Below, in pieces: positions 1 to 64,000 of a stretch of DNA of 64,000 nucleotides. The translations under genes were made by a program, and so were the position numbers. Each line of letters starts with the position of its first letter. The stretch's first letter is position 1. The stretch is from Microbacteriaceae bacterium VKM Ac-2854 (GTDB lineage Bacteria; Actinomycetota; Actinomycetes; Actinomycetales; Microbacteriaceae), in the NCBI GenBank assembly GCA_013205085.1, contig JABMLH010000006.1:62001-126000 (forward strand), given 5' to 3'. The notes under the pieces were generated by a model that saw only the letters and a program-made list of their open reading frames with translations, searched no databases and had not been told where the DNA came from.

Positions 1-629
1 GAGAGTTTCACGTCGAGACGCTCGGCGAGGTAGATGTACTCGTTGAGACGCGTCATCGTCTCCCACAGGTGCTGCTTCTCGAGGTTGAGCGCCGCGTTGT
101 CCTTGCGGAGTTCGTCCTGTCCGTCGTAGAGCGCCTTGATGATCGCGTTCAGGTGCGACTGCGCGCTCTCGTACCGGCGGAAGTAGTCGGCGATCTTGTT
201 GCCGAACGGGATGATCCCGAGGAACTTCTTGCCGATGTTGTCCTCGGACGGGTCGAGGTCTTCGACCGTGCGGCGCAGATCGAGCAGGGTCTGCCCGATC
301 TTCGACCCCTCGGAGAGGCCGCCCTCCTTCAGGGCGCGCACCGGCGTGGCCAACAGGCGATTCGACGAGTCGGCGGCCGTGCGGATGTCGGCGTCACCCA
401 TCGTGCGGATGTCGTTGGCCTTCGCCGCGAACTCGGGGCTCTTCGCCTCAACGCTCATCAGCGAAGCGAGGTAGCCGTCGACCTTGGCCTCGAGTCCGGG
501 CAGCGCCGCCTCGGGCACCTTCGGCGCGATCGACGGCGCCGATGTGGTCGGCACGGCCGCGACCGGCTCGGGCGGAGTGAGCGACAGCGCGCTGGCAGCG
601 GGCGGCGTCAAAGGAGTTGCCTCGGTCAT
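1..629 (-). CDS. TelA-family toxic anion resistance protein (partial, 3' end missing)
   Basis: About 209 N-terminal residues are visible; the C-terminus lies beyond the left edge. After a Pro/Ala-rich tail of about 40 residues the sequence has the TelA pattern: a segment with PVRALKEGG, then a block containing LLDLRRTVEDLDPSEDN, a G-rich stretch with IIPFG, and a long charged helix (residues about 130-209). TelA proteins are cytosolic and often associated with tellurite or cell-envelope stress resistance; the biochemical role is not settled. The start is the ATG at 627-629. The family is clear; the function is inferred from the family. Confidence 0.88.
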   Translation of the reverse strand, partial: MTEATPLTPPAASALSLTPPEPVAAVPTTSAPSIAPKVPEAALPGLEAKVDGYLASLMSVEAKSPEFAAKANDIRTMGDADIRTAADSSNRLLATPVRALKEGGLSEGSKIGQTLLDLRRTVEDLDPSEDNIGKKFLGIIPFGNKIADYFRRYESAQSHLNAIIKALYDGQDELRKDNAALNLEKQHLWETMTRLNEYIYLAERLDVKL

Positions 630-863
630 CGGGGTGTCCTCACGGGTTTTCGACTGGACCCCGTGCGTGCGGGGCGCCGATTGCGAACGAACGTCACCCC
701 ACATCATAGCTCCGCGCACCCCGAGAGAGGGTGGCCGGCGCTGCCGGCGGGATACGGTGTTTCGTGGTGGTTCGTCGCGTTCGCCGCGGGATCTTTCGCG
801 CTGTGGAGTTGTCAAGGTGCGGGCTCGGATGAGCGGGGTGGCGGTGCTTGTGCGGTCGGCTCG

Positions 864-2357
864 TCAGCCGGTGGGTCTGTCGCGTTGTGGGATCGTGCCG
901 TCCAGCGGATTCTTGCTGATCAGTTCCGTGAGCCTCCTTTCCGGATCTGATTCCCTCGGCCGGTACAGGTAGTACCGGGAGCCTTTCCGGAGGATGCGCC
1001 AGTGCTGGTTGTGCAGCAGCAGGTGATGGGCCCGGCAGAGCAAGACCCCTTCTTGCAGGTCGGTCTTGCCGCCGTCCTTCTGCCATTCGTTAATGTGGTG
1101 CGCGTCGCACCAGGACGCGGGCCGGTCGCAGCCGCCCCAGAGGCAGCCGCCGTCACGGGCGGTCATCGCGAGGCGCTGCTTCACCGTGAACAGTCGCTGG
1201 GTGCGGCCGAGGTTCAACACGACACCGTCGTCGGTCATGGTGATCGGCGCGATACCGTCCGCGCACGCGGCGGTACGCACGAACGCCGCGGACACCACAG
1301 CCCGGGAGGTGCCGAGCAAACCCAGTCCGTCATCGGCGGCATCGGCCGCAGGGCCATCGAGCTGGTCGAACCCCTCAGCGTCGACAGTCGCCCCGTCGGG
1401 ACCGGCCGGAGCGAGTTCAGCGGCCCGGATGATCACCGCGACCGGTGCGCCCTGGCGCGGCAGCGCATTCTTGTCCGCAGCGACCGCGATCCGCAGCGCC
1501 GCACCGAACGCGTCGTGCCACAACTGCGGCACCGTCGGCGCATCCTCCGCAGCGGGCTCGTCAGTGAACCGCGGCTGACGCAGGGACGCGGCGACGACGC
1601 CGTCGCAGAGGGTGCGCAGGTTCTCCGCGACATCCGCCGTCAAGAACCCAGACACGCGGTGCATCCCATCCTCGGACGGCCCGACCGTGAGGGAGCGGCG
1701 GGCGAGGTTGCGGCGCTCGCGCGAGAGCACGAGGGTGCGATCCAGGCCGTCGCGACGGTACTTCGCCTCCCGGAACAAGGTCTCCGGTGTCATCGCGCCG
1801 CGGTCGCGGACCTGAAGCAGCAGGTCCCGGAGCGCGCGGGCTAGCGCGTGCCCTGCGACGTCCCGGGTAGGGGCGCCGATCCCGCGGATGATCGCCGCGG
1901 CTCCCGCGGAGGACAGCAGCCCCGCCTCCACGAAGCGCGAGAGCGCAGCGTTCCACCCGGATCCACACGCGCAGAAAGCGCCGCCCGAGCACGCTTCACC
2001 CAGCGGGTCGGCCAGCGGCTCGGTCGGTGTTTCGGCGAGCAGTGTGCCCACTTCGATCGCTCCGGCGGTCTCCCTCTTCGATGCTCCGGTGATCCCGGCG
2101 ATCAGTTCGACCGCGTCCTTCGCCCCGGAACGCTTCGCCAACGACTCCGCACCCAACGCGGAGGTCGAACGTCGCGCGATCTCCGCGCAGACGGCGGCGG
2201 ACGCGACCCCGTGCGCCGTCCCGATCCGACCGAACACCTCAACAAGCTTGAGCGCCTCCTCATCGCGCAGCCCCGCGAGCGATCCGGCTCCCGCCGGGAG
2301 CGGTGCGCCGAGCAGGTCGCTCGCCATCCGCCAGATCTTGTCGCTGAGTGTGTCCAT
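864..2357 (-). CDS. DUF222 / HNH endonuclease domain protein (13E12 repeat type)
   Basis: Protein of about 497 residues with an N-terminal helical DUF222 region (about 1-330) and a C-terminal HNH nuclease motif. The HNH residues are visible in CLWGGCDRPASWCDAHHI followed by LLCRAHHLLLH, with Cys pairs likely to hold a structural zinc. These proteins are abundant, often multicopy, in Actinobacteria; they are predicted nucleases of unknown physiological role and behave like selfish or repeat-spread genes. I chose the ATG at 2357; an in-frame TTG lies at 2393. A truncated relative lies at 56577-57086. The gene is downstream of the rearranged Rhs locus and could be a passenger of that rearrangement. 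Confidence 0.85.
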   Translation of the reverse strand: MDTLSDKIWRMASDLLGAPLPAGAGSLAGLRDEEALKLVEVFGRIGTAHGVASAAVCAEIARRSTSALGAESLAKRSGAKDAVELIAGITGASKRETAGAIEVGTLLAETPTEPLADPLGEACSGGAFCACGSGWNAALSRFVEAGLLSSAGAAAIIRGIGAPTRDVAGHALARALRDLLLQVRDRGAMTPETLFREAKYRRDGLDRTLVLSRERRNLARRSLTVGPSEDGMHRVSGFLTADVAENLRTLCDGVVAASLRQPRFTDEPAAEDAPTVPQLWHDAFGAALRIAVAADKNALPRQGAPVAVIIRAAELAPAGPDGATVDAEGFDQLDGPAADAADDGLGLLGTSRAVVSAAFVRTAACADGIAPITMTDDGVVLNLGRTQRLFTVKQRLAMTARDGGCLWGGCDRPASWCDAHHINEWQKDGGKTDLQEGVLLCRAHHLLLHNQHWRILRKGSRYYLYRPRESDPERRLTELISKNPLDGTIPQRDRPTG

Positions 2358-2551
2358 ACGAACAATGATCGCATCTATCTTCGATTGGGGCAAGCGTCAC
2401 GACGCGCAATCCGCGCCACGATTCGAACCTTTTCGCGACAACACTCCGACAATCCTGACCCCTGGAAGACTCGCGTCAGACCCCATCCGGTCGGACTCGC
2501 CCGATCCGTGACGCACAAGCTGCGTCGCGAAGGGCCCCGTGCGCGACTCCG

Positions 2552-3209
2552 TCACCAGTCGGCCCACTCACGACCCTCTCGGACGGCAACCCGACGTCCC
2601 GCCGATCCGGATACGTCGCCACCACTACGGCGGCCGCTCAGGTCGGTCTTATTGATCGGGTCCGTCGGGTACACGGAGTCGTTGTCGACGCCGCCCTCGA
2701 CCGGGTCGACCTCCAAGAACCGACCCAACGCCAGCACGTACTGCCGCGCGCCCATCTCGATCGTCGCGACCGAATCGAAGTGCTCGAACAGCTTCTGATG
2801 CTGCCCCAACCAGCCATAGTCCGCGTCCGGGCCCGTCTGCGTGTTGGGCCCCGCATCATCCGCGGTCTTCGACCCGATCCGCTTCGACACCGGATCCACC
2901 ACCTGACCGAACGGATCATAGACAGCCACCGCAATCACCGCACCCGACGCGTTCTTCGCCCGAGCACCGCTCCCATCAGCCGTCACGACCACATCGCCAT
3001 GCAGATTCGGATACGACCACAACTCCGCACCCGACACCGGAATCGTCACCAACACACCACCCGGCAACGAAACGTTCCGCTCCTTCACCACCGACGCGCC
3101 ATCCAACACCAGATCCGGCGAATCCGAGCCACCCGTGAACGAATACCGCACCAACTGCGACGCACCCGCCACCGTCTGCGTCCGCGACACCACCCGATCA
3201 AACGCTGGA
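2552..3209 (-). pseudogene. Displaced Rhs tip (orphan copy of the Rhs core end)
   Basis: About 190 codons nearly identical to residues around 1985-2177 of the large Rhs protein at 4040-11065, from [17 protein letters not shown] through the [10 protein letters not shown] and [10 protein letters not shown] boundary motif. After DLSG it carries an unrelated 26-residue tail (starting RRSGGDVSG) and stops, so it has no toxin domain of normal size. Its 5' side is joined in frame to an IS30-type helix-turn-helix remnant at about 3210. It lies downstream of the immunity gene, where displaced tip cassettes of Rhs loci are typically found. It is unlikely to be translated as a functional protein but can recombine with the intact gene. 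Confidence 0.75.
2636..3205. repeat. 570-bp direct repeat of the rhs 3' core, copy 1
   Basis: This stretch aligns without gaps to 4535-5104 with scattered point differences. Both copies begin at GCTCAGGTCGGTCT and end at CACCCGATCAAACGC. It is the displaced copy of the Rhs core end. Confidence 0.85.
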
Positions 3210-3358
3210 CCGTACGAATTCCGGTCACGCTCACGCCACACCACCGTCCGATCCCGGACGATGACCTCACCGATCTCCCGATCGTTCAACCTTCGCCTGA
3301 TCCCGACCGCGATCGCAGCCCGATCCTCAAACGACAACTGCCGACGCACCACCAGCAA
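3210..3358 (-). pseudogene. IS30-family transposase N-terminal remnant
   Basis: About 48 codons with the pattern of the IS30 N-terminal helix-turn-helix: [15 protein letters not shown], then [14 protein letters not shown] and [11 protein letters not shown]. In the family this segment binds the terminal repeats; the DDE catalytic core is absent. The reading frame runs directly into the displaced Rhs fragment. No IS30 terminal inverted repeats were recognised. This suggests an IS30 insertion or recombination helped to build the displaced cassette. Confidence 0.6.
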
Positions 3359-3406
3359 CCCCCTTCCGTTGGCGCGACGCTATGACACCGCCTCGCCCTG
3401 CTGCCG

Positions 3407-4033
3407 CTATTCGTCCTCCGCTTGCGCGAACTCCGACCAGCCCTGCCCCTGCATCAGCCGGAGCGACCCGCCACGTGTCGGAACCAGCGCCACCGATAAG
3501 CCCACATACTCCAACTGTTCGATCAGGGACCCAAGAGATACATCTGCACCCGCGACGAACCACTCGAGAGTCTCGTCAATGTATCCGAGACTATCCGGGT
3601 CAACGAGCGATCCCCCAGGCCCATTCGCAAGAGCGCCGACAACCATCTGTCTGAGGGCATCGACCGACGAGACCCGCCCCCATCCGTAGTCCGACATCTC
3701 CTCCTCCGGGCCCTCGAACTCACCGAACAAGCGGCGCCGCACTATCGGGACTATATTCTCCGGAGCAAAATCGAGTTTCCACCGCACGACGATGCTTTCG
3801 AAGCTGCCATCATTCGACGACACGAAGACGTGGTCATCCCACTCCCCGTCCAGTCTCGCACCGATCGGTATTCGTCTCGGCCAGAAGGACAATACATAAC
3901 CGACGTAGGTCTCCTTCCGCCGCGGCCAATGACGGACATTAACCATCTTTGAGAAAAGGACGATCGCACCGGCGGCCGGACCCGCTTTGATTCGCGCAAC
4001 GTAGTGATCAGCTTTTTCCACTTTACAACCCAT
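3407..4033 (-). CDS. Probable immunity protein for the Rhs toxin
   Basis: A 208-residue soluble protein, acidic at its C-terminus, with no signal peptide or membrane segment. I do not recognise its family. It starts 6 nt after the rhs stop codon (stop 4040-4042, ATG at 4031-4033), so it is very probably co-translated with it. Position directly behind a polymorphic toxin gene, size, and AT-richer composition than the rhs core are what is expected of a cognate immunity gene. Inhibition of the Rhs C-terminal toxin is therefore inferred from context only. It is followed by the IS30/Rhs remnant, the usual place for displaced toxin-immunity cassettes. Confidence 0.68.
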   Translation of the reverse strand: MGCKVEKADHYVARIKAGPAAGAIVLFSKMVNVRHWPRRKETYVGYVLSFWPRRIPIGARLDGEWDDHVFVSSNDGSFESIVVRWKLDFAPENIVPIVRRRLFGEFEGPEEEMSDYGWGRVSSVDALRQMVVGALANGPGGSLVDPDSLGYIDETLEWFVAGADVSLGSLIEQLEYVGLSVALVPTRGGSLRLMQGQGWSEFAQAEDE

Positions 4034-4039
4034 CTCGGT

Positions 4040-7000
4040 TCATCGAATTCGGAGAAAGACGTGGTAGTTGTGACCAACGACGGCTCGGCCGAAGTTGGCC
4101 TTGTTGAAACCACCGATCTGCGAGCGCCCTGGCGCGCGATAAGTATAACCTCGAACCGACTGCCGCATTCTCTGCCCGCTAGACGCCCCACCGGGACGAG
4201 GAATCTGTCTGCCTCGTGACCAAATTCGCCCAGCAATAGCAACAGCCGCCGGACTCCGACTGAACGTCTGGCTTTGCTTCAGCACCATGGCGCCGTCCGT
4301 GATGCGGACATACGATCGAGCGCCATTCAGGATCCGACCGGCTTCCATCGCCACCGCCCCGCCGCGCACTGCGCCACCGCCCGGAATAAAGGTCACTGCC
4401 AACCAGAGCACCTGCACGCCTATGTCCATTTGCTGCTTCGAGTATTTCAGCTCGCAACTTGCCGCGGAGTAGCTCAGGCTCGCACCACAGGAGAGCGCAC
4501 TGCCTCCGGATGATGCGTAGTCGCTGACGTTCCCGCTCAGGTCGGTCTGATTGATCGGGTCCGTCGGGTACACGTAGTCGTTGTCGACGCCGCCCTCGAC
4601 CGGGTCGACCTCCAAGAACCGACCCAACGCCGGCACGTACTGCCGCGCCCCCATCTCGATCGTCGCGACCGAATCGAAGTGCTCGAACAGCTTCTGATGC
4701 TGACCCAACCAGCCGTAATCCGCATCCGTACTCGTCTGTGTGTTCAACCCCGCATCATCCGCGGTCTTCGACCCGATCCGCTTCGAAACCGGATCCACCA
4801 CCTGACCGAACGGGTCGTACAACGCCACCGGAATCACCGCACCCGACGCGTTCTTCGCCCGAGCCCCGTTCCCGTCCGCCGTCACGACCACATCGCCATG
4901 CAGATTCGGATACGACCACAACTCCGCACCCGACACCGGAATCGTCACCAACACACCACCCGGCAACGAAACGTTCCGCTCCTTCACCACCGACGCGCCA
5001 TCCAACACCAGATCCGGCGTATCCGACGAACCCGTGAACGAATACCGCACCGACTGCGACGCACCCGCCACCGTCTGCGTCCGCGACACCACCCGATCAA
5101 ACGCATCCCGCGCATACGACACACCACCCGCAACACCCGGCAGCGACGTACCCACATGCCGATCCGCCGAGTCGTACTTCAACGACTGACCCGCCAACAA
5201 CGTCGTGTTACCACCACCGTCATACGCGAGCTCCGAACCCACAACGCCCACAGCCGCGAGCCCATCAGCGACCGGATTCAGATCATCCAATGCACCCGCC
5301 CCGGCACCCGAGACGGACGATGACATCAAGCGATCCGCCGCGTCATAGCAATACGTCGTCGCCACCGTGGTCGAGACGCCGCCCACGGTCCGCACATCCG
5401 ACATCCCCGAACGGTTCCCGTTCTTGAACGCCGACGACGCCGCGCCCGCCGGGCAGGACGCCGCAGCTGGTGCGAATGAATACGTCAACACGTGGTTCGG
5501 GATCGTCGCCTTCACCAGACGACCCGCCGCGTCGAACTGGTAACTCGACGACGACACCGCCGAGCCATCGGCCAACGCCTCCTGCACGATGCGACCCGAC
5601 TGCGAACGCACCACCGTGTCCGTCACCGCAGCACCCGACGCGAACGACCACGTCATCGCCGTCTGCGCACCAGCCGCGTTTCGCGCGATACCGCCCAGCG
5701 AAGTGCCGTTTCCGGCACCGGCCGCCGGATACGTAATGCCTGAGATCGTGCCGCTGTTCAGCGCGCCGTTGGTGTTCACGTAGCTGACGCGGGCCATCTC
5801 CTGCCCGTTGTCCTTCACAACCACCAGTCGACTATCGACGTCGTACGCGAACTCCTGGGTCGCCGTGTACGTACCCTGCTTGACCACCGATTTCGTGATC
5901 CGACCGGGGCGATCGTAACTCGTTGTGGTTGTCGTTCCCCAGACATCCGTGTAAGCGATGCCTCGACCGAGGAGGTCGGTCGTTGTGGTGACCTTTCCCG
6001 TCGAGCCGGTCGTCACCGCGGACGTGTCCGTGACACTCGTCACGAGCGGATTACCCGTCGGCGCGCCCGTCGCGGCGTAGGCACCGGTATCGGTGTACGC
6101 GTTCGTGACCGTCCGTGCCGGCGTCGTCCCCGCCTTGGGATACGTGACGGTCTTGACCCGACCACGGGCGTCGAAGGTGGAACACGTCCAGCCTTCGTCT
6201 CCCGTCTGCCAGGTGCCGACTACTCGACCCATCGCGTCGGAAATTGCGCGTGACTCCACGGGAGTGCCGGTCGAGGGCGTCGCGGAGATCGACTTCTTCA
6301 CGCCCCCGTATTGAGGCGCAGTGAGCGGCAGGTCGCAGACCTGCGTCGTCAGGCTCAGCTCAGAACCGTAGCCGCCCGTGTTGCTGTAGTACTCGTACCG
6401 TGAGGCTCCGCCGCTGGGCATCGTCTTGCTCACCCGGCGCAGGTAGCTGGTATCGGGCTCGTACGCGGTCACTGTCGTGAGGTTCAAGCCACCCGGATCG
6501 ACGGTGCTCGAGTCGGCCATACCGAGCCACGGCTTCGAGTAGAGCGTGGACGAGGTAGCCGGCTTGACGGCATCGGCCACCGAGCTGGAATCCTCGGTCC
6601 GACTCGACGTCGCGAGGCCGTAGTCCGGTTTGAGGGCGGTTCCGGGCACGACGGAGAAGTCCGCTGCCCCCGGCGCCTTCCAGTCGAGCCGCAGCGTGGC
6701 GTCGCCGCCGTTCTCCAGGTAGTCGAGGCGGATCGGCACGGTCAGCGGAGCGCCGGGCTTCACCTCGAAGAAGGTGGTCGAGAAGGCGGGAGCCTGCACC
6801 ATCCAGTTGTCCAGACGCGGCACGTCGTCGATCCAGAGCCGAGTCCCGTCATCGGCCCACGTACGCAAGTCGTACGTGCCGGGGCCGGGGAAGGTGATCG
6901 TGCCGGTGTAACGCGCGGTGAAGGCGTCGCCCGTGATGCCGGCGGGTGCGGACGTGCCAGGCCAGGCCCGGTCGATCGATCCGCCCGCTCCCTCACCCAA

Positions 7001-10000
7001 TCCGAAGGCCGTCGGCACGCCGGTGAGTTGGTTGTTCGGATAGTAGCTCGCGTTCAGGCCTTGCATGCCTTCGTCGTAGTTCGTCGTCGATGTTGCGACC
7101 TTGATCGCACAGTTCGTCAACGGCACGGGATTGTTGCCGTCGAAGCAATTCGACGGTCCCGGCCCGTAGCTGCCGACGGCGCGATCACTCGTGTCGTACG
7201 CCGTCGTGGATTTGAGACCTTGCGCGTTCAGGGTCCAGAGCGATTGGTCCTTCGCGTTCCACTGCGTCGTCGAGGTGAGTCCCGTCGCCGAGGTCGTGCT
7301 CGTCGCCCGAAGGTCCGCATCGATCGTCACGGTGCTCGCGGCGCCCGTGAACGCGGCGCCTGCGGCGTCCGTGAGTCCCGTTGCACGCACCTCGGTCGTG
7401 GCCTCGACCCCCGGAGAAGCGGGGATGTACGTGTATTTCTTCTCCGGCTTGAGTGCCGCCGTGAGGCCATCCGGTGCCGCCAGTGCGACCCGAGTGGCCC
7501 GATTCTGCTCGTCGTAGCCGATATCGATGCGGTTGGTCTCGCCCAACGTGACCGGCGCGAGTGCGGCGGTCTTGTATGCGAGCCAGTCGTTCATCAGGCT
7601 GTCGCGGACGATGTACAGGCGCCCCTTCTCGTCGTAGATGAACGACGAGACTTCGTTGCCCGGGTCTACGATCCGGGTCACGTTGCCCTTCTTATCGAAG
7701 TAGATCGACGTGTCGTCGACGGGGCCGGGCTTGTCACCCGGATAAAGGACGCGGCAGAGCGTGCCCTTGGTCGCCGCCGGATAGTTCTCACCGTCGGTCG
7801 GGCAGATATTGGTGGTGCCTGGATAGTAGTCGGATGCGGTGAGCCCCGCTTCTGCCAGAGATTCGCCGGAGTAGACGAACTTGACCGATCTCGTGTAGAC
7901 GCCGGATCCGTTCGTCGTTTCGCTCAGCGGGTCCGACACGGTGTCGACCAGATTGGTCGGCAGGTTGTCGTCGGCCACCTTGGGCCGGTACCTCACGATC
8001 GGTGCAACGGGCTTCTTCGCGTTGTCCGGCGATGTAACCGTCTTGACCGATCCGTCGGCGTTGAAGAGGGTCACGATTCCGGCGGCATCGGCGAAGGAGA
8101 GCTGGTTGTTCGCGTCGAACGTGACGATCCCACCCTCGCCGGCAGGCGGTGTGTAACCCCCATCGGTCTTCTTGGTGTAGATGTGCGGGCCGCCGTAGAC
8201 ATCGGTGAAGGTGACGGAGCCTTCCTTCACTTGCGCTGCGACGTAGGACTGGATGTCCCCCGCCATCGCGTAGGACGACGACCAGCCACCGGGCAGGATC
8301 GGGGCGGACACGGTCAGCCAGTCGGCCGGGATCAGGCTCTGTTCAGTCGTCCCCGCTTTGCGGATCCAGACTTTGAAGGCCGCGTCGCCCCCGTTCTCGA
8401 AATACTTGACCTCGAACGGCGTGGACCCCTCCTTCAGATCGAAGGCGGAACCCCACACCGGGCCTTCGGACCCGACGTTCCAGGTATTCACCACGGTCGA
8501 CTTGTCCACGTTGATCAAAGCGCCGTCGTCGCGAGTCACACCGAGTTCGTAGCGACCAGCGGTCGCCGTGGTCGCCCGGAGATAGCCGGTCCACTTGGCC
8601 ATGAAGTGGTCGGGAGTGACACCGGTGCCCGGCGCGCCCGACCCCCAGTCGAAGTTCAACTGCGAATCGGTTCGCTGCAGCACCTGCTTGATCTTGGTGC
8701 CGTCGTTGAGGGTGATGTTGGGTACGCCGTCGCCCTCGTAGGTGTAGTAGCTGCCGTTGAGGCCGAGGTTGCTCGATTTCTGCGAGTTGTAGACGAAGTT
8801 CATCCCCATCGAGCCGCCGAGCGTCGAGACGGACGGCGAGGCGAAATTCATCGCGACATTGCCGTTCGCGAGGTTGACGGTGACCGGGCCGGCGGAATCG
8901 ACCGGAGCGGGCCCCGGTGCGGTGACGCGCTGATTGATCGTGAGCCGATTGGTCATCGGATACGCCCACTCATCGACGTCGTCCTTCGTGAGAACCGTCC
9001 ACGTGTACGTATTGCCGTCCTGAAGAACGTTCGGCGGCACCGTATACGTCGGGGTATTGATCCACCCCGAGTTGATGACCTGGCCCGTGGTGGCGTCGGG
9101 TCCCGTAGCGATTCGGAAGGCGTAGCTGAAGCCGACCCCGTCCGGATGACTGCCGACCGGAACCGAAAGCGTCGGCGTCGTCGTCGCGACCACGGCTTTA
9201 TCGATCGGGCTCGCGTTGGCCGTGTCGATGGCGGCGGGCCTGGCGGTGGTGAAGCAGAAGACGGGGCTGACCTGAAGGCTAGACGTACCGAGTACGCCTT
9301 CCGTGCCATCCGTGACCCACTGACGCCAGCAATATCGTGTGCCAGGCTTGAGTTTTCCGGGCGGGATCTTCGGCTCGACGGTCGATGTCCATCCCGAGTC
9401 GTACACAGTGCCGACGTCGGGGTTGTCTGTCTCGCTCACCCGGAACAGGTAGTTGAGTCCTGACCCCAGCGGATCGCTCGTCCCATCCACTCGCAGCTTC
9501 GTCGTGACGCTCTGACGGGTCCAGTCGGGCCCCGGGTAGGGGTTCCAGCCCGCCCGCGGGTAGTCGACCCACTGGACGAACAGCTGGGTGTCGATCCAAC
9601 GGTACGAGTACACGCCGGGCCGTTCGTCACCTCCGAGAAGAAGGTTCATCCCTGACTGGCGGTTGCCAACCCATTCGGCGATCTTGCGCCCAAGCGGATC
9701 AGCGAAACCGGTCTCATCGGTGTCGATCTCGTCGATCTGCAACGTCGCGAGCTGAGCGCCGGCCGCATTGAACCCGGTGCCAACCGCGTCATGTACGCCG
9801 CCGGAGTACGAGCCGGTCGTCCCGTCGAGGATATTCACCACGGCGATATCCGCGCCCAGAATGTGTTTCCCGAAGAACTGCTCGTAGTTGTAGTGCACGA
9901 GCGAGCGGTAGACGCCGGATTGATTCGTGTTACCCACCTGGGTCATGCCCCGGTTCACTTGACCGTTGCTCTTGTACGCCGTGACGTCGGCCGTCGCCGA

Positions 10001-11065
10001 AGGCGTTTGGGTCGACGGGTCGACGTAGACCGGGTACACCCGCTTCGGATCCTCGAGCCAGGCTCGGCTCGGGCTGAGCGTCAAGAGTGTCTTCTGCCCT
10101 TGCCTCAGGATCGTGAGCCGACTCGTCGCTTCGGCGTCTGCCTTGCTCGCGTCGCCTGACGAGTCCCACATGATCGGCGCCGGCATCGAGTAGACGACCG
10201 TTCCGGCACCATCGGAAAAGAGCACGCTGCCGAATTCGTCTTTCGTCGCGGTGAGGCCCGGTGCGTCGATCTCCCAGGTCCAGGCGGAATCGCCTCGCGC
10301 CGGCAGGCTGTTCAGGCGGAAGGCTTCCTTCACGCCGGCGGACGTCACGTCATAGGTCAGATCGATGTCCGGAAACACGGAGCGGTATTCGAGGTGACTC
10401 TTCGACTCGGTGTCCGCCCAGGGCGCGAGGTCGCGCTCCAGGGCGGATCCCGCGGCACCTCGCAGGGTGAATCCGAGCTTCTTGCCATCTTTGGTGAACT
10501 CGACGACGTTGCGCGAGTTCGCCTTCTCCGCGAAAACCGGAGCGAGCGGGTGCGTCTGGACTTCCGCCCCTCCCTGCCCCAGCCAGGCAAGAGAACCGGT
10601 CGAGTCGAGTTCGGTCTCGATCGGGACCCAATCGCCGTCCTCATCTTCCACATTGATCGGCACCGGCGACAACGCGGTCACCTTGGAGGCACCGTCCGCC
10701 TCATAGGTCGTGGAGAACTCATCACGAGCGACAACCGTCGCATCCTCTGTGTCGAAGTCCTCGACGGCACCTGCAGCGGCCTCGGCGTTCGCGTCCGGAT
10801 CGACGTCAGCCGGGCTCGGCTCGACAACCGGCGGAACTGTAGGAACCGCGGAGGGTTCCGGGGTGAGCGGCGACAGCTCCGGTTCCAGCGCCGGCTCGGA
10901 GACCTCCTGCGGAAGCACGCTCGGCTCGCTGAATTCGCCAGCGGTGTCACTCGGGGCGAACTCGATCGCCTGGGCGACGTTCGCGTCGATGAGGGAAATG
11001 GTGAGGACGGCGGCGAGAAGGATGCCCATCGTGGGCATGGCTCGGCGTCGGGCGCGACGGAACAC
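4040..11065 (-). CDS. Secreted Rhs/YD-repeat polymorphic toxin with two PA14 domains
   Basis: A 2341-residue protein. Residues 1-34 form a Sec signal peptide (Arg-rich start, then [12 protein letters not shown], cleavage near AQA). After an acidic Pro/Glu linker there is a DNRLRE-like region and two fibronectin-like segments (about 500-720), PA14 domain 1 (about 767-915), YD repeats, PA14 domain 2 (about 1333-1475), then further YD repeats to about 2170. The core ends at [10 protein letters not shown] (about 2177). The last 164 residues are the variable C-terminal toxin, with [11 protein letters not shown] and [18 protein letters not shown]; the fold is not identified. PA14 suggests carbohydrate or cell-wall binding. 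Export is by Sec, as in Gram-positive Rhs/WapA-type proteins. GTG start at 11065 with AGGAG 8 nt upstream. The adjacent small gene is the likely immunity factor. Confidence 0.9.
4535..5104. repeat. 570-bp direct repeat of the rhs 3' core, copy 2 (in the intact gene)
   Basis: This is the part of the intact rhs gene just upstream of the toxin-encoding segment, and it matches 2636-3205. Homologous recombination between the copies would delete the toxin tip and immunity gene together. Confidence 0.85.
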
Positions 11066-11132
11066 GGCGGAACTCCTGGATGCAAAGAGAGGACTCCTCG
11101 GAAAAGGGTCCGCGCTACTCTATTCCAGACAA

Positions 11133-11161
11133 ATTCTCAGGTTACTACGGGCGCGTAACAA
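11133..11161 (-). promoter_or_regulatory. Possible sigma-70-type promoter for rhs
   Basis: On the minus strand TTGTTA and GAGAAT are separated by 17 nt, about 70 nt upstream of the rhs GTG, within a locally AT-rich stretch. The fit to consensus is only moderate and the call rests on spacing and location. Confidence 0.3.
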
Positions 11162-11259
11162 TATTGAGCCCACGTCATTTACGACGCCACATGCACCGCG
11201 CGCGCCAGCTCTGACAATCGGATGCGCGCAACCGTGCCGCCGTCCCCTAGCATGCGAAC

Positions 11260-12045
11260 GTGAGCGATGATCGGTTCAGGGTGGCGGGCACCGCTGCGCC
11301 CGCCGCCGTCGGCGCCGAAAGGGTTCTGCTCGTGCTGACGGAACTCGCGGAGAACGTCGACGGCGCCACCCTCGACGAACTCTCCCGCGCGCTCGCCAGC
11401 CCGAAACCCACGGTGCACCGAGCGCTCGCGATCCTCTGCAAACTCGGGCTCGCGCGCCGACTCGGCCGCGGCTCCTACATCCTGGGCGACGAGTTCCTCC
11501 GCCTGGCGGCGCTGCACCGCAACCCGGCACCGGCCGCGATGCGGGTGGAACCGATCCTGGCCGAGCTGGCCGCGACGTTCGGTGAGATGGTCGTGTTCGA
11601 CGAGCTCGACGGTCGCGACATCGTCGTGCGGGCCAAAGCGGACCCGCCGGATGCCTCCGTGCGCTTGTCGATGGTCGTCGGCGGGCGGTACCCGTCGTAC
11701 AACACCGCTTCCGGCAAGCTGCTGCTCGCCGCGCAGCTGCCGGATCTGGAGGCGGTGCGCGAATGGATCGGCCCGCGCGGGCTGCAGCGCTCGACGCACG
11801 CGACGCTCGCGGATGCCTGGTCGCTATCGAGTGCGCTCGACGAGATCCGCGCGATCGGCTACGCGATCGACGATCAGGAGAGCGAACTCGGCGTGAACTC
11901 CGTCTCGCTCCCGGTCGCGCTCTCGTCCTCCGGCATCCCGGCCGGCGCGATCAGCATCGTGGGCCTGGCCTTCCGCACCCCGTTGACGGACCTCGTCGCC
12001 GCCGTGCCCTACATCCGCGAACTCATCCGTTCTCACGGGCTCTGA
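11260..12045 (+). CDS. IclR-family transcriptional regulator
   Basis: A 261-residue protein. An N-terminal winged helix-turn-helix (about 17-80; ATLDELSRALASPKPTVHRAL) is followed by the IclR effector domain (about 95-255; SYNTASGKLLLAA and LGVNSVSLPVA are recognisable). Such proteins bind a small organic acid and control nearby catabolic or biosynthetic genes. GTG start at 11260. It is divergent from rhs and convergent with the ABC exporter gene ending at 12071, 25 nt away. No partner gene sits beside it, so its target is unknown. Control of the lanthipeptide operon is possible but unsupported. Confidence 0.9.
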   Translation: MSDDRFRVAGTAAPAAVGAERVLLVLTELAENVDGATLDELSRALASPKPTVHRALAILCKLGLARRLGRGSYILGDEFLRLAALHRNPAPAAMRVEPILAELAATFGEMVVFDELDGRDIVVRAKADPPDASVRLSMVVGGRYPSYNTASGKLLLAAQLPDLEAVREWIGPRGLQRSTHATLADAWSLSSALDEIRAIGYAIDDQESELGVNSVSLPVALSSSGIPAGAISIVGLAFRTPLTDLVAAVPYIRELIRSHGL

Positions 12046-12070
12046 TCCTCCGCGTCCGAGCGAGTGCCGG

Positions 12071-13813
12071 TCAGGACGCCACCGGGATGCGCAAGCCGGC
12101 GACGAGGCCGCGGTAGGTGGCATCGGACGCGAGGAGTTCGACGTGGCTGCCGGACGCGCGGGTGCGGCCGTCCTCGACGACGTAGATGCGATCGGCGTCG
12201 ACCACGGTCGAGAGGCGGTGGGCGATGGTCACGACGGCGATGCGCCTCGCGAGGTCGGCGACGACACGGCGCACGGCGGCTTCGCTGATGCCATCGAGCT
12301 GCGCGGTGGCTTCATCGAGCAACAGCACGGCGGGCGGTCGCAGGCACGCGCGCGCGAAGGCGACGCGCTGCCGCTCGCCCCCGGAGAGTTCTTCACCGTC
12401 GAGAAGAGTGTCGAGCCCGTGCGGTAGCCGCGCCACCAGCTCCGCCAAGCCCACCGCCCGCAGCGCCGCCGAGACCTCCTCATCGTCGGCATCGGGATGC
12501 CGGTAGCGCACGTTCTCGCGGAGGGAACCCGGCAGAAGGGGCGCGGACTGCTCGACGTAGGCGATCTGACGGCGTACGGTGCGAACGCTCAGCTCGGCCA
12601 ACGGCTTCCCGTGCATCGTCGCCGTGCCGCTGGTGGCCTCGACGAAGCGGAGAAGGACAGCGAAGGCCGTGGACTTCCCCGCGCCGGAGGGACCGACCAC
12701 CGCGATGTGACCCCGATGCGGCACGACCAGATCCAGGCCGCGCAACACAGCTCGGCCGCCGTAGCCCGCGACGACCCCCTCGAGGCGCAGCAGCTCGTCG
12801 GCACCGCTCTCGTCGAAATCAGTGATCGCGCATCCGTGCTCGGCCGCCGGCTCGGCGGGGATGGCGGTCAACTCCGCGAGGCGATGCGCCGCGGCGGCGC
12901 CGGTCTGCAGTCGGCCGAGGTGCAGGGCGAGGCTCGTCGCGGGCTCGACGATCTGGAAGGCGTACAGCAGGAACGCCACCAGCGTCGAAACAGCGAGCTC
13001 GCCGGCACCCACCCGGACTCCGCCGAGGGCGAGCACAGCCACGACGGCGAACTGGATGCCGGCTCCCGCCGCGGTCACCGCGACGGCCTCGACGAGAACG
13101 GCGCGGACCCGATGTTCCTTCGATCTGCGGGCGTGGGCGATGATCCGCTCCTGTTCCCGGCGCTGGTTATCGTCGGCCTTCACCGTTCGCACGGCGCTGA
13201 GAACCCCTTCGAGAAGGCCGCCGAGAGCTCCGACCTCGGCCTGCGCGGCCGCCTGCTCCCGCCCGAGCGTCGGCAAGAGCACCGCAACGGTCGCTCCGAT
13301 CAGCACCAGGGCTCCGACCATGGCAGCGAGCATCACCAGATCGAGCACCGCCATCATCGCGAGAACGCCGAGAAGCGCGATCGTGCTGTTCACGATCATC
13401 ACCAGGCTCGTCGCGGCCGCCTCCCGGAGCAGCACGGTATCGGCCGTGACCCGGGTCACGAGGTCGCCGGTGCTCGAACGCATCAGCGCCGGAACGGTGG
13501 CGCCGAGCAGGCGCCGGATCGCGGTGCTCCGAGCGTCGAGGACGACGTTCTCGGCGAGCCGGCCCAACACCATCCACTGGCCGAAGCCCAAGCCAGCACT
13601 AGCCAGTAACAGGACGGTGAGCACCATCATCGGAACGCCGACGCGGCCGGTGGCCGAATCCAGCACATCCCGCACCACGAGCGGCACGGCCAGCGTCGAT
13701 GCGGTGAACCCGAGCCCGAGAACGAGCGCAAGCGCCAGCCGCGGGCCGTGCGGACGAGCGTGCTCCAGGAGCGGACGGATGGTCAGTCGGCCGCGAACGG
13801 CTTCACCGGTCAC
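12071..13813 (-). CDS. ABC exporter, fused membrane and ATPase domains
   Basis: A 580-residue half-transporter expected to work as a homodimer. Residues about 20-310 form a type I exporter membrane domain with six predicted segments. Residues about 340-570 are the ATPase: Walker A GPSGAGKS, signature LSGGERQ, Walker B VLLLDEAT, and the H-loop in TIAHRLS. There is no N-terminal C39 peptidase, so it would export an already trimmed or leader-bearing product. GTG start at 13813 overlaps the end of the small membrane protein gene. As last gene of the leftward run from the lanthipeptide operon it is the best candidate for product export or self-protection. Confidence 0.88.
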   Translation of the reverse strand: MTGEAVRGRLTIRPLLEHARPHGPRLALALVLGLGFTASTLAVPLVVRDVLDSATGRVGVPMMVLTVLLLASAGLGFGQWMVLGRLAENVVLDARSTAIRRLLGATVPALMRSSTGDLVTRVTADTVLLREAAATSLVMIVNSTIALLGVLAMMAVLDLVMLAAMVGALVLIGATVAVLLPTLGREQAAAQAEVGALGGLLEGVLSAVRTVKADDNQRREQERIIAHARRSKEHRVRAVLVEAVAVTAAGAGIQFAVVAVLALGGVRVGAGELAVSTLVAFLLYAFQIVEPATSLALHLGRLQTGAAAAHRLAELTAIPAEPAAEHGCAITDFDESGADELLRLEGVVAGYGGRAVLRGLDLVVPHRGHIAVVGPSGAGKSTAFAVLLRFVEATSGTATMHGKPLAELSVRTVRRQIAYVEQSAPLLPGSLRENVRYRHPDADDEEVSAALRAVGLAELVARLPHGLDTLLDGEELSGGERQRVAFARACLRPPAVLLLDEATAQLDGISEAAVRRVVADLARRIAVVTIAHRLSTVVDADRIYVVEDGRTRASGSHVELLASDATYRGLVAGLRIPVAS

Positions 13814-14006
13814 GGTCGCCGCGGGCGGAGCGGTTGCTGGTGACGAGCGACCACAGGATGCCGGCCCCGCCGACGAACATCAGCACGACGCCGATCGTGC
13901 TCAGATCGAACACCGGGGTCACGATGTGCTGGGTCGTGCTCCACAGCAGGAAACCGCCGACCAGACAGATGATTCCGACGACGAACTCGTAGATCCTGCG
14001 AGACAT
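13803..14006 (-). CDS. Small two-helix membrane protein (DUF6458-like)
   Basis: A 67-residue protein with two hydrophobic helices (about 6-24 and 33-55) and a basic hydrophilic tail. The layout matches small actinobacterial DUF6458-type proteins of unknown function. The ATG at 14006 has a good AAGGAAGGA ribosome site, better than the upstream in-frame starts. Its last codons overlap the start of the ABC exporter by 11 nt, so the two are co-translated. It may be a housekeeping gene captured beside the operon or an accessory to the exporter. Confidence 0.75.
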   Translation of the reverse strand: MSRRIYEFVVGIICLVGGFLLWSTTQHIVTPVFDLSTIGVVLMFVGGAGILWSLVTSNRSARGDRDR

Positions 14007-14024
14007 GGTGCGTCCTTCCTTCCG

Positions 14025-14048
14025 GACCCGGAATGCCGATGCCGGGTC
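14025..14048 (-). terminator. Hairpin between the GAP-family gene and the small membrane gene
   Basis: GACCCGG and CCGGGTC are separated by 10 nt, in the 166-nt gap that is the only sizeable break in the lower half of the operon. No T tract follows. It may attenuate transcription into the exporter genes or separate them as their own unit. Confidence 0.35.
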
Positions 14049-14172
14049 AGTCCTTCCACGGTCGCCGATCTCCGAGCACGTCGCCAGCGACCTTCGTCCA
14101 CATCCGCTGGTCCGTTCGTCGCGATCGCCGCGCCGGTGCTCCCGGATCGACAGCACGGGCGACCGGCGGCTT

Positions 14173-14895
14173 TCAGCGCGCGAACAGTCGGGAGACGCCG
14201 TCGAGGAAGAGCAGCACGGCCACGATGCCGACCACCCAGCTCAGTGCGTCGCCGCTGTGGGCGGCGAGCCACGCGTTCATCGGGCGCAGCAGCCTGCTCG
14301 CACGCTCCCCCAACGCGAAGCGGATCCCTGCGAGGACCGTCGCCGGGGCGATCATCACCGCGGCGTAGCCCGCCAACAGCGCAACTCCCGACGCGAACGA
14401 CACTCCGTTCGTCGTGAGGATGCCGATCGCGGCGAGGTACGGCAGCATCGACACCAGCTCGATCGTGGCGGCGATTACGGCGAGGGCGATCATCACGGGA
14501 TAGCGTCCGTCGTCCGTCGCTGCGCGTTCGCGCCACCGGTCGAGCACCGAGCGACGAGCCGGTTCGAGTGCCGTTCTCGCCCGCCGTGCCGCTTGTTTGC
14601 GCGGAGTGAGGTACTCGCTCAGCGCGAGCAGCCCGATCGCGACGGCGACCTGGGCGATGTCGACCGCCGGTCCGTCAACGGCCTGCAGATCGAGGCCGCG
14701 CAGCCCGTCGGCCGCACCCAGCAGCAGGACGCCGACCGCGGTGTAGAAGACGGCGACGGCGCCCAGATAGCTCGCGATGTGGCCGATCCGGATGCGCGCC
14801 TGCAGCAATAGCGCCACCGGGATGACGAGCGTACCGACGCTGACGCTGTCCAGCAGCGCGAGACCCGCGAGTGAGGCGAGGATCCCGACGCTCAC
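14173..14895 (-). CDS. GAP/Sap-family lipid-addressing membrane protein
   Basis: A 240-residue integral membrane protein with about six hydrophobic helices and a charged central loop (residues about 95-125, Arg-rich). It resembles the GAP family, whose mycobacterial members Gap and Sap are needed to bring glycopeptidolipids and sulfolipid-1 to the cell surface. The GTG at 14895 overlaps the stop of the FAD protein by 4 nt (GTGA), which fixes the start. A lipid-trafficking protein inside a lanthipeptide operon argues that the product or an intermediate carries an acyl chain. The family call is good; the substrate is inferred. Confidence 0.72.
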   Translation of the reverse strand: MSVGILASLAGLALLDSVSVGTLVIPVALLLQARIRIGHIASYLGAVAVFYTAVGVLLLGAADGLRGLDLQAVDGPAVDIAQVAVAIGLLALSEYLTPRKQAARRARTALEPARRSVLDRWRERAATDDGRYPVMIALAVIAATIELVSMLPYLAAIGILTTNGVSFASGVALLAGYAAVMIAPATVLAGIRFALGERASRLLRPMNAWLAAHSGDALSWVVGIVAVLLFLDGVSRLFAR

Positions 14896-16307
14896 GGCGG
14901 AGCCATCGGGGCGAGGAGTCCGGCGATGACCGCGTCGCTCTCGGCCGCGAGACGCGCGCGGGATGCCGGGCCGGGGAGGCCACCGCCGAGCGGGAACGAG
15001 GCGGCCTCTCCGAGCACGGCCAACGGCGGCATCTCGCCAGGGCACCGGTTGTCGCCACTGCGCACCAGGATGCGGCCGTCCGGATCGAGCGGCCAGCCGG
15101 TGCCGTCCCTGCGGCACAGCGGGAACGGCGGCGTCGGCGCCGGAGCGTAGGCACGGATGCTCCACGCCGCGCCCGGACTCGTGTCCGGCGGCAGGATCCT
15201 GACGACACCCGCGCGCAGCAGTGCCTCGAGTTTGTGGAAACGCTCCGGTGGCGGACCGGACGTCAGCCGAGCACCGACGGCCTCCAACGCGCCGAGCTGA
15301 CGAGCGGACAGCGCCGGCACCGCGGCCACGAAGTCGTCGACGGTGCGCTCGACCGTCTGCGCGAACTCCCGCGCGTCCGCGGTAGCCGATTCGAAAGCGC
15401 GCCCGGCCACCCAATCGGCGATGTCGATGCCGTCCGACGACATCGCCGCGAGCCTCGCGGCACCCACACCACGATCGAGGAGCCGTCGGCGCAGCGCCGT
15501 CATGATCGCAGCGCGCAGGTCGCCGTCCGGAGCGCGGAACGCCGCCAGTTCCGCTTGCTCGAGCGGATCCGGATGATACGGATCGGCCGCAGACCCGACG
15601 GCCTTGGGTGGCACCGGTAGGCCACTGCGCGAGGTGGCCATGATGCGCGGCTCACGTCCGGATCGGAGGTACCGTCGGCCGCGATCGTGGGATCGGTAGG
15701 TCCCGCCGCGGTCCTCCGTCAGCACCGAGACCGCATCGTGAAAGCTCAGTCCGAGCCCGGCCACGAACACATCCGCTCCGGCGGGCACGGCGTCGAGGGG
15801 GCGTGTGGCGCCGTCCGGATCCGTCGCGACCATCGGCGGACAGCCGCTTCCGGTCGCGACCACGACCGCGTCCGCGCGCACCGTCCTGCGCGTCGAGCCC
15901 GCGAGTTCGAGGCGCCAGTGGTCGCCGTCCTGCACGGCGGCGCGCACCATCGCGCTGATGCGCTCGACCCGGATCCCCGGCCCGATGGCCTCGTCGATCG
16001 CGCCGGCCGCCGCGCGCAGATATGCGCCGACGGCGCGGCGGCTCGGGAACGCGTCGGCGGCTAGGTCTGCGCCACCCCAGTCGCCGAGGGTCGGGAACCC
16101 GCCGACCGCGACCTGCGACACGACGCTGTTGGCGAGCAGGCTCGAGGACTGATCGTGCCGCCAGACCGTGCCGGCCCCGTCGGGAAGCGAGTCGATCACC
16201 GCGACCCACCGCCGGCGGCCGTCGCGACGCGCGGCGCAACCGAGGGCCGCCAGCAACGCGGTGCTGCGCGGACCACCGCCGACCAAGGCGACGTCGAAGG
16301 TACTCAC
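14892..16307 (-). CDS. FAD/NAD(P)-binding protein (NAD_binding_9 type)
   Basis: A 471-residue predicted flavoprotein. The N-terminal dinucleotide-binding motif is VALVGGGPRS (residues about 6-15) and a second element is VVVATGSG (about 145-152). It belongs with the FAD/NAD(P)-binding proteins distantly related to lysine and ornithine N-monooxygenases. The reaction is not evident. It is not a LanD-type decarboxylase: it lacks the small HFCD fold. The GTG at 16307 overlaps the TPP enzyme stop by 4 nt, and its own stop overlaps the next gene by 4 nt, so it is a tightly coupled part of the operon. A tailoring oxidation is the likely role. Confidence 0.72.
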   Translation of the reverse strand: MSTFDVALVGGGPRSTALLAALGCAARRDGRRRWVAVIDSLPDGAGTVWRHDQSSSLLANSVVSQVAVGGFPTLGDWGGADLAADAFPSRRAVGAYLRAAAGAIDEAIGPGIRVERISAMVRAAVQDGDHWRLELAGSTRRTVRADAVVVATGSGCPPMVATDPDGATRPLDAVPAGADVFVAGLGLSFHDAVSVLTEDRGGTYRSHDRGRRYLRSGREPRIMATSRSGLPVPPKAVGSAADPYHPDPLEQAELAAFRAPDGDLRAAIMTALRRRLLDRGVGAARLAAMSSDGIDIADWVAGRAFESATADAREFAQTVERTVDDFVAAVPALSARQLGALEAVGARLTSGPPPERFHKLEALLRAGVVRILPPDTSPGAAWSIRAYAPAPTPPFPLCRRDGTGWPLDPDGRILVRSGDNRCPGEMPPLAVLGEAASFPLGGGLPGPASRARLAAESDAVIAGLLAPMAPP

Positions 16308-17932
16308 CAGCTCTCCGAGAGCACCGGCGCGCCCTCCTCCGCGGTGCAGGGCACCACGAGGACGACCGGTCCGTCGACCGCGGCGGCGAGCGCCCACCGC
16401 AACGCCGGACCCGCCTCCTCGGCGCAACGGATGGACCGGGTCACGAGGCGTCGGCCACGCGCGTCCGTCGGTCGCAGCGCGGAGAGCCCGGTGAACTCAT
16501 CGCCGTTCGCGCCGGTCACTGCTCGATCCTGCAGCTCCAGCCAGCCGAATCCGCCGTTGTCGAAGACGACGTAGACGACGCCGGGAGCCCCAGGGCCGAA
16601 CGAGGCCCGTTCGTGCCCGAGCATCGAGAATGCGCCGTCACCGCCGAAGGCCACCACCGCCCGCCCGCCCGCCCGGGCGGCGCCGGACGCCGCAGCGGTG
16701 CCGAAACCGAGCGTGGTCTGCTCGGACGGTGCGATGTCGATCGCTCCCGGAGGCAACCGGAACGCGGGGAAGAGGTAGCTCCACATGTCTGCGGATCCGT
16801 TCTCATGGCACACCACGACATCCGCGGGCAGGGTGGCGGCCAGTTCAGCCACCACGCCGCCGAGACGGCTCCACGGGCGGACCGGACCTACTCCGAGCCG
16901 GAGGCTCTCGCCCCACGCGTCCAGACCCGAGCGCACACGGGCGATCGTCTCCGACCACTCCGACGCCGCACCGCCGGCGGCCTCGCGAGACCATGCCAAC
17001 GCCACCGAGGCGTCGATACGCTCCGAGCCCGGCTCGTCGGGATCGATGTCCAGGCGCTGCACGGGCATCGACGGAAGGTGCTCGATCGCGGTCTCCTCCA
17101 GCCGCGAGCCGATCACGACCAGCAGGTCGGCTTCGGCGAGCGCCGCACGCGCCAGGGGATGCAGGTACAAGCCGCTCAGGCCCCAGAACAGCGGCTCGTC
17201 CTCCGCGACGATGCCGCGCCCGCTCGCGGTGCACAGCAGCGGCGCGTGCAACGCTCTGGCAAGCGCGGTGACCGCTTCCCCGTGACCACGAGCGCCGGCG
17301 CCGACGAGAACGACCGGATGGCGAGCGGTCCGGAGCGCGTCGGGCATGGGCGGCGCGAGCGACGGGTGTGATGGCCGACACGGCGCCGTTGACGTAGCGT
17401 CGCGGAGGCCGGGAACGGGAGACTCGGGGATCTCCAGGACGACGGGCCCTGCCGGCGCGCGGTTCGCCTCCTCGAACGCGCGGAGGGTCTGCTGCGCGGC
17501 GTCGTCGCCGGGCGCGAGGCGATGAAAGGCTTTCGCCAGCGGCTCGAACAGTGCTCGCTGCGGAGCGAACTGGAAGCTGCGCGCCGTCGCACCCTCCGGC
17601 GCACCGCCGACGAGCAGCACCACGGGCTCTCCCGCCGTGGCGATCTCGAGCAGCGGCGGAACGAGTGCGGCGGCTCCCGGACCCCGACCGGCGACGACGA
17701 CACCGACACCGAGCCCGCCGTCTCGCCGTGACACCGCAGCGTCGCCCACCGCGGCGTACACGGCGTTGCGCTGCTCGCTCGTCACCACGAGGAAGACGCC
17801 CGCGGCGCGCAAGGCCGCTACGGCTGCCATGTCATCGCCGGGCAGCCCGTAGACGCGCTGCACGCCGGCGTCGACCAGTGCACGCGCGACGCTCACCCAC
17901 GGGGAATCCGTTTCGGTCGACGGTGCGCTCAT
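16304..17932 (-). CDS. Thiamine diphosphate-dependent enzyme (acetolactate synthase/decarboxylase superfamily)
   Basis: A 542-residue protein with the three-domain ThDP fold. The N-terminal Pyr domain carries the probable activating Glu in VTSEQRNAV (about residue 53). The middle domain is about 190-320. The C-terminal PP domain has GGDGAFSMLGHE and, 20-odd residues on, DNGGFGW, the Mg-ThDP motif. Family members cleave 2-keto acids or join aldehydes into acyloins. The ATG at 17932 overlaps the previous stop (ATGA), which excludes the longer in-frame start at 17983. Beside an aldehyde-forming fusion protein, an acyloin-forming or 2-keto-acid-using step is plausible, but the substrate cannot be read from sequence. 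Confidence 0.82.
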   Translation of the reverse strand: MSAPSTETDSPWVSVARALVDAGVQRVYGLPGDDMAAVAALRAAGVFLVVTSEQRNAVYAAVGDAAVSRRDGGLGVGVVVAGRGPGAAALVPPLLEIATAGEPVVLLVGGAPEGATARSFQFAPQRALFEPLAKAFHRLAPGDDAAQQTLRAFEEANRAPAGPVVLEIPESPVPGLRDATSTAPCRPSHPSLAPPMPDALRTARHPVVLVGAGARGHGEAVTALARALHAPLLCTASGRGIVAEDEPLFWGLSGLYLHPLARAALAEADLLVVIGSRLEETAIEHLPSMPVQRLDIDPDEPGSERIDASVALAWSREAAGGAASEWSETIARVRSGLDAWGESLRLGVGPVRPWSRLGGVVAELAATLPADVVVCHENGSADMWSYLFPAFRLPPGAIDIAPSEQTTLGFGTAAASGAARAGGRAVVAFGGDGAFSMLGHERASFGPGAPGVVYVVFDNGGFGWLELQDRAVTGANGDEFTGLSALRPTDARGRRLVTRSIRCAEEAGPALRWALAAAVDGPVVLVVPCTAEEGAPVLSESW

Positions 17933-18882
17933 CCCTGGACTCCACGGGGGATCTCCCGGCCGCGGTGCTGCGGCGACCGCCACTGCTCAGCGAATCCGCG
18001 CTCCGCACCGCGCGCGAAGTGCCGCAGTAGTTCGCCTCGGGTCTCTTCGGGACTCGCCTGGGCGCCGGCGTACGCCGCATCCGCTGCCGTGTCGTCGGTC
18101 GGCTCCGCCACGGCGACCGCGAAGGCGAGCATCGACGAGTCGGATGCGTGGCTTACCCAGTCCGACACCCGTCCGTTCGCGATCCGCACCCGCGCGTCGA
18201 GGTGATCCCGAGCGGTGTCGGTGCCCCAGAGGCGCTCGGCGACCAGGTAGCAGTTGAAAGTGCCGCCGGCTTCGTCTTCGGCGAGCGAGCCGAGGTCGTC
18301 CACCACATCGCGCAGGACGAACAGCTCGCGCAGCGGCAGCTGCAGATCCTCCGCCGCCGCGCTACCCGCGATCTCCGCCGCGACGGCGGCGTGCAGCACC
18401 AGGTCGAACGGACGCAACTCGATCATCCGATCGAGCTCCGCGGCGGATCGTGCGCGACCGCTGACGAGAGCGGTCTCCAGCTCGGCCAACTCCCGCAATG
18501 GGGCCACGGCGCGGCGCACTCGGGCACCGCGGATGCCGAGGCTGCCGAGCAGGGCGAGGATCTCCGGTCCCCAGACATCAACGACCTCGGAGCCTGGGGC
18601 GTCGCGCTGGCGCCGCTCGATCCGCTCGTCAGCGCGATACACGATGCCGCCGATGTGGGTCAGCAGCGGCAGGATCCGCAGGAGCTGGACGTCCCGAAAG
18701 CCGAGGGCACGAAGAATCGGCGTCATCGCGCGGCACACCTGCGCCGCCGCCTGGGTCGTGCCGAAGTCGCCACGGGAACCGCGCCAGAGGATCGCGACCT
18801 CGGCACTCGGTGCGCGACGCGCGTCGTGGTTCGTGCAGCGCGCGATGCGTTCGTCGGCGATGGCCGGTCGGTGGACCGTCAC
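17929..18882 (-). CDS. Unknown, terpene-synthase-like (divergent class I motifs)
   Basis: A 317-residue, mainly helical protein without a confident family. Two segments recall class I terpene synthases: DERIE at 85-89, where the DDxx(D/E) metal motif is expected, and DDLGSLAED at 195-203 followed by N210, close to the (N/D)Dxx(S/T)xxxE motif and its downstream Asn. The preceding stretch (RPFDLVLHAA, about 157-166, then R191) also fits that fold, and the length is normal for bacterial terpene synthases. The distance between motifs, about 110 residues, is short. GTG start at 18882 overlaps the ketosynthase stop (GTGA). It could instead be an unrelated helical protein with chance motifs. Confidence 0.45.
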   Translation of the reverse strand: MTVHRPAIADERIARCTNHDARRAPSAEVAILWRGSRGDFGTTQAAAQVCRAMTPILRALGFRDVQLLRILPLLTHIGGIVYRADERIERRQRDAPGSEVVDVWGPEILALLGSLGIRGARVRRAVAPLRELAELETALVSGRARSAAELDRMIELRPFDLVLHAAVAAEIAGSAAAEDLQLPLRELFVLRDVVDDLGSLAEDEAGGTFNCYLVAERLWGTDTARDHLDARVRIANGRVSDWVSHASDSSMLAFAVAVAEPTDDTAADAAYAGAQASPEETRGELLRHFARGAERGFAEQWRSPQHRGREIPRGVQG

Positions 18883-20129
18883 GGAGCCCCCTCCCGGTCA
18901 CTCGCCTCGAGCACGATGCTGGTCGCGTGCCCGCCGAAGCCGAACGAATTGGACAGGGCGAAGCGCCCGCTGAACCGCCGCGCCGTGTGCGGGACGAGGT
19001 CGAGAAAAGGGAACTCGTTGTCGTCGAGATTCAGGGTCGGGGGCGCCCACCCTGTGCGCAGCGCCTGGACGCACGCGATCGCCTCGATGACGGCCGTCGC
19101 CCCGATCATGTGGCCCGTCATCGATTTGGTCGAACTGATTGCCGTACCGCGCGCGCCGTCCAGGACGTCCCGCAGCGCGTGCGCCTCCACCTCGTCGTTG
19201 AGCCGAGTACTGGTGCCGTGGGCGTTGACGTAGCCGATCCGCTCCGGAGCCACGCCAGCGGTGGAGAGGGCCGTACGCATCGCGCGCCGCGCGCCGCGGC
19301 CGTCCGGATGCGGTGCGGTGACGTGGTGCGCGTCGTTCGAGGCTCCGTAGCCGCGGAGGATCGCGAGCGATCGTGCGCCCCGGGCTGCGCGCGACGCCTC
19401 CGATTCCAGCACGAGCGCACCGCCGCCCGCCGCGAGCACGAATCCCGAACGCTCGCGGTCGAACGGACGACTCGCCCGTTCCGGGTCGTAGTTGAACTGT
19501 GTGGTCAGGGCACGCGCTCCGGCCACGACGGCGAGATCGCGCGGCAGCACCTCGCCGTCCGCGCCGGCGACGACGACGACGTCGGCTTCGCCCGACTCGA
19601 TGAGTCGTCGCCCGTGACCGATAGCCGCATTGCCCGACGCGCACGCGGCGCTGAGGGCGATCGCCTCACCGCGGAAGTCGTAGCGAACGGCGATCTGCGT
19701 GGCCACGAGGTCGTGAGTGCCGTAGACCGCGTGCCGTGGCCCGAAACCGGACGGCCCACGCTGAGCGAGCACGTCGACCGCATCCGCGTTCGTCGCGGTG
19801 CAGCCGTAGCCGGTGCCGACGACCACGAGCACCCGCTCGCGATCGATGCGGTCGTCCTCGGCGTCGATGCCCGCCTGCGCCAGGGCCTGAACCGCGGCGC
19901 TGACACCGTATTGCACGAAGCTCTCGAGGCGTCGGGCGTCAGGCGCCGAGAGGTACTCCAGCGGATCGAAATCGAGCACATCGCCGGCGATGTGGACGGT
20001 GTGGTCCGCGACCGGGAAACGGTCGATGCGACGGATGCCGGATCTCCCGGCGCGCATGGCGCTCCATGTGCTCGGCACGTCGGCCCCGAGCGGGGTGACC
20101 GCCCCCATTCCCGTGATGTGCACAGTCAT
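18879..20129 (-). CDS. Beta-ketoacyl-ACP synthase (FabF/KAS II-like)
   Basis: A 416-residue thiolase-fold condensing enzyme. The catalytic triad is visible: Cys in ALSAACASGN (about 170), His in NAHGTSTRLND (about 305), and His in NSFGFGGHA near the C-terminus; the Lys of STKSMTGH is present. It therefore should be active in decarboxylative Claisen condensation, extending an acyl-ACP. No ACP, acyltransferase or ketoreductase is encoded nearby, so it would borrow them from primary fatty-acid synthesis. ATG at 20129 overlaps the ligase-ALDH stop (ATGA). A pathway-specific acyl chain for the peptide is the simplest reading. Confidence 0.9.
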   Translation of the reverse strand: MTVHITGMGAVTPLGADVPSTWSAMRAGRSGIRRIDRFPVADHTVHIAGDVLDFDPLEYLSAPDARRLESFVQYGVSAAVQALAQAGIDAEDDRIDRERVLVVVGTGYGCTATNADAVDVLAQRGPSGFGPRHAVYGTHDLVATQIAVRYDFRGEAIALSAACASGNAAIGHGRRLIESGEADVVVVAGADGEVLPRDLAVVAGARALTTQFNYDPERASRPFDRERSGFVLAAGGGALVLESEASRAARGARSLAILRGYGASNDAHHVTAPHPDGRGARRAMRTALSTAGVAPERIGYVNAHGTSTRLNDEVEAHALRDVLDGARGTAISSTKSMTGHMIGATAVIEAIACVQALRTGWAPPTLNLDDNEFPFLDLVPHTARRFSGRFALSNSFGFGGHATSIVLEASDREGAP

Positions 20130-22792
20130 CGTGCCCCCTCCTGAGACCGGCCCGGTGTCGAGTCCTCGACGTCGCGGGCCGCATCGACGCCCAACACGGC
20201 GGCATATTCCCGAGCCACCCGGGAGAGCAGCAGCGCACCGGTGCGCAGACCGCTGCGGGTCGCGAGGTAGCCGGCGATCTCGCCCATGCCGCCGAAGGCC
20301 TGATGCGCGTCGTCGACCGCGACCAGCGTCGCTCCGACTGCGACCGTCATCCGTTCGGCGCACCACTGCTCGAAGTGCTCACTCGTTCCGTACAGCGACG
20401 CGCCCATGTGCCGCGCGCGGTAGAAATCCGAATCGAGCAGCCGGATGCACTCGGCCTCGTCGCGGTAGACCAGCACGTTGAACACGGGCGCGAACACCTC
20501 GCTGCAGGTCGGCGCCTGCGACATGGGCCAGGTCAGCACCGTGGGCTCGATGATGCCGGTGCGCAGATCGACGCGGCCACCCGAGCGCAGCGCCGAGCGA
20601 TGACGGCTGACGTGCTGCACGACGTCGTGCAGCACCAATGCATCGCTCGCCCCGCGCACCCGACCGTCCGCAGCGTCGAGCAGATTCTCCAAGGATTCCT
20701 GGCGCAGCTGCTCGTCGAGTTCTGCGAGGAAGGCCTCGGCGCGATCATGGTGCACCGCCACGAGATCCGGTCCGAAGCAATCCTGACCGGAGTTGAGCAG
20801 ACGCATCCGCGCGACATCGCGCGCCGCGCGCATGATGTCCGCGTCGGCGCCGACCACCATCGGATTCGTACCTTGACCGAAGTAGGCCATGACGTGCCCA
20901 ACGCCGAGGCTGGAGCGGACCTGCTCGGCGTTGCCGTGTCGCCCGGTGAAGACCACCAACCCGTTGCGCCCCTCCCGCAACCGCTCGAACTCGCGCTGGC
21001 TGCCCTCGAACGCCTCGATTCCGCTCGGATGCAGAGCCTCGAGCGCCGCATGCAGTTCGAGGGTCGCCACCCGCGAGCGCGACGACGGGCGGAACACCGC
21101 CCGACCCGTCCACGCCGACGGGATCAGGAGGTAGAGGACGTAGGAGTACAGGACGACGTTGGAGGGGAGGTACACCCAGCTGCGCGCGACCGGCGCCGGA
21201 CGTTCGCTCACGGTCTCCGTCGCGGCACCGCGGAGTGCGGCGACCGCGGCGTCGAACTCGATCTCCGCGGCCGGGCGGGCCGAGTAACCGGTCATGATGT
21301 CGACGAACTGCGCGCGTCGACGCAGCAACCCGTCGGCGAGAACGGCGAGCGGATCGACGGGTCGCGTCGCCACGGTCGCTTCCAGGAGCAGACGCAGGCG
21401 CGCACGGTCCGGCTTGCCGGTGACGGTCCGTGGCAGCTCCGCACGCACGAGGACTCGGTCCGGGCGCTCCGCCTCCGCCACCGTCTCCGCGATCCGACGC
21501 GACCACCAGGCCGGCAGCCGTCGGATCCGATCTTCGACGACGACCGCGTAGCGCGCGTCCTCCGCGGTTCCGTAGGCGACCGTCACCGCGTTGATGCCGG
21601 CCTCGCCCAGCCGATGCTCGACGGCGGAAGGATGCACGAGCAGACCATTGCGGTTGATCGCGCCGAATCTGCCCAGGACGCTGAGCGTGCCATCCGCCCG
21701 GATCGTCGCGAGGTCTCCGGTGTCGTGCCAGTTCGACGAGCCGGCGAGGCGCAACTCGAGACGACCCGCCGCGCCGTCGGGGCACGCTGCGCCGTCGGGG
21801 TCCAGCACGCGCAGGCCGATGCCGGGCATCGCGCGCAGCCCGGCGGACGGTGCCGCCGGATCCGCGAGCGCGACGTTGCCCCATTCGGTGCTTCCGTAGC
21901 CGTCCACCAGGGCTCGGCCGAACGTCGCGAACACCCCGTTGTGAACGGCCCGCGGCACGATGCCGCCGCCGACGCCGAGCAGCCGCAAGCTCTCCACGGA
22001 TTCGGCGGGGAGCTTGCCGCGCTCGATAGCCCTGGCGATCACTCCGTACGACTCCGGTGCGGCCTCCAGCACTGTGGCGCCCCAGCGACGGCCGAAGCGA
22101 ACGGCATCGAGGGGGCGGCGGAAGGCGGACACGATCACCGGTATTCCCCGGTCGAGCCCGATCATCAGCACGGAGAAGCCGTATTGGTGGCTGAGTGGAA
22201 GCAGCGGCTGCAGGGCATCGTCTTCTCGATACCCGAGGACCTCCGCCGTGCTCCGACCGTTCGCCACGACGTCGGCGGGTCGTTTCGCCACGGGTGTCGG
22301 TCCGGACGTGGAGCCCGAGCTGAACAGGACGAGCCCGTCCTCGCGCCGCCACCAGGCCGGATCCGACGGCAGGGTGCCCGTATCCTCGCCGCGCTCGCCC
22401 ACCGGGCCCTCGGCGGAGATCAGACCGGGCTCGAGGTCGACGAAGTCGGACAGGGGCCAGACCCGCGTCGCGCCCGACAGGTCGCCGAGGGGCCTGCGAT
22501 CCGTGCGGGCGCGGACCACGTGGTCCGGGCGGCCCGCAGCGACCATGGCGGTCTCGTTCACGAACTGACGCGGATCCACCACCAGCACGGAGCACCCGAC
22601 TCGCGCGAGGGCTAGCAGGAGCACAACGGCGTCGGCCGTTTCGTCCAAGGTGATCGCCACCCGATGTCGGGGCAGAATCCCGGCGACGACGAGTCGTTCG
22701 GCGGCCGCCGCGGCCTCGTTGACGAGCGCGGCGGCGGTGAGCCGGCTGCGCTGGGCGATCAGCATCGGTCGATCATCAGGGGTCGCGCTCAA
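20126..22792 (-). CDS. Acyl-adenylate ligase fused to an aldehyde-dehydrogenase-type domain
   Basis: An 888-residue fusion. Residues about 1-470 are an ANL adenylating enzyme: P-loop LFSSGSTSGPTPVAKRP, YGSTEWG, WHDTGDL, and the C-terminal catalytic Lys in TVTGKPDR. Residues about 490-850 are an ALDH-fold domain with the nucleophile Cys in NSGQDCFGPD (about 667). The general-base Glu motif ELGG is replaced by YFGQGTNP, as in acylating or reducing family members that do not hydrolyse the thioester. Predicted chemistry: activate a carboxylic acid with ATP and hand it to the Cys for reduction to an aldehyde. No carrier-protein domain is seen. The start is TTG at 22792 or ATG at 22765. Confidence 0.78.
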   Translation of the reverse strand: MSATPDDRPMLIAQRSRLTAAALVNEAAAAAERLVVAGILPRHRVAITLDETADAVVLLLALARVGCSVLVVDPRQFVNETAMVAAGRPDHVVRARTDRRPLGDLSGATRVWPLSDFVDLEPGLISAEGPVGERGEDTGTLPSDPAWWRREDGLVLFSSGSTSGPTPVAKRPADVVANGRSTAEVLGYREDDALQPLLPLSHQYGFSVLMIGLDRGIPVIVSAFRRPLDAVRFGRRWGATVLEAAPESYGVIARAIERGKLPAESVESLRLLGVGGGIVPRAVHNGVFATFGRALVDGYGSTEWGNVALADPAAPSAGLRAMPGIGLRVLDPDGAACPDGAAGRLELRLAGSSNWHDTGDLATIRADGTLSVLGRFGAINRNGLLVHPSAVEHRLGEAGINAVTVAYGTAEDARYAVVVEDRIRRLPAWWSRRIAETVAEAERPDRVLVRAELPRTVTGKPDRARLRLLLEATVATRPVDPLAVLADGLLRRRAQFVDIMTGYSARPAAEIEFDAAVAALRGAATETVSERPAPVARSWVYLPSNVVLYSYVLYLLIPSAWTGRAVFRPSSRSRVATLELHAALEALHPSGIEAFEGSQREFERLREGRNGLVVFTGRHGNAEQVRSSLGVGHVMAYFGQGTNPMVVGADADIMRAARDVARMRLLNSGQDCFGPDLVAVHHDRAEAFLAELDEQLRQESLENLLDAADGRVRGASDALVLHDVVQHVSRHRSALRSGGRVDLRTGIIEPTVLTWPMSQAPTCSEVFAPVFNVLVYRDEAECIRLLDSDFYRARHMGASLYGTSEHFEQWCAERMTVAVGATLVAVDDAHQAFGGMGEIAGYLATRSGLRTGALLLSRVAREYAAVLGVDAARDVEDSTPGRSQEGAR

Positions 22793-22828
22793 GGTCCAGC
22801 CTCTCGGTCGGCGGGGTCGTCGATGAAG

Positions 22829-22866
22829 GCGGGGCGGGCGGCGGGGCGTACCCGCCCCCGCCCCGC
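22829..22866 (-). terminator. Strong hairpin directly after the precursor gene
   Basis: GCGGGGCGGG pairs with CCCGCCCCGC, and inside it GGCGGG pairs with CCCGCC around a 5-nt loop, giving 16 GC-rich pairs interrupted by one bulged base. It starts 7 nt after the precursor stop codon. No T tract is present. It could act as a partial terminator or as a 3' stabiliser, making precursor mRNA more abundant than the downstream genes. Confidence 0.6.
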
Positions 22867-22872
22867 GGAGTG

Positions 22873-22959
22873 TCAGCAGTTGGTGCTGACGGACGATCCG
22901 AGCGCGATGGTCGTCTCGGTCTCGGTGGCCTCGAGGCCCTGGAGTTCGATGATCTGCAT
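22873..22959 (-). CDS. Class III lanthipeptide precursor peptide
   Basis: A 28-residue peptide. The leader begins MQIIELQGLE, which matches the ILELQ-type recognition motif of class III leaders such as labyrinthopeptin. The C-terminus is SSVSTNC, a perfect Ser-x-x-Ser-x-x-Cys labionin motif ending on the last residue. The gene starts 5 nt after the LanKC stop; that TGA lies inside the Shine-Dalgarno sequence AAAGGAGGTGA. The start is the ATG at 22957-22959, not the GTG upstream, because the GTG is part of the ribosome site. The product should be dehydrated by LanKC and cyclised to labionin or lanthionine. A C-terminal Cys is also what an avionin-forming LanD would need, but no LanD is seen. 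Confidence 0.88.
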   Translation of the reverse strand: MQIIELQGLEATETETTIALGSSVSTNC

Positions 22960-22964
22960 GATGT

Positions 22965-25595
22965 TCACCTCCTTTCTGAGGTCGTCGGGCGGACGCCCCG
23001 GTCCGGGGTCCGTTCGTCCGGCGCCGAGGCGACCGTACGGGGGTGACGGTCGCGGGCGTCCTCGCCCGCGACCGAGAACAGCGCGCCGCCGAGCAGCGCG
23101 TCCAGGAGGCGGTGTCGCGGTCCGCCCGGAGCGTTCACGGCCTCGACTCCGGCCGCTACTCCGGCGGCACCCGTCGCCAAGTCGTCGGCCAACCGGAGGC
23201 CGCCGCGTCCGAGCACGGCCGGCCCGTGATCGGTGCGCACGAGATGTCGGTCGAGCCGTTCCAGGTGCCGTCGTGCTCCGACGAACCAACTGTGCGCCGC
23301 ATCCGCCGCATCCAGCCGCCGTGCCGCTGCGGAGAGAGCGGCGAGGCCTGCCGCCAATCCGACGCGGCCCGCGACCGGGCCCGCATCGGCGACGAGATCG
23401 ATCAGCGCGGAGGTCGCGAGGGCCCGCGTCGAATCGTCGAGCGTCCTGCCGTCCATTCGGGCCGCGGTGCCGGCCCGCGCCAGCGCCACCCCCAGGGCGC
23501 CGCGGCCGAGATAGGGCAGACGCAGCGCGCCTCGTCGCGCGACGAGCAGACCGGGGCGGAGCTCCTCGCAGCCGGCGAGATCGCGTTCGCGACAGACTCG
23601 GATCGCGCCGAGGAGTCGGCGGGCGTCCGCGCCGTCCGCGCGGGCCACGATACGCGACAGCACGAGGGCGATACCGCCGTGCCCGTCCTCGAGACCCGGC
23701 ATCGTGGGGGCCGCCGGTCCGTCGAGTTCTGCGGCGATCCGCAACGCCATCGCGAGTGACGCATCACGCTCCGTGTCGGAGTGCGCCGTGATGTCCAGCA
23801 TCCAGGCGACGCCCGCGAGCCCGCCGCCGAGCGTCAGCGCGGTGCAGTCCCGGGCCGCGGCGACCGCGATCTCCCGAGCACGCCGACTCGACGTAGCATC
23901 GGCGCGCAGGTGCGCCGCGACGGCGACGCCCGCCCAGCCGTCCCAGAGCCCAGGATCGTCGTCGTCGATCTCGAGCACTCGGTCACGCAGGGCGTTCTCG
24001 GCGGCGACTCGCTCGCCGTCCGGCAGCACCCCGACGATCCCGGATGCGCCGTGCGCCAGACCGAGAGCGGCGAGCCCCGTGGCGAGTCCGCGCGGATCGA
24101 TCGGGAACAGCGCCTGGGTATCCGTTCGGAGCGCCGTGGCCGATCGGCGGGTCAGGGCCGCAGCGTCTGCGGGAGGCTGCGCCGCCGCGGTGCCACGGCA
24201 GCGCATCCCGGACCGGATCTCCGCCTCCGCGACGAGTGCCCAGTCCGCATCCCGCCCGAAAAGCGCGCGGATGTCGGCGCAATGCACGGAGAGCAGATGC
24301 TCATCGATTTCTATGGCGCCGCCGATCACGGGGCTGAGCAGCCAGAGCCCGAGAACAGCCAGGGCATGCGCGTCGCGCTGGGCTCCGGTACCACTCTCGC
24401 GAACGAAACCGGCGCAGCCGAGGCTCGGTGTCGTCGCGTCGCTCGCCGGCGCCGCGACCTCGAAGTCGATCAGGTGCACCGAGAGGTCCACATCGACCAG
24501 GATGTTGCCAGGATGCAGATCGCGGTGGGCGATTCCCGCCCGGTGAATCCCCTGCACCAACTCGGTCACGCCGGCGTGGATCCGACGACACCGTTCGGCG
24601 TAGGCCCGGATCGCACTCGGCGTCGCCGCGGGCTCCAACGCCGGGTGCTCGGCAGCGGCCCACGACCGCAGGCTCACACCGGGCAGTGCAGTGATCGCGG
24701 CGAAGCTGTGGCCGCCCGCCGTCAACTGCGCACGCAGCCGAGGCACGCCGCCGACGGCGGCCAGTTGCCCGAGCACGCGCGCCTCGGTGTCGAGCCGGAT
24801 CGTCGCCGATTCCATCGCGGGCCCATCGCCCGTGTGCGGGCGGGCCTCCTTGAGGATCAGTGGCTCCGTGTCGTCCTCGGCGCTGGCGCGGTACACGCCG
24901 CCGCAGTTGGAGAACTGGATCGCGGCGCTCACGCGGAAGGGGAATCGCACCGGGGTCTCGATGACCATCCGTTCCCGGAGTGCGGGCGACGGTACCGTCC
25001 GCGGCGGGATGCTTCGGGTATCGGGCACGAGCGCGCCATCGGCACCGGGCACGGCGAGGACGCGAGCACCCGAAGCCGTCCACACCGTGCGCGATCGGAA
25101 CGCCCCGTAGCGAACCGAAACCGGCCCGTCCTCGCGCCACGGAAAGTCGGTGAGCACACGCGGACCCGCCACTCCTCGCAGCGAATCGGCGAGTTCGTCG
25201 GCGATCCGCGCCGTCGCGGCATCATCCGTCGGATACACGGCGATGAATTTGCCGCTGGCCGTTCGCGGCGCACCCTTCGAATTCATCGCGACCAGCAGCG
25301 CCGTGGAGCGGAGGTGTTTGAACGCGACACCGTCTCGGTGGCAGATCTCAGCAACGCAGCGGAGCGTTCGCTCCGCATCGGGCAGCACTGCCGAAACGTG
25401 GATCTTCCAGCCGGCGTCGGGCAGGATCGGCGCGTCCGCAGCACGGTGCACCACCCAGAACGGCGTCCGTGTCGTGCTCCAGCCTTCGGCGAGGACGGCG
25501 GAGCTCAGATCCCGATTCCAGGCCGGCGCCCAGTCGGCCGGGTGCGCGAATTCGAGCGGATCCGCCAGGCAGAACAGATCCAGATCCTCAGCCAC
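22965..25595 (-). CDS. Class III lanthionine synthetase (LanKC)
   Basis: An 876-residue trifunctional enzyme: N-terminal phospho-Ser/Thr lyase region (about 1-205), Ser/Thr kinase (about 215-500) and LanC-like cyclase (about 520-860). Kinase features are the Lys in LILKEARP (about 247), HRDLHPGNILVD (about 355) and a DFE in place of DFG (about 377). The cyclase part has the repeated G-rich helices (GWAGVAV, LGGGLAGVAW, LEDGHGGIAL) but none of the Cys/His zinc ligands of class I-II cyclases, which marks class III. The GTG at 25595 overlaps the GNAT stop by 8 nt; longer in-frame starts would run deep into that gene. It phosphorylates, eliminates and cyclises the precursor encoded next. Confidence 0.92.
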   Translation of the reverse strand: MAEDLDLFCLADPLEFAHPADWAPAWNRDLSSAVLAEGWSTTRTPFWVVHRAADAPILPDAGWKIHVSAVLPDAERTLRCVAEICHRDGVAFKHLRSTALLVAMNSKGAPRTASGKFIAVYPTDDAATARIADELADSLRGVAGPRVLTDFPWREDGPVSVRYGAFRSRTVWTASGARVLAVPGADGALVPDTRSIPPRTVPSPALRERMVIETPVRFPFRVSAAIQFSNCGGVYRASAEDDTEPLILKEARPHTGDGPAMESATIRLDTEARVLGQLAAVGGVPRLRAQLTAGGHSFAAITALPGVSLRSWAAAEHPALEPAATPSAIRAYAERCRRIHAGVTELVQGIHRAGIAHRDLHPGNILVDVDLSVHLIDFEVAAPASDATTPSLGCAGFVRESGTGAQRDAHALAVLGLWLLSPVIGGAIEIDEHLLSVHCADIRALFGRDADWALVAEAEIRSGMRCRGTAAAQPPADAAALTRRSATALRTDTQALFPIDPRGLATGLAALGLAHGASGIVGVLPDGERVAAENALRDRVLEIDDDDPGLWDGWAGVAVAAHLRADATSSRRAREIAVAAARDCTALTLGGGLAGVAWMLDITAHSDTERDASLAMALRIAAELDGPAAPTMPGLEDGHGGIALVLSRIVARADGADARRLLGAIRVCRERDLAGCEELRPGLLVARRGALRLPYLGRGALGVALARAGTAARMDGRTLDDSTRALATSALIDLVADAGPVAGRVGLAAGLAALSAAARRLDAADAAHSWFVGARRHLERLDRHLVRTDHGPAVLGRGGLRLADDLATGAAGVAAGVEAVNAPGGPRHRLLDALLGGALFSVAGEDARDRHPRTVASAPDERTPDRGVRPTTSERR

Positions 25596-26250
25596 GAGCC
25601 GCCACCCCCGCGTCGGCACCGAGGTCGGCACGAGCGGCGAGCGGATCGGCGAGGTAACGCTCGAGGAAGAGGCGCGCTGATTCCTTCTCCGCGTCGCTGA
25701 CGGTCGGCACATAAGCGAGAGCACCGCCCGCCGTCTCGGCGAGCAGCCGACGATGCTCGGCGCGCAGCAACGACCAGACGAGGGCGTCGGAGAACTCACC
25801 GTCGAGGAAGTAGTGCTCGCGCAGACGTGCCTCCAGGACGAAGCCCGAGCGCGCCAGCGCCGGAAGCGTGTACGGGTTGAAGGCGCCGGTCAACAGGAAC
25901 ACTTTGTTCGCGTCATAGGTCATGAAGAGGAAATCGACCAGGCGCAGCGCGGCCTCGCCGCCCAGGCCGGAGCGCCACTGCGCCGGGTCTCCGACAACGA
26001 CGGCGAATTCGAGATTGCGCGGGTTGCCCTTCACGCTCCAGGTGCCGACACCGAATGCCCGGTCCTCGCGATCGGCGAAGACGAACAGCCGCCCGCTCGC
26101 GGCGAGCGACTCCACCAGTTGCACCGTGACGGACTCGCGAACATCGCTCGACAGCGCGGCCGCTCGGCTGGAAACGCCCAGCCACTGGGCGACGCTCTCC
26201 CGTTCCTGCGCGGTCCGCGGCAGTCGCAGCCGTACTCGTGCTTCACGCAT
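25588..26250 (-). CDS. GNAT-family N-acyltransferase
   Basis: A 220-residue protein with the acyl-CoA-binding loop in WRSGLGGEAAL (about 92-102) and the GNAT core (FGVGTWSV, LEFAVVVG, then NPYTLPALARSGFVLEARLRE). It is the first gene of the lanthipeptide operon and overlaps LanKC by 8 nt. In goadvionin and microvionin-type pathways a GNAT or equivalent joins an acyl chain to the peptide N-terminus; the same job is inferred here, though it could instead acetylate the product for immunity. The ATG at 26250 is the first start after a 231-nt gap that holds the operon promoter; no promoter is convincing, and TAGCGT near 26340 is only a weak -10 candidate. Confidence 0.8.
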   Translation of the reverse strand: MREARVRLRLPRTAQERESVAQWLGVSSRAAALSSDVRESVTVQLVESLAASGRLFVFADREDRAFGVGTWSVKGNPRNLEFAVVVGDPAQWRSGLGGEAALRLVDFLFMTYDANKVFLLTGAFNPYTLPALARSGFVLEARLREHYFLDGEFSDALVWSLLRAEHRRLLAETAGGALAYVPTVSDAEKESARLFLERYLADPLAARADLGADAGVAARG

Positions 26251-26481
26251 GCGGTCGCCCCCGATCCCCTGCTCCGGCTCCGCCGCGACGTCTCCGTCGG
26301 GCCTTCGCCGCGGCGATCCTCCGACCGCCTGCGACGACGCTACGGGGAGAGACCGCGCAGTCCATCCGCCCTACGGCCCGTTCACACCCCGACCTTCGTC
26401 GGAACAATCTCCCCCGGAGGTGGGACGCGGTGGCGCGACGGACGTGCCCGATCGGGCCGGCTCAGGGCTCGTCGTGCGTGG

Positions 26482-27705
26482 TCAGAGCGCGCCGGCAGGC
26501 AAGGTCGCTCGGACGACCCAGCGGTCGCCGACTGCAGCGGCGTCCACTCGCCCGCCGACCTCAGCGGCGCGTCGCCGCATCCCGGCGACTCCGTAGCCGC
26601 CCGGCGCGCTCGCGGGTCGATGCGGCACGGCGACGAGTCGGTTCGACACCTCGAGCGTGACGGAGTCGGCGGTCCGACGCAGATGGATTCGACAGTCGGC
26701 CCGATCGCCGGCGTGCTTGAGCACGTTCGTCGTGGCCTCGATCAGAATGCGATCGAGGGTTACCCGTACGGCTTCGGGGACGCGCCGATCGGCATCCTGT
26801 GCCACCTCGACCTCGACGTCGATCCCCGCGGCACGCAACTCGGCGACGACGCGCTCGACCCGCTCGGCAGCCCCGCGCGGCACCGCGACCTCCCCCGCCT
26901 CGCCGCCCGCCGACTCATCCGGGTCGAGCACCTGCAGCAGCCGCCGCAACTCGGCCAGTGCGCTCGCGGCGGAGGCGCTGATGGTGGCCATCAGCTCGCG
27001 CGGCTCGGCTTCGCCCCCGCCGCGGATGCCCATGTTCGACACCATGCGGATGAGTGTGATGTGGTGGGCGACCACATCGTGCAGGTCGTGCGCGATCAGG
27101 CGGCGCTGCTGCGCCGCCGCGTCGGCGAGATCGCGTCGCAGCATCTGCGTGCGGGCAGCGGTGACGGCGCGTTCGACCAGCACGCGGCGCACGGCGTAGC
27201 CGATGCCCGCGGCAGCGGCGACGCCCACCGAGACCGTCACCATCAACCCGGTCGACCCCGGGCTGGACACAGCGACGACCATGCCCCAGCCGAGACAGGC
27301 GAGCAGGTATCCGACGATGAAGGTCGGCGGCGTCAGCGCGACGACGAAACCGGTCGCGAAGACGAGCGTGCTCGCGGGCACCTCGGGTGAGGCCCACGGC
27401 ACGGAGAGGAAGGCTGTCACCACAACGACCGCCGCCGCCCACGTGACGGCGAACGGCAGCAGGATGAGACCGAACGTGTAGAGCACGGCGATCGCGATCT
27501 GCTGGATCCGCAGTGTCGGCGATGCATCGGCCGGAGCGGATTCGAGCACGGAGACGATGTCGAACAGGAGGCCGGACACGGCCAGCAGTGGCACCGCGAG
27601 CTGGGTCCAGCGCGCCGCGGGAGCGTAGTTCCAGAAGCCCCGGCGGGGTGGCCGCGCCGGGACCGCGTCGTCGACCCCCGTGCGGTCCACCCCCGTGCGC
27701 GTCAC
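26482..27705 (-). CDS. NarL/DesK-type sensor histidine kinase
   Basis: A 407-residue membrane kinase. Five or six hydrophobic segments fill residues about 30-180. The HisKA_3 dimerisation box is RRLIAHDLHDVVAHHI with the phosphorylated His in DLHD (about 209). The ATPase domain follows, with the N-box in ATTNVLKHAG and the G-box in GGYGVAGM. It is last in a leftward group of response regulator, ABC ATPase, permease and kinase, 37 nt behind the permease. The short extracytoplasmic loops fit sensing within the membrane, as in antibiotic- or envelope-stress systems. It lies 231 nt upstream of the lanthipeptide operon. GTG start. Confidence 0.88.
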   Translation of the reverse strand: MTRTGVDRTGVDDAVPARPPRRGFWNYAPAARWTQLAVPLLAVSGLLFDIVSVLESAPADASPTLRIQQIAIAVLYTFGLILLPFAVTWAAAVVVVTAFLSVPWASPEVPASTLVFATGFVVALTPPTFIVGYLLACLGWGMVVAVSSPGSTGLMVTVSVGVAAAAGIGYAVRRVLVERAVTAARTQMLRRDLADAAAQQRRLIAHDLHDVVAHHITLIRMVSNMGIRGGGEAEPRELMATISASAASALAELRRLLQVLDPDESAGGEAGEVAVPRGAAERVERVVAELRAAGIDVEVEVAQDADRRVPEAVRVTLDRILIEATTNVLKHAGDRADCRIHLRRTADSVTLEVSNRLVAVPHRPASAPGGYGVAGMRRRAAEVGGRVDAAAVGDRWVVRATLPAGAL

Positions 27706-27742
27706 CCCGCCAGGCTACCCGACGCCCTCGTGTCGGCGCCGC

Positions 27743-29020
27743 TCACTCGTACCGCAGCGAGGTCACCGGATCCATCCGCGAGGCCCGCAACGCCGGCAAC
27801 GCTCCGGCGGCGACCGCGACCAGGACGACCGCGACCACGATGGTCGAGACGTCGCGCGCCGTGAAGACGAGCAGATCGAAGCTTGGGAGGTCGCTGAGCA
27901 ATTCGGCGTTCACCGACGGCGCGACCGCCAGCCACAGCAGCCAGGCGAGCCCGGCGCCTATTCCTGCACCGACCACCCCGATCACGGTCGACTCGACCGA
28001 GAACATCAAGAACAAGGATCCTCGGCGCAGGCCGAGCGCCTTGAGCAAGCCGATTTCACGGGTTCGCTCCTTCACACTCATCAGCAGGGTGTTGATGATG
28101 CCGAATGCGGCGGCGATCAGTGCGATCCCGGCGAAGCCGGTCAACACCGCGGTGGCCACGGCGACGATCGATCGGAACTCGCCGAGCTGATCGGCGAACG
28201 TCTGCCCGCGCATCGATGCGGCGACGAGGCCGTCCTTCACCTCCGCGACGGAGCTCGTTCCGGTGTCGACCTTGGCCACGGCCTGCAGATAGCCGTTGTC
28301 GAGTTCCGCGGGACGACCGGTCGTCTGCGCCGCGAAGAGTCGGTCGGTCATCGCGGTGTTCAGCGCAAGACTGCCACTGCTGCCACCCTGCAGCGTCTTG
28401 TTCTGCACTCCGACGATCTCGCCCGTGACCGTGTGCTCCGCACCCGTGTAGTCGTTCACGGCGACGATGACCTGCTCACCGATCGCGTCCGCTGCGACCG
28501 CGAATCCGAACCGGTCGAGATAACCGACCGGCAGGAGCAGTTGTGCCGCGTCGGCATCGCGGTCGAGCTGATCGCCCGCGGCGAGGTCGGCGCTGATCAG
28601 GTCCGAATTGCCTTCCGCCCGCGAAACGAAACGCTGACCGTCGGGGCGCGACATCCACGTCGTCTCGAGCGAGACCGTCCGTTGCACCCACTCGACGCCC
28701 TGCACCCGGGCGATCCGCTCGAGGTCGTCGTCATCCAGGATGTCGCGCCCCTGGATCCGCTGTGCCGAGCGACCCTCCTGGTAGTCGCTCGGCGCGTCGG
28801 CCGGTGCGTCCGCGTCCGCATCCTTCGTGACGACGAGCAGATCGGGAGCGCCGATCGTCGACAGTTGGCGATCGATGTAACCGTCGACGCCCGTCTGCAG
28901 TGCCGCGGTGAGGGTGAGAGCGAACGCGCCGACGGCGACGGCAGTGGCGGTGAGCGCTGTGCGGAGGCGGTTGCGGAACGCGCTGCGGATGCTCCGCGAG
29001 ATGAACTGTCGGATTCTCAT
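27743..29020 (-). CDS. MacB/FtsX-type ABC permease
   Basis: A 425-residue permease with one N-terminal membrane helix (about 18-40), a large extracytoplasmic domain (about 45-270) and three C-terminal helices containing the FtsX signature (INTLLMSVKERTREIGLLKALG). Such proteins are mechanotransmission transporters rather than classical channels; Gram-positive examples give resistance to membrane-active peptides. The ATG at 29020 overlaps the ATPase stop (ATGA). It is paralogous to the permease at 36767-38074, with the same C-terminal signature and length. Paired with a two-component system, it is a candidate resistance pump for the neighbouring peptide. Confidence 0.87.
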   Translation of the reverse strand: MRIRQFISRSIRSAFRNRLRTALTATAVAVGAFALTLTAALQTGVDGYIDRQLSTIGAPDLLVVTKDADADAPADAPSDYQEGRSAQRIQGRDILDDDDLERIARVQGVEWVQRTVSLETTWMSRPDGQRFVSRAEGNSDLISADLAAGDQLDRDADAAQLLLPVGYLDRFGFAVAADAIGEQVIVAVNDYTGAEHTVTGEIVGVQNKTLQGGSSGSLALNTAMTDRLFAAQTTGRPAELDNGYLQAVAKVDTGTSSVAEVKDGLVAASMRGQTFADQLGEFRSIVAVATAVLTGFAGIALIAAAFGIINTLLMSVKERTREIGLLKALGLRRGSLFLMFSVESTVIGVVGAGIGAGLAWLLWLAVAPSVNAELLSDLPSFDLLVFTARDVSTIVVAVVLVAVAAGALPALRASRMDPVTSLRYE

Positions 29021-29706
29021 GCCGGCACCGCCGCGCGAATCCGGCCGTCCTGCACCACGATCCGTCGGTCGCACCGTTCCGCGAGGTCGTCGTCGTGCGT
29101 GACCATCACCAGGGTGATGCCGCGATCACGCTGCATCGAGAACAGCAACTCTTCGATGCGGCCGCCCGAACGGGAGTCGAGATTACCCGTCGGCTCGTCC
29201 GCGAAGATCACGGCCGGCTCCGCCACCAGTGCCCGAGCGACAGCTACGCGCTGCTTCTGACCTCCGGAGAGGGCTGTCGCATCGTTGCCGGCCTTCTCCG
29301 CGAGGTCGACCGCCGTCAGCATCGCCATCGCGCGTTCGCGCTGTTCCCGCACCGGCGCCCCCGCGATCGCGAGGGGAAGGGCGACGTTGTCGAGGACCGA
29401 CAGGTCCGGGGACAGGAAGAACTGCTGGAACACGAAGCCGAAGCGCGCGTTGCGCAGGCGTGCGATCTCGCGCTCGCCGAGCCCCGCGGCCTCACGCCCC
29501 TCGACGAACACCTCGCCCGTGGTCGGAGCATCCAGCAATGCCAGTACGTGCATCAGCGTCGACTTGCCGGAGCCGCTCTTCCCCACGATCGCCACGGACT
29601 CGCCGCGCCGCACCGTGAGATCGACCTCACGCAGGGCGTCGAACCGTCCCGGCCCGGATCCGTAGCTCTTCGATACGGTTCGAGCCTCCAGAACTGTGTC
29701 CACCAT
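29017..29706 (-). CDS. ABC transporter ATPase (MacB/LolD-like)
   Basis: A 229-residue ATPase partner of the adjacent permease. Walker A GKSGSGKST (about 42-50), Q-loop FVFQQFFL, signature LSGGQKQR, Walker B AVIFADEPTGNLD and H-loop VTHD are complete. It starts with ATG at 29706, about 100 nt downstream of the response regulator gene, and its stop overlaps the permease start by 4 nt. Highly similar to the ATPase at 38071-38781. Confidence 0.9.
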   Translation of the reverse strand: MVDTVLEARTVSKSYGSGPGRFDALREVDLTVRRGESVAIVGKSGSGKSTLMHVLALLDAPTTGEVFVEGREAAGLGEREIARLRNARFGFVFQQFFLSPDLSVLDNVALPLAIAGAPVREQRERAMAMLTAVDLAEKAGNDATALSGGQKQRVAVARALVAEPAVIFADEPTGNLDSRSGGRIEELLFSMQRDRGITLVMVTHDDDLAERCDRRIVVQDGRIRAAVPA

Positions 29707-29809
29707 CTTCTCCCGTCGTCGTCCTTCGACGGTACGGAGCGGGACCGGCTCGGCGCCTCGTCCATCCGTATCGTTCCGCCGCGACGAAAGTCGTGGGTGG
29801 GAACGACGG

Positions 29810-30475
29810 CTACGGGGTGTTCACGGTGACCAGCCCTGCCCGCACGGCGTTGACCACCATCTCGACTCGATTGCCGGCGCCGAGCTTGAGCATCAACCGA
29901 CTCACGTGCGATTTCACCGTCGCCTCCGAGATGAACAGGGCGGACGCGACTTCGGCGTTCGTCCTACCGAGCCCGACGAGTTGGAGCACTTCGCCCTCGC
30001 GCTCCGAGAGCTCGGCCGCGAGGGCCTCGTTGCGGCGGATCCGCGCCGACGGCTCCCGGATCTCGGCGACCAGGCGGTGGGCGATCGCCGGAGCGATCAC
30101 GGCGCCTCCGTCGTGCACGCGGCGAATGGCGTCGACGATCGCATCGGGGGCCATGTCCTTGAGCAGGTAGCCCATCGCTCCCGCCTTCAGAGCGTCGATG
30201 ACGTAGTCGTCCGTGGTGAACGTCGTCACCACCAGTACCGCGACGCCCGGGTAGGCCGCGACGATCCGTCGCGTCGCCTCGACGCCGTCCATGACGGGCA
30301 TCCTCAAATCCATCAGCACCACGTCGGGCCTCGTCTCGGGGACGCGTTCGACCGCGACGCTGCCGTTGCCCGCCTCGCCGACGACCGTGATGTCCTCCTC
30401 CGCGAGCAGGTAGTGCTTCAGAGCCATCGCCATGAGCGGGTGGTCGTCGACGATGAGAACGCGGATCACGGACAC
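29810..30475 (-). CDS. NarL-family response regulator
   Basis: A 221-residue protein: receiver domain (about 1-120) with the phospho-acceptor Asp in VVLMDLRMP and the conserved Lys in GYLLKDM, then a LuxR-type helix-turn-helix (about 150-215; LSEREGEVLQLV, ISEATVKSHVSRLM). I start at the GTG at 30475 (SVIRVLIVDDHPL) rather than the in-frame start at 30493. It is the first gene of the regulator-ABC-kinase group and presumably controls that operon, and possibly the lanthipeptide operon behind it. Confidence 0.9.
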   Translation of the reverse strand: MSVIRVLIVDDHPLMAMALKHYLLAEEDITVVGEAGNGSVAVERVPETRPDVVLMDLRMPVMDGVEATRRIVAAYPGVAVLVVTTFTTDDYVIDALKAGAMGYLLKDMAPDAIVDAIRRVHDGGAVIAPAIAHRLVAEIREPSARIRRNEALAAELSEREGEVLQLVGLGRTNAEVASALFISEATVKSHVSRLMLKLGAGNRVEMVVNAVRAGLVTVNTP

Positions 30476-30518
30476 GCCACCGAGCCTAACCACTCCCGCT
30501 CGGGGGTCGCCCGCGCGC

Positions 30519-32099
30519 TCACGACAGCCGCACCAGGCTCGCGAAGAGCTCGGGCGCCTTCGCGTCGACGATGCGGCCGCCGAGGCGCACGCCGAGCCAC
30601 GCGAAGAACGAGCCGAGCACGACGCCCGCGACCAGTGCGGCGACCCCGAAACCGACGGCGCCGGTGACGAACGAGATCACGGCGAGCACGATCGACGGGA
30701 GCGCCAGCACGGCGCAGCCTGCCATGCCGCCGAAGGTCAGCACGGAGGAGATCATGCCGGCTCCGGGCGGGCTCTTGAACGGGTTGTCGCCGGGCGCCGG
30801 CACCGGATAGACGACGCGCGCGGACAGCACGCTGGAGAGTCCGAAGCCGCTCAGCAGCAGCGCGAGCGAGAGGCCGAGCAGGCCGGGCAGTACGGCCCAC
30901 GAGTTCGAGAACGCGACGGTGATCACGGCCGTGGCCACCACCAGCGGAACTCCCACGATCGCCGCGGCGATGACACGGCCGCCGCGATCCGCCGCGCCCG
31001 AGAGGCCCGAGCTGACGTGCATCGCCCAAGCCGTGCCGTCGTAGGCGACATCGGCCGAGAGCGTGACCCCGAAGGTGACGGCGACGATCACGGCCGCCGC
31101 GTTGGTCCAGACTCCGGTGCCGTTGTCGCCCAAGGACGAATAGAAGATGGTCAGCACCAGGATCGCCGGCACGATCAGCAGACCACGGCTGTACCGCGGA
31201 TCCCGCAGCCAGTAACCCAGCGCCCGGGCGGCGACCGCACCGGTCGGGGTGCCCGGGAAGCGGCCGAACAGGCCGATCCCCCGCGCGCCGGAGGCACCGC
31301 CGGCGGCGGAGGCGGCGGGCTCGGCGAGGGCGTGCCGGAGGGCCAGCGACCAGAGCAGCACGAGCGCGACCAGCGTGGCGACGCCGATCGCGAACTTGGC
31401 CGCGGCGAGGCCCCACTGGCCGGCGACGATCTCGCCGGGGACGGCCCAGATCGCCCCGAGCGGCGTCCACGAGACCGTGTTCGCCACGGCCGGCAGCGCC
31501 TGCAGGCCGCTGCGCACGATGTCCATGATCGAGAGGATGATCGGGCCCAGCAGCACGGCGAAGAGCAGCACCACGCCGCCCAGCACCTCCTTGTACCGCC
31601 GGCTCGACGCGAGCCCCGAGGCCGCCGCCGCGACCAGGCGCGAACCGACCACGCAGGTGGCGACACCGATGACTGCGCAGATCACCGCGGGCAGGATGCC
31701 GATCGGATGCCCCACCCAAGCGAATGCGGAGGCGAGTGCCGCGAGGCTCGTGACGATGCCGGGGATGCCGACCACGCCGGCCGCCGCGAGCCCGAGCATC
31801 AGCGTGCGCCGCGGGATCGGGAAGGTGGCGAGCGTCGACAGATCCAGGCTCTGATCGGAGCCGGTGACCAGGATCGGCCCGACCACCCAGCCGAGGATGA
31901 GGGCGGCACCGGCGAGAGTGACGATGGTGCGCACCAGCTCGACGTCCTGCGATGCCAGCGCGATCATCCCGCCGACGACCAGCACCAGCAGGCCGACGGC
32001 GTAGAGGCCGCCGACGATGACGCCGATCAGCTGCCAGACGCTGCGGGTGACGGCGTTCTTCAGCAGCAGCAGCCGCAGGTTCAGGAGATGCGCAACCAC
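30519..32099 (-). CDS. ABC-type multi-spanning permease
   Basis: A 526-residue protein with about 12 hydrophobic segments and no extracytoplasmic domain of note; large ABC-2-like transporter subunit of unknown substrate. It starts with GTG at 32099, 19 nt inside the 3' end of the ATPase gene, so the pair is co-translated. Longer in-frame extension up to 33014 is shadow reading of the ATPase gene. It is followed by the response regulator gene 43 nt away on the same strand, but belongs functionally with its own ATPase. Confidence 0.8.
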   Translation of the reverse strand: MVAHLLNLRLLLLKNAVTRSVWQLIGVIVGGLYAVGLLVLVVGGMIALASQDVELVRTIVTLAGAALILGWVVGPILVTGSDQSLDLSTLATFPIPRRTLMLGLAAAGVVGIPGIVTSLAALASAFAWVGHPIGILPAVICAVIGVATCVVGSRLVAAAASGLASSRRYKEVLGGVVLLFAVLLGPIILSIMDIVRSGLQALPAVANTVSWTPLGAIWAVPGEIVAGQWGLAAAKFAIGVATLVALVLLWSLALRHALAEPAASAAGGASGARGIGLFGRFPGTPTGAVAARALGYWLRDPRYSRGLLIVPAILVLTIFYSSLGDNGTGVWTNAAAVIVAVTFGVTLSADVAYDGTAWAMHVSSGLSGAADRGGRVIAAAIVGVPLVVATAVITVAFSNSWAVLPGLLGLSLALLLSGFGLSSVLSARVVYPVPAPGDNPFKSPPGAGMISSVLTFGGMAGCAVLALPSIVLAVISFVTGAVGFGVAALVAGVVLGSFFAWLGVRLGGRIVDAKAPELFASLVRLS

Positions 32100-32977
32100 G
32101 ACGGACCCTCCTGGTGGCTGCGACCGCCGACGAGTTCCACGAAACGGTCTTCGAGGGTGCCGCCCTGGCGCACCTCGTCCAGCGTGCCGGCCGCGACGAC
32201 GCGACCGTCGGCGATGACGGCCACGTGGTCGCACATCCGCTGCACGAGGTCCATCGAGTGGCTGGAGACGATGACGGTGCCACCGGAGCGGACGAAGCCG
32301 GCGAGGATGTCGCGGATGTTCGCGGCCGAGACCGGATCGACGGATTCGAACGGCTCGTCGAGCACGAGCAGCTTCGGCGCGCGGACCAGGGCGCAGGCGA
32401 GCGCGATCTTCTTGGTCATACCGGCGGAGTAGTCGACGACCAGGGTTCGGTTCTCGGGGTCGAGGTCGAGCAGGCCGAGCAGATCGTTCGCGCGCGACAC
32501 GACGGTATCGCGGTCGAGCCCGCAGAGCAGGCCGAAGTAGGTAATCAGCTGCAGGCCGGTGAGCCGGTCGAACAGCCGCACGCCGTCGGCCAGCACCCCG
32601 ACGAGGCGCTTGGCCGCGAGCGTGTCGCGCCAGACGTCGACGTCGTGGATGCGGATGGTGCCCGCATCCGGGCGCAGCAGCGCGGTCGCCATGGACAGCG
32701 TCGTGGTCTTGCCGGCACCGTTCGGGCCGACCAGGCCGTAGAACGAGCCGCTCGGTACATCCAGGTCGATGTCGTACACGGCGACCTTGTCGCCGAAGCT
32801 CTTGCGCAGACCGCGGATGCTGAGGGCCAGGTCGCCGGAGCGGGCCGCCTCGGCGGGCGCGGCCCAGGCCGGGGTGCTGGGGGCGTCGGCGCCGGCGTCG
32901 GCGCCGGCGTCGGTGCCGGCGTCGCTGCCCGGGCTGTCGGTGCCGGGAATGTCGGTGCCGGGAATGTCGGTGCTCAT
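32081..32977 (-). CDS. ABC transporter ATPase with acidic repeat N-terminus
   Basis: A 298-residue ATPase: Walker A GPNGAGKTT (about 84-92), signature YSAGMTKK, Walker B LLVLDEPFESVD and H-loop SSHSMD. The signature departs from LSGGQ, as is common in ABC-2-type subunits. The first 45 residues are an Asp/Gly/Ala/Pro-rich tail made of short repeats (TDIPG, DAGA), absent from most relatives. It pairs with the 12-helix permease downstream. Substrate unknown. Confidence 0.87.
   Translation of the reverse strand: MSTDIPGTDIPGTDSPGSDAGTDAGADAGADAPSTPAWAAPAEAARSGDLALSIRGLRKSFGDKVAVYDIDLDVPSGSFYGLVGPNGAGKTTTLSMATALLRPDAGTIRIHDVDVWRDTLAAKRLVGVLADGVRLFDRLTGLQLITYFGLLCGLDRDTVVSRANDLLGLLDLDPENRTLVVDYSAGMTKKIALACALVRAPKLLVLDEPFESVDPVSAANIRDILAGFVRSGGTVIVSSHSMDLVQRMCDHVAVIADGRVVAAGTLDEVRQGGTLEDRFVELVGGRSHQEGPSWLRIS
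32886..32977. repeat. Short tandem repeats in the ATPase 5' end
   Basis: On the plus strand, GGCGTCGGCGCC-type units recur at 12-nt spacing around 32886-32930, and GGGAATGTCGGTGCC recurs at 15-nt spacing around 32944-32975. They encode the acidic N-terminal tail and are in multiples of three, so copy number can change without breaking the frame. Confidence 0.65.
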
Positions 32978-33127
32978 GGAATACGTCCTCCCACGGGCGC
33001 GGGTTCACGCCCACCTCCGACGCTACGGCGCACCCCCGACATCGAGCATCCCCCGCGAGGCCTACTCCGCGAGGGGGTGGGTCACGAGGGCGATGCGCCG
33101 TCCGATGTCACCCGGTTCCAAAAGGGC

Positions 33128-34165
33128 TCAACCAGCGGAGCGCGATGCCGCCGGCCCCGTCGACGCGCGCACGATCAGTGTCGGCGGCGTGAGCACCGTC
33201 CGCGGCGCGACCTCCGCATCCGTGATCCGCGCGATCACGGCGCGCACCGTCTCCTCCACGGTCGCCTCGACGTCCTGACGGATCGACGTCAGCGCGTTGT
33301 ACGAGAGCCGCGCGAGGTAGCTGTCGTCGAATCCCACCACCGAGACGTCCTGCGGCACGCGGATCCCGGCGTGCGCGAACACGGCGAGCGCGCCGACGGC
33401 CGTCGTGTCGCTGCAGCACACCACCGCCGTCGGCAGCGGGCCGGCGGCGATCAGCTCGCGGGCAGCTGCGGCGCCGTCCTCCTCGCCCCAGCCACCGCCG
33501 ATCACCCGCGCCGGCCGGTCGCCCATCGCGGCGCGGAAGGCGTGCTCGCGGTCGCGTCCGACGACGCTGTCGTCGCCGCCGCCGAGGTAGACGATGTCGC
33601 GGTGGCCGAGACCGAGCAGGTGCTCGACGGCGAGTCGCATCGCCTCGAGCTCGTCGATGTGCACGTTGTCGAAGCGCTCGTCGGCCGCGCGTTGGCCGAG
33701 CACCACCACCGGCATCATCCGCACGATGTCCGCCACCGCTTCGGACTGGGGCTGCGGCACGAAACCGACCAGCGCCTCGATCCGCTGCTCCAGCATCTTG
33801 CCCATCAGCTCGGCGACACCGCGCTCGCGGGTCACGGGCCCCAGCACCACGCCGAATCCGCTCTCGGGCGCTCGCACGAAGAGGCGCTCGACGACCTTCG
33901 CCTCGAAGGGGTTGCGCAGGTTGAACAGCGCGCCGACGAGGTGGGTCCGGTTCTGTCGCAGCAGCCGGGCGGAGAGGTTCGCGTGGTACCCGAGCTCGGC
34001 CGCGGCGGCCAGGATCCGCTCGCGCGCAGCCGAACTCGGCCCGGGAGCGCCGCGCAGCACGAGCGAGACCAGCTGCCGCGAGACGCCGACGTGCTCGGCG
34101 ACGTCGCGCATCGTCGGCAGCCGCCGCGATCGGTCGTCGTTCGGCGGGCTGGTCACGCCGGCCAT
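33128..34165 (-). CDS. LacI-family transcriptional regulator
   Basis: A 345-residue repressor. The LacI helix-turn-helix is at about 17-65 (TMRDVAEHVGVSRQLVSLVLRG) and the periplasmic-binding-like sensor domain follows (about 75-335; VVGFDDSYLARLSYNALTSIRQD). The ATG at 34165 gives the normal family length. It lies 17 nt behind the DUF1080 gene in the same operon, and a 16-bp palindrome upstream of that gene is its likely operator, so autoregulation is expected. The effector is probably a sugar derivative. Confidence 0.9.
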   Translation of the reverse strand: MAGVTSPPNDDRSRRLPTMRDVAEHVGVSRQLVSLVLRGAPGPSSAARERILAAAAELGYHANLSARLLRQNRTHLVGALFNLRNPFEAKVVERLFVRAPESGFGVVLGPVTRERGVAELMGKMLEQRIEALVGFVPQPQSEAVADIVRMMPVVVLGQRAADERFDNVHIDELEAMRLAVEHLLGLGHRDIVYLGGGDDSVVGRDREHAFRAAMGDRPARVIGGGWGEEDGAAAARELIAAGPLPTAVVCCSDTTAVGALAVFAHAGIRVPQDVSVVGFDDSYLARLSYNALTSIRQDVEATVEETVRAVIARITDAEVAPRTVLTPPTLIVRASTGPAASRSAG

Positions 34166-34182
34166 TGTGCCACGGGCCCGAG

Positions 34183-35043
34183 CTACAGCTCCCGGAGGCG
34201 GATGTTGCGCCAGCGGCATGCCGCGCCGACGCCCCAGCGCGCTTCGCCGAACATCTCGTCGTTGTCGTGCACCTCCAGCGCGATGTGGCCGCGCTCGCCC
34301 AATCGCTCGGCGATGGCGGCCGGGTCGTAGTCGGGCGAGTCCAGCGTCGCCGTGTCCAGCTCGGCGATCTTCAGCCCGTTGATCCACGTCGTGATCACCG
34401 GCAGCGCGCCGCCGACCAGACGGATGCGCAGCTCGTTCCAGTCGTCCCACCGCCAGACCTTCAGGAAGTCCTGCACATCGGCGGCATAACTCAAGCGGTC
34501 GATCTTCTCCGGCGTCACGGGCTCGGCGCTGTTCGCGGGGTCGTCCGGGATCAGCCCGATCGCCGTGCCGTCGGCGTCGCGCGCCACATCGATGGCGAAC
34601 GGCACCGCCGAGAAGCTGGCCAGGCCGTTGCCGAAGAAGCCGCCGATTCCGCCCGACGGTCGATGGTCGACCAGCACCTGGAACCCCTCCCAGCTGTCGG
34701 GCCGGCGGTGCAGCATCACGCCGGTATCGGCGGGCCAGTCCGGCCGCAGCTCCAGCGCCAGATCGAAGTCGCCGAACGCCTCCTCCGTGATCAGGTAGCC
34801 GCCGTAGCCGCTGCCCGGCGCGTCCTGCTCGCCGATCAGCACACCGTCCTCGACCCGCCAGACGGCCGGGTGCCGCTCGGGTTCGTGCGGCGGCCTGATC
34901 CCGCGCTCACGGAACACCTCCGTCAGCGCGGGTCCACCCGGGTAGAGCTCGCCGTACACCCGCGGGATCGCCCGCCAACCCGCGAGGCTCTCGCCGTCGA
35001 ACAGGGGTCGGAATCCGTCTTCTCGCATGACGTCGTCGTTCAC
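34183..35043 (-). CDS. DUF1080 (3-keto-disaccharide hydrolase-like) protein
   Basis: A 286-residue beta-sandwich protein of the DUF1080 family, related to concanavalin-like lectin/glucanase folds: GFRPLFDGESLAGW near the start, WPADTGVMLHRR, GFQVLVDHR, and WNELRIRLVGG later. Family members include 3-keto-glycoside hydrolases. No signal peptide is present, so it acts in the cytoplasm. The GTG at 35043 has a fitting AAGGAG site. The LacI gene follows in the operon and a palindromic operator lies 22 nt upstream of the start. Confidence 0.8.
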   Translation of the reverse strand: MNDDVMREDGFRPLFDGESLAGWRAIPRVYGELYPGGPALTEVFRERGIRPPHEPERHPAVWRVEDGVLIGEQDAPGSGYGGYLITEEAFGDFDLALELRPDWPADTGVMLHRRPDSWEGFQVLVDHRPSGGIGGFFGNGLASFSAVPFAIDVARDADGTAIGLIPDDPANSAEPVTPEKIDRLSYAADVQDFLKVWRWDDWNELRIRLVGGALPVITTWINGLKIAELDTATLDSPDYDPAAIAERLGERGHIALEVHDNDEMFGEARWGVGAACRWRNIRLREL

Positions 35044-35064
35044 GCTCGCTCCTTCGCGGTGATC

Positions 35065-35080
35065 GTTAGCACGAGCTAAC
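35065..35080. promoter_or_regulatory. LacI-type operator palindrome
   Basis: GTTAGC-ACGA-GCTAAC is a perfect 6+6 palindrome with the central CG typical of LacI-family sites. It sits just upstream of the DUF1080-lacI operon. Confidence 0.7.
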
Positions 35081-35215
35081 TTAGCCAGCCCGGCCCAGCC
35101 GCACAAGGGCGGAGCCGCGGCTGCGGCGACGAACAGCGGCCTGGTGCACCGGCCGGTGCTGCGAGAATGTCCCCTGTCACGATGACGACCGATCGACGCG
35201 TGGATGGAGGCGGCC

Positions 35216-35821
35216 ATGACCTCGGTGACCACTCCGCGCGGTCCGTACGCCAACGGCATCCGGCGCAAGCAGCAGATCCTCGAGGCCGCGTCGGCCGTCT
35301 TCGCGCGGCGCGGCTATGCGAACGCGTCGATGCGCGAGATCGCCCAGGCCGTCGGCGTCACGCCCGCCGCGCTGCTGCGGCACTTCGAGGACAAGGAGCA
35401 CCTCCTCCTCGCGGTGCTGGAGGCGTGGGGCGCCGAAGAGGACTCGCACGACCTCGCGCCGCAGGGCCTCGCCTACTTCGCCGGATTCCCCGCCCTGATG
35501 GAGCGACATCGGCAGCATCCGGGCATCATCGAGCTCTTCCTCACGCTCTGCACGGAGACCTCCGACCCCGACCATCCCGCGCGGGACTGGGTCGTCTCCC
35601 GCTACGCCAGGATCGTCGGCGAAGCGGTCACCGCCCTGCAGGCCGCCGGCGCTGCCGGCGAGATCCGCGCGATGAGCCCCGAGGAGTGCGAGCTGGAGGC
35701 CCGGATGCTCTTCGCCGTGATGGACGGCCTGGAGCTGCAGTGGATCGCCGCGCCCGAACTCGACCTCGGCGCGATGTTCCGCCCCGTGTTCGAGGTCACC
35801 CTCGCGCGCTGGCGCGGCTGA
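35216..35821 (+). CDS. TetR-family transcriptional regulator
   Basis: A 201-residue regulator. The TetR helix-turn-helix is at about 12-60 ([41 protein letters not shown]), followed by a helical ligand domain. The ATG at 35216 has GGAGG at 5 nt distance; the in-frame ATG at 35204 overlaps that ribosome site and is less likely. It is divergent from the DUF1080-lacI operon and convergent with the dienelactone hydrolase. Target unknown. Confidence 0.88.
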
Positions 35822-35843
35822 GCGCGCTCCGGGACGACTCGAG

Positions 35844-35861
35844 CCGAGCGGGCCGGCTCGG
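35844..35861. terminator. Hairpin between convergent TetR and hydrolase genes
   Basis: CCGAGC and GCTCGG are separated by 6 nt, inside a wider GCGCGC/GCGCGC pairing. It lies between two converging stop codons, so bidirectional termination is plausible. Confidence 0.45.
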
Positions 35862-35878
35862 GCGCGCGGCGGGCTGGC

Positions 35879-36607
35879 TCAGGCGTGCGCCGCGAGGAAC
35901 GCCAGGGTGCGCCGCCAGGCGTCGTGAGCTGCGTCCTCGCGGTAGCTCTGGTCGTTCGACTCGTTGAAGAACGCATGACCGGCGCCGGGATAGACCACGA
36001 TCTCCGCCGCGGGCAGCCCCGCGTGCACGGTCGGAACCTGCGCGATCAACGGCGCGTCGTCGGCGCCGTAGAACGCGAGGATCGGCGTCGCGATCGCGGC
36101 CAGCTCCGGCGCGGAGAACGAGTTGTGGCCGTAGTAGGGCATCACCGCCGCGAGCCGCGCGTCCGCCGCGGCGAGCGCCCACGACATGCTGCCGCCGTAA
36201 CAGAATCCGGTGACCGAGACGGTGGTCACGTCGGGGCGGGCGAGCACGCGATCGATCATCGCGCGCAGCTTCGCGACGGTGCGTTCGGCGAAGGCCGGGC
36301 TGAACACCGGAGCGAAGAAGGTGCGCAGCTCGACCTGATGGGGCAGTCGGCGCACGGGGTGATCGTACTCGGCGCGCTGCTCTTCGTTCAGCTCCTCCAA
36401 CAACCCGGAGCCGACGAGCAGTTCGGGGCCGAAGGCGCGGTAGCCCGCCGCGGCGTAGCGGTCGATCACGGAGCGGATGTGTCCGTCGAGCCCCCACACT
36501 TCGTGGATCACGATCACCGCCGGGCCGGGTCGCGCCTCGTCGGGCAGCGCGGCGTACACCGGCACCTCGTAGCCGGCCAGAGTCCAGGTCTCGTCGGTCC
36601 GCGTCAT
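35879..36607 (-). CDS. Dienelactone hydrolase family protein
   Basis: A 242-residue alpha/beta hydrolase. The nucleophile elbow is GFCYGGSM with catalytic Cys (about 125), the acid is in FYGADDAP and the His in PGAGHAFFN. HEVWGLDGHIR near residue 36 is the usual DLH oxyanion motif. It is cytoplasmic and hydrolyses lactones or similar esters; the actual substrate is unknown. It stands alone, convergent with TetR. Unlike the paralogue at 50964-51614, its catalytic Cys is intact. Confidence 0.88.
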   Translation of the reverse strand: MTRTDETWTLAGYEVPVYAALPDEARPGPAVIVIHEVWGLDGHIRSVIDRYAAAGYRAFGPELLVGSGLLEELNEEQRAEYDHPVRRLPHQVELRTFFAPVFSPAFAERTVAKLRAMIDRVLARPDVTTVSVTGFCYGGSMSWALAAADARLAAVMPYYGHNSFSAPELAAIATPILAFYGADDAPLIAQVPTVHAGLPAAEIVVYPGAGHAFFNESNDQSYREDAAHDAWRRTLAFLAAHA

Positions 36608-36629
36608 CCTCGAAGCATAGGCCAGCTAT

Positions 36630-36659
36630 CCCGGCCGGCGGCGGAATGCGCCGGCCGGG
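36630..36659 (-). terminator. Hairpin downstream of the second MacB-like operon
   Basis: CCCGGCCGGCG pairs perfectly with CGCCGGCCGGG around an 8-nt loop. It lies about 108 nt past the permease stop and just before the hydrolase start. No T tract. Confidence 0.5.
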
Positions 36660-36766
36660 TGCGAACCGCCTCGGGTACGAAATGTCGGATGAGACGAGAA
36701 CGCACCGTCCACCGCTCCCCCAAGATCCCCGGAAACACGCGGATCCGGCGACCGCCTCCACGGGCG

Positions 36767-38074
36767 CTACTCGTAGCGCAGCGCGTCGATCGGGTTCTGC
36801 CGCGAGGCGCGCGAGGCGGGCAGGGTGCCCGCGAGGAACGCGATGCCCATCACGATCAGCAGGATGACGGCGATCGATGCCGGTTCGAACGTCATGATCT
36901 GCAAACCGGGCAGCGTGGCGAGCACGCCGTCGGCGAGCACCGAGCTGATCACGGTGCCCACACCCGCCGCGACGGCCGCGCCGATCGCGCTGCCGAGGAA
37001 GCCGATGAACACCGCCTCCAGGGAGAACAGCGAGAAGATCCGCCCGCCGCCGAGCCCCATCGCCTTCATCAGGCCGATCTCGCGCGTGCGCTCCTGCACG
37101 CTCATCAGCAGGGTGTTGATGATGCCGAAGCTCGCCGCCAGCAGCGCGATGACGGCGAACGCGTTGAGCACACCGACGATCCCGTTCACCACCGTCTGGA
37201 AGGTGCCGAGCTGATCCGCGACCGTCTGGCCGGAGTAGCCCGCCGCTTCCAGGTCCGCCTTGATGCTCGTGACGGAGGCATCGCCGATCTGCGCGGACGC
37301 CGAGCGGTAGCTGGTCGCCACGGTCGAGGGCTTTCCGGTGTCCTGCGCGGTGACGAGCGCGTCGGAGAGCGCCTGGTTCACGCTCGCGCCGGTGGCCAGC
37401 AGTGTGGTGTTCTGCACGCCCGCGATCGTGGCGGTGACGGTGTGCTCGGCGCCGAGGTAGTCGGCGATGCCGATCGTGACCGTCTGCCCGACGGCGGCGT
37501 CCGCATCCGCGAAGCCGAGGCTGTCGACGTAGGAGTCGGGCAGCAGGATCTGCGGATCCGCGGCGCTGGAGAGCTGCGCCCCCGCCGCGAGGTCGGCCTT
37601 CGAGAAGCCGGCGAAGGCGTTCAACGAGAGCACGTACTGCTTGCTGCCGGCCGCCTCGATGTACTGCGGGCTGATCCGCACCGCGGCTTCGACACTTTGA
37701 ACCCCAGGCACCGCCTCGATCGCGGTGATGTCCGCATCCGTCAGAGCCGAGACCGTGGCGCCCGGCGCGCCGCCGCTGTTCGGCCCGCCGACCGCGGTGG
37801 TCGTCGCGGAGGACGGGCTGTACTCGGCCGGGCCGCCGTCGCTCGGCGCCGCGGTGGACACCTTGGTCACGGTGATCACGCCGCTCTCGCCGACCGCGGC
37901 GACCTGCGTGTCGATGTAGTTCGAGACGCCGGCGCCGATCGCGCTGGTGATCGTGAGGGTGAAGGCGCCGATGAAGATCGCCAGCACCGTGAGCGTGGTG
38001 CGCAGCTTGCTGCGGAAGGTGTTCGCGACCGCACTGCGGAGGATGTCGACGGCCCTCATGCTCGAGCGGCTCAT
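36767..38074 (-). CDS. MacB/FtsX-type ABC permease (second copy)
   Basis: A 435-residue permease with an N-terminal helix (about 25-48), an extracytoplasmic domain (about 50-280) and three C-terminal helices with INTLLMSVQERTREIGLMKAMG. The ATG at 38074 overlaps the ATPase stop (ATGA). It is clearly paralogous to the permease at 27743-29020, but no two-component genes accompany this copy. Likely exports or senses an envelope compound. Confidence 0.87.
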   Translation of the reverse strand: MSRSSMRAVDILRSAVANTFRSKLRTTLTVLAIFIGAFTLTITSAIGAGVSNYIDTQVAAVGESGVITVTKVSTAAPSDGGPAEYSPSSATTTAVGGPNSGGAPGATVSALTDADITAIEAVPGVQSVEAAVRISPQYIEAAGSKQYVLSLNAFAGFSKADLAAGAQLSSAADPQILLPDSYVDSLGFADADAAVGQTVTIGIADYLGAEHTVTATIAGVQNTTLLATGASVNQALSDALVTAQDTGKPSTVATSYRSASAQIGDASVTSIKADLEAAGYSGQTVADQLGTFQTVVNGIVGVLNAFAVIALLAASFGIINTLLMSVQERTREIGLMKAMGLGGGRIFSLFSLEAVFIGFLGSAIGAAVAAGVGTVISSVLADGVLATLPGLQIMTFEPASIAVILLIVMGIAFLAGTLPASRASRQNPIDALRYE

Positions 38075-38781
38075 GCGACGGCTCCCGCCGCGTGCCGCCC
38101 CGCGTGCACATCCTCAAGCCCGTCACGGATGTGCAACTCGCGATCGCAGCGCGCCGCGAGGTCGGGGTCGTGGGTGACGACCACGAGGGTGATGCCGCGC
38201 TCGCGCTGCAGGCCGAAGAGGATGTCCTCGACCACCTCGCCCGTTGTGGTGTCGAGGTTGCCGGTGGGCTCGTCCGCGAAGATCACGGAGGGGTCGTTCA
38301 CCAGGGCGCGCGCGATCACGGCGCGCTGCTTCTGCCCGCCGCTGAGCGCGGTCGCCTTGTTCTTCGCCTTGTCCGCGAGCTGCAGTTGGTCCAGCGCTTC
38401 CATCCCGCGGCGCTTGCGCTCGCGCGCCGGCACCCCCGCGATCATCAGCGGCAGCGTGACGTTCTCCAGCACGCTGGCGTTCGCGGTGAGGAAGAACTGC
38501 TGGAAGACGAAGCCGAAGGTGGCGTTGCGGGTGCGGTTCAACTCGGCGCCGCGCAGGGTGGCCACGTCGCGGCCGTGCAGCTCGATCGTGCCGGTGGTGG
38601 GCCCGTCCAGGAGCGCCAGCACGTGCATCAGGGTCGACTTGCCGGATCCGCTCTTGCCGACGATCGCGAGCGACTCCCCCTCGCCGATCTCGAAGGAGAC
38701 GCCCTTCAGGGCGTCGAAGCGGTTGACGCCGCGGCCGTACGTCTTGGTGACGTCGCGGGCGGCGAGGACGGGTGTGGGCAC
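38071..38781 (-). CDS. ABC transporter ATPase (MacB/LolD-like, second copy)
   Basis: A 236-residue ATPase with Walker A GKSGSGKST, FVFQQFFL, LSGGQKQR, Walker B SVIFADEPTGNLD and VTHD. The GTG at 38781 has GGAGGTG upstream at good spacing, so longer in-frame starts are rejected. Operon partner of the permease at 36767-38074. Element A (38890-38955) lies in the divergent gap upstream. Confidence 0.9.
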   Translation of the reverse strand: MPTPVLAARDVTKTYGRGVNRFDALKGVSFEIGEGESLAIVGKSGSGKSTLMHVLALLDGPTTGTIELHGRDVATLRGAELNRTRNATFGFVFQQFFLTANASVLENVTLPLMIAGVPARERKRRGMEALDQLQLADKAKNKATALSGGQKQRAVIARALVNDPSVIFADEPTGNLDTTTGEVVEDILFGLQRERGITLVVVTHDPDLAARCDRELHIRDGLEDVHAGRHAAGAVA

Positions 38782-38889
38782 GAGGCACCTCCGGGTCGGG
38801 AACCCTTCCAGCCTGGCCGCGACGGCACCCCGGCGCGTCGGCCCCGCGGATGGTCGCGCACTACTCCCGCGGGCGTACGACGCCGGCCC

Positions 38890-38955
38890 AAGCCCGGGTT
38901 GTCGCGGAGCGTCCCCGCCGCGCCGGATTCGGACGCGTAGCGACAACCCGGGCTT
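38890..38955. repeat. Nested inverted-repeat element A
   Basis: Arms AAGCCCGGGTTGTCGC and GCGACAACCCGGGCTT (16 bp, perfect) flank a 34-nt centre that contains a second pair, GCGTCC/GGACGC. Beyond a small bulge, GGCCC and GGGCC extend the pairing. It lies midway between two divergent start codons (38781 and 39075), so it is not a terminator. Confidence 0.8.
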
Positions 38956-39074
38956 TCACGGGCCGTGATCCGAGGAGTCCTCCTTCGTTACGTCGCGTTG
39001 CGCGGATCCGCACGGGGCGACCGTGCCGCCGCGTAACGTCGCGACGTCCGCCCACGCACTCGAACGGAACCTCT

Positions 39075-40526
39075 ATGCCGTCCCGCATCGTCCTCAACGC
39101 CTTCGACATGACCTGTGTCGGGCATCAGGCGCCCGGCCTCTGGCGGCACCCCGACTCGCAGGCCGACCGCTACAACGAGCTCGACTACTGGGTGAACCTG
39201 GCGCAGACGCTGGAGCGCGGCACCTTCGACGCCCTCTTCCTCGCCGACGTGCTCGGCGTGTACGACGTCTACCGCGGCTCCGTCGGCCCCGCGCTGATCG
39301 ACTCCGCGCAGGTGCCGGTGAACGACCCGCTGCTGCAGATCCCGGCGATGGCCGCCGCCACGAAGAACCTCGGCTTCGGCGTCACCATCTCCCCCACCTA
39401 CGAGCAGCCGTACGCCCTCGCGCGCCGACTCTCGACCCTCGACCACCTCACCAAGGGCCGGATCGGCTGGAACGTGGTCACCTCGTACCTCGAGTCCGCC
39501 GCGCAGAACCTCGGGCTCGAGCGCCAGATCCCGCACGACGAGCGTTACGAGATCGCGGAGGAGTTCCTCGACGTCAGCTACAAGCTCTGGGAGGGCTCCT
39601 GGGAGGAGGGCGCCGTGCTGCGCGATCGCGAGCGCGGCGTGTTCACCGACCCGCGCAAGGTGCATCCGATCGGGCACGTCGGCACGCACTACCGCGTGCC
39701 CGGCATCCACCTCTCCGAGCCCTCACCGCAGCGCACGCCGGTGATCTTCCAGGCCGGCGCGTCGCCGCGGGGCATCGACTTCTCGGCCAAGCACGGCGAG
39801 GCCGTCTTCATCAACGCGATCCAGCCCGAACTGACCCGGCGCACCACGGATGCGATCCGCGACCGGGCGGAGGCACACGGCCGAAAGCGCACGGATCCGA
39901 AGATCCTGATCCTCGCCACGGTGATCGTCGCCGAGACGGACGAGGCGGCGCAGGCCAAGTACGCCGACTACAAGACGTACTCCTCCCGCGAGGGCGCGAT
40001 GACGTTCTACGGCGGCTGGTCGGGGCTGGACCTCTCGCAGTTCCCGGCCGACGAGCCGCTCAGTTACGTCGACACGGACGCGGTGCGCAGCGCCCTCTCG
40101 ATCTTCACCAAGGCCGACCCCGAACGCGCCTGGACCCCGAACGACGTCGCCGAGTACCTCGGCATCGGCGGCATCGGGCCGGTCATCGTCGGCTCGCCCA
40201 GCACCGTCGCGGACGAGCTGGAGCGCTGGGTCGACGTGGCCGGCATCGACGGCTTCAACCTCGCCTACGTGGTCACGCCGGGCACCTTCGAGGACTTCGT
40301 CGACCTCGCCGTACCCGAGCTGCGCCGCCGCGGCCGGGTCTGGGAGGAGTACGAGGGCTCGACGCTGCGCGAGTACCTCAGCGGACCGGGTAACGCCCGC
40401 GTGCCGGATTCGCACCCCGCCGCCGCCTACCGCGGCGCCTACGTCGGCAAGGCCAGCGCCGCCGACGGTCTGCCCGACGAGGTCCTCCGGGTCCTCCCCG
40501 ACGACGAGCCGGAGCCCGTTCGATGA
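39075..40526 (+). CDS. LLM flavin-dependent monooxygenase (NtaA/SnaA/DszA family)
   Basis: A 483-residue bacterial luciferase-like monooxygenase. Family marks are the N-terminal GLWRHPDSQADRYNELDYWV, FLADVLGVYD, the flavin-site region GRIGWNVVTSYLESAAQN, and VIFQAGASPRG. Close families use FMNH2 to oxidise sulfones, dimethylsulfide or chelators. It heads a three-gene operon with two DszC/SfnB-like proteins, overlapping the next gene by 4 nt (ATGA). That set suggests oxidation of an organosulfur compound for sulfur supply. The ATG at 39075 begins the conserved SRIVLNAF; the upstream in-frame extension is not conserved-looking. Confidence 0.88.
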   Translation: MPSRIVLNAFDMTCVGHQAPGLWRHPDSQADRYNELDYWVNLAQTLERGTFDALFLADVLGVYDVYRGSVGPALIDSAQVPVNDPLLQIPAMAAATKNLGFGVTISPTYEQPYALARRLSTLDHLTKGRIGWNVVTSYLESAAQNLGLERQIPHDERYEIAEEFLDVSYKLWEGSWEEGAVLRDRERGVFTDPRKVHPIGHVGTHYRVPGIHLSEPSPQRTPVIFQAGASPRGIDFSAKHGEAVFINAIQPELTRRTTDAIRDRAEAHGRKRTDPKILILATVIVAETDEAAQAKYADYKTYSSREGAMTFYGGWSGLDLSQFPADEPLSYVDTDAVRSALSIFTKADPERAWTPNDVAEYLGIGGIGPVIVGSPSTVADELERWVDVAGIDGFNLAYVVTPGTFEDFVDLAVPELRRRGRVWEEYEGSTLREYLSGPGNARVPDSHPAAAYRGAYVGKASAADGLPDEVLRVLPDDEPEPVR

Positions 40527-41734
40527 CTCAGCCCCGTTCCCACTGGAACCACATCGCCACCCCCGAGGAGCACGCCCGCTGGGATGCCGTCGCGTACGAG
40601 GTCGCCGAGACGCTCGCCGCGGATGTGCTCGCGCGCGACCGCGGCAACCTCGACCCGACCGAGGAGCTAGAGCCGCTGCGCTCCTCCGGCCTGGTCAACC
40701 TGCTCGACCCCGCCGAGTACGGCGGCGGCGGCGCGGTCTGGAGCACGGCATTCCGGGTGATCCGCATCCTCGCCTCGGCGGATGCGTCGCTCGCGCAGAT
40801 CCTGCTCTACCACTACGTCAACTCCTCGAACATCGCGTTCTCGGCCGAGCCGAGCGAGCGCGAGCGCTTCTTCCGCGCCACGATCGAGGGCCGCTGGCTC
40901 TGGGGCGACTCGGTGAACCCGGTCGACCCGGATCTCGAGCTGACGCCGCGCGGCGACGGCTTCGAGCTGAACGGGCTGAAGCGCTTCTCCACCGGCGTCT
41001 CCTCGGGTGACGCGGTGCTGGTGAACGCCGTGATCGCCTCCGGCGAGCGAGCCGGGGAGACGCTGAGCTTCGTGATCCCCCGCGACCGCGAGGGCATCGA
41101 GCCGCTGGGCGACTGGGACTACCTCGGCCAGCGCCAGAGCGCCTCCGGCTCCGTGCGCTTCACCGGTGTGCGGGTGGACGCCGCCGAGGTGCTCGGCGCC
41201 CTGGTCGACGAGCCCTTCGCGACCCTGGTGACCCCCTCCATCCAGCTCGGCTTCGGCAACCTCTACCTCGGCATCGCGCAGGGCGCGCTGGCCAAGGGCC
41301 GCGGGCTGACCCTGGCGCGGAAGAACTCGTGGTTCCTCTCGGGAGTCGAGACCTACGCGCAGGATCCGTTCGTGCGCCGGCTCTACGGCGACCTCGTCGC
41401 GAACACCGCCGCCGCGGAGGCGCTCGCCGACCGCGCCGGCGCGCTGCACGACGCCGAGATCGCCCGCGGCTGGGACGTCACCGCCGAGTCGCGTGCGGCG
41501 CAAGCGATCGAGATCGCGAAGGTCAAGATCGTCACGGATGCGCTCGCGCTGGACGTGACCACCCGCGTCTACGAGGCGACCGGCTCCTCCTCCGCGAAGA
41601 GCTCGGTGGGCCTCGACCTGTACTGGCGCAACGTCCGCACCCACTCGCTGCACGACCCCGTGGACTACAAGAAGTTCGAGGTGGGCGCCAACTTCCTGAC
41701 CGGCGACGTGCAGCCGCTGTCGCTGTACACATGA
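40523..41734 (+). CDS. DszC/SfnB-like acyl-CoA dehydrogenase-fold monooxygenase, copy 1
   Basis: A 403-residue flavoprotein of the acyl-CoA dehydrogenase fold (helical N-terminal domain, beta middle domain with LNGLKRFSTG, helical C-terminal domain). It has the DszC/SfnB character, with a hydroxylating rather than dehydrogenating active site, and would use reduced flavin to oxygenate a sulfur substrate. ATG at 40523 overlaps the LLM gene, and the stop overlaps the next gene, both by 4 nt. No flavin reductase is encoded in the operon. Confidence 0.85.
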   Translation: MTQPRSHWNHIATPEEHARWDAVAYEVAETLAADVLARDRGNLDPTEELEPLRSSGLVNLLDPAEYGGGGAVWSTAFRVIRILASADASLAQILLYHYVNSSNIAFSAEPSERERFFRATIEGRWLWGDSVNPVDPDLELTPRGDGFELNGLKRFSTGVSSGDAVLVNAVIASGERAGETLSFVIPRDREGIEPLGDWDYLGQRQSASGSVRFTGVRVDAAEVLGALVDEPFATLVTPSIQLGFGNLYLGIAQGALAKGRGLTLARKNSWFLSGVETYAQDPFVRRLYGDLVANTAAAEALADRAGALHDAEIARGWDVTAESRAAQAIEIAKVKIVTDALALDVTTRVYEATGSSSAKSSVGLDLYWRNVRTHSLHDPVDYKKFEVGANFLTGDVQPLSLYT

Positions 41735-42897
41735 GCCTCGCAGAGGCGCGCGCCGCGTTCCGGCCGATCTTCGCCGAGATCGCCGCGGGCGCGGTGCAGC
41801 GCGAACTCGACCGCGCGCTGCCGTTCGAGCCGATCGCGCGGCTGCGCGGCGCCCGCTTCGGCGGCCTGCGCGTTCCGCTCGAGGCGGGCGGCTGGGGGTT
41901 GTCCGTCCGCGACACCGCGTCGCTGCTGATCGAGCTGGCGACGGCGGATTCGAACGTCGCGCAGGCGCTGCGCGGCCACTTCGCGTTCGTGGAGGACCAG
42001 CTGTCCTTCCCGCCGTCACCGGCACGCGACGGCTGGCTGCGCCGACTCGCCGCGGGCGAGCTGGTCGGCAACGCCTGGAGCGAGATCGGCACGGCGGCGG
42101 TCGGCGTGACGCAGACCGCGCTGACGCGGCGCGGCGACGAGCTGTTCGTGAACGGTACCAAGTACTACTCCACCGGCACGATCTTCGCCGACTGGACCGA
42201 CGTCACGGTGCGCCGCGAGGACGGCACAACAACCGCCGCTGTGATCCGCGTCGACCAGCCGGGCGTTGTGGCGACGGACGACTGGGTGGGCTTCGGCCAG
42301 AAGCTCTCGGGCAGCGGCACCACGGTGTTCACGGATGCGCGGGTCGAGCCGGAGCACGTCTTCGACTCGATCATCCGCGCGCCGCACCAGACGCCGTTCT
42401 TCCAGCTCGAGCTGCTCGCCGTGCTGGCGGGGATCGCCGCCGCGGTGGAGCGAGATGCGGTCGCCGCCGTGCGCACGCGCTCGCGGGTGTACAGCCACGG
42501 GCTCGCCGACCACGGCCGAGACGACGCGCAGATCCAGGAGGTGGTCGGCTCGATCTCGGCGATCGCCTTCGGCGCCCGGGCCGCCGTGCTGATCGCGGCG
42601 GAGGCGGTCGACGAGGCGGCAGCGGATCCTTCGCTGGTGCCCTCAGCGGGCGCCGAGGTCTACCGGGCGCAGGTGCTGCTCACCGAATCGGTGCCGCGGG
42701 CCGCGACACAGCTGTTCGACGCCCTGGGATCCTCCGGGGTCGCCGCCGGCGCGGCGCTCGATCGGCACTGGCGCAACGCCCGCACCGTCGGCGCGCACAA
42801 CCCCGTGATCTACAAGCAGCGCATCGTCGGCGACTGGGCACTGAACGGCACCCCGCCGCCGCTCGCCTGGTCGATCGGCGTGGGGCGGCCGGCGTAG
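41731..42897 (+). CDS. DszC/SfnB-like acyl-CoA dehydrogenase-fold monooxygenase, copy 2
   Basis: A 388-residue relative of the preceding protein (VNGTKYYSTGTIFADW corresponds to its middle-domain motif; the C-terminal RHWRNARTVGAHNPV parallels YWRNVRTHSLHDPV). The pair may act on successive oxidation states or form a hetero-oligomer. ATG at 41731 overlaps by 4 nt. Last gene of the operon; element B follows 49 nt later. Confidence 0.85.
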   Translation: MSLAEARAAFRPIFAEIAAGAVQRELDRALPFEPIARLRGARFGGLRVPLEAGGWGLSVRDTASLLIELATADSNVAQALRGHFAFVEDQLSFPPSPARDGWLRRLAAGELVGNAWSEIGTAAVGVTQTALTRRGDELFVNGTKYYSTGTIFADWTDVTVRREDGTTTAAVIRVDQPGVVATDDWVGFGQKLSGSGTTVFTDARVEPEHVFDSIIRAPHQTPFFQLELLAVLAGIAAAVERDAVAAVRTRSRVYSHGLADHGRDDAQIQEVVGSISAIAFGARAAVLIAAEAVDEAAADPSLVPSAGAEVYRAQVLLTESVPRAATQLFDALGSSGVAAGAALDRHWRNARTVGAHNPVIYKQRIVGDWALNGTPPPLAWSIGVGRPA

Positions 42898-42945
42898 ACC
42901 GCGGTCCCGCCCGCCGCCGAACGCCGCCCGAGTCCCCGGGTGCCC

Positions 42946-43019
42946 GCAGTAAATGACGTTGATCGGACCCTTCGACGCCTTTTCGAGCCGGATGAGCCGC
43001 ATCCAGCGTCATTTGCTGC
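42946..43019. repeat. Nested inverted-repeat element B
   Basis: Arms GCAGTAAATGACG and CGTCATTTGCTGC pair over 13 positions with one G-U, around a 48-nt centre that holds a hairpin GGATG-AGCCG-CATCC. It lies between two co-directional genes (stop 42897, start 43081). Confidence 0.7.
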
Positions 43020-43080
43020 ACCCACCAACCGGTCAGGATCGAAGAAGCGCCCGCTCGGCTCCGTCACTACCGTGGCATCC

Positions 43081-43680
43081 ATGACACTCATCACCTCCGT
43101 GACCATCGAGGCCGACGACCCGACCGCCGCCGAGAGCTTCTACGCCACCGCCTTCGATCTCGGCCCGCTTGTGCGGGTGCGCGCCGCATCCGCCGCGACC
43201 AGCGGATTCCGCGGCTTCACCCTCTCGCTCCTCGCGAGCCAGCCGGCGAACGTGATCGCCCTCACCGACGCGGCGCTGGCCGCCGGCGCCACCAGCCTCA
43301 AGCCGGCGGCCAAGTCGCTCTGGGGCTTCGGCTCCTCCGTGCAGGCACCGGACGGCACCATCTGGACCATCGCCAGCTCCTCGAAGAAGGACACCGCACC
43401 CGCCTCCCGCGAGGTGCAGAACGTCGTGCTGCTGATCGCGCCCGAGGACGTCGCCGCGAGCCGCGACTTCTACGTCGCCCACGGCCTCACCGTCGGCAAG
43501 AGCTTCGGCCGCAAGTACGTCGAGTTCGACCTGCCCGGCAGCCCCATCGGCTTCGGGCTGAACCCCCGGCGACTGCTCGCCAAGAACGCCGGCGTCGCAC
43601 CAGAGGGCAGCGGCTCGCACCGCCTCGCGATCACCGGCGCCGCCTTCACCGACCCCGACGGCTTCGTCTGGGAGGCGTGA
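43081..43680 (+). CDS. VOC-family (glyoxalase-like) protein
   Basis: A 199-residue protein with two beta-alpha-beta-beta-beta modules of the vicinal-oxygen-chelate fold (about 1-105 and 113-199). ADDPTAAESFYATAF and PEDVAASRDFYVAHG are the paired module starts. The metal ligands are not obvious and it may be a binding protein rather than a dioxygenase or lyase. ATG at 43081; the in-frame extension to 42940 would read through element B and is rejected. Confidence 0.82.
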   Translation: MTLITSVTIEADDPTAAESFYATAFDLGPLVRVRAASAATSGFRGFTLSLLASQPANVIALTDAALAAGATSLKPAAKSLWGFGSSVQAPDGTIWTIASSSKKDTAPASREVQNVVLLIAPEDVAASRDFYVAHGLTVGKSFGRKYVEFDLPGSPIGFGLNPRRLLAKNAGVAPEGSGSHRLAITGAAFTDPDGFVWEA

Positions 43681-43712
43681 ACGCCGTCAGGGGGAGGTCA
43701 TCAGCGGGGGCG

Positions 43713-44024
43713 TCAGCGCAGCGGCACCGGCACGCGGTCGGGGCTGGTCCACTCGATCGCGATGCGCTCGGCCGCGCCGCCGCGGCGCAGTTCGGCCTCG
43801 AGGCCCGCGATCACCACGGGCATCAGCTCCCGCCGGTCGACCACCAGGTCGAGTAGGAGCTGCCCGATCCGCCGCGTCACGATGACGGAGCCCGCACCCG
43901 GCACCAGCGCCAGGAACGTGTGCTCGTCGATCCGGATGTTCCGGTGCTGTCGCAGCCGGTTGAGCAGCAGCGGCTGCACGTGCACGTCGGCGCGGGGGCG
44001 GACGGTGGCTCGGAGAGCGATCAT
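43713..44024 (-). CDS. Hypothetical protein, 103 residues
   Basis: A short, mixed alpha/beta soluble protein without a recognised family (VHVQPLLLNRLRQHRNI, DEHTFLALVPGAGSVIVTRRIGQLLLD). ATG at 44024 is the first plausible start; the upstream extension overlaps the divergent lipoprotein gene. Codon use looks genuine. No functional inference. Confidence 0.6.
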   Translation of the reverse strand: MIALRATVRPRADVHVQPLLLNRLRQHRNIRIDEHTFLALVPGAGSVIVTRRIGQLLLDLVVDRRELMPVVIAGLEAELRRGGAAERIAIEWTSPDRVPVPLR

Positions 44025-44134
44025 GGCGCCAGGATGCGCGGCGAACGCGTCGCGCGGATGAACGGAGGCGGATGCGCGGATGACACCTCGGCGTCCGACT
44101 CGTAGGGTGGATCCGACGGTCGATGGGGGCAACG

Positions 44135-44593
44135 ATGGTTCGAATGCGCGCGATGGTGGTACCTGCGGTTCTCGCCGTGACTCTGACAGGCTGCGCGCCG
44201 GACGCGTACGGCTTACGCAGCGGCGACTCCGTCGCGGCCTTCCCGGTTCTCGGCGAGGAGCAGACGGAACGGGATCAGGTCACGCCGCTCCCCGAGACGA
44301 CGCTCGACGCGGATTCGACCCGGTACCTCGGCAGCGACGACGGCCGTTCGCTCTATCTCGGCATCGACCCCGAGAAGCAATCGGTCTGCCTGATCGCGAC
44401 CTTCGACGGCGATCCCGACCAGGAGACCCAGGCCTGCTCCCAGGCCGTGCCGACCGTGGCTACGGGCCAGCCGGTCGTCACCGGGAGTTTCGGCCCCGGC
44501 TCGCCCAGTTACTCCCTCTGGAACATCCAGAGCATCGGCGCCGCCGAAGACGCCGGCTGGCGCCGCATCTCGGACCTGCTCTGGACGCGGTGA
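44135..44593 (+). CDS. Small predicted lipoprotein
   Basis: A 152-residue protein with a signal sequence (MVRMRAMVVPAVLAVT) ending in the lipobox LTGC, so it is probably attached to the outer face of the membrane. The mature part is acidic and has two further Cys that could form a disulfide. The ATG at 44135 has GGGGGC upstream and gives a normal signal length; another ATG is at 44123. Function unknown. Confidence 0.75.
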   Translation: MVRMRAMVVPAVLAVTLTGCAPDAYGLRSGDSVAAFPVLGEEQTERDQVTPLPETTLDADSTRYLGSDDGRSLYLGIDPEKQSVCLIATFDGDPDQETQACSQAVPTVATGQPVVTGSFGPGSPSYSLWNIQSIGAAEDAGWRRISDLLWTR

Positions 44594-44621
44594 CCGCGCC
44601 GCGCCTCGGTATCGTTCAGCC

Positions 44622-47471
44622 ATGAGCAGCACGGCCAGGCCCGACGTCACCCTCGAACTCGCAGCGGCGATCGCCGCCGAGCACTTCGGCGTCACCGGCG
44701 CCCTCACCGAGCTCGGCAGCCAGCAGGATCGCAACTACCTGATCGAGAACGAGCACGGGCGTCGGCTGCTCAAGATCACGAACCCTGCGGAGGCGCCGGC
44801 GGAGGTGGCCGCGCAGAACGCGGTGATGGCGGCCCTGAACGCGGCGGGACTCACCGCCCCGCAACCGCTCCCCTCGGGGACCGGCGCTCTCATCAGCGCC
44901 GTCGCGATCGGCGGCGTGGAGCACCGGGTGCGCCTGCTCAGTTTTGTCGACGGCACCCCGCTGATCGACTTCGAGTACCTCGGCCGCGATGCGATCCGGC
45001 AGCTCGGCCGCCTGGCCGGGCGGGTGTCGCTCGCCCTCGCCCCCGTCACGCACGAGGGCCTCGCCCGCGAGTTCCAGTGGGACCTCCGCCGCGGCGACGA
45101 GGTGGTCACCGAGCGTCTGCGGCACGTTCCGGATGAGCGCCGCGCGGCGATCGAGGCCGCGCTCGCCCGGATCCGGCCGCGACTCGCGCCGCTGTCGCCG
45201 AGCCTGCCGACCACGACCGTGCACGGCGACCTCACCGACGACAACGTCGTCTGCAGCGTCGACGCGGCCGGACGCCCCGTGATCGACGGCATCATCGACC
45301 TCGGCGATGCCTCGACCGGGTGGCGGGTCGCCGAACTCGCGATCACCGCGACCGCTGTCCTCCACCACGATCCGACCCGCCCCTTCGACGCCCTGGAACT
45401 GATCGCCGCCTTCGACGAGATCGTGCCGTTGACCGACGCCGAGATCGACGCGCTCTGGCCGCTGATCGTGCTGCGCGGCGCGGTGCTCGTCGCCTCGGGC
45501 GAGGAGCAGGTCGCCGAGGATCCGGACAACCACTACGCCGACGTCGCCCGCGAACGCGAGTGGTCGATCTTCGCCTCCGCCGCCGGAGTCGATCTCGACG
45601 TCGCCGCGGCGGCGGTGCGGCGGCGACTGGGCCGGCCGGCAGCGCCCGCCCCGACGCCCCGCGTCGAAGAGTTCCTGATCGGCGACGGCGCACCGCCGCG
45701 CCTCGTCGATCTCGGCTACGCGAGCGCAGCGCTGGGCGAGGGCTCCTGGTTCGCGGGAGCCGCCGAGGAAACACGACTGCTCGCGGAGGCCGCCCTCACC
45801 GGCGTCGCGGCGACCCGCTTCGGCGAATCGCGGCTGACCCGCTCTCCCGCCCGCTTCAGCGCCGAACCGGCCAACACCGCGCTCGGGATCGAGGTGCTGC
45901 CGGGCGGCGAGCTGCGCGCTCCCTTCGACGGGGTGCTCGTGCGACGGCACGGGCTGAGCGTGCTCGACGGCGCGACGCATAGCGTCTGGCTGGATGCTCC
46001 GTGCTTCAAAGGCCCCGTCCGCGCCGGTGCGGTGATCGGCCGCGCCGAGGCCGTCACCGTCTGGCTCACGGTCGGCCCGCTCGATGCCGCGCCACCGCGT
46101 TTCGTCCGCGCCGCCGAGTTCGGCTCCTACGCCGCCGTCTTCCTCGACCCCGCTCCCCTGTTCGGCTGGACGTCGACCGCCGCCCAGCACACGGATCCGG
46201 CCCGCACTCTCGTTCGGCGCGAGCACGCCTACGACCCGCTGCAGAGCCACTACTACGCCGAGCCGCCGCAGATCGAGCGCGGCTGGCGCGAGCACCTCAT
46301 CGACACCGACGGCCGGCACTACCTCGACATGGTGAACAACGTCACGGTCCTCGGCCACGGGCATCCGCGGATCGTCGCCGCCGCGGCCGAGCAGTGGCGG
46401 CTGCTGAACACCAACTCGCGCTTCCACTACGACGCCGTGGCCCGGTTCAGCGAGCGACTGCTGGCGACGCTGCCCGCCTCGTTCGACACCGTCCTCCTGG
46501 TGAACAGCGGCACCGAAGCCGTCGACCTCGCGTTGCGGCTGACCGCAGCCTTCACCGGCCGCGCCGATGTGCTGTGCGTCAGCGAGTCGTATCACGGCTG
46601 GTCGCTCGCGACGGATGCGGTCTCGACCTCGGTCTCCGACAATCCGCGGGCCGAGGAGACCCGGCCCGACTGGGTGCACGTCACGCCGACGCCGAACGCC
46701 TACCGCGGTGCGTACCGAGGGCCGGATGCCGGCGCACACTACGCCGCCGACACCGTCGGCCTGCTCCGGGGCTTGGCCGCGAGCGGCACCCCGGTCGGCA
46801 CCTTCATCGCCGAGCCGCGGGCCGGCAACGCCGGAGCGATCGAGGTGCCGGCGGGCTACCTCGCCGCGGTGTCCGCCGCCGTCCGCGCCGGCGGCGGCGT
46901 CACGATCTCGGACGAGGTGCAGGTCGGCTACGGGCGCCAGGGCGATGTCTTCTGGGGCTTCCAGCAGCATCCGGGGGTGGTCCCGGACGTACTGACCGTC
47001 GCGAAGGCGATGGGCAACGGGCATCCGCTCGGCGCGGTGATCACCCGACGGGAGATCGCCGATGCCCTCGCCTCGCAGGGCACCTTCTTCTCCTCGGCGG
47101 GCGGCAGCACGCTCAGCTGCCGGATCGGCGAGACGGTGCTCGATGTGATCGACGCGGAGGGCCTGCAGCAGAACGCGGCCGAGATGGGCGAGCTGCTGCG
47201 GCGCGAGATCCTGGCGTTGCACCATCCGCTGATCGGCGCGGTGCACGGCCGCGGGCTCTACCTCGGCGTCGAGCTGGTGCGGGAGGGCCTGGTCCCTGCG
47301 CAGGAGGAGACCGCGGCGTTGTGCGAGCGGATGCGCGAGCTCGGCGTGATCGTGCAGCCGACGGGTGACCGGCAGAACATCCTCAAGGTGAAGCCGCCGC
47401 TGTGCTTCAGCGCCGAGAGCGCTCGCTTCTTCGTCGCGATGCTCGACGAGGCGCTGACGCGGGGGTTCTGA
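44622..47471 (+). CDS. Phosphotransferase - class III aminotransferase fusion
   Basis: A 949-residue, three-part protein. Residues about 1-330 are an APH/choline-kinase-like domain with the catalytic HGDLTDDNV and metal-binding IDLGD. Residues about 350-510 form a central beta-rich, lipoyl/M23-like domain (FDGVLVRRHG). Residues about 520-949 are a class III PLP aminotransferase fold with ISDEVQVGYGR and the PLP Lys in TVAKAMGNG. Such fusions are related to ethanolamine-phosphate phospholyases, so phosphorylation and elimination of an amino alcohol on one polypeptide is plausible. Nothing nearby specifies the substrate. It converges on the WYL regulator, with element C between. Confidence 0.87.
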   Translation: MSSTARPDVTLELAAAIAAEHFGVTGALTELGSQQDRNYLIENEHGRRLLKITNPAEAPAEVAAQNAVMAALNAAGLTAPQPLPSGTGALISAVAIGGVEHRVRLLSFVDGTPLIDFEYLGRDAIRQLGRLAGRVSLALAPVTHEGLAREFQWDLRRGDEVVTERLRHVPDERRAAIEAALARIRPRLAPLSPSLPTTTVHGDLTDDNVVCSVDAAGRPVIDGIIDLGDASTGWRVAELAITATAVLHHDPTRPFDALELIAAFDEIVPLTDAEIDALWPLIVLRGAVLVASGEEQVAEDPDNHYADVAREREWSIFASAAGVDLDVAAAAVRRRLGRPAAPAPTPRVEEFLIGDGAPPRLVDLGYASAALGEGSWFAGAAEETRLLAEAALTGVAATRFGESRLTRSPARFSAEPANTALGIEVLPGGELRAPFDGVLVRRHGLSVLDGATHSVWLDAPCFKGPVRAGAVIGRAEAVTVWLTVGPLDAAPPRFVRAAEFGSYAAVFLDPAPLFGWTSTAAQHTDPARTLVRREHAYDPLQSHYYAEPPQIERGWREHLIDTDGRHYLDMVNNVTVLGHGHPRIVAAAAEQWRLLNTNSRFHYDAVARFSERLLATLPASFDTVLLVNSGTEAVDLALRLTAAFTGRADVLCVSESYHGWSLATDAVSTSVSDNPRAEETRPDWVHVTPTPNAYRGAYRGPDAGAHYAADTVGLLRGLAASGTPVGTFIAEPRAGNAGAIEVPAGYLAAVSAAVRAGGGVTISDEVQVGYGRQGDVFWGFQQHPGVVPDVLTVAKAMGNGHPLGAVITRREIADALASQGTFFSSAGGSTLSCRIGETVLDVIDAEGLQQNAAEMGELLRREILALHHPLIGAVHGRGLYLGVELVREGLVPAQEETAALCERMRELGVIVQPTGDRQNILKVKPPLCFSAESARFFVAMLDEALTRGF

Positions 47472-47487
47472 CGCCGCGACGCGTGCA

Positions 47488-47551
47488 CAACCTCGGCTGA
47501 GAGTGCCGCTCATCGCTGATGGCGGCTGACGACTCATCTCAGCCGAGGTTG
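47488..47551. repeat. Nested inverted-repeat element C
   Basis: Arms CAACCTCGGCTGAGA and TCTCAGCCGAGGTTG (15 bp, perfect) flank a 34-nt centre with a GCCGC/GCGGC pair. It lies between convergent genes, and its right arm encodes the last residues of the WYL regulator. Confidence 0.82.
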
Positions 47552-48484
47552 CGTTCGGTTCATCCGCCCGAACCGCTCCGCCAGCTCCGCGAACGCGGTC
47601 GAGAGCTCGGGCGGCGACACCACCTCGATCTCCGCGTCGAAACGCGCGAGCCCCGCGGCGAGCGCCACCCACGACCACGCCCCCATCCGCAGCCGGCAGC
47701 GGTCAGGGCCGAGCGGTTCGACGATCGCGTCGTCCAGGTAGGGCGCGACGGCCGAGGCCGGCAGCCCGAGGATCACCTCGCCCTCGCACGGCCAGCGGTC
47801 CGCGGTCGCCGACCCCTTGAACCGTGCCGAGACGAACGCCGCGACGTCGCCACCCGGCACCTCCCGCGGCGCGAATCGCGCTCCGGTGGGGCTGCGCGGC
47901 GCGAGCCGGTCCAGCCGGAAGGTGCGCCACGCCTCCCGATCCAGGTCCCAGGCGACCAGATACCAGCGCCCGGCGCGGCTGATCACGTGGTGCGGCTCCG
48001 CGCGCCGCGGCGCCTCGTTGTAGTCGAAGCGCAGCACCACCCGTTCTCGAACGGCCGCCGTCACCGCCAGCAGCACCTCGGACGGAACCTGCGGATCCGC
48101 GCGCGGCGGCACCACCGTGAACACCACGCCGTCGATCCGGTGCCGCAGCCGCGACGGCATCACCTGGCGCACCGTGGCCAGCGCCCGTTCCGCGGCCTCG
48201 CCCACACCCGACGCCGCAGCGACCTGCAGCGCGACCGCGAGCGCCACCGCCTGTTCGTCGTCGAACAGCAGCGGCGGCAACTCAGACCCCGGCTCGAGCC
48301 GGTAGCCGCCGTCCGGCCCCTTGATCGCGTGCACCCGGTAGCCCAGCTCGCGCAACCGGTCGACATCGCGCCGCACCGTGCGCGCGCTGATCTCGAGCCG
48401 CTGCGCCAGCAGCTGCCCCGGCCAGTCGCGCCGGGTCTGCAGCAGCGAGAGCAGCGTGAGCATCCGCGCCGAGGTTGTCGCCAT
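47534..48484 (-). CDS. WYL-domain transcriptional regulator (DeoR/YafY-like)
   Basis: A 316-residue protein: N-terminal helix-turn-helix (about 1-60; LAQRLEISARTVRRDVDRLRELGY), WYL domain (about 135-220; LRFDYNEAP, RWYLVAWDLDR) and a C-terminal WCX region. Family members sense nucleic acid or nucleotide ligands and regulate neighbouring genes. It is divergent from the frameshifted VOC gene at 48588, which it may control. Its last codons lie in the right arm of element C. Confidence 0.9.
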   Translation of the reverse strand: MATTSARMLTLLSLLQTRRDWPGQLLAQRLEISARTVRRDVDRLRELGYRVHAIKGPDGGYRLEPGSELPPLLFDDEQAVALAVALQVAAASGVGEAAERALATVRQVMPSRLRHRIDGVVFTVVPPRADPQVPSEVLLAVTAAVRERVVLRFDYNEAPRRAEPHHVISRAGRWYLVAWDLDREAWRTFRLDRLAPRSPTGARFAPREVPGGDVAAFVSARFKGSATADRWPCEGEVILGLPASAVAPYLDDAIVEPLGPDRCRLRMGAWSWVALAAGLARFDAEIEVVSPPELSTAFAELAERFGRMNRTQPRLR

Positions 48485-48587
48485 GGATCCATCTTCGCCG
48501 AAGTAGCGGACGAAAACTGGCCGCTACCACTGTCAGTCTGGTCTCGTACCGAGCGGACGACCGCCGGACGAATCGAAGGAGCACATC

Positions 48588-48999
48588 ATGAGCATGCAGA
48601 TCACCCCGCACCTGAACTTCCGCGGCCAGGCCCGCGAGGCGCTCGAGTTCTACCAGTCCGCCTTCGGCGGCGAACTGAGCATCGCCACCTACGCCGACCT
48701 CGGCGGCGCCGCCGACGAAGCGGATGCGCAGAAGGTCATCTTCGGCCAGGTCACCGCCCCGAGCGGCTTCCGGATCATGGCCTTCGACATCCTCGAGCCC
48801 CGCCCGTTCCACCCCGGTGAGAGCGCCTTCTTCGTCTCGGCGCGCGTCACCGACGCCGACGAACTCACCGACGCCTGGGCCACCCTCTCGGACGGCGCCA
48901 CCGTGCTGGTGCCGCTGCCCCTCCGCCTGGTCGCCCGTCTACGGCATGCTCACCGACCGCTTCGGCGTCACGTGGGTGATGGACGCCGCCACCGCCTGA
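48588..48999 (+). pseudogene. VOC-family (PhnB-like) protein, frameshifted near its 3' end
   Basis: The first 110 or so codons read as a PhnB-like VOC protein (PHLNFRGQAREALEFYQSAFGGELSI). Around 48915-48920, at GCTGCCCCTCC, the frame is lost: the expected ending SAWSPVYGMLTDRFGVTWVMD continues in the next frame and stops at 48999, while the original frame runs on to 49073 through unrelated codons and the left arm of element D. A run of four C is involved, so a sequencing error is as likely as a real mutation. The intended product would be about 137 residues. Divergent from the WYL regulator. Confidence 0.75.
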
Positions 49000-49016
49000 T
49001 CCGGGCGTCGGCCTCG

Positions 49017-49099
49017 GCGGAAATGCAGGGTCAGGACGGAGATGAGGCCGGAACATGCGGATGCGCACGGTAACTTCCCCGCTCGCCCTGCATTTCCGC
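49017..49099. repeat. Nested inverted-repeat element D
   Basis: Arms GCGGAAATGCAGGG and CCCTGCATTTCCGC (14 bp, perfect) flank a 55-nt centre with a small TGCG/CGCA pair. It lies between the frameshifted VOC gene and the convergent oxidoreductase. Confidence 0.78.
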
Positions 49100-49150
49100 G
49101 GAACGCACCCGGCCATCCCCCACCCGGCCATCCGCCGCCCGCCGCCCCGC

Positions 49151-50119
49151 TCACAGCACGACCACCAGCTTCCCCGTCACCGCCCCGCTCTCCATGTCCG
49201 CGTGCGCCTGCACGATCTCGTCCAGGCCGTACACGCGCCCGATCGGCACGGACGCCTCGCCCGCCGCGACCGCATCCAGGAACTCCTGCAGCACCTCCGC
49301 CGGCAGGTCGCTCGATTGACCGGAATAGGCGGTCAGCCGCACCCCGTTGGGCAGCAGATCCATCGGATAGAAGTCGGGGATGGTCCACACATCCGCGAGC
49401 ATGCCCGTGAAGCAGACGGTGCCGTGCACGGCCGTCGCCCGGAGCGTGTCGCGCAGGGTGTCGGTGCCGACCAGTTCGACCGCCCCGTCGACGCCGTCGG
49501 GCAGGAGCGCCCGCACCTGCTCCGCGATCGATCCGGAGTCGACGAGTACGTGATCGACGCCGACCCCGGTGAGGATGTCCGCCTTCGCGGCGCTGCGCGT
49601 GGTCGCGAGCACGGTCATCCCCATCCGCTTGGCCAGCACCGCGAGCGCCAGGCCCACGGATGAGGTGCCGCCGCGGATCAGCAGCGTGCCGCCGGGTCGC
49701 GCAGCCACTCCCACCGTCAGCGAACCGTACGCCGTCTGCAGCATCTCGGGCACCGAGCCGAGCGTCGCCGCGGGCAGCTCGCTGCGGAACGGGATCACGA
49801 TCGCCGCCGGCACCAGCACGTACTCGGCGTAACCGCCGTCGATGGAACGCCCCATGCCGCCCATCAGCGCGACGACCTGCTGGCCGGGCGCGAACTCGCC
49901 GCCGGGCGCCGCCACCACGATGCCGCTGGCCTCGATGCCGGGGATGCGCGGCAGCGAACCCGAGGAGCCCATCCCGCGACGGAAGTGCAACTCCGATCGG
50001 TTCAGGCCGAACGCGATCACCCGGATGAGCACCTCGCCCGCGGCGGGAACGGGCCGCGGCACGGCCAGGACGGTGAGCACCTCCGGTCCGCCGAAGTGAT
50101 CGAGGACGACCGCGCGCAT
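49151..50119 (-). CDS. Zinc-free quinone oxidoreductase / MDR-family reductase
   Basis: A 322-residue NAD(P)H-dependent medium-chain reductase. It has the GroES-like N-terminal domain (LNRSELHFRRG, PRIPGIEASGIV), the Rossmann motif IRGGTSSVGLAL (about 150) and lacks zinc-binding Cys, which places it with quinone oxidoreductases. The family normally starts at MRAVVLDHF, the ATG at 50119; in-frame ATGs lie at 50131 and 50140. A TTACATGTAA box is 38 nt upstream of this start, and an identical box precedes the nearby MarR gene, so MarR control is likely. Probably protects against a quinone or reactive carbonyl. Confidence 0.87.
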   Translation of the reverse strand: MRAVVLDHFGGPEVLTVLAVPRPVPAAGEVLIRVIAFGLNRSELHFRRGMGSSGSLPRIPGIEASGIVVAAPGGEFAPGQQVVALMGGMGRSIDGGYAEYVLVPAAIVIPFRSELPAATLGSVPEMLQTAYGSLTVGVAARPGGTLLIRGGTSSVGLALAVLAKRMGMTVLATTRSAAKADILTGVGVDHVLVDSGSIAEQVRALLPDGVDGAVELVGTDTLRDTLRATAVHGTVCFTGMLADVWTIPDFYPMDLLPNGVRLTAYSGQSSDLPAEVLQEFLDAVAAGEASVPIGRVYGLDEIVQAHADMESGAVTGKLVVVL

Positions 50120-50157
50120 CGTGTTCTGCATGCGCAACATGATGCCACGTAATTTAA

Positions 50158-50167
50158 TTACATGTAA
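50158..50167. promoter_or_regulatory. Palindromic MarR box, copy 1
   Basis: TTACATGTAA, perfect palindrome in an AT-rich stretch between the divergent oxidoreductase and small membrane gene. Identical to the box at 50499-50508. Confidence 0.65.
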
Positions 50168-50215
50168 GCCACTTTCCCAGCCGCTACGATCTCCAACGGA
50201 ACATCGGGAGATCGT

Positions 50216-50494
50216 ATGGAACACGAAGGCAAGCCGCTCGCCGCCGACGAGACGGACCCGCAGCACCGCCAGCCGGTCGGCGTTGCCTCGGTGCACGTGC
50301 GCGCTCTGATCACGTGGATCGCGATCTTCCCGATGGTCGCGGTCGGCATGAGCGTGATGGGCTTGTTCGCGAACGATTGGCACCCGATCCTGCGGGCACT
50401 GGTGCTCACCGCGGTCGTGGTGCCCCTCGCCGTCTACGTCGTGGTGCCACGCCTGCTGCTGCTGCGCGCCAGGCTCGTCAGCGGTCGCCGATGA
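50216..50494 (+). CDS. Small two-helix membrane protein
   Basis: A 92-residue protein with a hydrophilic N-terminus (about 1-28) and two hydrophobic helices (about 30-50 and 57-83), ending in a basic tail. No family recognised with certainty. Starts with ATG at 50216. It lies between two identical palindromic boxes and is probably co-regulated with the oxidoreductase and MarR genes. Confidence 0.7.
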   Translation: MEHEGKPLAADETDPQHRQPVGVASVHVRALITWIAIFPMVAVGMSVMGLFANDWHPILRALVLTAVVVPLAVYVVVPRLLLLRARLVSGRR

Positions 50495-50498
50495 TGCA

Positions 50499-50508
50499 TT
50501 ACATGTAA
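50499..50508. promoter_or_regulatory. Palindromic MarR box, copy 2
   Basis: TTACATGTAA, 10 nt upstream of the MarR start codon and identical to the box at 50158-50167. Suits autorepression. Confidence 0.65.
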
Positions 50509-50517
50509 CCTTCTTCG

Positions 50518-50937
50518 ATGGACTCCATCCGCACTCCGTTCAACACGGTCGTCCGCGCCCAGATCGACCTCTGGAACGCGCTCGAGCGCCGGCTCCGCTC
50601 GGTGCCGGGCGCGGTGAGCATCGGGCGCTGCGACGTGCTGGAGGTCGCCGGCGCCGCCGAGTCGGCGCGGGTGCAGGACATCGCGGCGGCACTGCGCATC
50701 ACCGTCGGCGGCGCGAGTCGCCTGGTCGACCGACTCGAAGCCGACGGCCTGCTCGTCCGCGAAGCGCATCCCTCCGATCGGCGCAGCTCCCGCGTGGTCC
50801 TCACCGAGGCCGGCCGCGCCGCGCTCGCGATCACCGTCCCGGCCATCAACGCCGCCCTCGCCGAACTCCTCGGCCCTGCCGGCTCCCGCGAACTCCGCTC
50901 GGCCGCCGCCGCCCTCGCGCGGGTCCGCCTGCCCTGA
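50518..50937 (+). CDS. MarR-family transcriptional regulator
   Basis: A 139-residue winged-helix protein (ARVQDIAAALRITVGGASRLVDRLEADGLLVRE as the recognition helix and following segment; HPSDRRSSRVVLTEAGR as the wing). MarR proteins bind palindromes as dimers and release on ligand binding or oxidation. Two identical TTACATGTAA boxes, before this gene and before the divergent oxidoreductase/membrane pair, are the likely sites. No clear Shine-Dalgarno lies before the ATG at 50518; the transcript may be leaderless or nearly so. Confidence 0.9.
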   Translation: MDSIRTPFNTVVRAQIDLWNALERRLRSVPGAVSIGRCDVLEVAGAAESARVQDIAAALRITVGGASRLVDRLEADGLLVREAHPSDRRSSRVVLTEAGRAALAITVPAINAALAELLGPAGSRELRSAAAALARVRLP

Positions 50938-50963
50938 GCCACCGCCCGGGCCCCGCGCGTCGA

Positions 50964-51614
50964 TCAGGTGTCGATGAGGTGCGGATTCAGGAACGACAGG
51001 GTGCGCGCGTACGCCAGGGCCGCCGCCGCCGGCACCACCGCGTCCACGAGGTTGCCGTTGGCGAAGTACCGACCGGTGTCGGGGTAGGTGTACGCGGTCA
51101 CCGGAGTGCCGGTGTCGCGGAGGCGATTCACGAACGACTCCGGGTCCGCATCCGCCGGCCATTCGTCGCGCTGAGCGAGGTGCAGCAGCGCCGGGCAGGG
51201 CACGATGCCGTGCTCGTCCCCGGCGAGCGTCGCGTAGTACGCGACGACCGCGTCCACCGTGCCGACGCTCGCGGCGAGCAGGCCGAGGTGCCCGCCGAAG
51301 CCGAAGCCGATGATGCCGAACCGGCGCGCACCCGCGTCCCGGCCCGTGGCCAGCGCCTCCGCGACCGTCGCGAGTGCGCGGTCCTGGGCCGCCATCGCCG
51401 CGAGCTCGCGGGCGTCCTCCTCGGCCAGCGTCGCCCAACCATCGTAGAGGTCGGGCACGAGCACGTGGTAGCCGTGTTTGGCCACCGCGGCGGCGAACGG
51501 CTCCAGCCACGGCAGCCGGCCGTACGCGTCGTGCAGGATCACCACGAGTGGGCGCCCGGCCTGCCCGAATTCGAGGGCGGCGCCGGGCGAGGGGATCTGC
51601 ACCAGCTCGGTCAC
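50964..51614 (-). CDS. Dienelactone hydrolase-like protein lacking the usual catalytic Cys
   Basis: A 216-residue alpha/beta hydrolase related to the protein at 35879-36607 (LHDAYGRLPWLEPFA, HVLVPDLYDGW). The nucleophile elbow reads GFGFGGHL: where functional members have GFCxGG, this one has Gly in the Cys position. The acid and His motifs are also weak (TYPDTGRYFAN). It is therefore probably inactive as a hydrolase or has another role. GTG at 51614 has GGAGG only one base away; ATG at 51653 is an alternative. Confidence 0.75.
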   Translation of the reverse strand: MTELVQIPSPGAALEFGQAGRPLVVILHDAYGRLPWLEPFAAAVAKHGYHVLVPDLYDGWATLAEEDARELAAMAAQDRALATVAEALATGRDAGARRFGIIGFGFGGHLGLLAASVGTVDAVVAYYATLAGDEHGIVPCPALLHLAQRDEWPADADPESFVNRLRDTGTPVTAYTYPDTGRYFANGNLVDAVVPAAAALAYARTLSFLNPHLIDT

Positions 51615-51706
51615 GCCTCCACTGTGCACCGAACCATGGGAGGATGCGCGCATTAGCCCTGATCCCACGGCGTGTCGCGGCCGCTCCCCGATCCGCGGCC
51701 CGGCGC

Positions 51707-52447
51707 TCAGGCCGGCGCGACCGGCGGCCGAGCGCCGGAGGCCGGCCGACGTCGAAGCCGCAGAACGAGCAACTGCGCCAAGAAGCGGGTGCCCTGTCCC
51801 ACATCCGCCTTCGAGACACCGGCGCCGCGCGGACCGAAGTCGAGCGGCACCTCCGTCGCCCGTGGCGCGTTGGCGACCAGGATCTCGAGCAGGATCTTGA
51901 ACCCCCGCGGCCGCAGCAGCCCGAGGTCGAGCGCCGCCGTGCGCACCGCGAAGTAGCCGGTCATCGGATCCGTCACCGGACGCAGGCGGATCGGGAACAG
52001 CGCCCGCACCAGGAGAGTCGCCGACCGCGATACGACGCGGCGCACGCGGTTGTCGAGCCCGGCCGAGGATCCGCCGTCGACGTTGCGCGAGGCCACCACC
52101 AGGTCGGCGCCGCGACTCGCGCCGGCGGCCAACAGCTCGGGGATCAGCTCGGGCGGATGCTGCAGATCGGCGTCCATCACAACGCACCAGTCGCTGTCGC
52201 TGAGTCGCAGGCCCTCGATCACCGCGCCGGCCAAGCCGCCCACCGGCTCCGCTCGGTGCCGAACCCGGATGCGCATCGCGCTCGACGCCGCCACCGCGCG
52301 GATCACGTCGGCCGTCTCGTCGGTGGAGTCGTCGATGAACAGGATGTCCGTCTGCCGCGGCACCGCGACGGCCTCGATCCGCCGCACGAGTTCGGCGATG
52401 TTCGGCGCCTCGTTGTACGTGGGCAGGATGACGGTCAGGGAGGTCAT
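51707..52447 (-). CDS. Family 2 glycosyltransferase (dolichol-phosphate mannosyltransferase-like)
   Basis: A 246-residue GT-A enzyme: VILPTYNEAPNIAEL at the start, FIDDSTDET and the metal-binding MDADLQHPPE (about 91-100). It resembles DPM1-type polyprenol-phosphate glycosyltransferases, acting at the inner membrane face; no membrane helices are attached. ATG at 52447 has AGGAAGG upstream. Expected to transfer a sugar from a nucleotide donor to polyprenyl phosphate for protein or wall glycosylation. Confidence 0.87.
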   Translation of the reverse strand: MTSLTVILPTYNEAPNIAELVRRIEAVAVPRQTDILFIDDSTDETADVIRAVAASSAMRIRVRHRAEPVGGLAGAVIEGLRLSDSDWCVVMDADLQHPPELIPELLAAGASRGADLVVASRNVDGGSSAGLDNRVRRVVSRSATLLVRALFPIRLRPVTDPMTGYFAVRTAALDLGLLRPRGFKILLEILVANAPRATEVPLDFGPRGAGVSKADVGQGTRFLAQLLVLRLRRRPASGARPPVAPA

Positions 52448-52585
52448 CGAGTCGCCTTCCTGGCAGAGATCGCGGGCGCGGGCGGCACCGCAACCGAGCC
52501 TAGGGGGCGCGCGCGCACCCGCGCTCCCGTTGGCCACCCGCCGCTGCGCATTGCTAGAGTGGTGCGCGTCGCCGCGAGGCGAAAC

Positions 52586-52659
52586 GCGACTGTAGTTCAA
52601 TGGCAGAACTTCTGCTTCCCAAGCAGATAGCGCGGGTTCGATTCCCGTCAGTCGCTCCA
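52586..52659 (+). tRNA. tRNA-Gly (anticodon CCC)
   Basis: Acceptor stem GCGACTG/CAGTCGC, anticodon stem TCTGC/GCAGA with loop TTCCCAA, T arm CGGGTTCGATTCCCG, and an encoded CCA end at 52657-52659. The anticodon CCC reads GGG. An integrase gene starts 62 nt beyond its 3' end, so the tRNA is the probable attachment site of the adjoining island. Confidence 0.95.
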
Positions 52660-52720
52660 GGCCCGGTCAGAGGGCATTTTCGTTCCTAGCCTCGCTGAGC
52701 CATCCGGCCAAGGTCGCTGT

Positions 52721-53869
52721 TTACTCGCTGTTTTGCTCGCCGAAGGTGTCCAGTTCCGCTCCTCGATCCGGCCGCCGTGTCGGCCGATCAACGTAACTTC
52801 TTGACGTGACTCCGACGTTGCTGTGACCCAGCTGCTCCTTCGCCGCGTCGAGCCCGAACTCGGCAGTCAGCAGTGTCGCTACCGCCTTTCTGCAGGATCC
52901 GGGCGTTGTCCACTCAACGGATGTTCCTTTCACGGCCGCTGCCCACTGAGTGATGACGTTCGCCGGCCACCGTGCAGTCCCGTGCGCTGACGGGAAAACC
53001 CATTCGCAGTAGGCGACAGCGTGCCGCCGCTTGAGCATCTCGAGCGCGAACGCCGGCAGGGATAGAACGCGGAGTCCCGACCGGGTCTTCGTCTTGGGCT
53101 TCCGGATCAGGCCGTCATCGGTGCGCGTAAGGGTGGCACGTACGGTGACCCGACCCTGATCGAGATCGACATCGGCCCATTGCAGGGCGAGGGCCTCTCC
53201 GGGCCGACATCCAGTCGCGAGAAGAAGGTCACCGAAGTCGGCCAGCTCACGAACGTTGTCACTCCGTCGCTGGGTGACCGCGTCATAATCCCGCAACGCT
53301 TGACGAAGAACTTTGACTTCATCGAGTGTGGGCGCTCGGACGTCAGCGCGCTCCGGGGACTCGACGCGAACCGCCTCCGCCGGATTCGACGCGATCGCGT
53401 CGTGTCGCTGTGCGAATTGCATCATGCCGGACAGGACGACGCAGAGCATTTTCGCCTGCGCCGTACCGGAACTCTTCGCCACACGATCGACGAACCGATC
53501 CAGTCGCGCAGTGGTGACCTCACGGATGCGGAGGCTCCCGATCGACGAGTTGACGTGCTTCGATACGGTTCCGCGATAGCGCTGAAGTGTTGCCGGCGCA
53601 CGCTTCGAGGACTCGATATCGTCGAGCCAGCGCTGCGCCAAGTCGGCCAGCGTCGAGTCGCGAGTCAGGTACTCAGCGGACGGCGCGAGCCTATCGCGGA
53701 GCGCCTCACGAAGTGCGTTCTCTGCTGCGGCGAAAGTACGTCCTACCCGTTGCGCCTTGCGGGTCACGCCATCAGAATCGCGGTAGTACGCGATCGCAGT
53801 CGGCTTACCTTGCAGTGTCTTTCGGCGGATCGTTCCCCATGTTTCAAGTGGAAGTGGTGGGCGTGCCAC
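52721..53869 (-). CDS. Tyrosine recombinase / phage-type integrase
   Basis: A 382-residue integrase: N-terminal AP2-like arm (about 1-60), SAM-like core-binding domain (about 65-150) and catalytic domain (about 170-360). Catalytic residues: Arg in GCRPGEAL, Lys in KPKTKTRSG, Arg in GSCRKAV, His in LGHSNVG, and nucleophile Tyr in SRSYVDRP. The first His of the HxxR box is replaced by Gly (GSCR), which may reduce activity. It points towards the tRNA-Gly gene, the normal arrangement for an integrase and its att site. GTG start at 53869. Confidence 0.9.
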   Translation of the reverse strand: MARPPLPLETWGTIRRKTLQGKPTAIAYYRDSDGVTRKAQRVGRTFAAAENALREALRDRLAPSAEYLTRDSTLADLAQRWLDDIESSKRAPATLQRYRGTVSKHVNSSIGSLRIREVTTARLDRFVDRVAKSSGTAQAKMLCVVLSGMMQFAQRHDAIASNPAEAVRVESPERADVRAPTLDEVKVLRQALRDYDAVTQRRSDNVRELADFGDLLLATGCRPGEALALQWADVDLDQGRVTVRATLTRTDDGLIRKPKTKTRSGLRVLSLPAFALEMLKRRHAVAYCEWVFPSAHGTARWPANVITQWAAAVKGTSVEWTTPGSCRKAVATLLTAEFGLDAAKEQLGHSNVGVTSRSYVDRPTRRPDRGAELDTFGEQNSE

Positions 53870-53957
53870 ACATGTCTCCTTCGTGCCCGGGCGGAGTGAT
53901 CAGTTGCTGGTCGGTGGCCTCGCGAGCCACCAAAGCCGCGACATCAGGTGTCGCCAT
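53844..53957 (-). CDS. Possible 37-residue peptide overlapping the integrase start
   Basis: ATG at 53957 is preceded by a good AAAGGAGA site. The peptide begins MATPDVAALVAREATDQQL and ends in the integrase 5' region, overlapping it by 26 nt in another frame. It may act as a translational leader for the integrase or be an excisionase remnant; it has no recognisable domain. Confidence 0.35.
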   Translation of the reverse strand: MATPDVAALVAREATDQQLITPPGHEGDMCGTPTTST

Positions 53958-54001
53958 TTCTCCTTTCGATGAAGTTCAGCCCGCCCCGGCCGAACCATTT
54001 G

Positions 54002-54664
54002 TTATCCCTTATCAGGAAATCTGTCGGTGAGCGCGCTGAGCAGGCCACGCGCTTTGGATATGTCGAGACGCATACCGACCCCGCTTTCAGATGCAGTCGT
54101 CAGTCCGAGCAGCAGTTCCAACTGCGCGTCGTACTCGATGACAAATTCGTCGGCGGCGTCGCCGAGCAGGTAGCGAGAATCCGCGCCCGATGCCGACGCA
54201 ATCGCCCGGAGGATTATCTCGGAGGGCGCATCCTTCGACAGTCCCGCGACGAGACCGGCCCAGTCCGAGCGCGACAACGCCACCCCGGTCGCGTCGAGCG
54301 TCGGCTTCAGGTCGCGATACACCTCAGCACTGAAATCGCCCTCCGCAACGAGGCTGAGCACCCGGCGGATCCGACGCCCCACGTCTACCGGATCGCGCCT
54401 CGCTTGATCCGACTCGACTTGTCCGGCGAGGAACCGCGCCTCGGCGCGTTCGACCATCCGTCGCGGCTCGACGCCGAGGCCGGCGCAGATGTCGTAGAGC
54501 GCCGGGATGGGGATGTCTCGATGCCCGCTCTCGTAGCGCTGCAGCGTGTTCACGTGCATCCCTGCACGCTCCGCCAGTTCGCGGATCAGCAGGCCACGGC
54601 GCAGGCGCTCGGCACGCAGAACGGCCGCGAGTGCGGCGTTGAACGCGTCTCCTGCTTCGGCCAT
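54002..54664 (-). CDS. XRE-family transcriptional regulator
   Basis: A 220-residue protein: N-terminal Cro/CI-type helix-turn-helix (about 10-65; RLRRGLLIRELAERAGMHVNTLQRYESGHRDIPI) and a long helical C-terminal part of unknown fold. I start at ATG 54664; another ATG is at 54676 and neither has a clear ribosome site. It lies between the integrase and the AT-rich part of the island and probably regulates island genes. Confidence 0.82.
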   Translation of the reverse strand: MAEAGDAFNAALAAVLRAERLRRGLLIRELAERAGMHVNTLQRYESGHRDIPIPALYDICAGLGVEPRRMVERAEARFLAGQVESDQARRDPVDVGRRIRRVLSLVAEGDFSAEVYRDLKPTLDATGVALSRSDWAGLVAGLSKDAPSEIILRAIASASGADSRYLLGDAADEFVIEYDAQLELLLGLTTASESGVGMRLDISKARGLLSALTDRFPDKG

Positions 54665-54794
54665 ACCGGTGAGCATAGGCGTCGGAACGGCGTCGCGCTA
54701 CCCATCTCACAGCGCCACACGCTTGACCCACCCGATTGGGTGCGTTTGCGGTACCCGAATGGGGGTCATGGACGTGCAAGCCACGATACGCGAA

Positions 54795-55043
54795 TCATCG
54801 ACGCCGTCCTCCGCGCCAGCGGACGCCGACGACGATGGCTCGCCCAACATCTGAGTGAGTTGGCAATGTGCTGCAACTCTCGATGTACTCGAGCTTTACC
54901 CAGATCGGGGCAGTAAAACCGACGATAATTGCAAAGAAGCAGGAAACGGAAAAATATGCAAGTGCGACACTTTGGGCCCAGTCGGGACTTCCCAGCGCGC
55001 CAACTATGCCGAAGGCTACGGCTATTCCGGCCACTCCTCCCAC
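54795..55043 (-). CDS. Hypothetical membrane protein, possibly truncated by a stop
   Basis: An 82-residue frame with two hydrophobic helices (GIAVAFGIVGALG and YFSVSCFFAIIVGFTAPIW) and a basic end. It opens with GTG right after an in-frame TAG; the codons before that TAG (from an ATG near 55085, reading MRMPPAIIWMRILW) look like a natural start. TGG to TAG in one codon would explain the break, so it may be a pseudogene. AT-rich codon use unlike its neighbours. Confidence 0.4.
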   Translation of the reverse strand: MGGVAGIAVAFGIVGALGSPDWAQSVALAYFSVSCFFAIIVGFTAPIWVKLEYIESCSTLPTHSDVGRAIVVGVRWRGGRRR

Positions 55044-55167
55044 CGACTACCAAAGAATACGCATCCATATAATCGCTGGCGGCATCCGCATCTGGCCGGA
55101 ATACTCTTCAAACTCAAAGAATCATCGCCCCCACATCGAAGCATTGTCTGTCAATATTCCCGCCGCA

Positions 55168-55428
55168 TTAAACCGCGTTCCGGCCGTATTCCACATACGA
55201 CTCGTGAGCGCGCTTCGCGCTAAACAGCCCACCAATCCCAGTCACGGCACCACCCACACCGACGACTGTCGGCAACTTGACTCGGCGCGAGTAGTCATAG
55301 TTTCGGTCACTGTCTCGACACCATGCTCCCTCCCGATCCAGAAGCCCTAACAGACAAGCCTCCCACGGCTCGCGTTGTCCCTTCGCGAAAGCCGAGTCAG
55401 CTACCTTGTGAGAGATTGAGGCTAGGAC
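55168..55428 (-). pseudogene. Gene fragment without a start codon
   Basis: An 86-codon frame with natural protein composition (ADSAFAKGQREPWEA, then CRDSDRNYDYSRRVKLP and GVGGAVTGIGGLFSAK) but no ATG, GTG or TTG at its beginning. It overlaps the end of the 188-residue membrane protein gene by 7 nt in another frame. It is probably the 3' part of a larger gene, or the product of a frameshift. Family not recognised. Confidence 0.45.
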
Positions 55429-55988
55429 CTAGCTAGCCACCGACGCGTCATCTGTGACGCTAGATCGTAGGCCTCTTGCGCAGGAAGAGAGGCAAGGCCA
55501 AATAGATAGCGGCGACCGTAGGGAGCAATTTCAATTGTAGAATTACCACTTAGGCCGATATGGAAGCCCCGGCGTATGCAAAAGTGTTCTCTAACTTCAC
55601 AAACACTCAAGGACTCAATCTGGCCCCAAAGAAGCGTGACAGATCGATCTGTGCGCGCACTGGTGAACGTCAAACCGTCCTTGCCTAGCGCGACCAGGGC
55701 ATATGGGCCCAGATCTATTAGACTGTCTCTTCTCCGAATGAAATCTCGAATCGTCTGCGACGCGGCAACTAGAACGAAAACCTCGCTCTGCTCGCGTTGC
55801 TGGGCCTTTGAAAGCCGGCAGTACGATCGGTGCGCGACGATGTTTACATAGACAACAGTCGCTATTGCGACTCCGACGACGATTGTAAGTATGAAGAGCG
55901 AGGGCCCTGAGGCGACCCCTCCGTTACGACCACTTGCCGCCATAAATTGCGCCACGGGAAAAGTGACCGAAGACGCTACGACGTACAC
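55422..55988 (-). CDS. Hypothetical membrane protein, 188 residues
   Basis: Two N-terminal hydrophobic helices (about 3-18 and 30-51) followed by a soluble domain (about 60-188) with IESLSVCEVREHFCI and APYGRRYLFGLASL. The overall plan, a membrane pair plus a small beta-rich domain, recalls YcxB-like proteins, some of which neighbour toxins. GTG start at 55988. AT-rich. It follows a similar membrane protein gene and a truncated large-protein end, so an immunity-type role is possible. Confidence 0.58.
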   Translation of the reverse strand: MYVVASSVTFPVAQFMAASGRNGGVASGPSLFILTIVVGVAIATVVYVNIVAHRSYCRLSKAQQREQSEVFVLVAASQTIRDFIRRRDSLIDLGPYALVALGKDGLTFTSARTDRSVTLLWGQIESLSVCEVREHFCIRRGFHIGLSGNSTIEIAPYGRRYLFGLASLPAQEAYDLASQMTRRWLARS

Positions 55989-56032
55989 ACGAGGCCGAGC
56001 GGATGGAATTGCTGCGATGTCGTCAAATGTTA

Positions 56033-56443
56033 TCAGGATTGTACGCCACTCTTATTGCGATATTCCCGCCTTGCGTCTCTTGCCTCTCTCCAGCTCAAGT
56101 ACCGCGAACCCGTTGAGCGTATTACTAGACCGCTCTTGTGGTCAACCATTGGGATATCCTGGTCAACGAGGCGAAGCGTAGTATACCCAGCGCGACGCTC
56201 TTCTTCTACGCGCGCCTCCTGTCCACCTGACGATACGAAGATGAGAAGTAAGCAGACAATTGCCGCACTGAGAGTGACGAGCAAGATAGATCCGGAGCCG
56301 GTAAAAAGCAATAGCAATGTCAAGACACTGAACGCCGCTAGTCCAACCATCGATACGATAGTCGTTCGTAGCCTACTAAGTGCCGACCAGCCCTTCACTA
56401 GGTTCATTCGTGCGCCGAGTTCGGCTTTCGCATTATTGTCCAT
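56033..56443 (-). CDS. Hypothetical membrane protein, 136 residues
   Basis: Two adjacent hydrophobic helices (about 25-46 and 50-70; AAFSVLTLLLLFTG and LLVTLSAAIVCLLLIFV), then a charged soluble tail with a YCxB-like look (RSTGSRYLSWREARD). The ATG at 56443 lies inside the last codons of the upstream truncated gene (11-nt overlap), a coupling typical of toxin-immunity pairs. I read it as a candidate immunity gene; the evidence is positional only. Confidence 0.58.
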   Translation of the reverse strand: MDNNAKAELGARMNLVKGWSALSRLRTTIVSMVGLAAFSVLTLLLLFTGSGSILLVTLSAAIVCLLLIFVSSGGQEARVEEERRAGYTTLRLVDQDIPMVDHKSGLVIRSTGSRYLSWREARDARREYRNKSGVQS

Positions 56444-56575
56444 ATAGATACCCTGCCATATCGAATCCAAAACTATTTATCGCGTAACTCTGATTGAACC
56501 ATTCAGTTTGTTTTTCTGTAGCGTTGAAATACTTTGTTACCGCTCCGAGCTTCATCCCAATTCCGCCAGTTGCCA
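56433..56575 (-). pseudogene. C-terminal end of a truncated large gene (possible toxin tip)
   Basis: About 47 codons of AT-rich, natural-looking protein (GMKLGAVTKYFNATEKQTEW, ending DMAGYLYGQ) that begin abruptly where homology to an oppositely oriented HNH gene starts (about 56576). There is no start codon. Its stop overlaps the start of a small membrane protein gene. This fits the surviving tip of a polymorphic toxin cut off by a recombination or deletion event. Confidence 0.45.
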
Positions 56576-56576
56576 C

Positions 56577-57086
56577 GACGCGAACATCCTCCCCGTTGTC
56601 CTCGGCTTCGACGGGCAGGTCCTGGACGCGGGCGCCGAGAAGCGCCTCGTCGAGGGCCCGCTGCGCAAGATCCTCATCGCCCGCGACGGGGGCTGCGCTT
56701 TCCCGCAGTGCGATCTGCCCGCCACCTGGGCGGATGCGCATCACGTGATCCACTGGGCAGACGGTGGCCCGACCACCCTCGAGAACACCGTCCTGCTCTG
56801 CCGCCAACACCACACCCTGGTGCACCACTCGGCGTGGAAGATCGTGATGCGCGACGGCATCCCGTACTTCGTGCCACCCTGGCAGATCGACCCGCACCAG
56901 ACACCGCGCCGGCCTGTCCTGAGCCTGCCGAAGGGAACCGTCGGCACCGCAGACCCCGAGCGGAGCAACGGTTCCGGCCCCGGAAACCCGCACCACCCCC
57001 GAGCAGACCCGACCTCGGAAACCCGCGGACATGATCCGGTCGGACAGACGTATTGCGCACCCCCACCTACGTCAGCTGAGCGCTGA
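56577..57086 (+). pseudogene. 3' fragment of a DUF222/HNH endonuclease gene
   Basis: The frame carries the C-terminal part of a 13E12-type protein: ANILPVVLGFDGQVLDAG, CAFPQCDLPATWADAHHV, LLCRQHHTLVHHSAW. The DUF222 N-terminal two-thirds is missing, and upstream codons in the same frame belong to island DNA. HNH residues are intact, but without a start the gene is probably dead. It is a different copy from the one at 864-2357 (the sequences differ widely). Its end overlaps the convergent TolB-like gene by 15 nt. Confidence 0.8.
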
Positions 57087-58040
57087 CTTCAACGGCGCTC
57101 TGCTACCCCGCGCCGACGGATAGGCGATGAACGCGAAACTGCGCCCGTCCGGGGCCCAGCTGTTCGTGTTGAACGAGCCCTGGCCGCCGAAGAGGGTGGC
57201 GACGGTCTGCGGCGTGCCGCCCTCGGCGGGGAGCATCCGCAGCTCGACCATCACGTCGGCGGGGTGGCTGACCGTGCCGGGCTCGTAGCTGATGTAGACG
57301 AAACGAGAACCGTCGGGCGAGAGGTGCGGGAACCAGTTCACCCGCTCGTCGAAGGTGAGCTGCTCGCGCCCGCTGCCGTCCAGGCGCATCCGGAAGATCT
57401 GCGAGTGACCCTTCACCGTGGCCGCCTCTTCCGAGTTGTAGTACAGCCACGCGCCGTCGGGCGAGAACTCCGGGCCGTCGTAGTCGTTGACACCCTCGGT
57501 CAACTGCTGGTCCGGGCCGCCGGCGGCGGGGATCAGCGCGAGGTTGCGCCGTGCCCGGGGCTCGTCCCCTTCCGGCTCGACGGAGACGTAGGCGAGGGTG
57601 CGCTCGTCGGCCGAGACGCCGTGCAACCAGTAGCTGTACTGCTGCTCCTCGGGATGCACGTTCGAGACTCGTCGCGCGTCGCCGCCGCCGAGGTCGACGC
57701 AGTACAGGTGTCCATCGGCACTGAAGTACACGCGCTCGCCATCCGGCGAGAGCACGTGGTCGTTGTTGACGCCGCGGACGGCGCCGATCGGGATCTGCTC
57801 GAGCGCCCCGGAGCCGTCGGCCGGCAGACGGTACAGCTTGCCGAGCCCGTTCACCACGAAGGATTCACCGTCGGGCGTCCAATTCGGCGACTCGATCAGC
57901 TGGTCGATCTCGGCGACCAGCCGCTCGGTGCCGGTGTCGACATCGGCGACGATCAGCTGCGAGACCTGCCCCTCCTGCAGGTCGCTGCGGCCGGCGTAGC
58001 GGCCCGTCTGGAGGCCGGTGGCTGCGGTGGATGCGGTCAT
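57072..58040 (-). CDS. TolB/PD40-type beta-propeller protein
   Basis: A 322-residue cytoplasmic protein with repeated PD40 units (SPNWTPDGESFVVN, LSPDGERVYFSADGHLY, GPEFSPDGAWLYYNS, FPHLSPDGSRFVYIS, SWAPDGRSFAFIA), one blade each. It resembles TolB-like domains and oligogalacturonide-lyase-type propellers. The lack of a signal peptide separates it from true TolB. ATG at 58040 has AAGGA upstream. Last gene of the leftward sugar cluster; possibly a lyase or binding protein for a sugar acid. Confidence 0.8.
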   Translation of the reverse strand: MTASTAATGLQTGRYAGRSDLQEGQVSQLIVADVDTGTERLVAEIDQLIESPNWTPDGESFVVNGLGKLYRLPADGSGALEQIPIGAVRGVNNDHVLSPDGERVYFSADGHLYCVDLGGGDARRVSNVHPEEQQYSYWLHGVSADERTLAYVSVEPEGDEPRARRNLALIPAAGGPDQQLTEGVNDYDGPEFSPDGAWLYYNSEEAATVKGHSQIFRMRLDGSGREQLTFDERVNWFPHLSPDGSRFVYISYEPGTVSHPADVMVELRMLPAEGGTPQTVATLFGGQGSFNTNSWAPDGRSFAFIAYPSARGSRAPLKSALS

Positions 58041-58087
58041 GTTCGATTCCTTCGTCGGGTCGTGGTTCAGTGGATCGTGCGCGAGGC

Positions 58088-59215
58088 TCAGGCCCAGGCT
58101 TCGGGCTCGACGCGTTGCGGGCCGTCGCTCGCCGCGCGGCGGATGGCGAGCGCGATGGCGTGGTCGTGGCAGGCCTCGGCGAGCGGATACGGGGCGTCGG
58201 CGTCGCCGCGCGACCAGGCGCCGGCCGCGGCGACGAGTTCGGCCACCGCGAGCTCGTCGTCCGAGAAGCGGCCGCCCTCGAAGGCGTTGCGATAGACGAT
58301 GCCTCCCTCGAAGGCGACCGTTGTGGTGTCGGCGCCTTCCAGGTTCAGCCCGTGCCCCGTGACCGAGCGCTCCAAGCGCGAGCGGATCGGGGTGGCGGCG
58401 CTGCGCATCCGCACGACCTCGCCGTTGTGGATCTCGCCGTGCGAGCCGCGGACGGTGAGGATGTCGGCCCGGAGCGGGTTCCACCACTGGTTGTCGGTGA
58501 AGTCGTACAGTCCGCGGGTCCCGTTCTCGAACAGCACCGTCGCCAGGGTGTGCGCGGCCGGCTTCGGATCGGCGGATCCGGTCCAGCCCGCCGGATCGAT
58601 CGGGTCGAGCAGCGGCGCCGTCACGGTCTGCGCCATCACGGTGGCGGATCCGCGGCCGGCGCCGAGCAGGCCGCGCAGCATCGCCACGGCGTGGTACTCG
58701 TGCGTCGAGCTGACGTGCGCGAAGACGGGCTCGCCGATCGTGCCCTCCGCGACCAGCGCGGCGACCGCCGCGGTCAGCGGATAGCGCAGGTACTGCTCCG
58801 CCACCGCGACGAGACCACTCGCGCCGACATCCGCCCAGAGCGCGCGGAGCCCGTCGAGATCGGGGGCCGGCGGGGTCTCGGCCAGCACGAAGACGCCGCG
58901 GGCGACGAGCTCGCGCGTCAGCTCCGGGGTGACCGGCCACGGCACCGAGAGCACCACGAACTCCGGCCGGCCCGCGAGCAGCTCGTCGAGGGTGGTGACG
59001 ATCGGCACGCCGCGCTCGCGCGCGAGGCCCGCCCGCTCCGGCGACCGGGCCAGCACGCCCGTGACGGCGAAGAGGTCGGGCCGGGCGCTCGCCAGGTCGA
59101 GGTAGACCCGCGAGCGCCAGCCGGAGCCGACGATCGCGAAGCGGGTGGGCTCCGGACGCTCGACGCCGTTGGTCGTCGTCGCCGCGGTGCTCCAGGGAGC
59201 GAGTGACTCGGTCAC
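58088..59215 (-). CDS. Gfo/Idh/MocA-family oxidoreductase
   Basis: A 375-residue NAD(P)-dependent sugar oxidoreductase: Rossmann motif FAIVGSGWRSRVYL (about 26-39), the second-domain segment LAETPPAPDLDGL replacing the typical EKP (ETP, lacking the catalytic Lys), and H-rich region HVSSTHEYH. GTG at 59215 overlaps the tautomerase stop by 4 nt. Expected to oxidise or epimerise a sugar or inositol derivative in the cluster; loss of the Lys makes the chemistry uncertain. Confidence 0.82.
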   Translation of the reverse strand: MTESLAPWSTAATTTNGVERPEPTRFAIVGSGWRSRVYLDLASARPDLFAVTGVLARSPERAGLARERGVPIVTTLDELLAGRPEFVVLSVPWPVTPELTRELVARGVFVLAETPPAPDLDGLRALWADVGASGLVAVAEQYLRYPLTAAVAALVAEGTIGEPVFAHVSSTHEYHAVAMLRGLLGAGRGSATVMAQTVTAPLLDPIDPAGWTGSADPKPAAHTLATVLFENGTRGLYDFTDNQWWNPLRADILTVRGSHGEIHNGEVVRMRSAATPIRSRLERSVTGHGLNLEGADTTTVAFEGGIVYRNAFEGGRFSDDELAVAELVAAAGAWSRGDADAPYPLAEACHDHAIALAIRRAASDGPQRVEPEAWA

Positions 59216-59580
59216 GCGACGCCGGCGAATCCGGGCGAGTACCAGTCCCCCGCCGGCACCTCGATCACGTGCAGCAACAGATCGTGGCGCGGGATGCCGA
59301 TCGCCTCCAGCTCATCCGCGATCGCGACCAGCGCCTCGTGCTTCATCTTCGTGCCGTAGCCGACGCTGGCGAGGATCTCGATGAAGACGATGTCGTCGCG
59401 CTCGGGCTCCGGGTAGGCACGACCGAAGACCAGCTCACCCGGCTCGTGCAGTCGGAAGATCTGGAACAGATCCGTGGCGGGCATCTCGAAACCGCGCACC
59501 ATGCCCGCGAGGATCGCGGTGCTCAGCTCCGGCAGGCGGTCCTTGTAGTGGGAGTGTAGGTCGATCCGGGCGTGCGGCAT
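59212..59580 (-). CDS. Tautomerase-superfamily protein
   Basis: A 122-residue protein that starts MPHARIDLH; removal of Met would expose the catalytic N-terminal Pro of the tautomerase/MIF superfamily, so the start at 59580 is preferred to the ATG at 59586. The GGAG ribosome site is 8 nt from this ATG and only 2 nt from the other, which supports the choice. Family enzymes interconvert enols and 2-keto acids, a sensible step beside sugar-acid oxidoreductases. The stop overlaps the Gfo/Idh gene. Confidence 0.82.
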   Translation of the reverse strand: MPHARIDLHSHYKDRLPELSTAILAGMVRGFEMPATDLFQIFRLHEPGELVFGRAYPEPERDDIVFIEILASVGYGTKMKHEALVAIADELEAIGIPRHDLLLHVIEVPAGDWYSPGFAGVA

Positions 59581-59644
59581 TGTCATTTCTCCTTCGGTAG
59601 GCGCGCAGGGCGCAGGGCCACCCGCGATCAACGGGCGGAAGTCA

Positions 59645-59711
59645 TCCCGCGAGATGCCACTTGTGTACGCGACACGCCGTGCGGGGCGTGCAGAAGAGGC
59701 ATCTCGCGGGA
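59645..59711. repeat. Nested inverted-repeat element E
   Basis: Arms TCCCGCGAGATGCC and GGCATCTCGCGGGA (14 bp, perfect) flank a 39-nt centre with a CACGCC/GGCGTG pair. It lies between co-directional genes (aldo/keto reductase stop 59724, tautomerase start 59580). Confidence 0.8.
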
Positions 59712-59723
59712 GGGGTGGGTGGG

Positions 59724-60674
59724 TCAGGCGTCGAGCCAGAACTCGGGCGCGGGCAGCAAAGCGCCGATGCGCGTCCAGAACTCCTCCGGCAGCTCGCGCT
59801 CGACGGCGTCGAGGGTCCACTGCACCCGCTCCGGGCGACTCATGCCGACCAAGGTGCAGTGCACCAGCGGTTCGCGCAGCGCCTGCTGCAGCGCGGCGAC
59901 GCCGAGCTCGACCTCGTACTCGTCGCAGAGATCCGCCATGGCGGCGACCGCGGCGAGCACCGCGGGCGCGGCCGGCCGGTACGCGTACGTGGTCCTACCG
60001 GAGCGCGGAGCGGCGAGCAGGCCACCGCCGAGCACCGCCGCGTTGAAGACGGCCATACCGCGCTCGTGCGCATCGCGCATCACGGGCTCCGAACTGCGGT
60101 CGACGAGGGTCAGCCGATTGTGCACGAGCAGCGCATCGAAGACGCCCAGGTCCACGTAACGCTGCATCGTCGGAGCGTGGCCCCCGGCGACACCGATCCT
60201 CCCGATCACCCCCTCCTCGCGCAGCGCGACCAGCGCCGCCACAGCGTCCTGCATCTCGTCGAACTCGAAGAACTCGGGGTCGTGCAGGTGCACCAGAGGT
60301 AGGAACCCCATGCCGAGGCGCTCGGCGCTCTCCTGGACCGAGCGGCGCACCCGGTCGCCCGAGTAGTCGCCGTCGCGGGCATCCGTCTTGGTGATCACCA
60401 GCGTGTCGGGGTTGCCGACCGCCTCGACGGCCGCGCCGATCCGGCGCTCACTCTCACCGTCGTTGTAGTTGTTCGAGGTGTCGATCACCGCGATGGGGCT
60501 GGCCAGCACGGCCTCGACCAGCGACACGGCGCGGTCACTGGGCACGTCGTAACCCAGCACCTCCGGCATGCTCGCCAGCGGGGCGCCGCCGAGGCCGATC
60601 GCGGACACGGTGAGGCCGGTGTCGCCGGCCGGACGCAGCCACGGGCGGACGGTCGTGGGTTCGAGGGTGGTCAT
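59724..60674 (-). CDS. Aldo/keto reductase (L-fucose / D-threo-aldose dehydrogenase-like)
   Basis: A 316-residue TIM-barrel enzyme. The catalytic Asp, Tyr and Lys are in DTSNNYNDGESE (Asp about 68, Tyr about 73) and VITKTD (Lys about 99); LVHLHDPE carries the catalytic His region, and QQALREPLVHCTLVGMSRPE is the NADP-binding end. The subfamily oxidises L-fucose and related aldoses to lactones. ATG at 60674. Together with the tautomerase, Gfo/Idh protein and sugar importer this suggests catabolism of a deoxy or uronic-type sugar. Confidence 0.85.
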   Translation of the reverse strand: MTTLEPTTVRPWLRPAGDTGLTVSAIGLGGAPLASMPEVLGYDVPSDRAVSLVEAVLASPIAVIDTSNNYNDGESERRIGAAVEAVGNPDTLVITKTDARDGDYSGDRVRRSVQESAERLGMGFLPLVHLHDPEFFEFDEMQDAVAALVALREEGVIGRIGVAGGHAPTMQRYVDLGVFDALLVHNRLTLVDRSSEPVMRDAHERGMAVFNAAVLGGGLLAAPRSGRTTYAYRPAAPAVLAAVAAMADLCDEYEVELGVAALQQALREPLVHCTLVGMSRPERVQWTLDAVERELPEEFWTRIGALLPAPEFWLDA

Positions 60675-60705
60675 CGTTGATCCTTCGTTCGAGAGCGGGA
60701 GTCGG

Positions 60706-61908
60706 TCAGCCGGCGAGTTCGCGGGGGCGCCGGATGGCGCCGAGCTTCTCGTGGATGACGAGGCTGGCGGCGCCGAGCGCCGAGGCGTGTCGGCTGGATT
60801 CGGAGAGCAGCACCTGCGTCGGATGCACGCGGCGGACATAGGCGCGCCGCTGCAGCTCGTCGGAGACGGTCGCGACCACGAGGCCGCCCACCTGATCCAG
60901 CGCGGGGCCCGTGAGCACGATCCGCTCCAGGTCGAGCACGTTCGTCAGCGAGACCAGAGCGGATGCGAGGATGCGCGCCGCCGCGGTGATCAGCTCGACC
61001 GCGGCCGGGTCGGCATCGGCCGCAGCGGCGGCGATCCTGGCGTAGTCGTCCGCCGTGTCGGCGCCGTCTCCGGAAAGACCGAGCCGCGACGCCAGCTCGC
61101 GATCGGCGAGGGCGTTCACCACAACACGCGGCGGCGCCGCCAGGGTCTCGAGGCAGCCGCGATTGCCGCACGGGCAGTCGGGACCGTTGATGTCGAGGGT
61201 CATGTGGCCGATCTCGCCGACGTTCGAGGAGGCGCCGCGGTAGACATCGCCGCCGGCCACGAGCCCGAAGCCGATGCCGTTGGAGATGTTCACCACCGCG
61301 AAATCCTTCGCGGTGGGCGCACCGCTGCTCCAGAACTCGCCGATCGCGGCGCAGGTCGAGTCGTTCTCGACGGCGATCACCCGCCCGGTCGCCGCGGCCA
61401 GATCCTGCTCGATCAGCCCCCACGCCCACTGCGCGTAGTCGTCCGGATGCAGTCGATTGCCGTAACCGCTGAACTCCTCCCGCCCCGAGACGGCGACGCC
61501 GATGCCGAGCACCCGCGTCGGATCGATGCCGGCGCGCGTGATCAGCGCGTCGATCTCGACCGCGGCACGCTCGACCAACTCGGCTCGGCTGTGCTTGGCC
61601 ATTCCGGGTGACTCCGTGGAGTCGACGACCCGGCCGGCGAGATCGGTCAGCACGTACTCGACCCGCGCCTCGCTGATGAACAGGCCGATCGCGTGCCGGG
61701 AGGAGGAGTTCAGCTGCAGCATGGTCGGCCGTTTGCCACCGGTGGAGACGCCTTGGCCCGTTTCGGCCACCACTCCGTCGAGGAGGAGTTGTTTCACGAT
61801 CCGCGAGACGGACGCTTCCGTCAGGCCCGAGCGCAGCGCGAGTTCGACCCTGCTGATCGCCCGTCCCGACCGGATCAGGTCGAGGATCGCGCCGTTGTTG
61901 TCCCGCAT
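60706..61908 (-). CDS. ROK-family sugar-responsive repressor
   Basis: A 400-residue protein: N-terminal winged helix (about 5-65; SRVELALRSGLTEASVSRIVKQLLLDG) and ROK domain with GIGVAVSG, VENDSTCAAIGE and the zinc motif GHMTLDINGPDCPCGNRGCLE. No separate kinase activity is expected. ATG at 61908 has GAGGTGAT upstream. It is divergent from the sugar ABC importer and heads the leftward catabolic genes, so it probably controls both. The inducer is likely the imported sugar. Confidence 0.9.
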   Translation of the reverse strand: MRDNNGAILDLIRSGRAISRVELALRSGLTEASVSRIVKQLLLDGVVAETGQGVSTGGKRPTMLQLNSSSRHAIGLFISEARVEYVLTDLAGRVVDSTESPGMAKHSRAELVERAAVEIDALITRAGIDPTRVLGIGVAVSGREEFSGYGNRLHPDDYAQWAWGLIEQDLAAATGRVIAVENDSTCAAIGEFWSSGAPTAKDFAVVNISNGIGFGLVAGGDVYRGASSNVGEIGHMTLDINGPDCPCGNRGCLETLAAPPRVVVNALADRELASRLGLSGDGADTADDYARIAAAAADADPAAVELITAAARILASALVSLTNVLDLERIVLTGPALDQVGGLVVATVSDELQRRAYVRRVHPTQVLLSESSRHASALGAASLVIHEKLGAIRRPRELAG

Positions 61909-62081
61909 CGGGATCACCTCACTGCATCGTGGTCGGGTGGTGGTGGCTCGACCGTAACGGATGCATCCCGAGCAGCGCAAACTTTCTTACACAACGTATG
62001 CAAGTTGGAAAAAGCGTGCTAGCTTTCCGAATCAGCCGCTCCGAGCGGCCCTGCCACTCAACGACGAGGAGACACAGAACG

Positions 62082-63452
62082 ATGCGGTTCCACAGCAAAT
62101 TGGCACGTGCCACCATCCGAACGGCGGCCGCCACCGCCGTCGTCGGACTCGCGGTCGGCCTCGCCGGCTGCGCGGGCGGCGGCTCCGCCGCTCCGGCCGG
62201 CGACGCCGAGTCCGGCTCGATCACCTGGTGGGGCTGGACCCCCGACGCCAGCGTCGGCGACGCCTACATCGCCGAGTTCAACAAGGTGTACCCCGACATC
62301 GAGGTCACCTACAAGAACTTCGAGAACGGCGACTACAACTCGGCCCTCCGCCCCGGCCTCACCTCCAACTCCGGCCCCGACGTCTTCGACATGGCGCCGG
62401 GCGGCGACAACGGCTCGTTCGTCACCTACGGCGACTTCGGCCTCGACCTCGGGCCGGCGCTGGAGAAGGAGTTCGGCGCCGATTGGGCCGATCAGTACAC
62501 CTTCTCGCCGGATGCGTTCACCCGCGAGGACGGCGCGGTCGCGGCCGTGCCGATGGGCGGCGTCGCCGCCGGCATGATGTGGATCAATCAGGACCTCTTC
62601 GACGAGGTCGGCGCGACGGTGCCCACCACCTACGACGAATGGGTCACCGCGTGCGGCCTGTTCAAGGCCGCCGGCAAGGACTGCATGGCCATGGGTGCCG
62701 TCGGCGTGAACGGCTTCACCGTCGAGACCTGGCGCACCATCGTCGCGAGCATCGAGCCCGGGATCTGGATGAAGGCCATCCGCGGCGAGGTCGGCTGGGA
62801 CGAGCCCGCCTTCGCCGAGGGCCTGACCATCCTGAAGCAGATGCAGACCGACGGGATCATCCCGAAGGACGTCGTCGGCCTCACCCAGTACCCGGATGCG
62901 AACAACGCCTTCCTCTCCGAGAAGGCCGCGATGGTGCAGATGGGCACCTGGTACGCGCAGTACTCCCGCGCCGAGAGCGCGACCGCCTCGATGTCGGCCG
63001 CCGGCGTCTCGAACCCGACGCCCTTCACCCAGCTGCCGATCCCGTTCCCGGATGTGGCCGGTGACGGCAACGTGCCCGGCATCTTCGGCGAGGTCGACTA
63101 CGGCCTGGCCGTGAACGCCCGCTCGAAGAACACCGCCGCTGCCACCACCTTCGCGCTCTGGCTCACCTCCACCCAGGAGGGCGCGCAGACCATCGCGAAC
63201 GCGATCGACCTGATCCCCGGGCTGCAGGGCGTCGAGCCGCAGTGGGACGACCTGGGCCTGGTCAACCCGGACGTGCAGATCCCCGCGATCCAGGGCCTCT
63301 ACGCCGAGGCCGCCGAGATCACCGAACCGCGCAACGCCGAGTCCACGCCCGAGCAGTTGGAGGCGCTGAACTCCGCCGCCGTCTCGGTGCTCGAGGGCAG
63401 CGTCACCCCGGACAAGGCGATCGAGGCGCTCGTGGCGAAGGTCGGCTCGTAA
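62082..63452 (+). CDS. Carbohydrate ABC transporter substrate-binding lipoprotein
   Basis: A 456-residue family 1 extracellular binding protein. Residues 1-29 are a signal peptide ending in the lipobox LAGC, so it is membrane-anchored. The mature domain shows SITWWGWTP, then DVFDMAPGGDNGSF and GVAAGMMWINQDLFDEVG, typical for sugar binding. ATG at 62082 follows GACGAGGAGA. The permease gene overlaps its stop codon (TAATG). Regulated by the divergent ROK repressor in all likelihood; the 173-nt gap has an AT-rich stretch at 61980-62030 where operators would be expected. Confidence 0.93.
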   Translation: MRFHSKLARATIRTAAATAVVGLAVGLAGCAGGGSAAPAGDAESGSITWWGWTPDASVGDAYIAEFNKVYPDIEVTYKNFENGDYNSALRPGLTSNSGPDVFDMAPGGDNGSFVTYGDFGLDLGPALEKEFGADWADQYTFSPDAFTREDGAVAAVPMGGVAAGMMWINQDLFDEVGATVPTTYDEWVTACGLFKAAGKDCMAMGAVGVNGFTVETWRTIVASIEPGIWMKAIRGEVGWDEPAFAEGLTILKQMQTDGIIPKDVVGLTQYPDANNAFLSEKAAMVQMGTWYAQYSRAESATASMSAAGVSNPTPFTQLPIPFPDVAGDGNVPGIFGEVDYGLAVNARSKNTAAATTFALWLTSTQEGAQTIANAIDLIPGLQGVEPQWDDLGLVNPDVQIPAIQGLYAEAAEITEPRNAESTPEQLEALNSAAVSVLEGSVTPDKAIEALVAKVGS

Positions 63453-64000
63453 TGAGCACTCCTGTTCAGGACCGGGTGGGCGCCGACGTCGTCGGCGCCA
63501 CCCCGCCGCCCCCGACCGCTCGCGCGGCGCGTCGGGGCAACCGGAGGCCTGCGATGCAGGCCTCCGGGCTCCCCTGGATCCTGCCCGCCCTGGTCATCTC
63601 CGGCGGCATCATCTACTTCTGCATCGGCTACAACGGCTGGGTCGCCACCCTCGACTGGAACGGCGTCAGCCCGAACCCCACCAGCGTCGGCCTGGACAAC
63701 TTCGCCAAGGCACTGGGCGACCCGATCTTCTGGGGCACGATCCAGCACACCGTCCTCTACTTCATCGTGACGTTCGCGGTGCAGACCGTCCTGGGCATCC
63801 TGTTCGCGGTGCTGCTGCACTCCAAGATCCGCTTCGCCACCTTCTACAAGGTGCTGATCTTCATCCCCGTGGTGCTCGCGCCCGCGATCATGGCGCCGGT
63901 GTTCCGGATCATGTTCGCCGGTGACGGGCCCGTGAACCAGGTGCTCCAGGCCGTCGGGCTCGGCTTCCTCGCCCAGCCCTGGCTGGCGCAGTCGAGCACC
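63452..64000 (+). CDS. Carbohydrate ABC transporter permease (partial, MalF-like)
   Basis: The first 183 residues are visible before the window ends: a basic cytoplasmic tail (about 1-38), a first membrane helix (ILPALVISGGIIYFCIGY), a loop typical of sugar permeases (FAKALGDPIFWGTIQHTVLYF) and the next helices. The ATG overlaps the binding-protein stop in TAATG. A second permease probably follows outside the window. Confidence 0.9.
   Translation, partial: MSTPVQDRVGADVVGATPPPPTARAARRGNRRPAMQASGLPWILPALVISGGIIYFCIGYNGWVATLDWNGVSPNPTSVGLDNFAKALGDPIFWGTIQHTVLYFIVTFAVQTVLGILFAVLLHSKIRFATFYKVLIFIPVVLAPAIMAPVFRIMFAGDGPVNQVLQAVGLGFLAQPWLAQSST

Follow-up and report, generated by a model that had tools for sequence, protein, structure and literature searches.

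What would the operon at positions 12071 to 26250 of the window produce, and where would the lipid part of its product come from? The window is the whole stretch of DNA analysed here, 64,000 nucleotides from Microbacteriaceae bacterium VKM Ac-2854, and the operon genes lie throughout on its minus strand, from 26250 down to 12071. The earlier note on this DNA had described an acylated class III lanthipeptide operon with an unfamiliar enzyme set. The first part of this description is still the best reading of the locus; the second did not stand. We consider it probable that the cluster is of the lipolanthine type and obtains its lipid from a fatty-acid module like that of the antifungal fusaricidins.

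The peptide half of the operon starts with a GNAT acyltransferase (25588..26250), proposed to acylate the N-terminus of the peptide and recognized by Pfam Acetyltransf_3 (E 6.8e-07), by its cluster relatives and by its position next to LanKC in related loci. The class III lanthionine synthetase itself, LanKC (22965..25595), begins either at the GTG at 25595, which gives an 8-nt overlap with the GNAT gene, or farther upstream. It scores 566.7 bits against NCBIfam lanthi_synth_III (NF038151), slightly below the cut-off of 575, and 181.8 bits against Pfam RamC_N; the conserved HRD and DFE motifs are present and its PDB relatives are LanKCs. Directly past the LanKC stop, and preceded by a good ribosome-binding site (AAAGGAGGTGAACATC), starts a precursor peptide of 28 amino acids (22873..22959; MQIIELQGLEATETETTIALGSSVSTNC), with a RamS-like leader that Pfam RamS matches weakly (E 0.0045, below cut-off) and a proposed core, GSSVSTNC. 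The earlier note had correctly picked out this precursor, but the labionin motif it saw there is S-x2-S-x2-C, shorter than what we take to be the labionin spacing. With its C-terminal cysteine, the core has the spacing of the nocaviogua core, and the same spacing is found in 17 relatives.

Downstream of the precursor comes a hairpin (22829..22866; −47.5 kcal/mol over an 88-nt stretch, z −2.77, 2 of 200 shuffles being equally good), possibly a partial terminator between it and the next gene. The latter is a single ORF of 888 amino acids carrying AMP-binding and Aldedh domains, i.e. a FusF-FusE-like ligase-ALDH fusion (20126..22792). Then follow a FusC-like ketosynthase (KS) with a FabF-type profile match (18879..20129), an orphan helical protein of 317 amino acids (17929..18882), a FusD-like TPP enzyme of the acetolactate synthase superfamily with three TPP domains (16304..17932), a flavoprotein with an NAD_binding_9 domain (14892..16307), an SfLAP/GAP membrane protein (14173..14895; PF11139, 78.5 bits for a cut-off of 35), a small DUF5708 protein (13803..14006; PF18969, E 2e-09), of a family also present at locus L031, and an ABC exporter with ABC_membrane and ABC_tran domains (12071..13813). 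Domain searches thus confirm the GNAT, LanKC, fusion, KS, TPP, FAD and SfLAP/GAP genes of the original list, to which the DUF5708 gene, unnamed there, has to be added. Of the 4-nt overlaps, five hold (fusion/KS, KS/orphan, orphan/TPP, TPP/FAD and FAD/SfLAP), but the GNAT and LanKC genes overlap by 8 nt and the DUF5708 and ABC genes by 11 nt. Upstream of the operon, genes for a histidine kinase, an FtsX/MacB-type permease, an ABC ATPase and a LuxR-type response regulator (26482..30493, minus strand) probably serve regulation and immunity, their membership of the cluster being our inference; response regulator, kinase, ABC and FtsX genes of similar kind adjoin the acyl module at locus L071.

By sequence, the ligase, ALDH, TPP enzyme and KS correspond to fusF, fusE, fusD and fusC, and the set is not unfamiliar. 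Fusaricidin owes its lipid to the genes fusG to fusB, each of them being required for activity (PMC6829208, Table 1 and text), and this lipid is described as a 15-guanidino-3-hydroxypentadecanoyl chain, C15 (PMC6829208). Paenibacillus brasilensis (locus L027) shows the order ligase, ALDH, TPP enzyme, KS, small ORF and long frame, with ligase, ALDH and TPP ORFs of 1461, 1224 and 1701 bp, identical to the lengths that Table 1 of PMC6829208 gives for fusF, fusE and fusD. In the window the KS has the motifs ACASG, NAHGTST and GHMIGA, the TPP enzyme a GDG motif and the ligase its core motifs. A Pfam scan of the ten operon ORFs detected no ACP, FabG, FabZ or FabI and no match for counterparts of the dehydratase (fusB) and enoyl reductase (fusG) that the fus set has.

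The ligase-ALDH fusion is 51% identical to that of Cellulomonas gelida across the ALDH part, and at E 1e-25 it is absent from all 14 other genomes of the genus. The KS is closer to its C. gelida counterpart (55%) than to any further KS in the same genome (40% at best), as is the TPP enzyme (39% versus 27%), and because of this we regard the acyl genes as a dedicated, probably mobile set. When plasmids were searched by tblastn with the fusion protein, Streptomyces was found to have ligase, ALDH and TPP genes next to each other; of two such cases compared, one also carries a KS. As for the starter unit, an arginine-derived 4-guanidinobutyryl group as sole starter was set aside: it would give even chains, and a C4 starter is doubtful because the published chain lengths are odd (C13 in PMC10435860, C15 in PMC6829208).

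What chemistry might the ALDH domain carry out? Among 83 relatives looked at, 81 were readable and none of these has a glutamate within the six residues ahead of the NP motif. This glutamate is presumably the usual ALDH general base, and since it is missing throughout, plain aldehyde oxidation is unlikely; acyl-thioester and reductive chemistry would both be compatible. In one alternative the ligase-ALDH works reductively, in the manner of LuxE with LuxC: it would reduce an acyl acid to the aldehyde, which the TPP enzyme could then couple with a second unit to leave an acyloin-type lipid tail. Besides the lost glutamate, this is favoured by the single open frame that ligase and ALDH share in 43 of the 80 loci described below and by the presence of carboligases such as acetolactate synthase among the PDB matches of the TPP enzyme; a literature search on two other TPP enzymes from these matches, BbmA and CsmA, returned nothing relevant among the matches listed. 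Fusaricidin, however, is made with the same module and has a 15-guanidino-3-hydroxypentadecanoyl chain, a name that shows no acyloin. We therefore hold the acyloin route to be unlikely. The related proposal of the earlier note, with reduction of the acyl chain to the aldehyde level and the TPP enzyme as the next step, is weakly supported and is not the simplest reading, the fus precedent being one of making or activating a guanidino chain.

Used to scan the genome collection, the ALDH alignment picked up 106 relatives, 80 of which were kept, and neighbours were counted within about 10 kb either side of the ALDH. Ligase is present in 73 of these loci, TPP enzyme in 72, KS in 68 and all three in 61, again at odds with an unfamiliar set. 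LanKC occurs in 16, and 15 of these 16 have the GNAT too. Ligase, TPP enzyme and KS all lie within the flanks in five of the 16 LanKC loci (L019, L043, L048, L058 and L073); TPP enzyme is missing from the flanks in six, KS in five and ligase in five. Together with C. gelida and the window this makes 18 LanKC clusters. In C. gelida one contig ends with GNAT (about 47–48% to the window's, versus 30–33% for seven other cluster GNATs), LanKC (42%) and precursor (MAVLELQALEAEQTETAQVRGSSLSWSC), with a 44% piece of the ABC exporter also adjoining its LanKC, and a second contig starts with ligase-ALDH, KS, TPP and FAD genes, with SfLAP (40%) some 1.4 kb farther on. The gene set and order of the window are thus found there, divided between two contigs and without the orphan gene.

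It could be argued that the lanthipeptide and lipid genes are chance neighbours, or that they make two separate products. LanKC was not seen in the ~10 kb flanks of 64 of the 80 loci (in one of them, C. gelida, LanKC lies on a separate contig), and the module versions on Streptomyces plasmids sit amid other biosynthetic genes. Against this, LanKC and GNAT adjoin this ALDH in 15 of the 80 loci, with a single precursor type: short precursors with S-x2-S-x2-C adjoin LanKC in all 18 clusters, the search pattern fixing the first spacing (S/T-x2-S/T) and leaving free the second, which was two residues every time. The acyl module and LANTHIPEPTIDES are found together repeatedly, and because the gene set recurs across other genera and families, its recurrence, judged by sequence comparison, is more than chance. 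On the tree of the ALDH sequences, 4 changes suffice for the 18 lanthipeptide rows, as compared with a mean of 16.6 after shuffling (0 of 500 shuffles were as low). They are clustered rather than in a single clade, and at least 3 of the 4 changes are forced by starred branches; the window, C. gelida and L019 are on long branches, so that their joining is uncertain. Chance association or two products thus appears very improbable to us. Searches with a GNAT profile gave 12 of 396 genomes in a phylum sample at E 1e-20 (own genome included) and 2 of 398 in a family sample at E 1e-22 (own genome and G778), and among the loci looked at from them, G167 of the phylum sample and G778, there was no LanD-bearing lipolanthine cluster. 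In G167 the GNAT is close to genes of KS and ABC type, and 26 kb of its surroundings gave no match for LanKC; plasmids gave four weak record matches.

The ring type hinges on LanD. A search for its family, PF02441, over 18 genomes gave matches in 17, and none in a metagenome bin (G099). Near a module-bearing LanKC there was no match in any of the 18, the closest on the same contig being some 240 kb off (G110), with the reservation that the LanKC contigs of G109, G099 and G115 are short or cut and a gene could lie past their edge; in G112, a separate LanKC has a match some 75 kb away. The sole match in the window's own genome is a 421-aa CoaBC-like frame on another contig, and the absence of LanD claimed in the earlier note holds to that extent. 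Since no LanD was found beyond this frame, avionin formation by the usual route is unlikely, and the expected ring would be a labionin or a lanthionine that keeps its C-terminal carboxylate. The calculated mass of GSSVSTNC is 717.2752 Da in the labionin form, two waters being lost, and 671.2697 Da in the avionin form; an omega-guanidino C13 or C15 acyl group would add 253.2154 or 281.2467 Da, and its 3-hydroxy C15 variant 297.2416 Da.

An ordinary avionin lipolanthine would then require a decarboxylating enzyme missed by the PF02441 search, or a non-homologous one of the cluster. The core spacing and C-terminal cysteine do match nocaviogua, and the operon does contain a flavoprotein. But this flavoprotein belongs with the NAD_binding_9 proteins and N-hydroxylases, and residues follow the cysteine in both L019 peptides, one L044 peptide and both peptides of G778. 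We would give such a decarboxylating cluster only a slim chance.

The sole solid PDB match of the flavoprotein is an aspartate N-hydroxylase of the FzmM/CreE kind, 8CP2 (E 2.1e-26, residues 45–299). In that enzyme an arginine cluster and a helical domain are reported to bind aspartate (PMC10404684). The alignment keeps Arg13, places Arg266 opposite a lysine and Arg276 opposite a gap, and leaves the stretch Arg409–Arg416 outside; the helical part is shorter in the window and C. gelida than in six relatives. The protein resembles an aspartate N-hydroxylase whose substrate domain is reduced; with Arg266 and Arg276 not kept and the helical part shorter, aspartate was set aside as a proven substrate. 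The SfLAP/GAP protein, which the earlier note took as support for an acylated product, points that way weakly, being present in 2 of the 80 ALDH loci. The orphan helical protein had been called terpene-synthase-like. This label comes from the sequence DDLGSLAED, which begins at residue 195 and is similar to the NSE motif that binds metal in class I terpene synthases; a weak ADERIE is present too. Searches with the protein were empty for Pfam (to E 10) and for PDB sequences (to E 1), and gave nothing among PHROGs or plasmids and no counterpart in the 80 ALDH loci; besides itself, 396 genomes of the phylum yielded two weak partial matches (E 0.005 and 0.0096). Its AlphaFold model is helical, with a pLDDT of 40.1, too poor for use.

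From these genes, their relatives and the precursor core that they share, we infer the following order of chemical steps. The TPP enzyme would decarboxylate a 2-oxo acid bearing a terminal amino or guanidino group, and the ALDH-fold domain would convert the resulting aldehyde to an activated acyl group; alternatively, the linked ligase may activate the free acid. The KS would prime elongation, with the remaining steps borrowed from cellular fatty-acid synthesis. LanKC would phosphorylate and dehydrate the 8-residue GSSVSTNC and close it into a small ring system of labionin or lanthionine type, the C-terminal carboxylate being kept, and a protease encoded elsewhere would remove the leader. The GNAT could then cap the freed N-terminus with a fatty chain that bears an omega-guanidino or omega-amino group. 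Export would fall to the ABC exporter, perhaps together with SfLAP, while the flavoprotein probably oxidises a nitrogen in the starter or the product. The best reading is thus a LanD-less lipolanthine-type peptide, GNAT-acylated with an omega-guanidino or omega-amino fatty chain. There is some precedent: review literature describes lipolanthines whose fatty acids bear a bis-methylated guanidino group, as well as RiPPs acylated by GNATs. Points against this reading are that only five of the 16 LanKC loci have ligase, TPP enzyme and KS all within the flanks, that the operon lacks ACP, FabG, FabZ and FabI by Pfam, that the published chain lengths are odd and that LanKC scores slightly below its NCBIfam cut-off. 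We may also speculate, with rather low expectations, about a LanD-less lipolanthine branch across several actinobacterial families, in which an 8-residue peptide with a labionin ring and C-terminal carboxylate bears an omega-guanidino chain whose nitrogen head is oxidised by the N-hydroxylase-like flavoenzyme (to N-hydroxyguanidine, oxime or nitro), with a change by a new helical enzyme so far in this strain alone.

A lipolanthine-like peptide made without LanD and with fusaricidin-type acyl genes would be new in the sense that an open-literature search did not meet this combination: judged by titles and abstract openings, no paper among those listed linked the fus genes with lanthipeptides, the primary reports on microvionin and goadvionin being outside its scope. 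Fusaricidin lipid genes, known from NRPS lipopeptides, are now tied to ribosomal peptides, and the clusters offer a set for testing the origin of guanidino fatty acids. The odd chain lengths, C13 and C15, would need a C3 or C5 starter, which the small TPP-ALDH-ligase-KS set should reveal; a C5 starter would point to lysine or homoarginine. Activity of microvionin against MRSA has been reported at less than 0.46 µg/mL (PMC10435860), and a scaffold without a decarboxylation step could be easier to engineer.

How, then, does the locus compare with known systems? Like the lipolanthines (microvionin, nocavionin, nocaviogua and the goadvionins), it has LanKC, a short precursor and fatty-acid or polyketide genes in the cluster. 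The closest likeness is to nocaviogua A, described in PMC10435860 as a guanidino-fatty-acyl peptide with ring residues at positions 2, 5 and 8 of eight, its sequence being read here as A-S-V-S-S-N/D-G-C. The difference lies in LanD, which was not found here, whereas microvionin is described as being made using MicKC and the LanD MicD. With SapB/AmfS-type class III clusters the window shares LanKC, but no GNAT, ligase or ALDH was annotated in the two of 20 plasmid LanKC records examined. Fusaricidin has the same four enzyme kinds; in the window, by contrast, ligase and ALDH are fused, KS comes ahead of TPP, fusB and fusG have no counterpart, and a ribosomal peptide with a GNAT takes the place of the NRPS. 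A last comparison is provided by G778, of the same family (L130/L131), where a GNAT (29%) likewise adjoins LanKC (32%) and the only PF02441 gene is CoaBC-like. Its precursors end in GSSVSYNCG and NSSASWNCGG, so that the cysteine is not C-terminal, unlike in the window, and its acyl part is apparently supplied by a pair of PKS-like ORFs together with one NRPS-like ORF, as judged from KS matches and from the sequence by eye. Acyl modules thus apparently swap, the GNAT-LanKC pair being combined in G778 with PKS-like and NRPS-like frames.

A ribonucleotide reductase small chain-like protein is encoded in 11 of 17 loci related to the window's cluster (L019, L031, L034, L037, L038, L043, L048, L058, L066, L078 and L080), and both of the proteins scanned, those of L048 and L019, match PF00268; the window operon contains no such gene. 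It may serve the same pathway as a di-iron oxygenase. ALDH-TPP-ligase genes were also observed on two Streptomyces plasmids, L013 (NZ_CP108063.1) and L014 (NZ_CP140776.1), where their neighbours are NikS, cysteine-synthase-like, serine acetyltransferase and ATP-grasp genes; this is a cluster of another kind, apparently uncharacterised.

A second KS-like stretch lies in the window's own genome at G000:C15:42951-44120, about 18 kb ahead of the window start (C15:62001); it is 31% identical to the FabF-type ketosynthase of the operon and is located inside an open frame of 1148 aa. Within the window, the region 52586-58000 is probably an integrated element, since a phage-type integrase (52721-53869, minus strand) adjoins a tRNA-Gly (52586-52659), the G+C content is reduced and an HNH endonuclease is found in the same stretch. 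Also present are a 2341-aa protein with an RHS repeat and two PA14 domains (4040-11065, minus strand), in a stretch of lower G+C, and a 949-aa protein in which an APH-type kinase domain is fused to a class III aminotransferase (44622-47471, plus strand).

In G778, a genome of the same family, a GNAT-LanKC cluster (L130/L131) adjoins PKS-like and NRPS-like frames. LanD, the cysteine decarboxylase of avionin-type lipolanthines, was not found in this genome, and the cluster has two precursors, in which Gly directly follows Cys.
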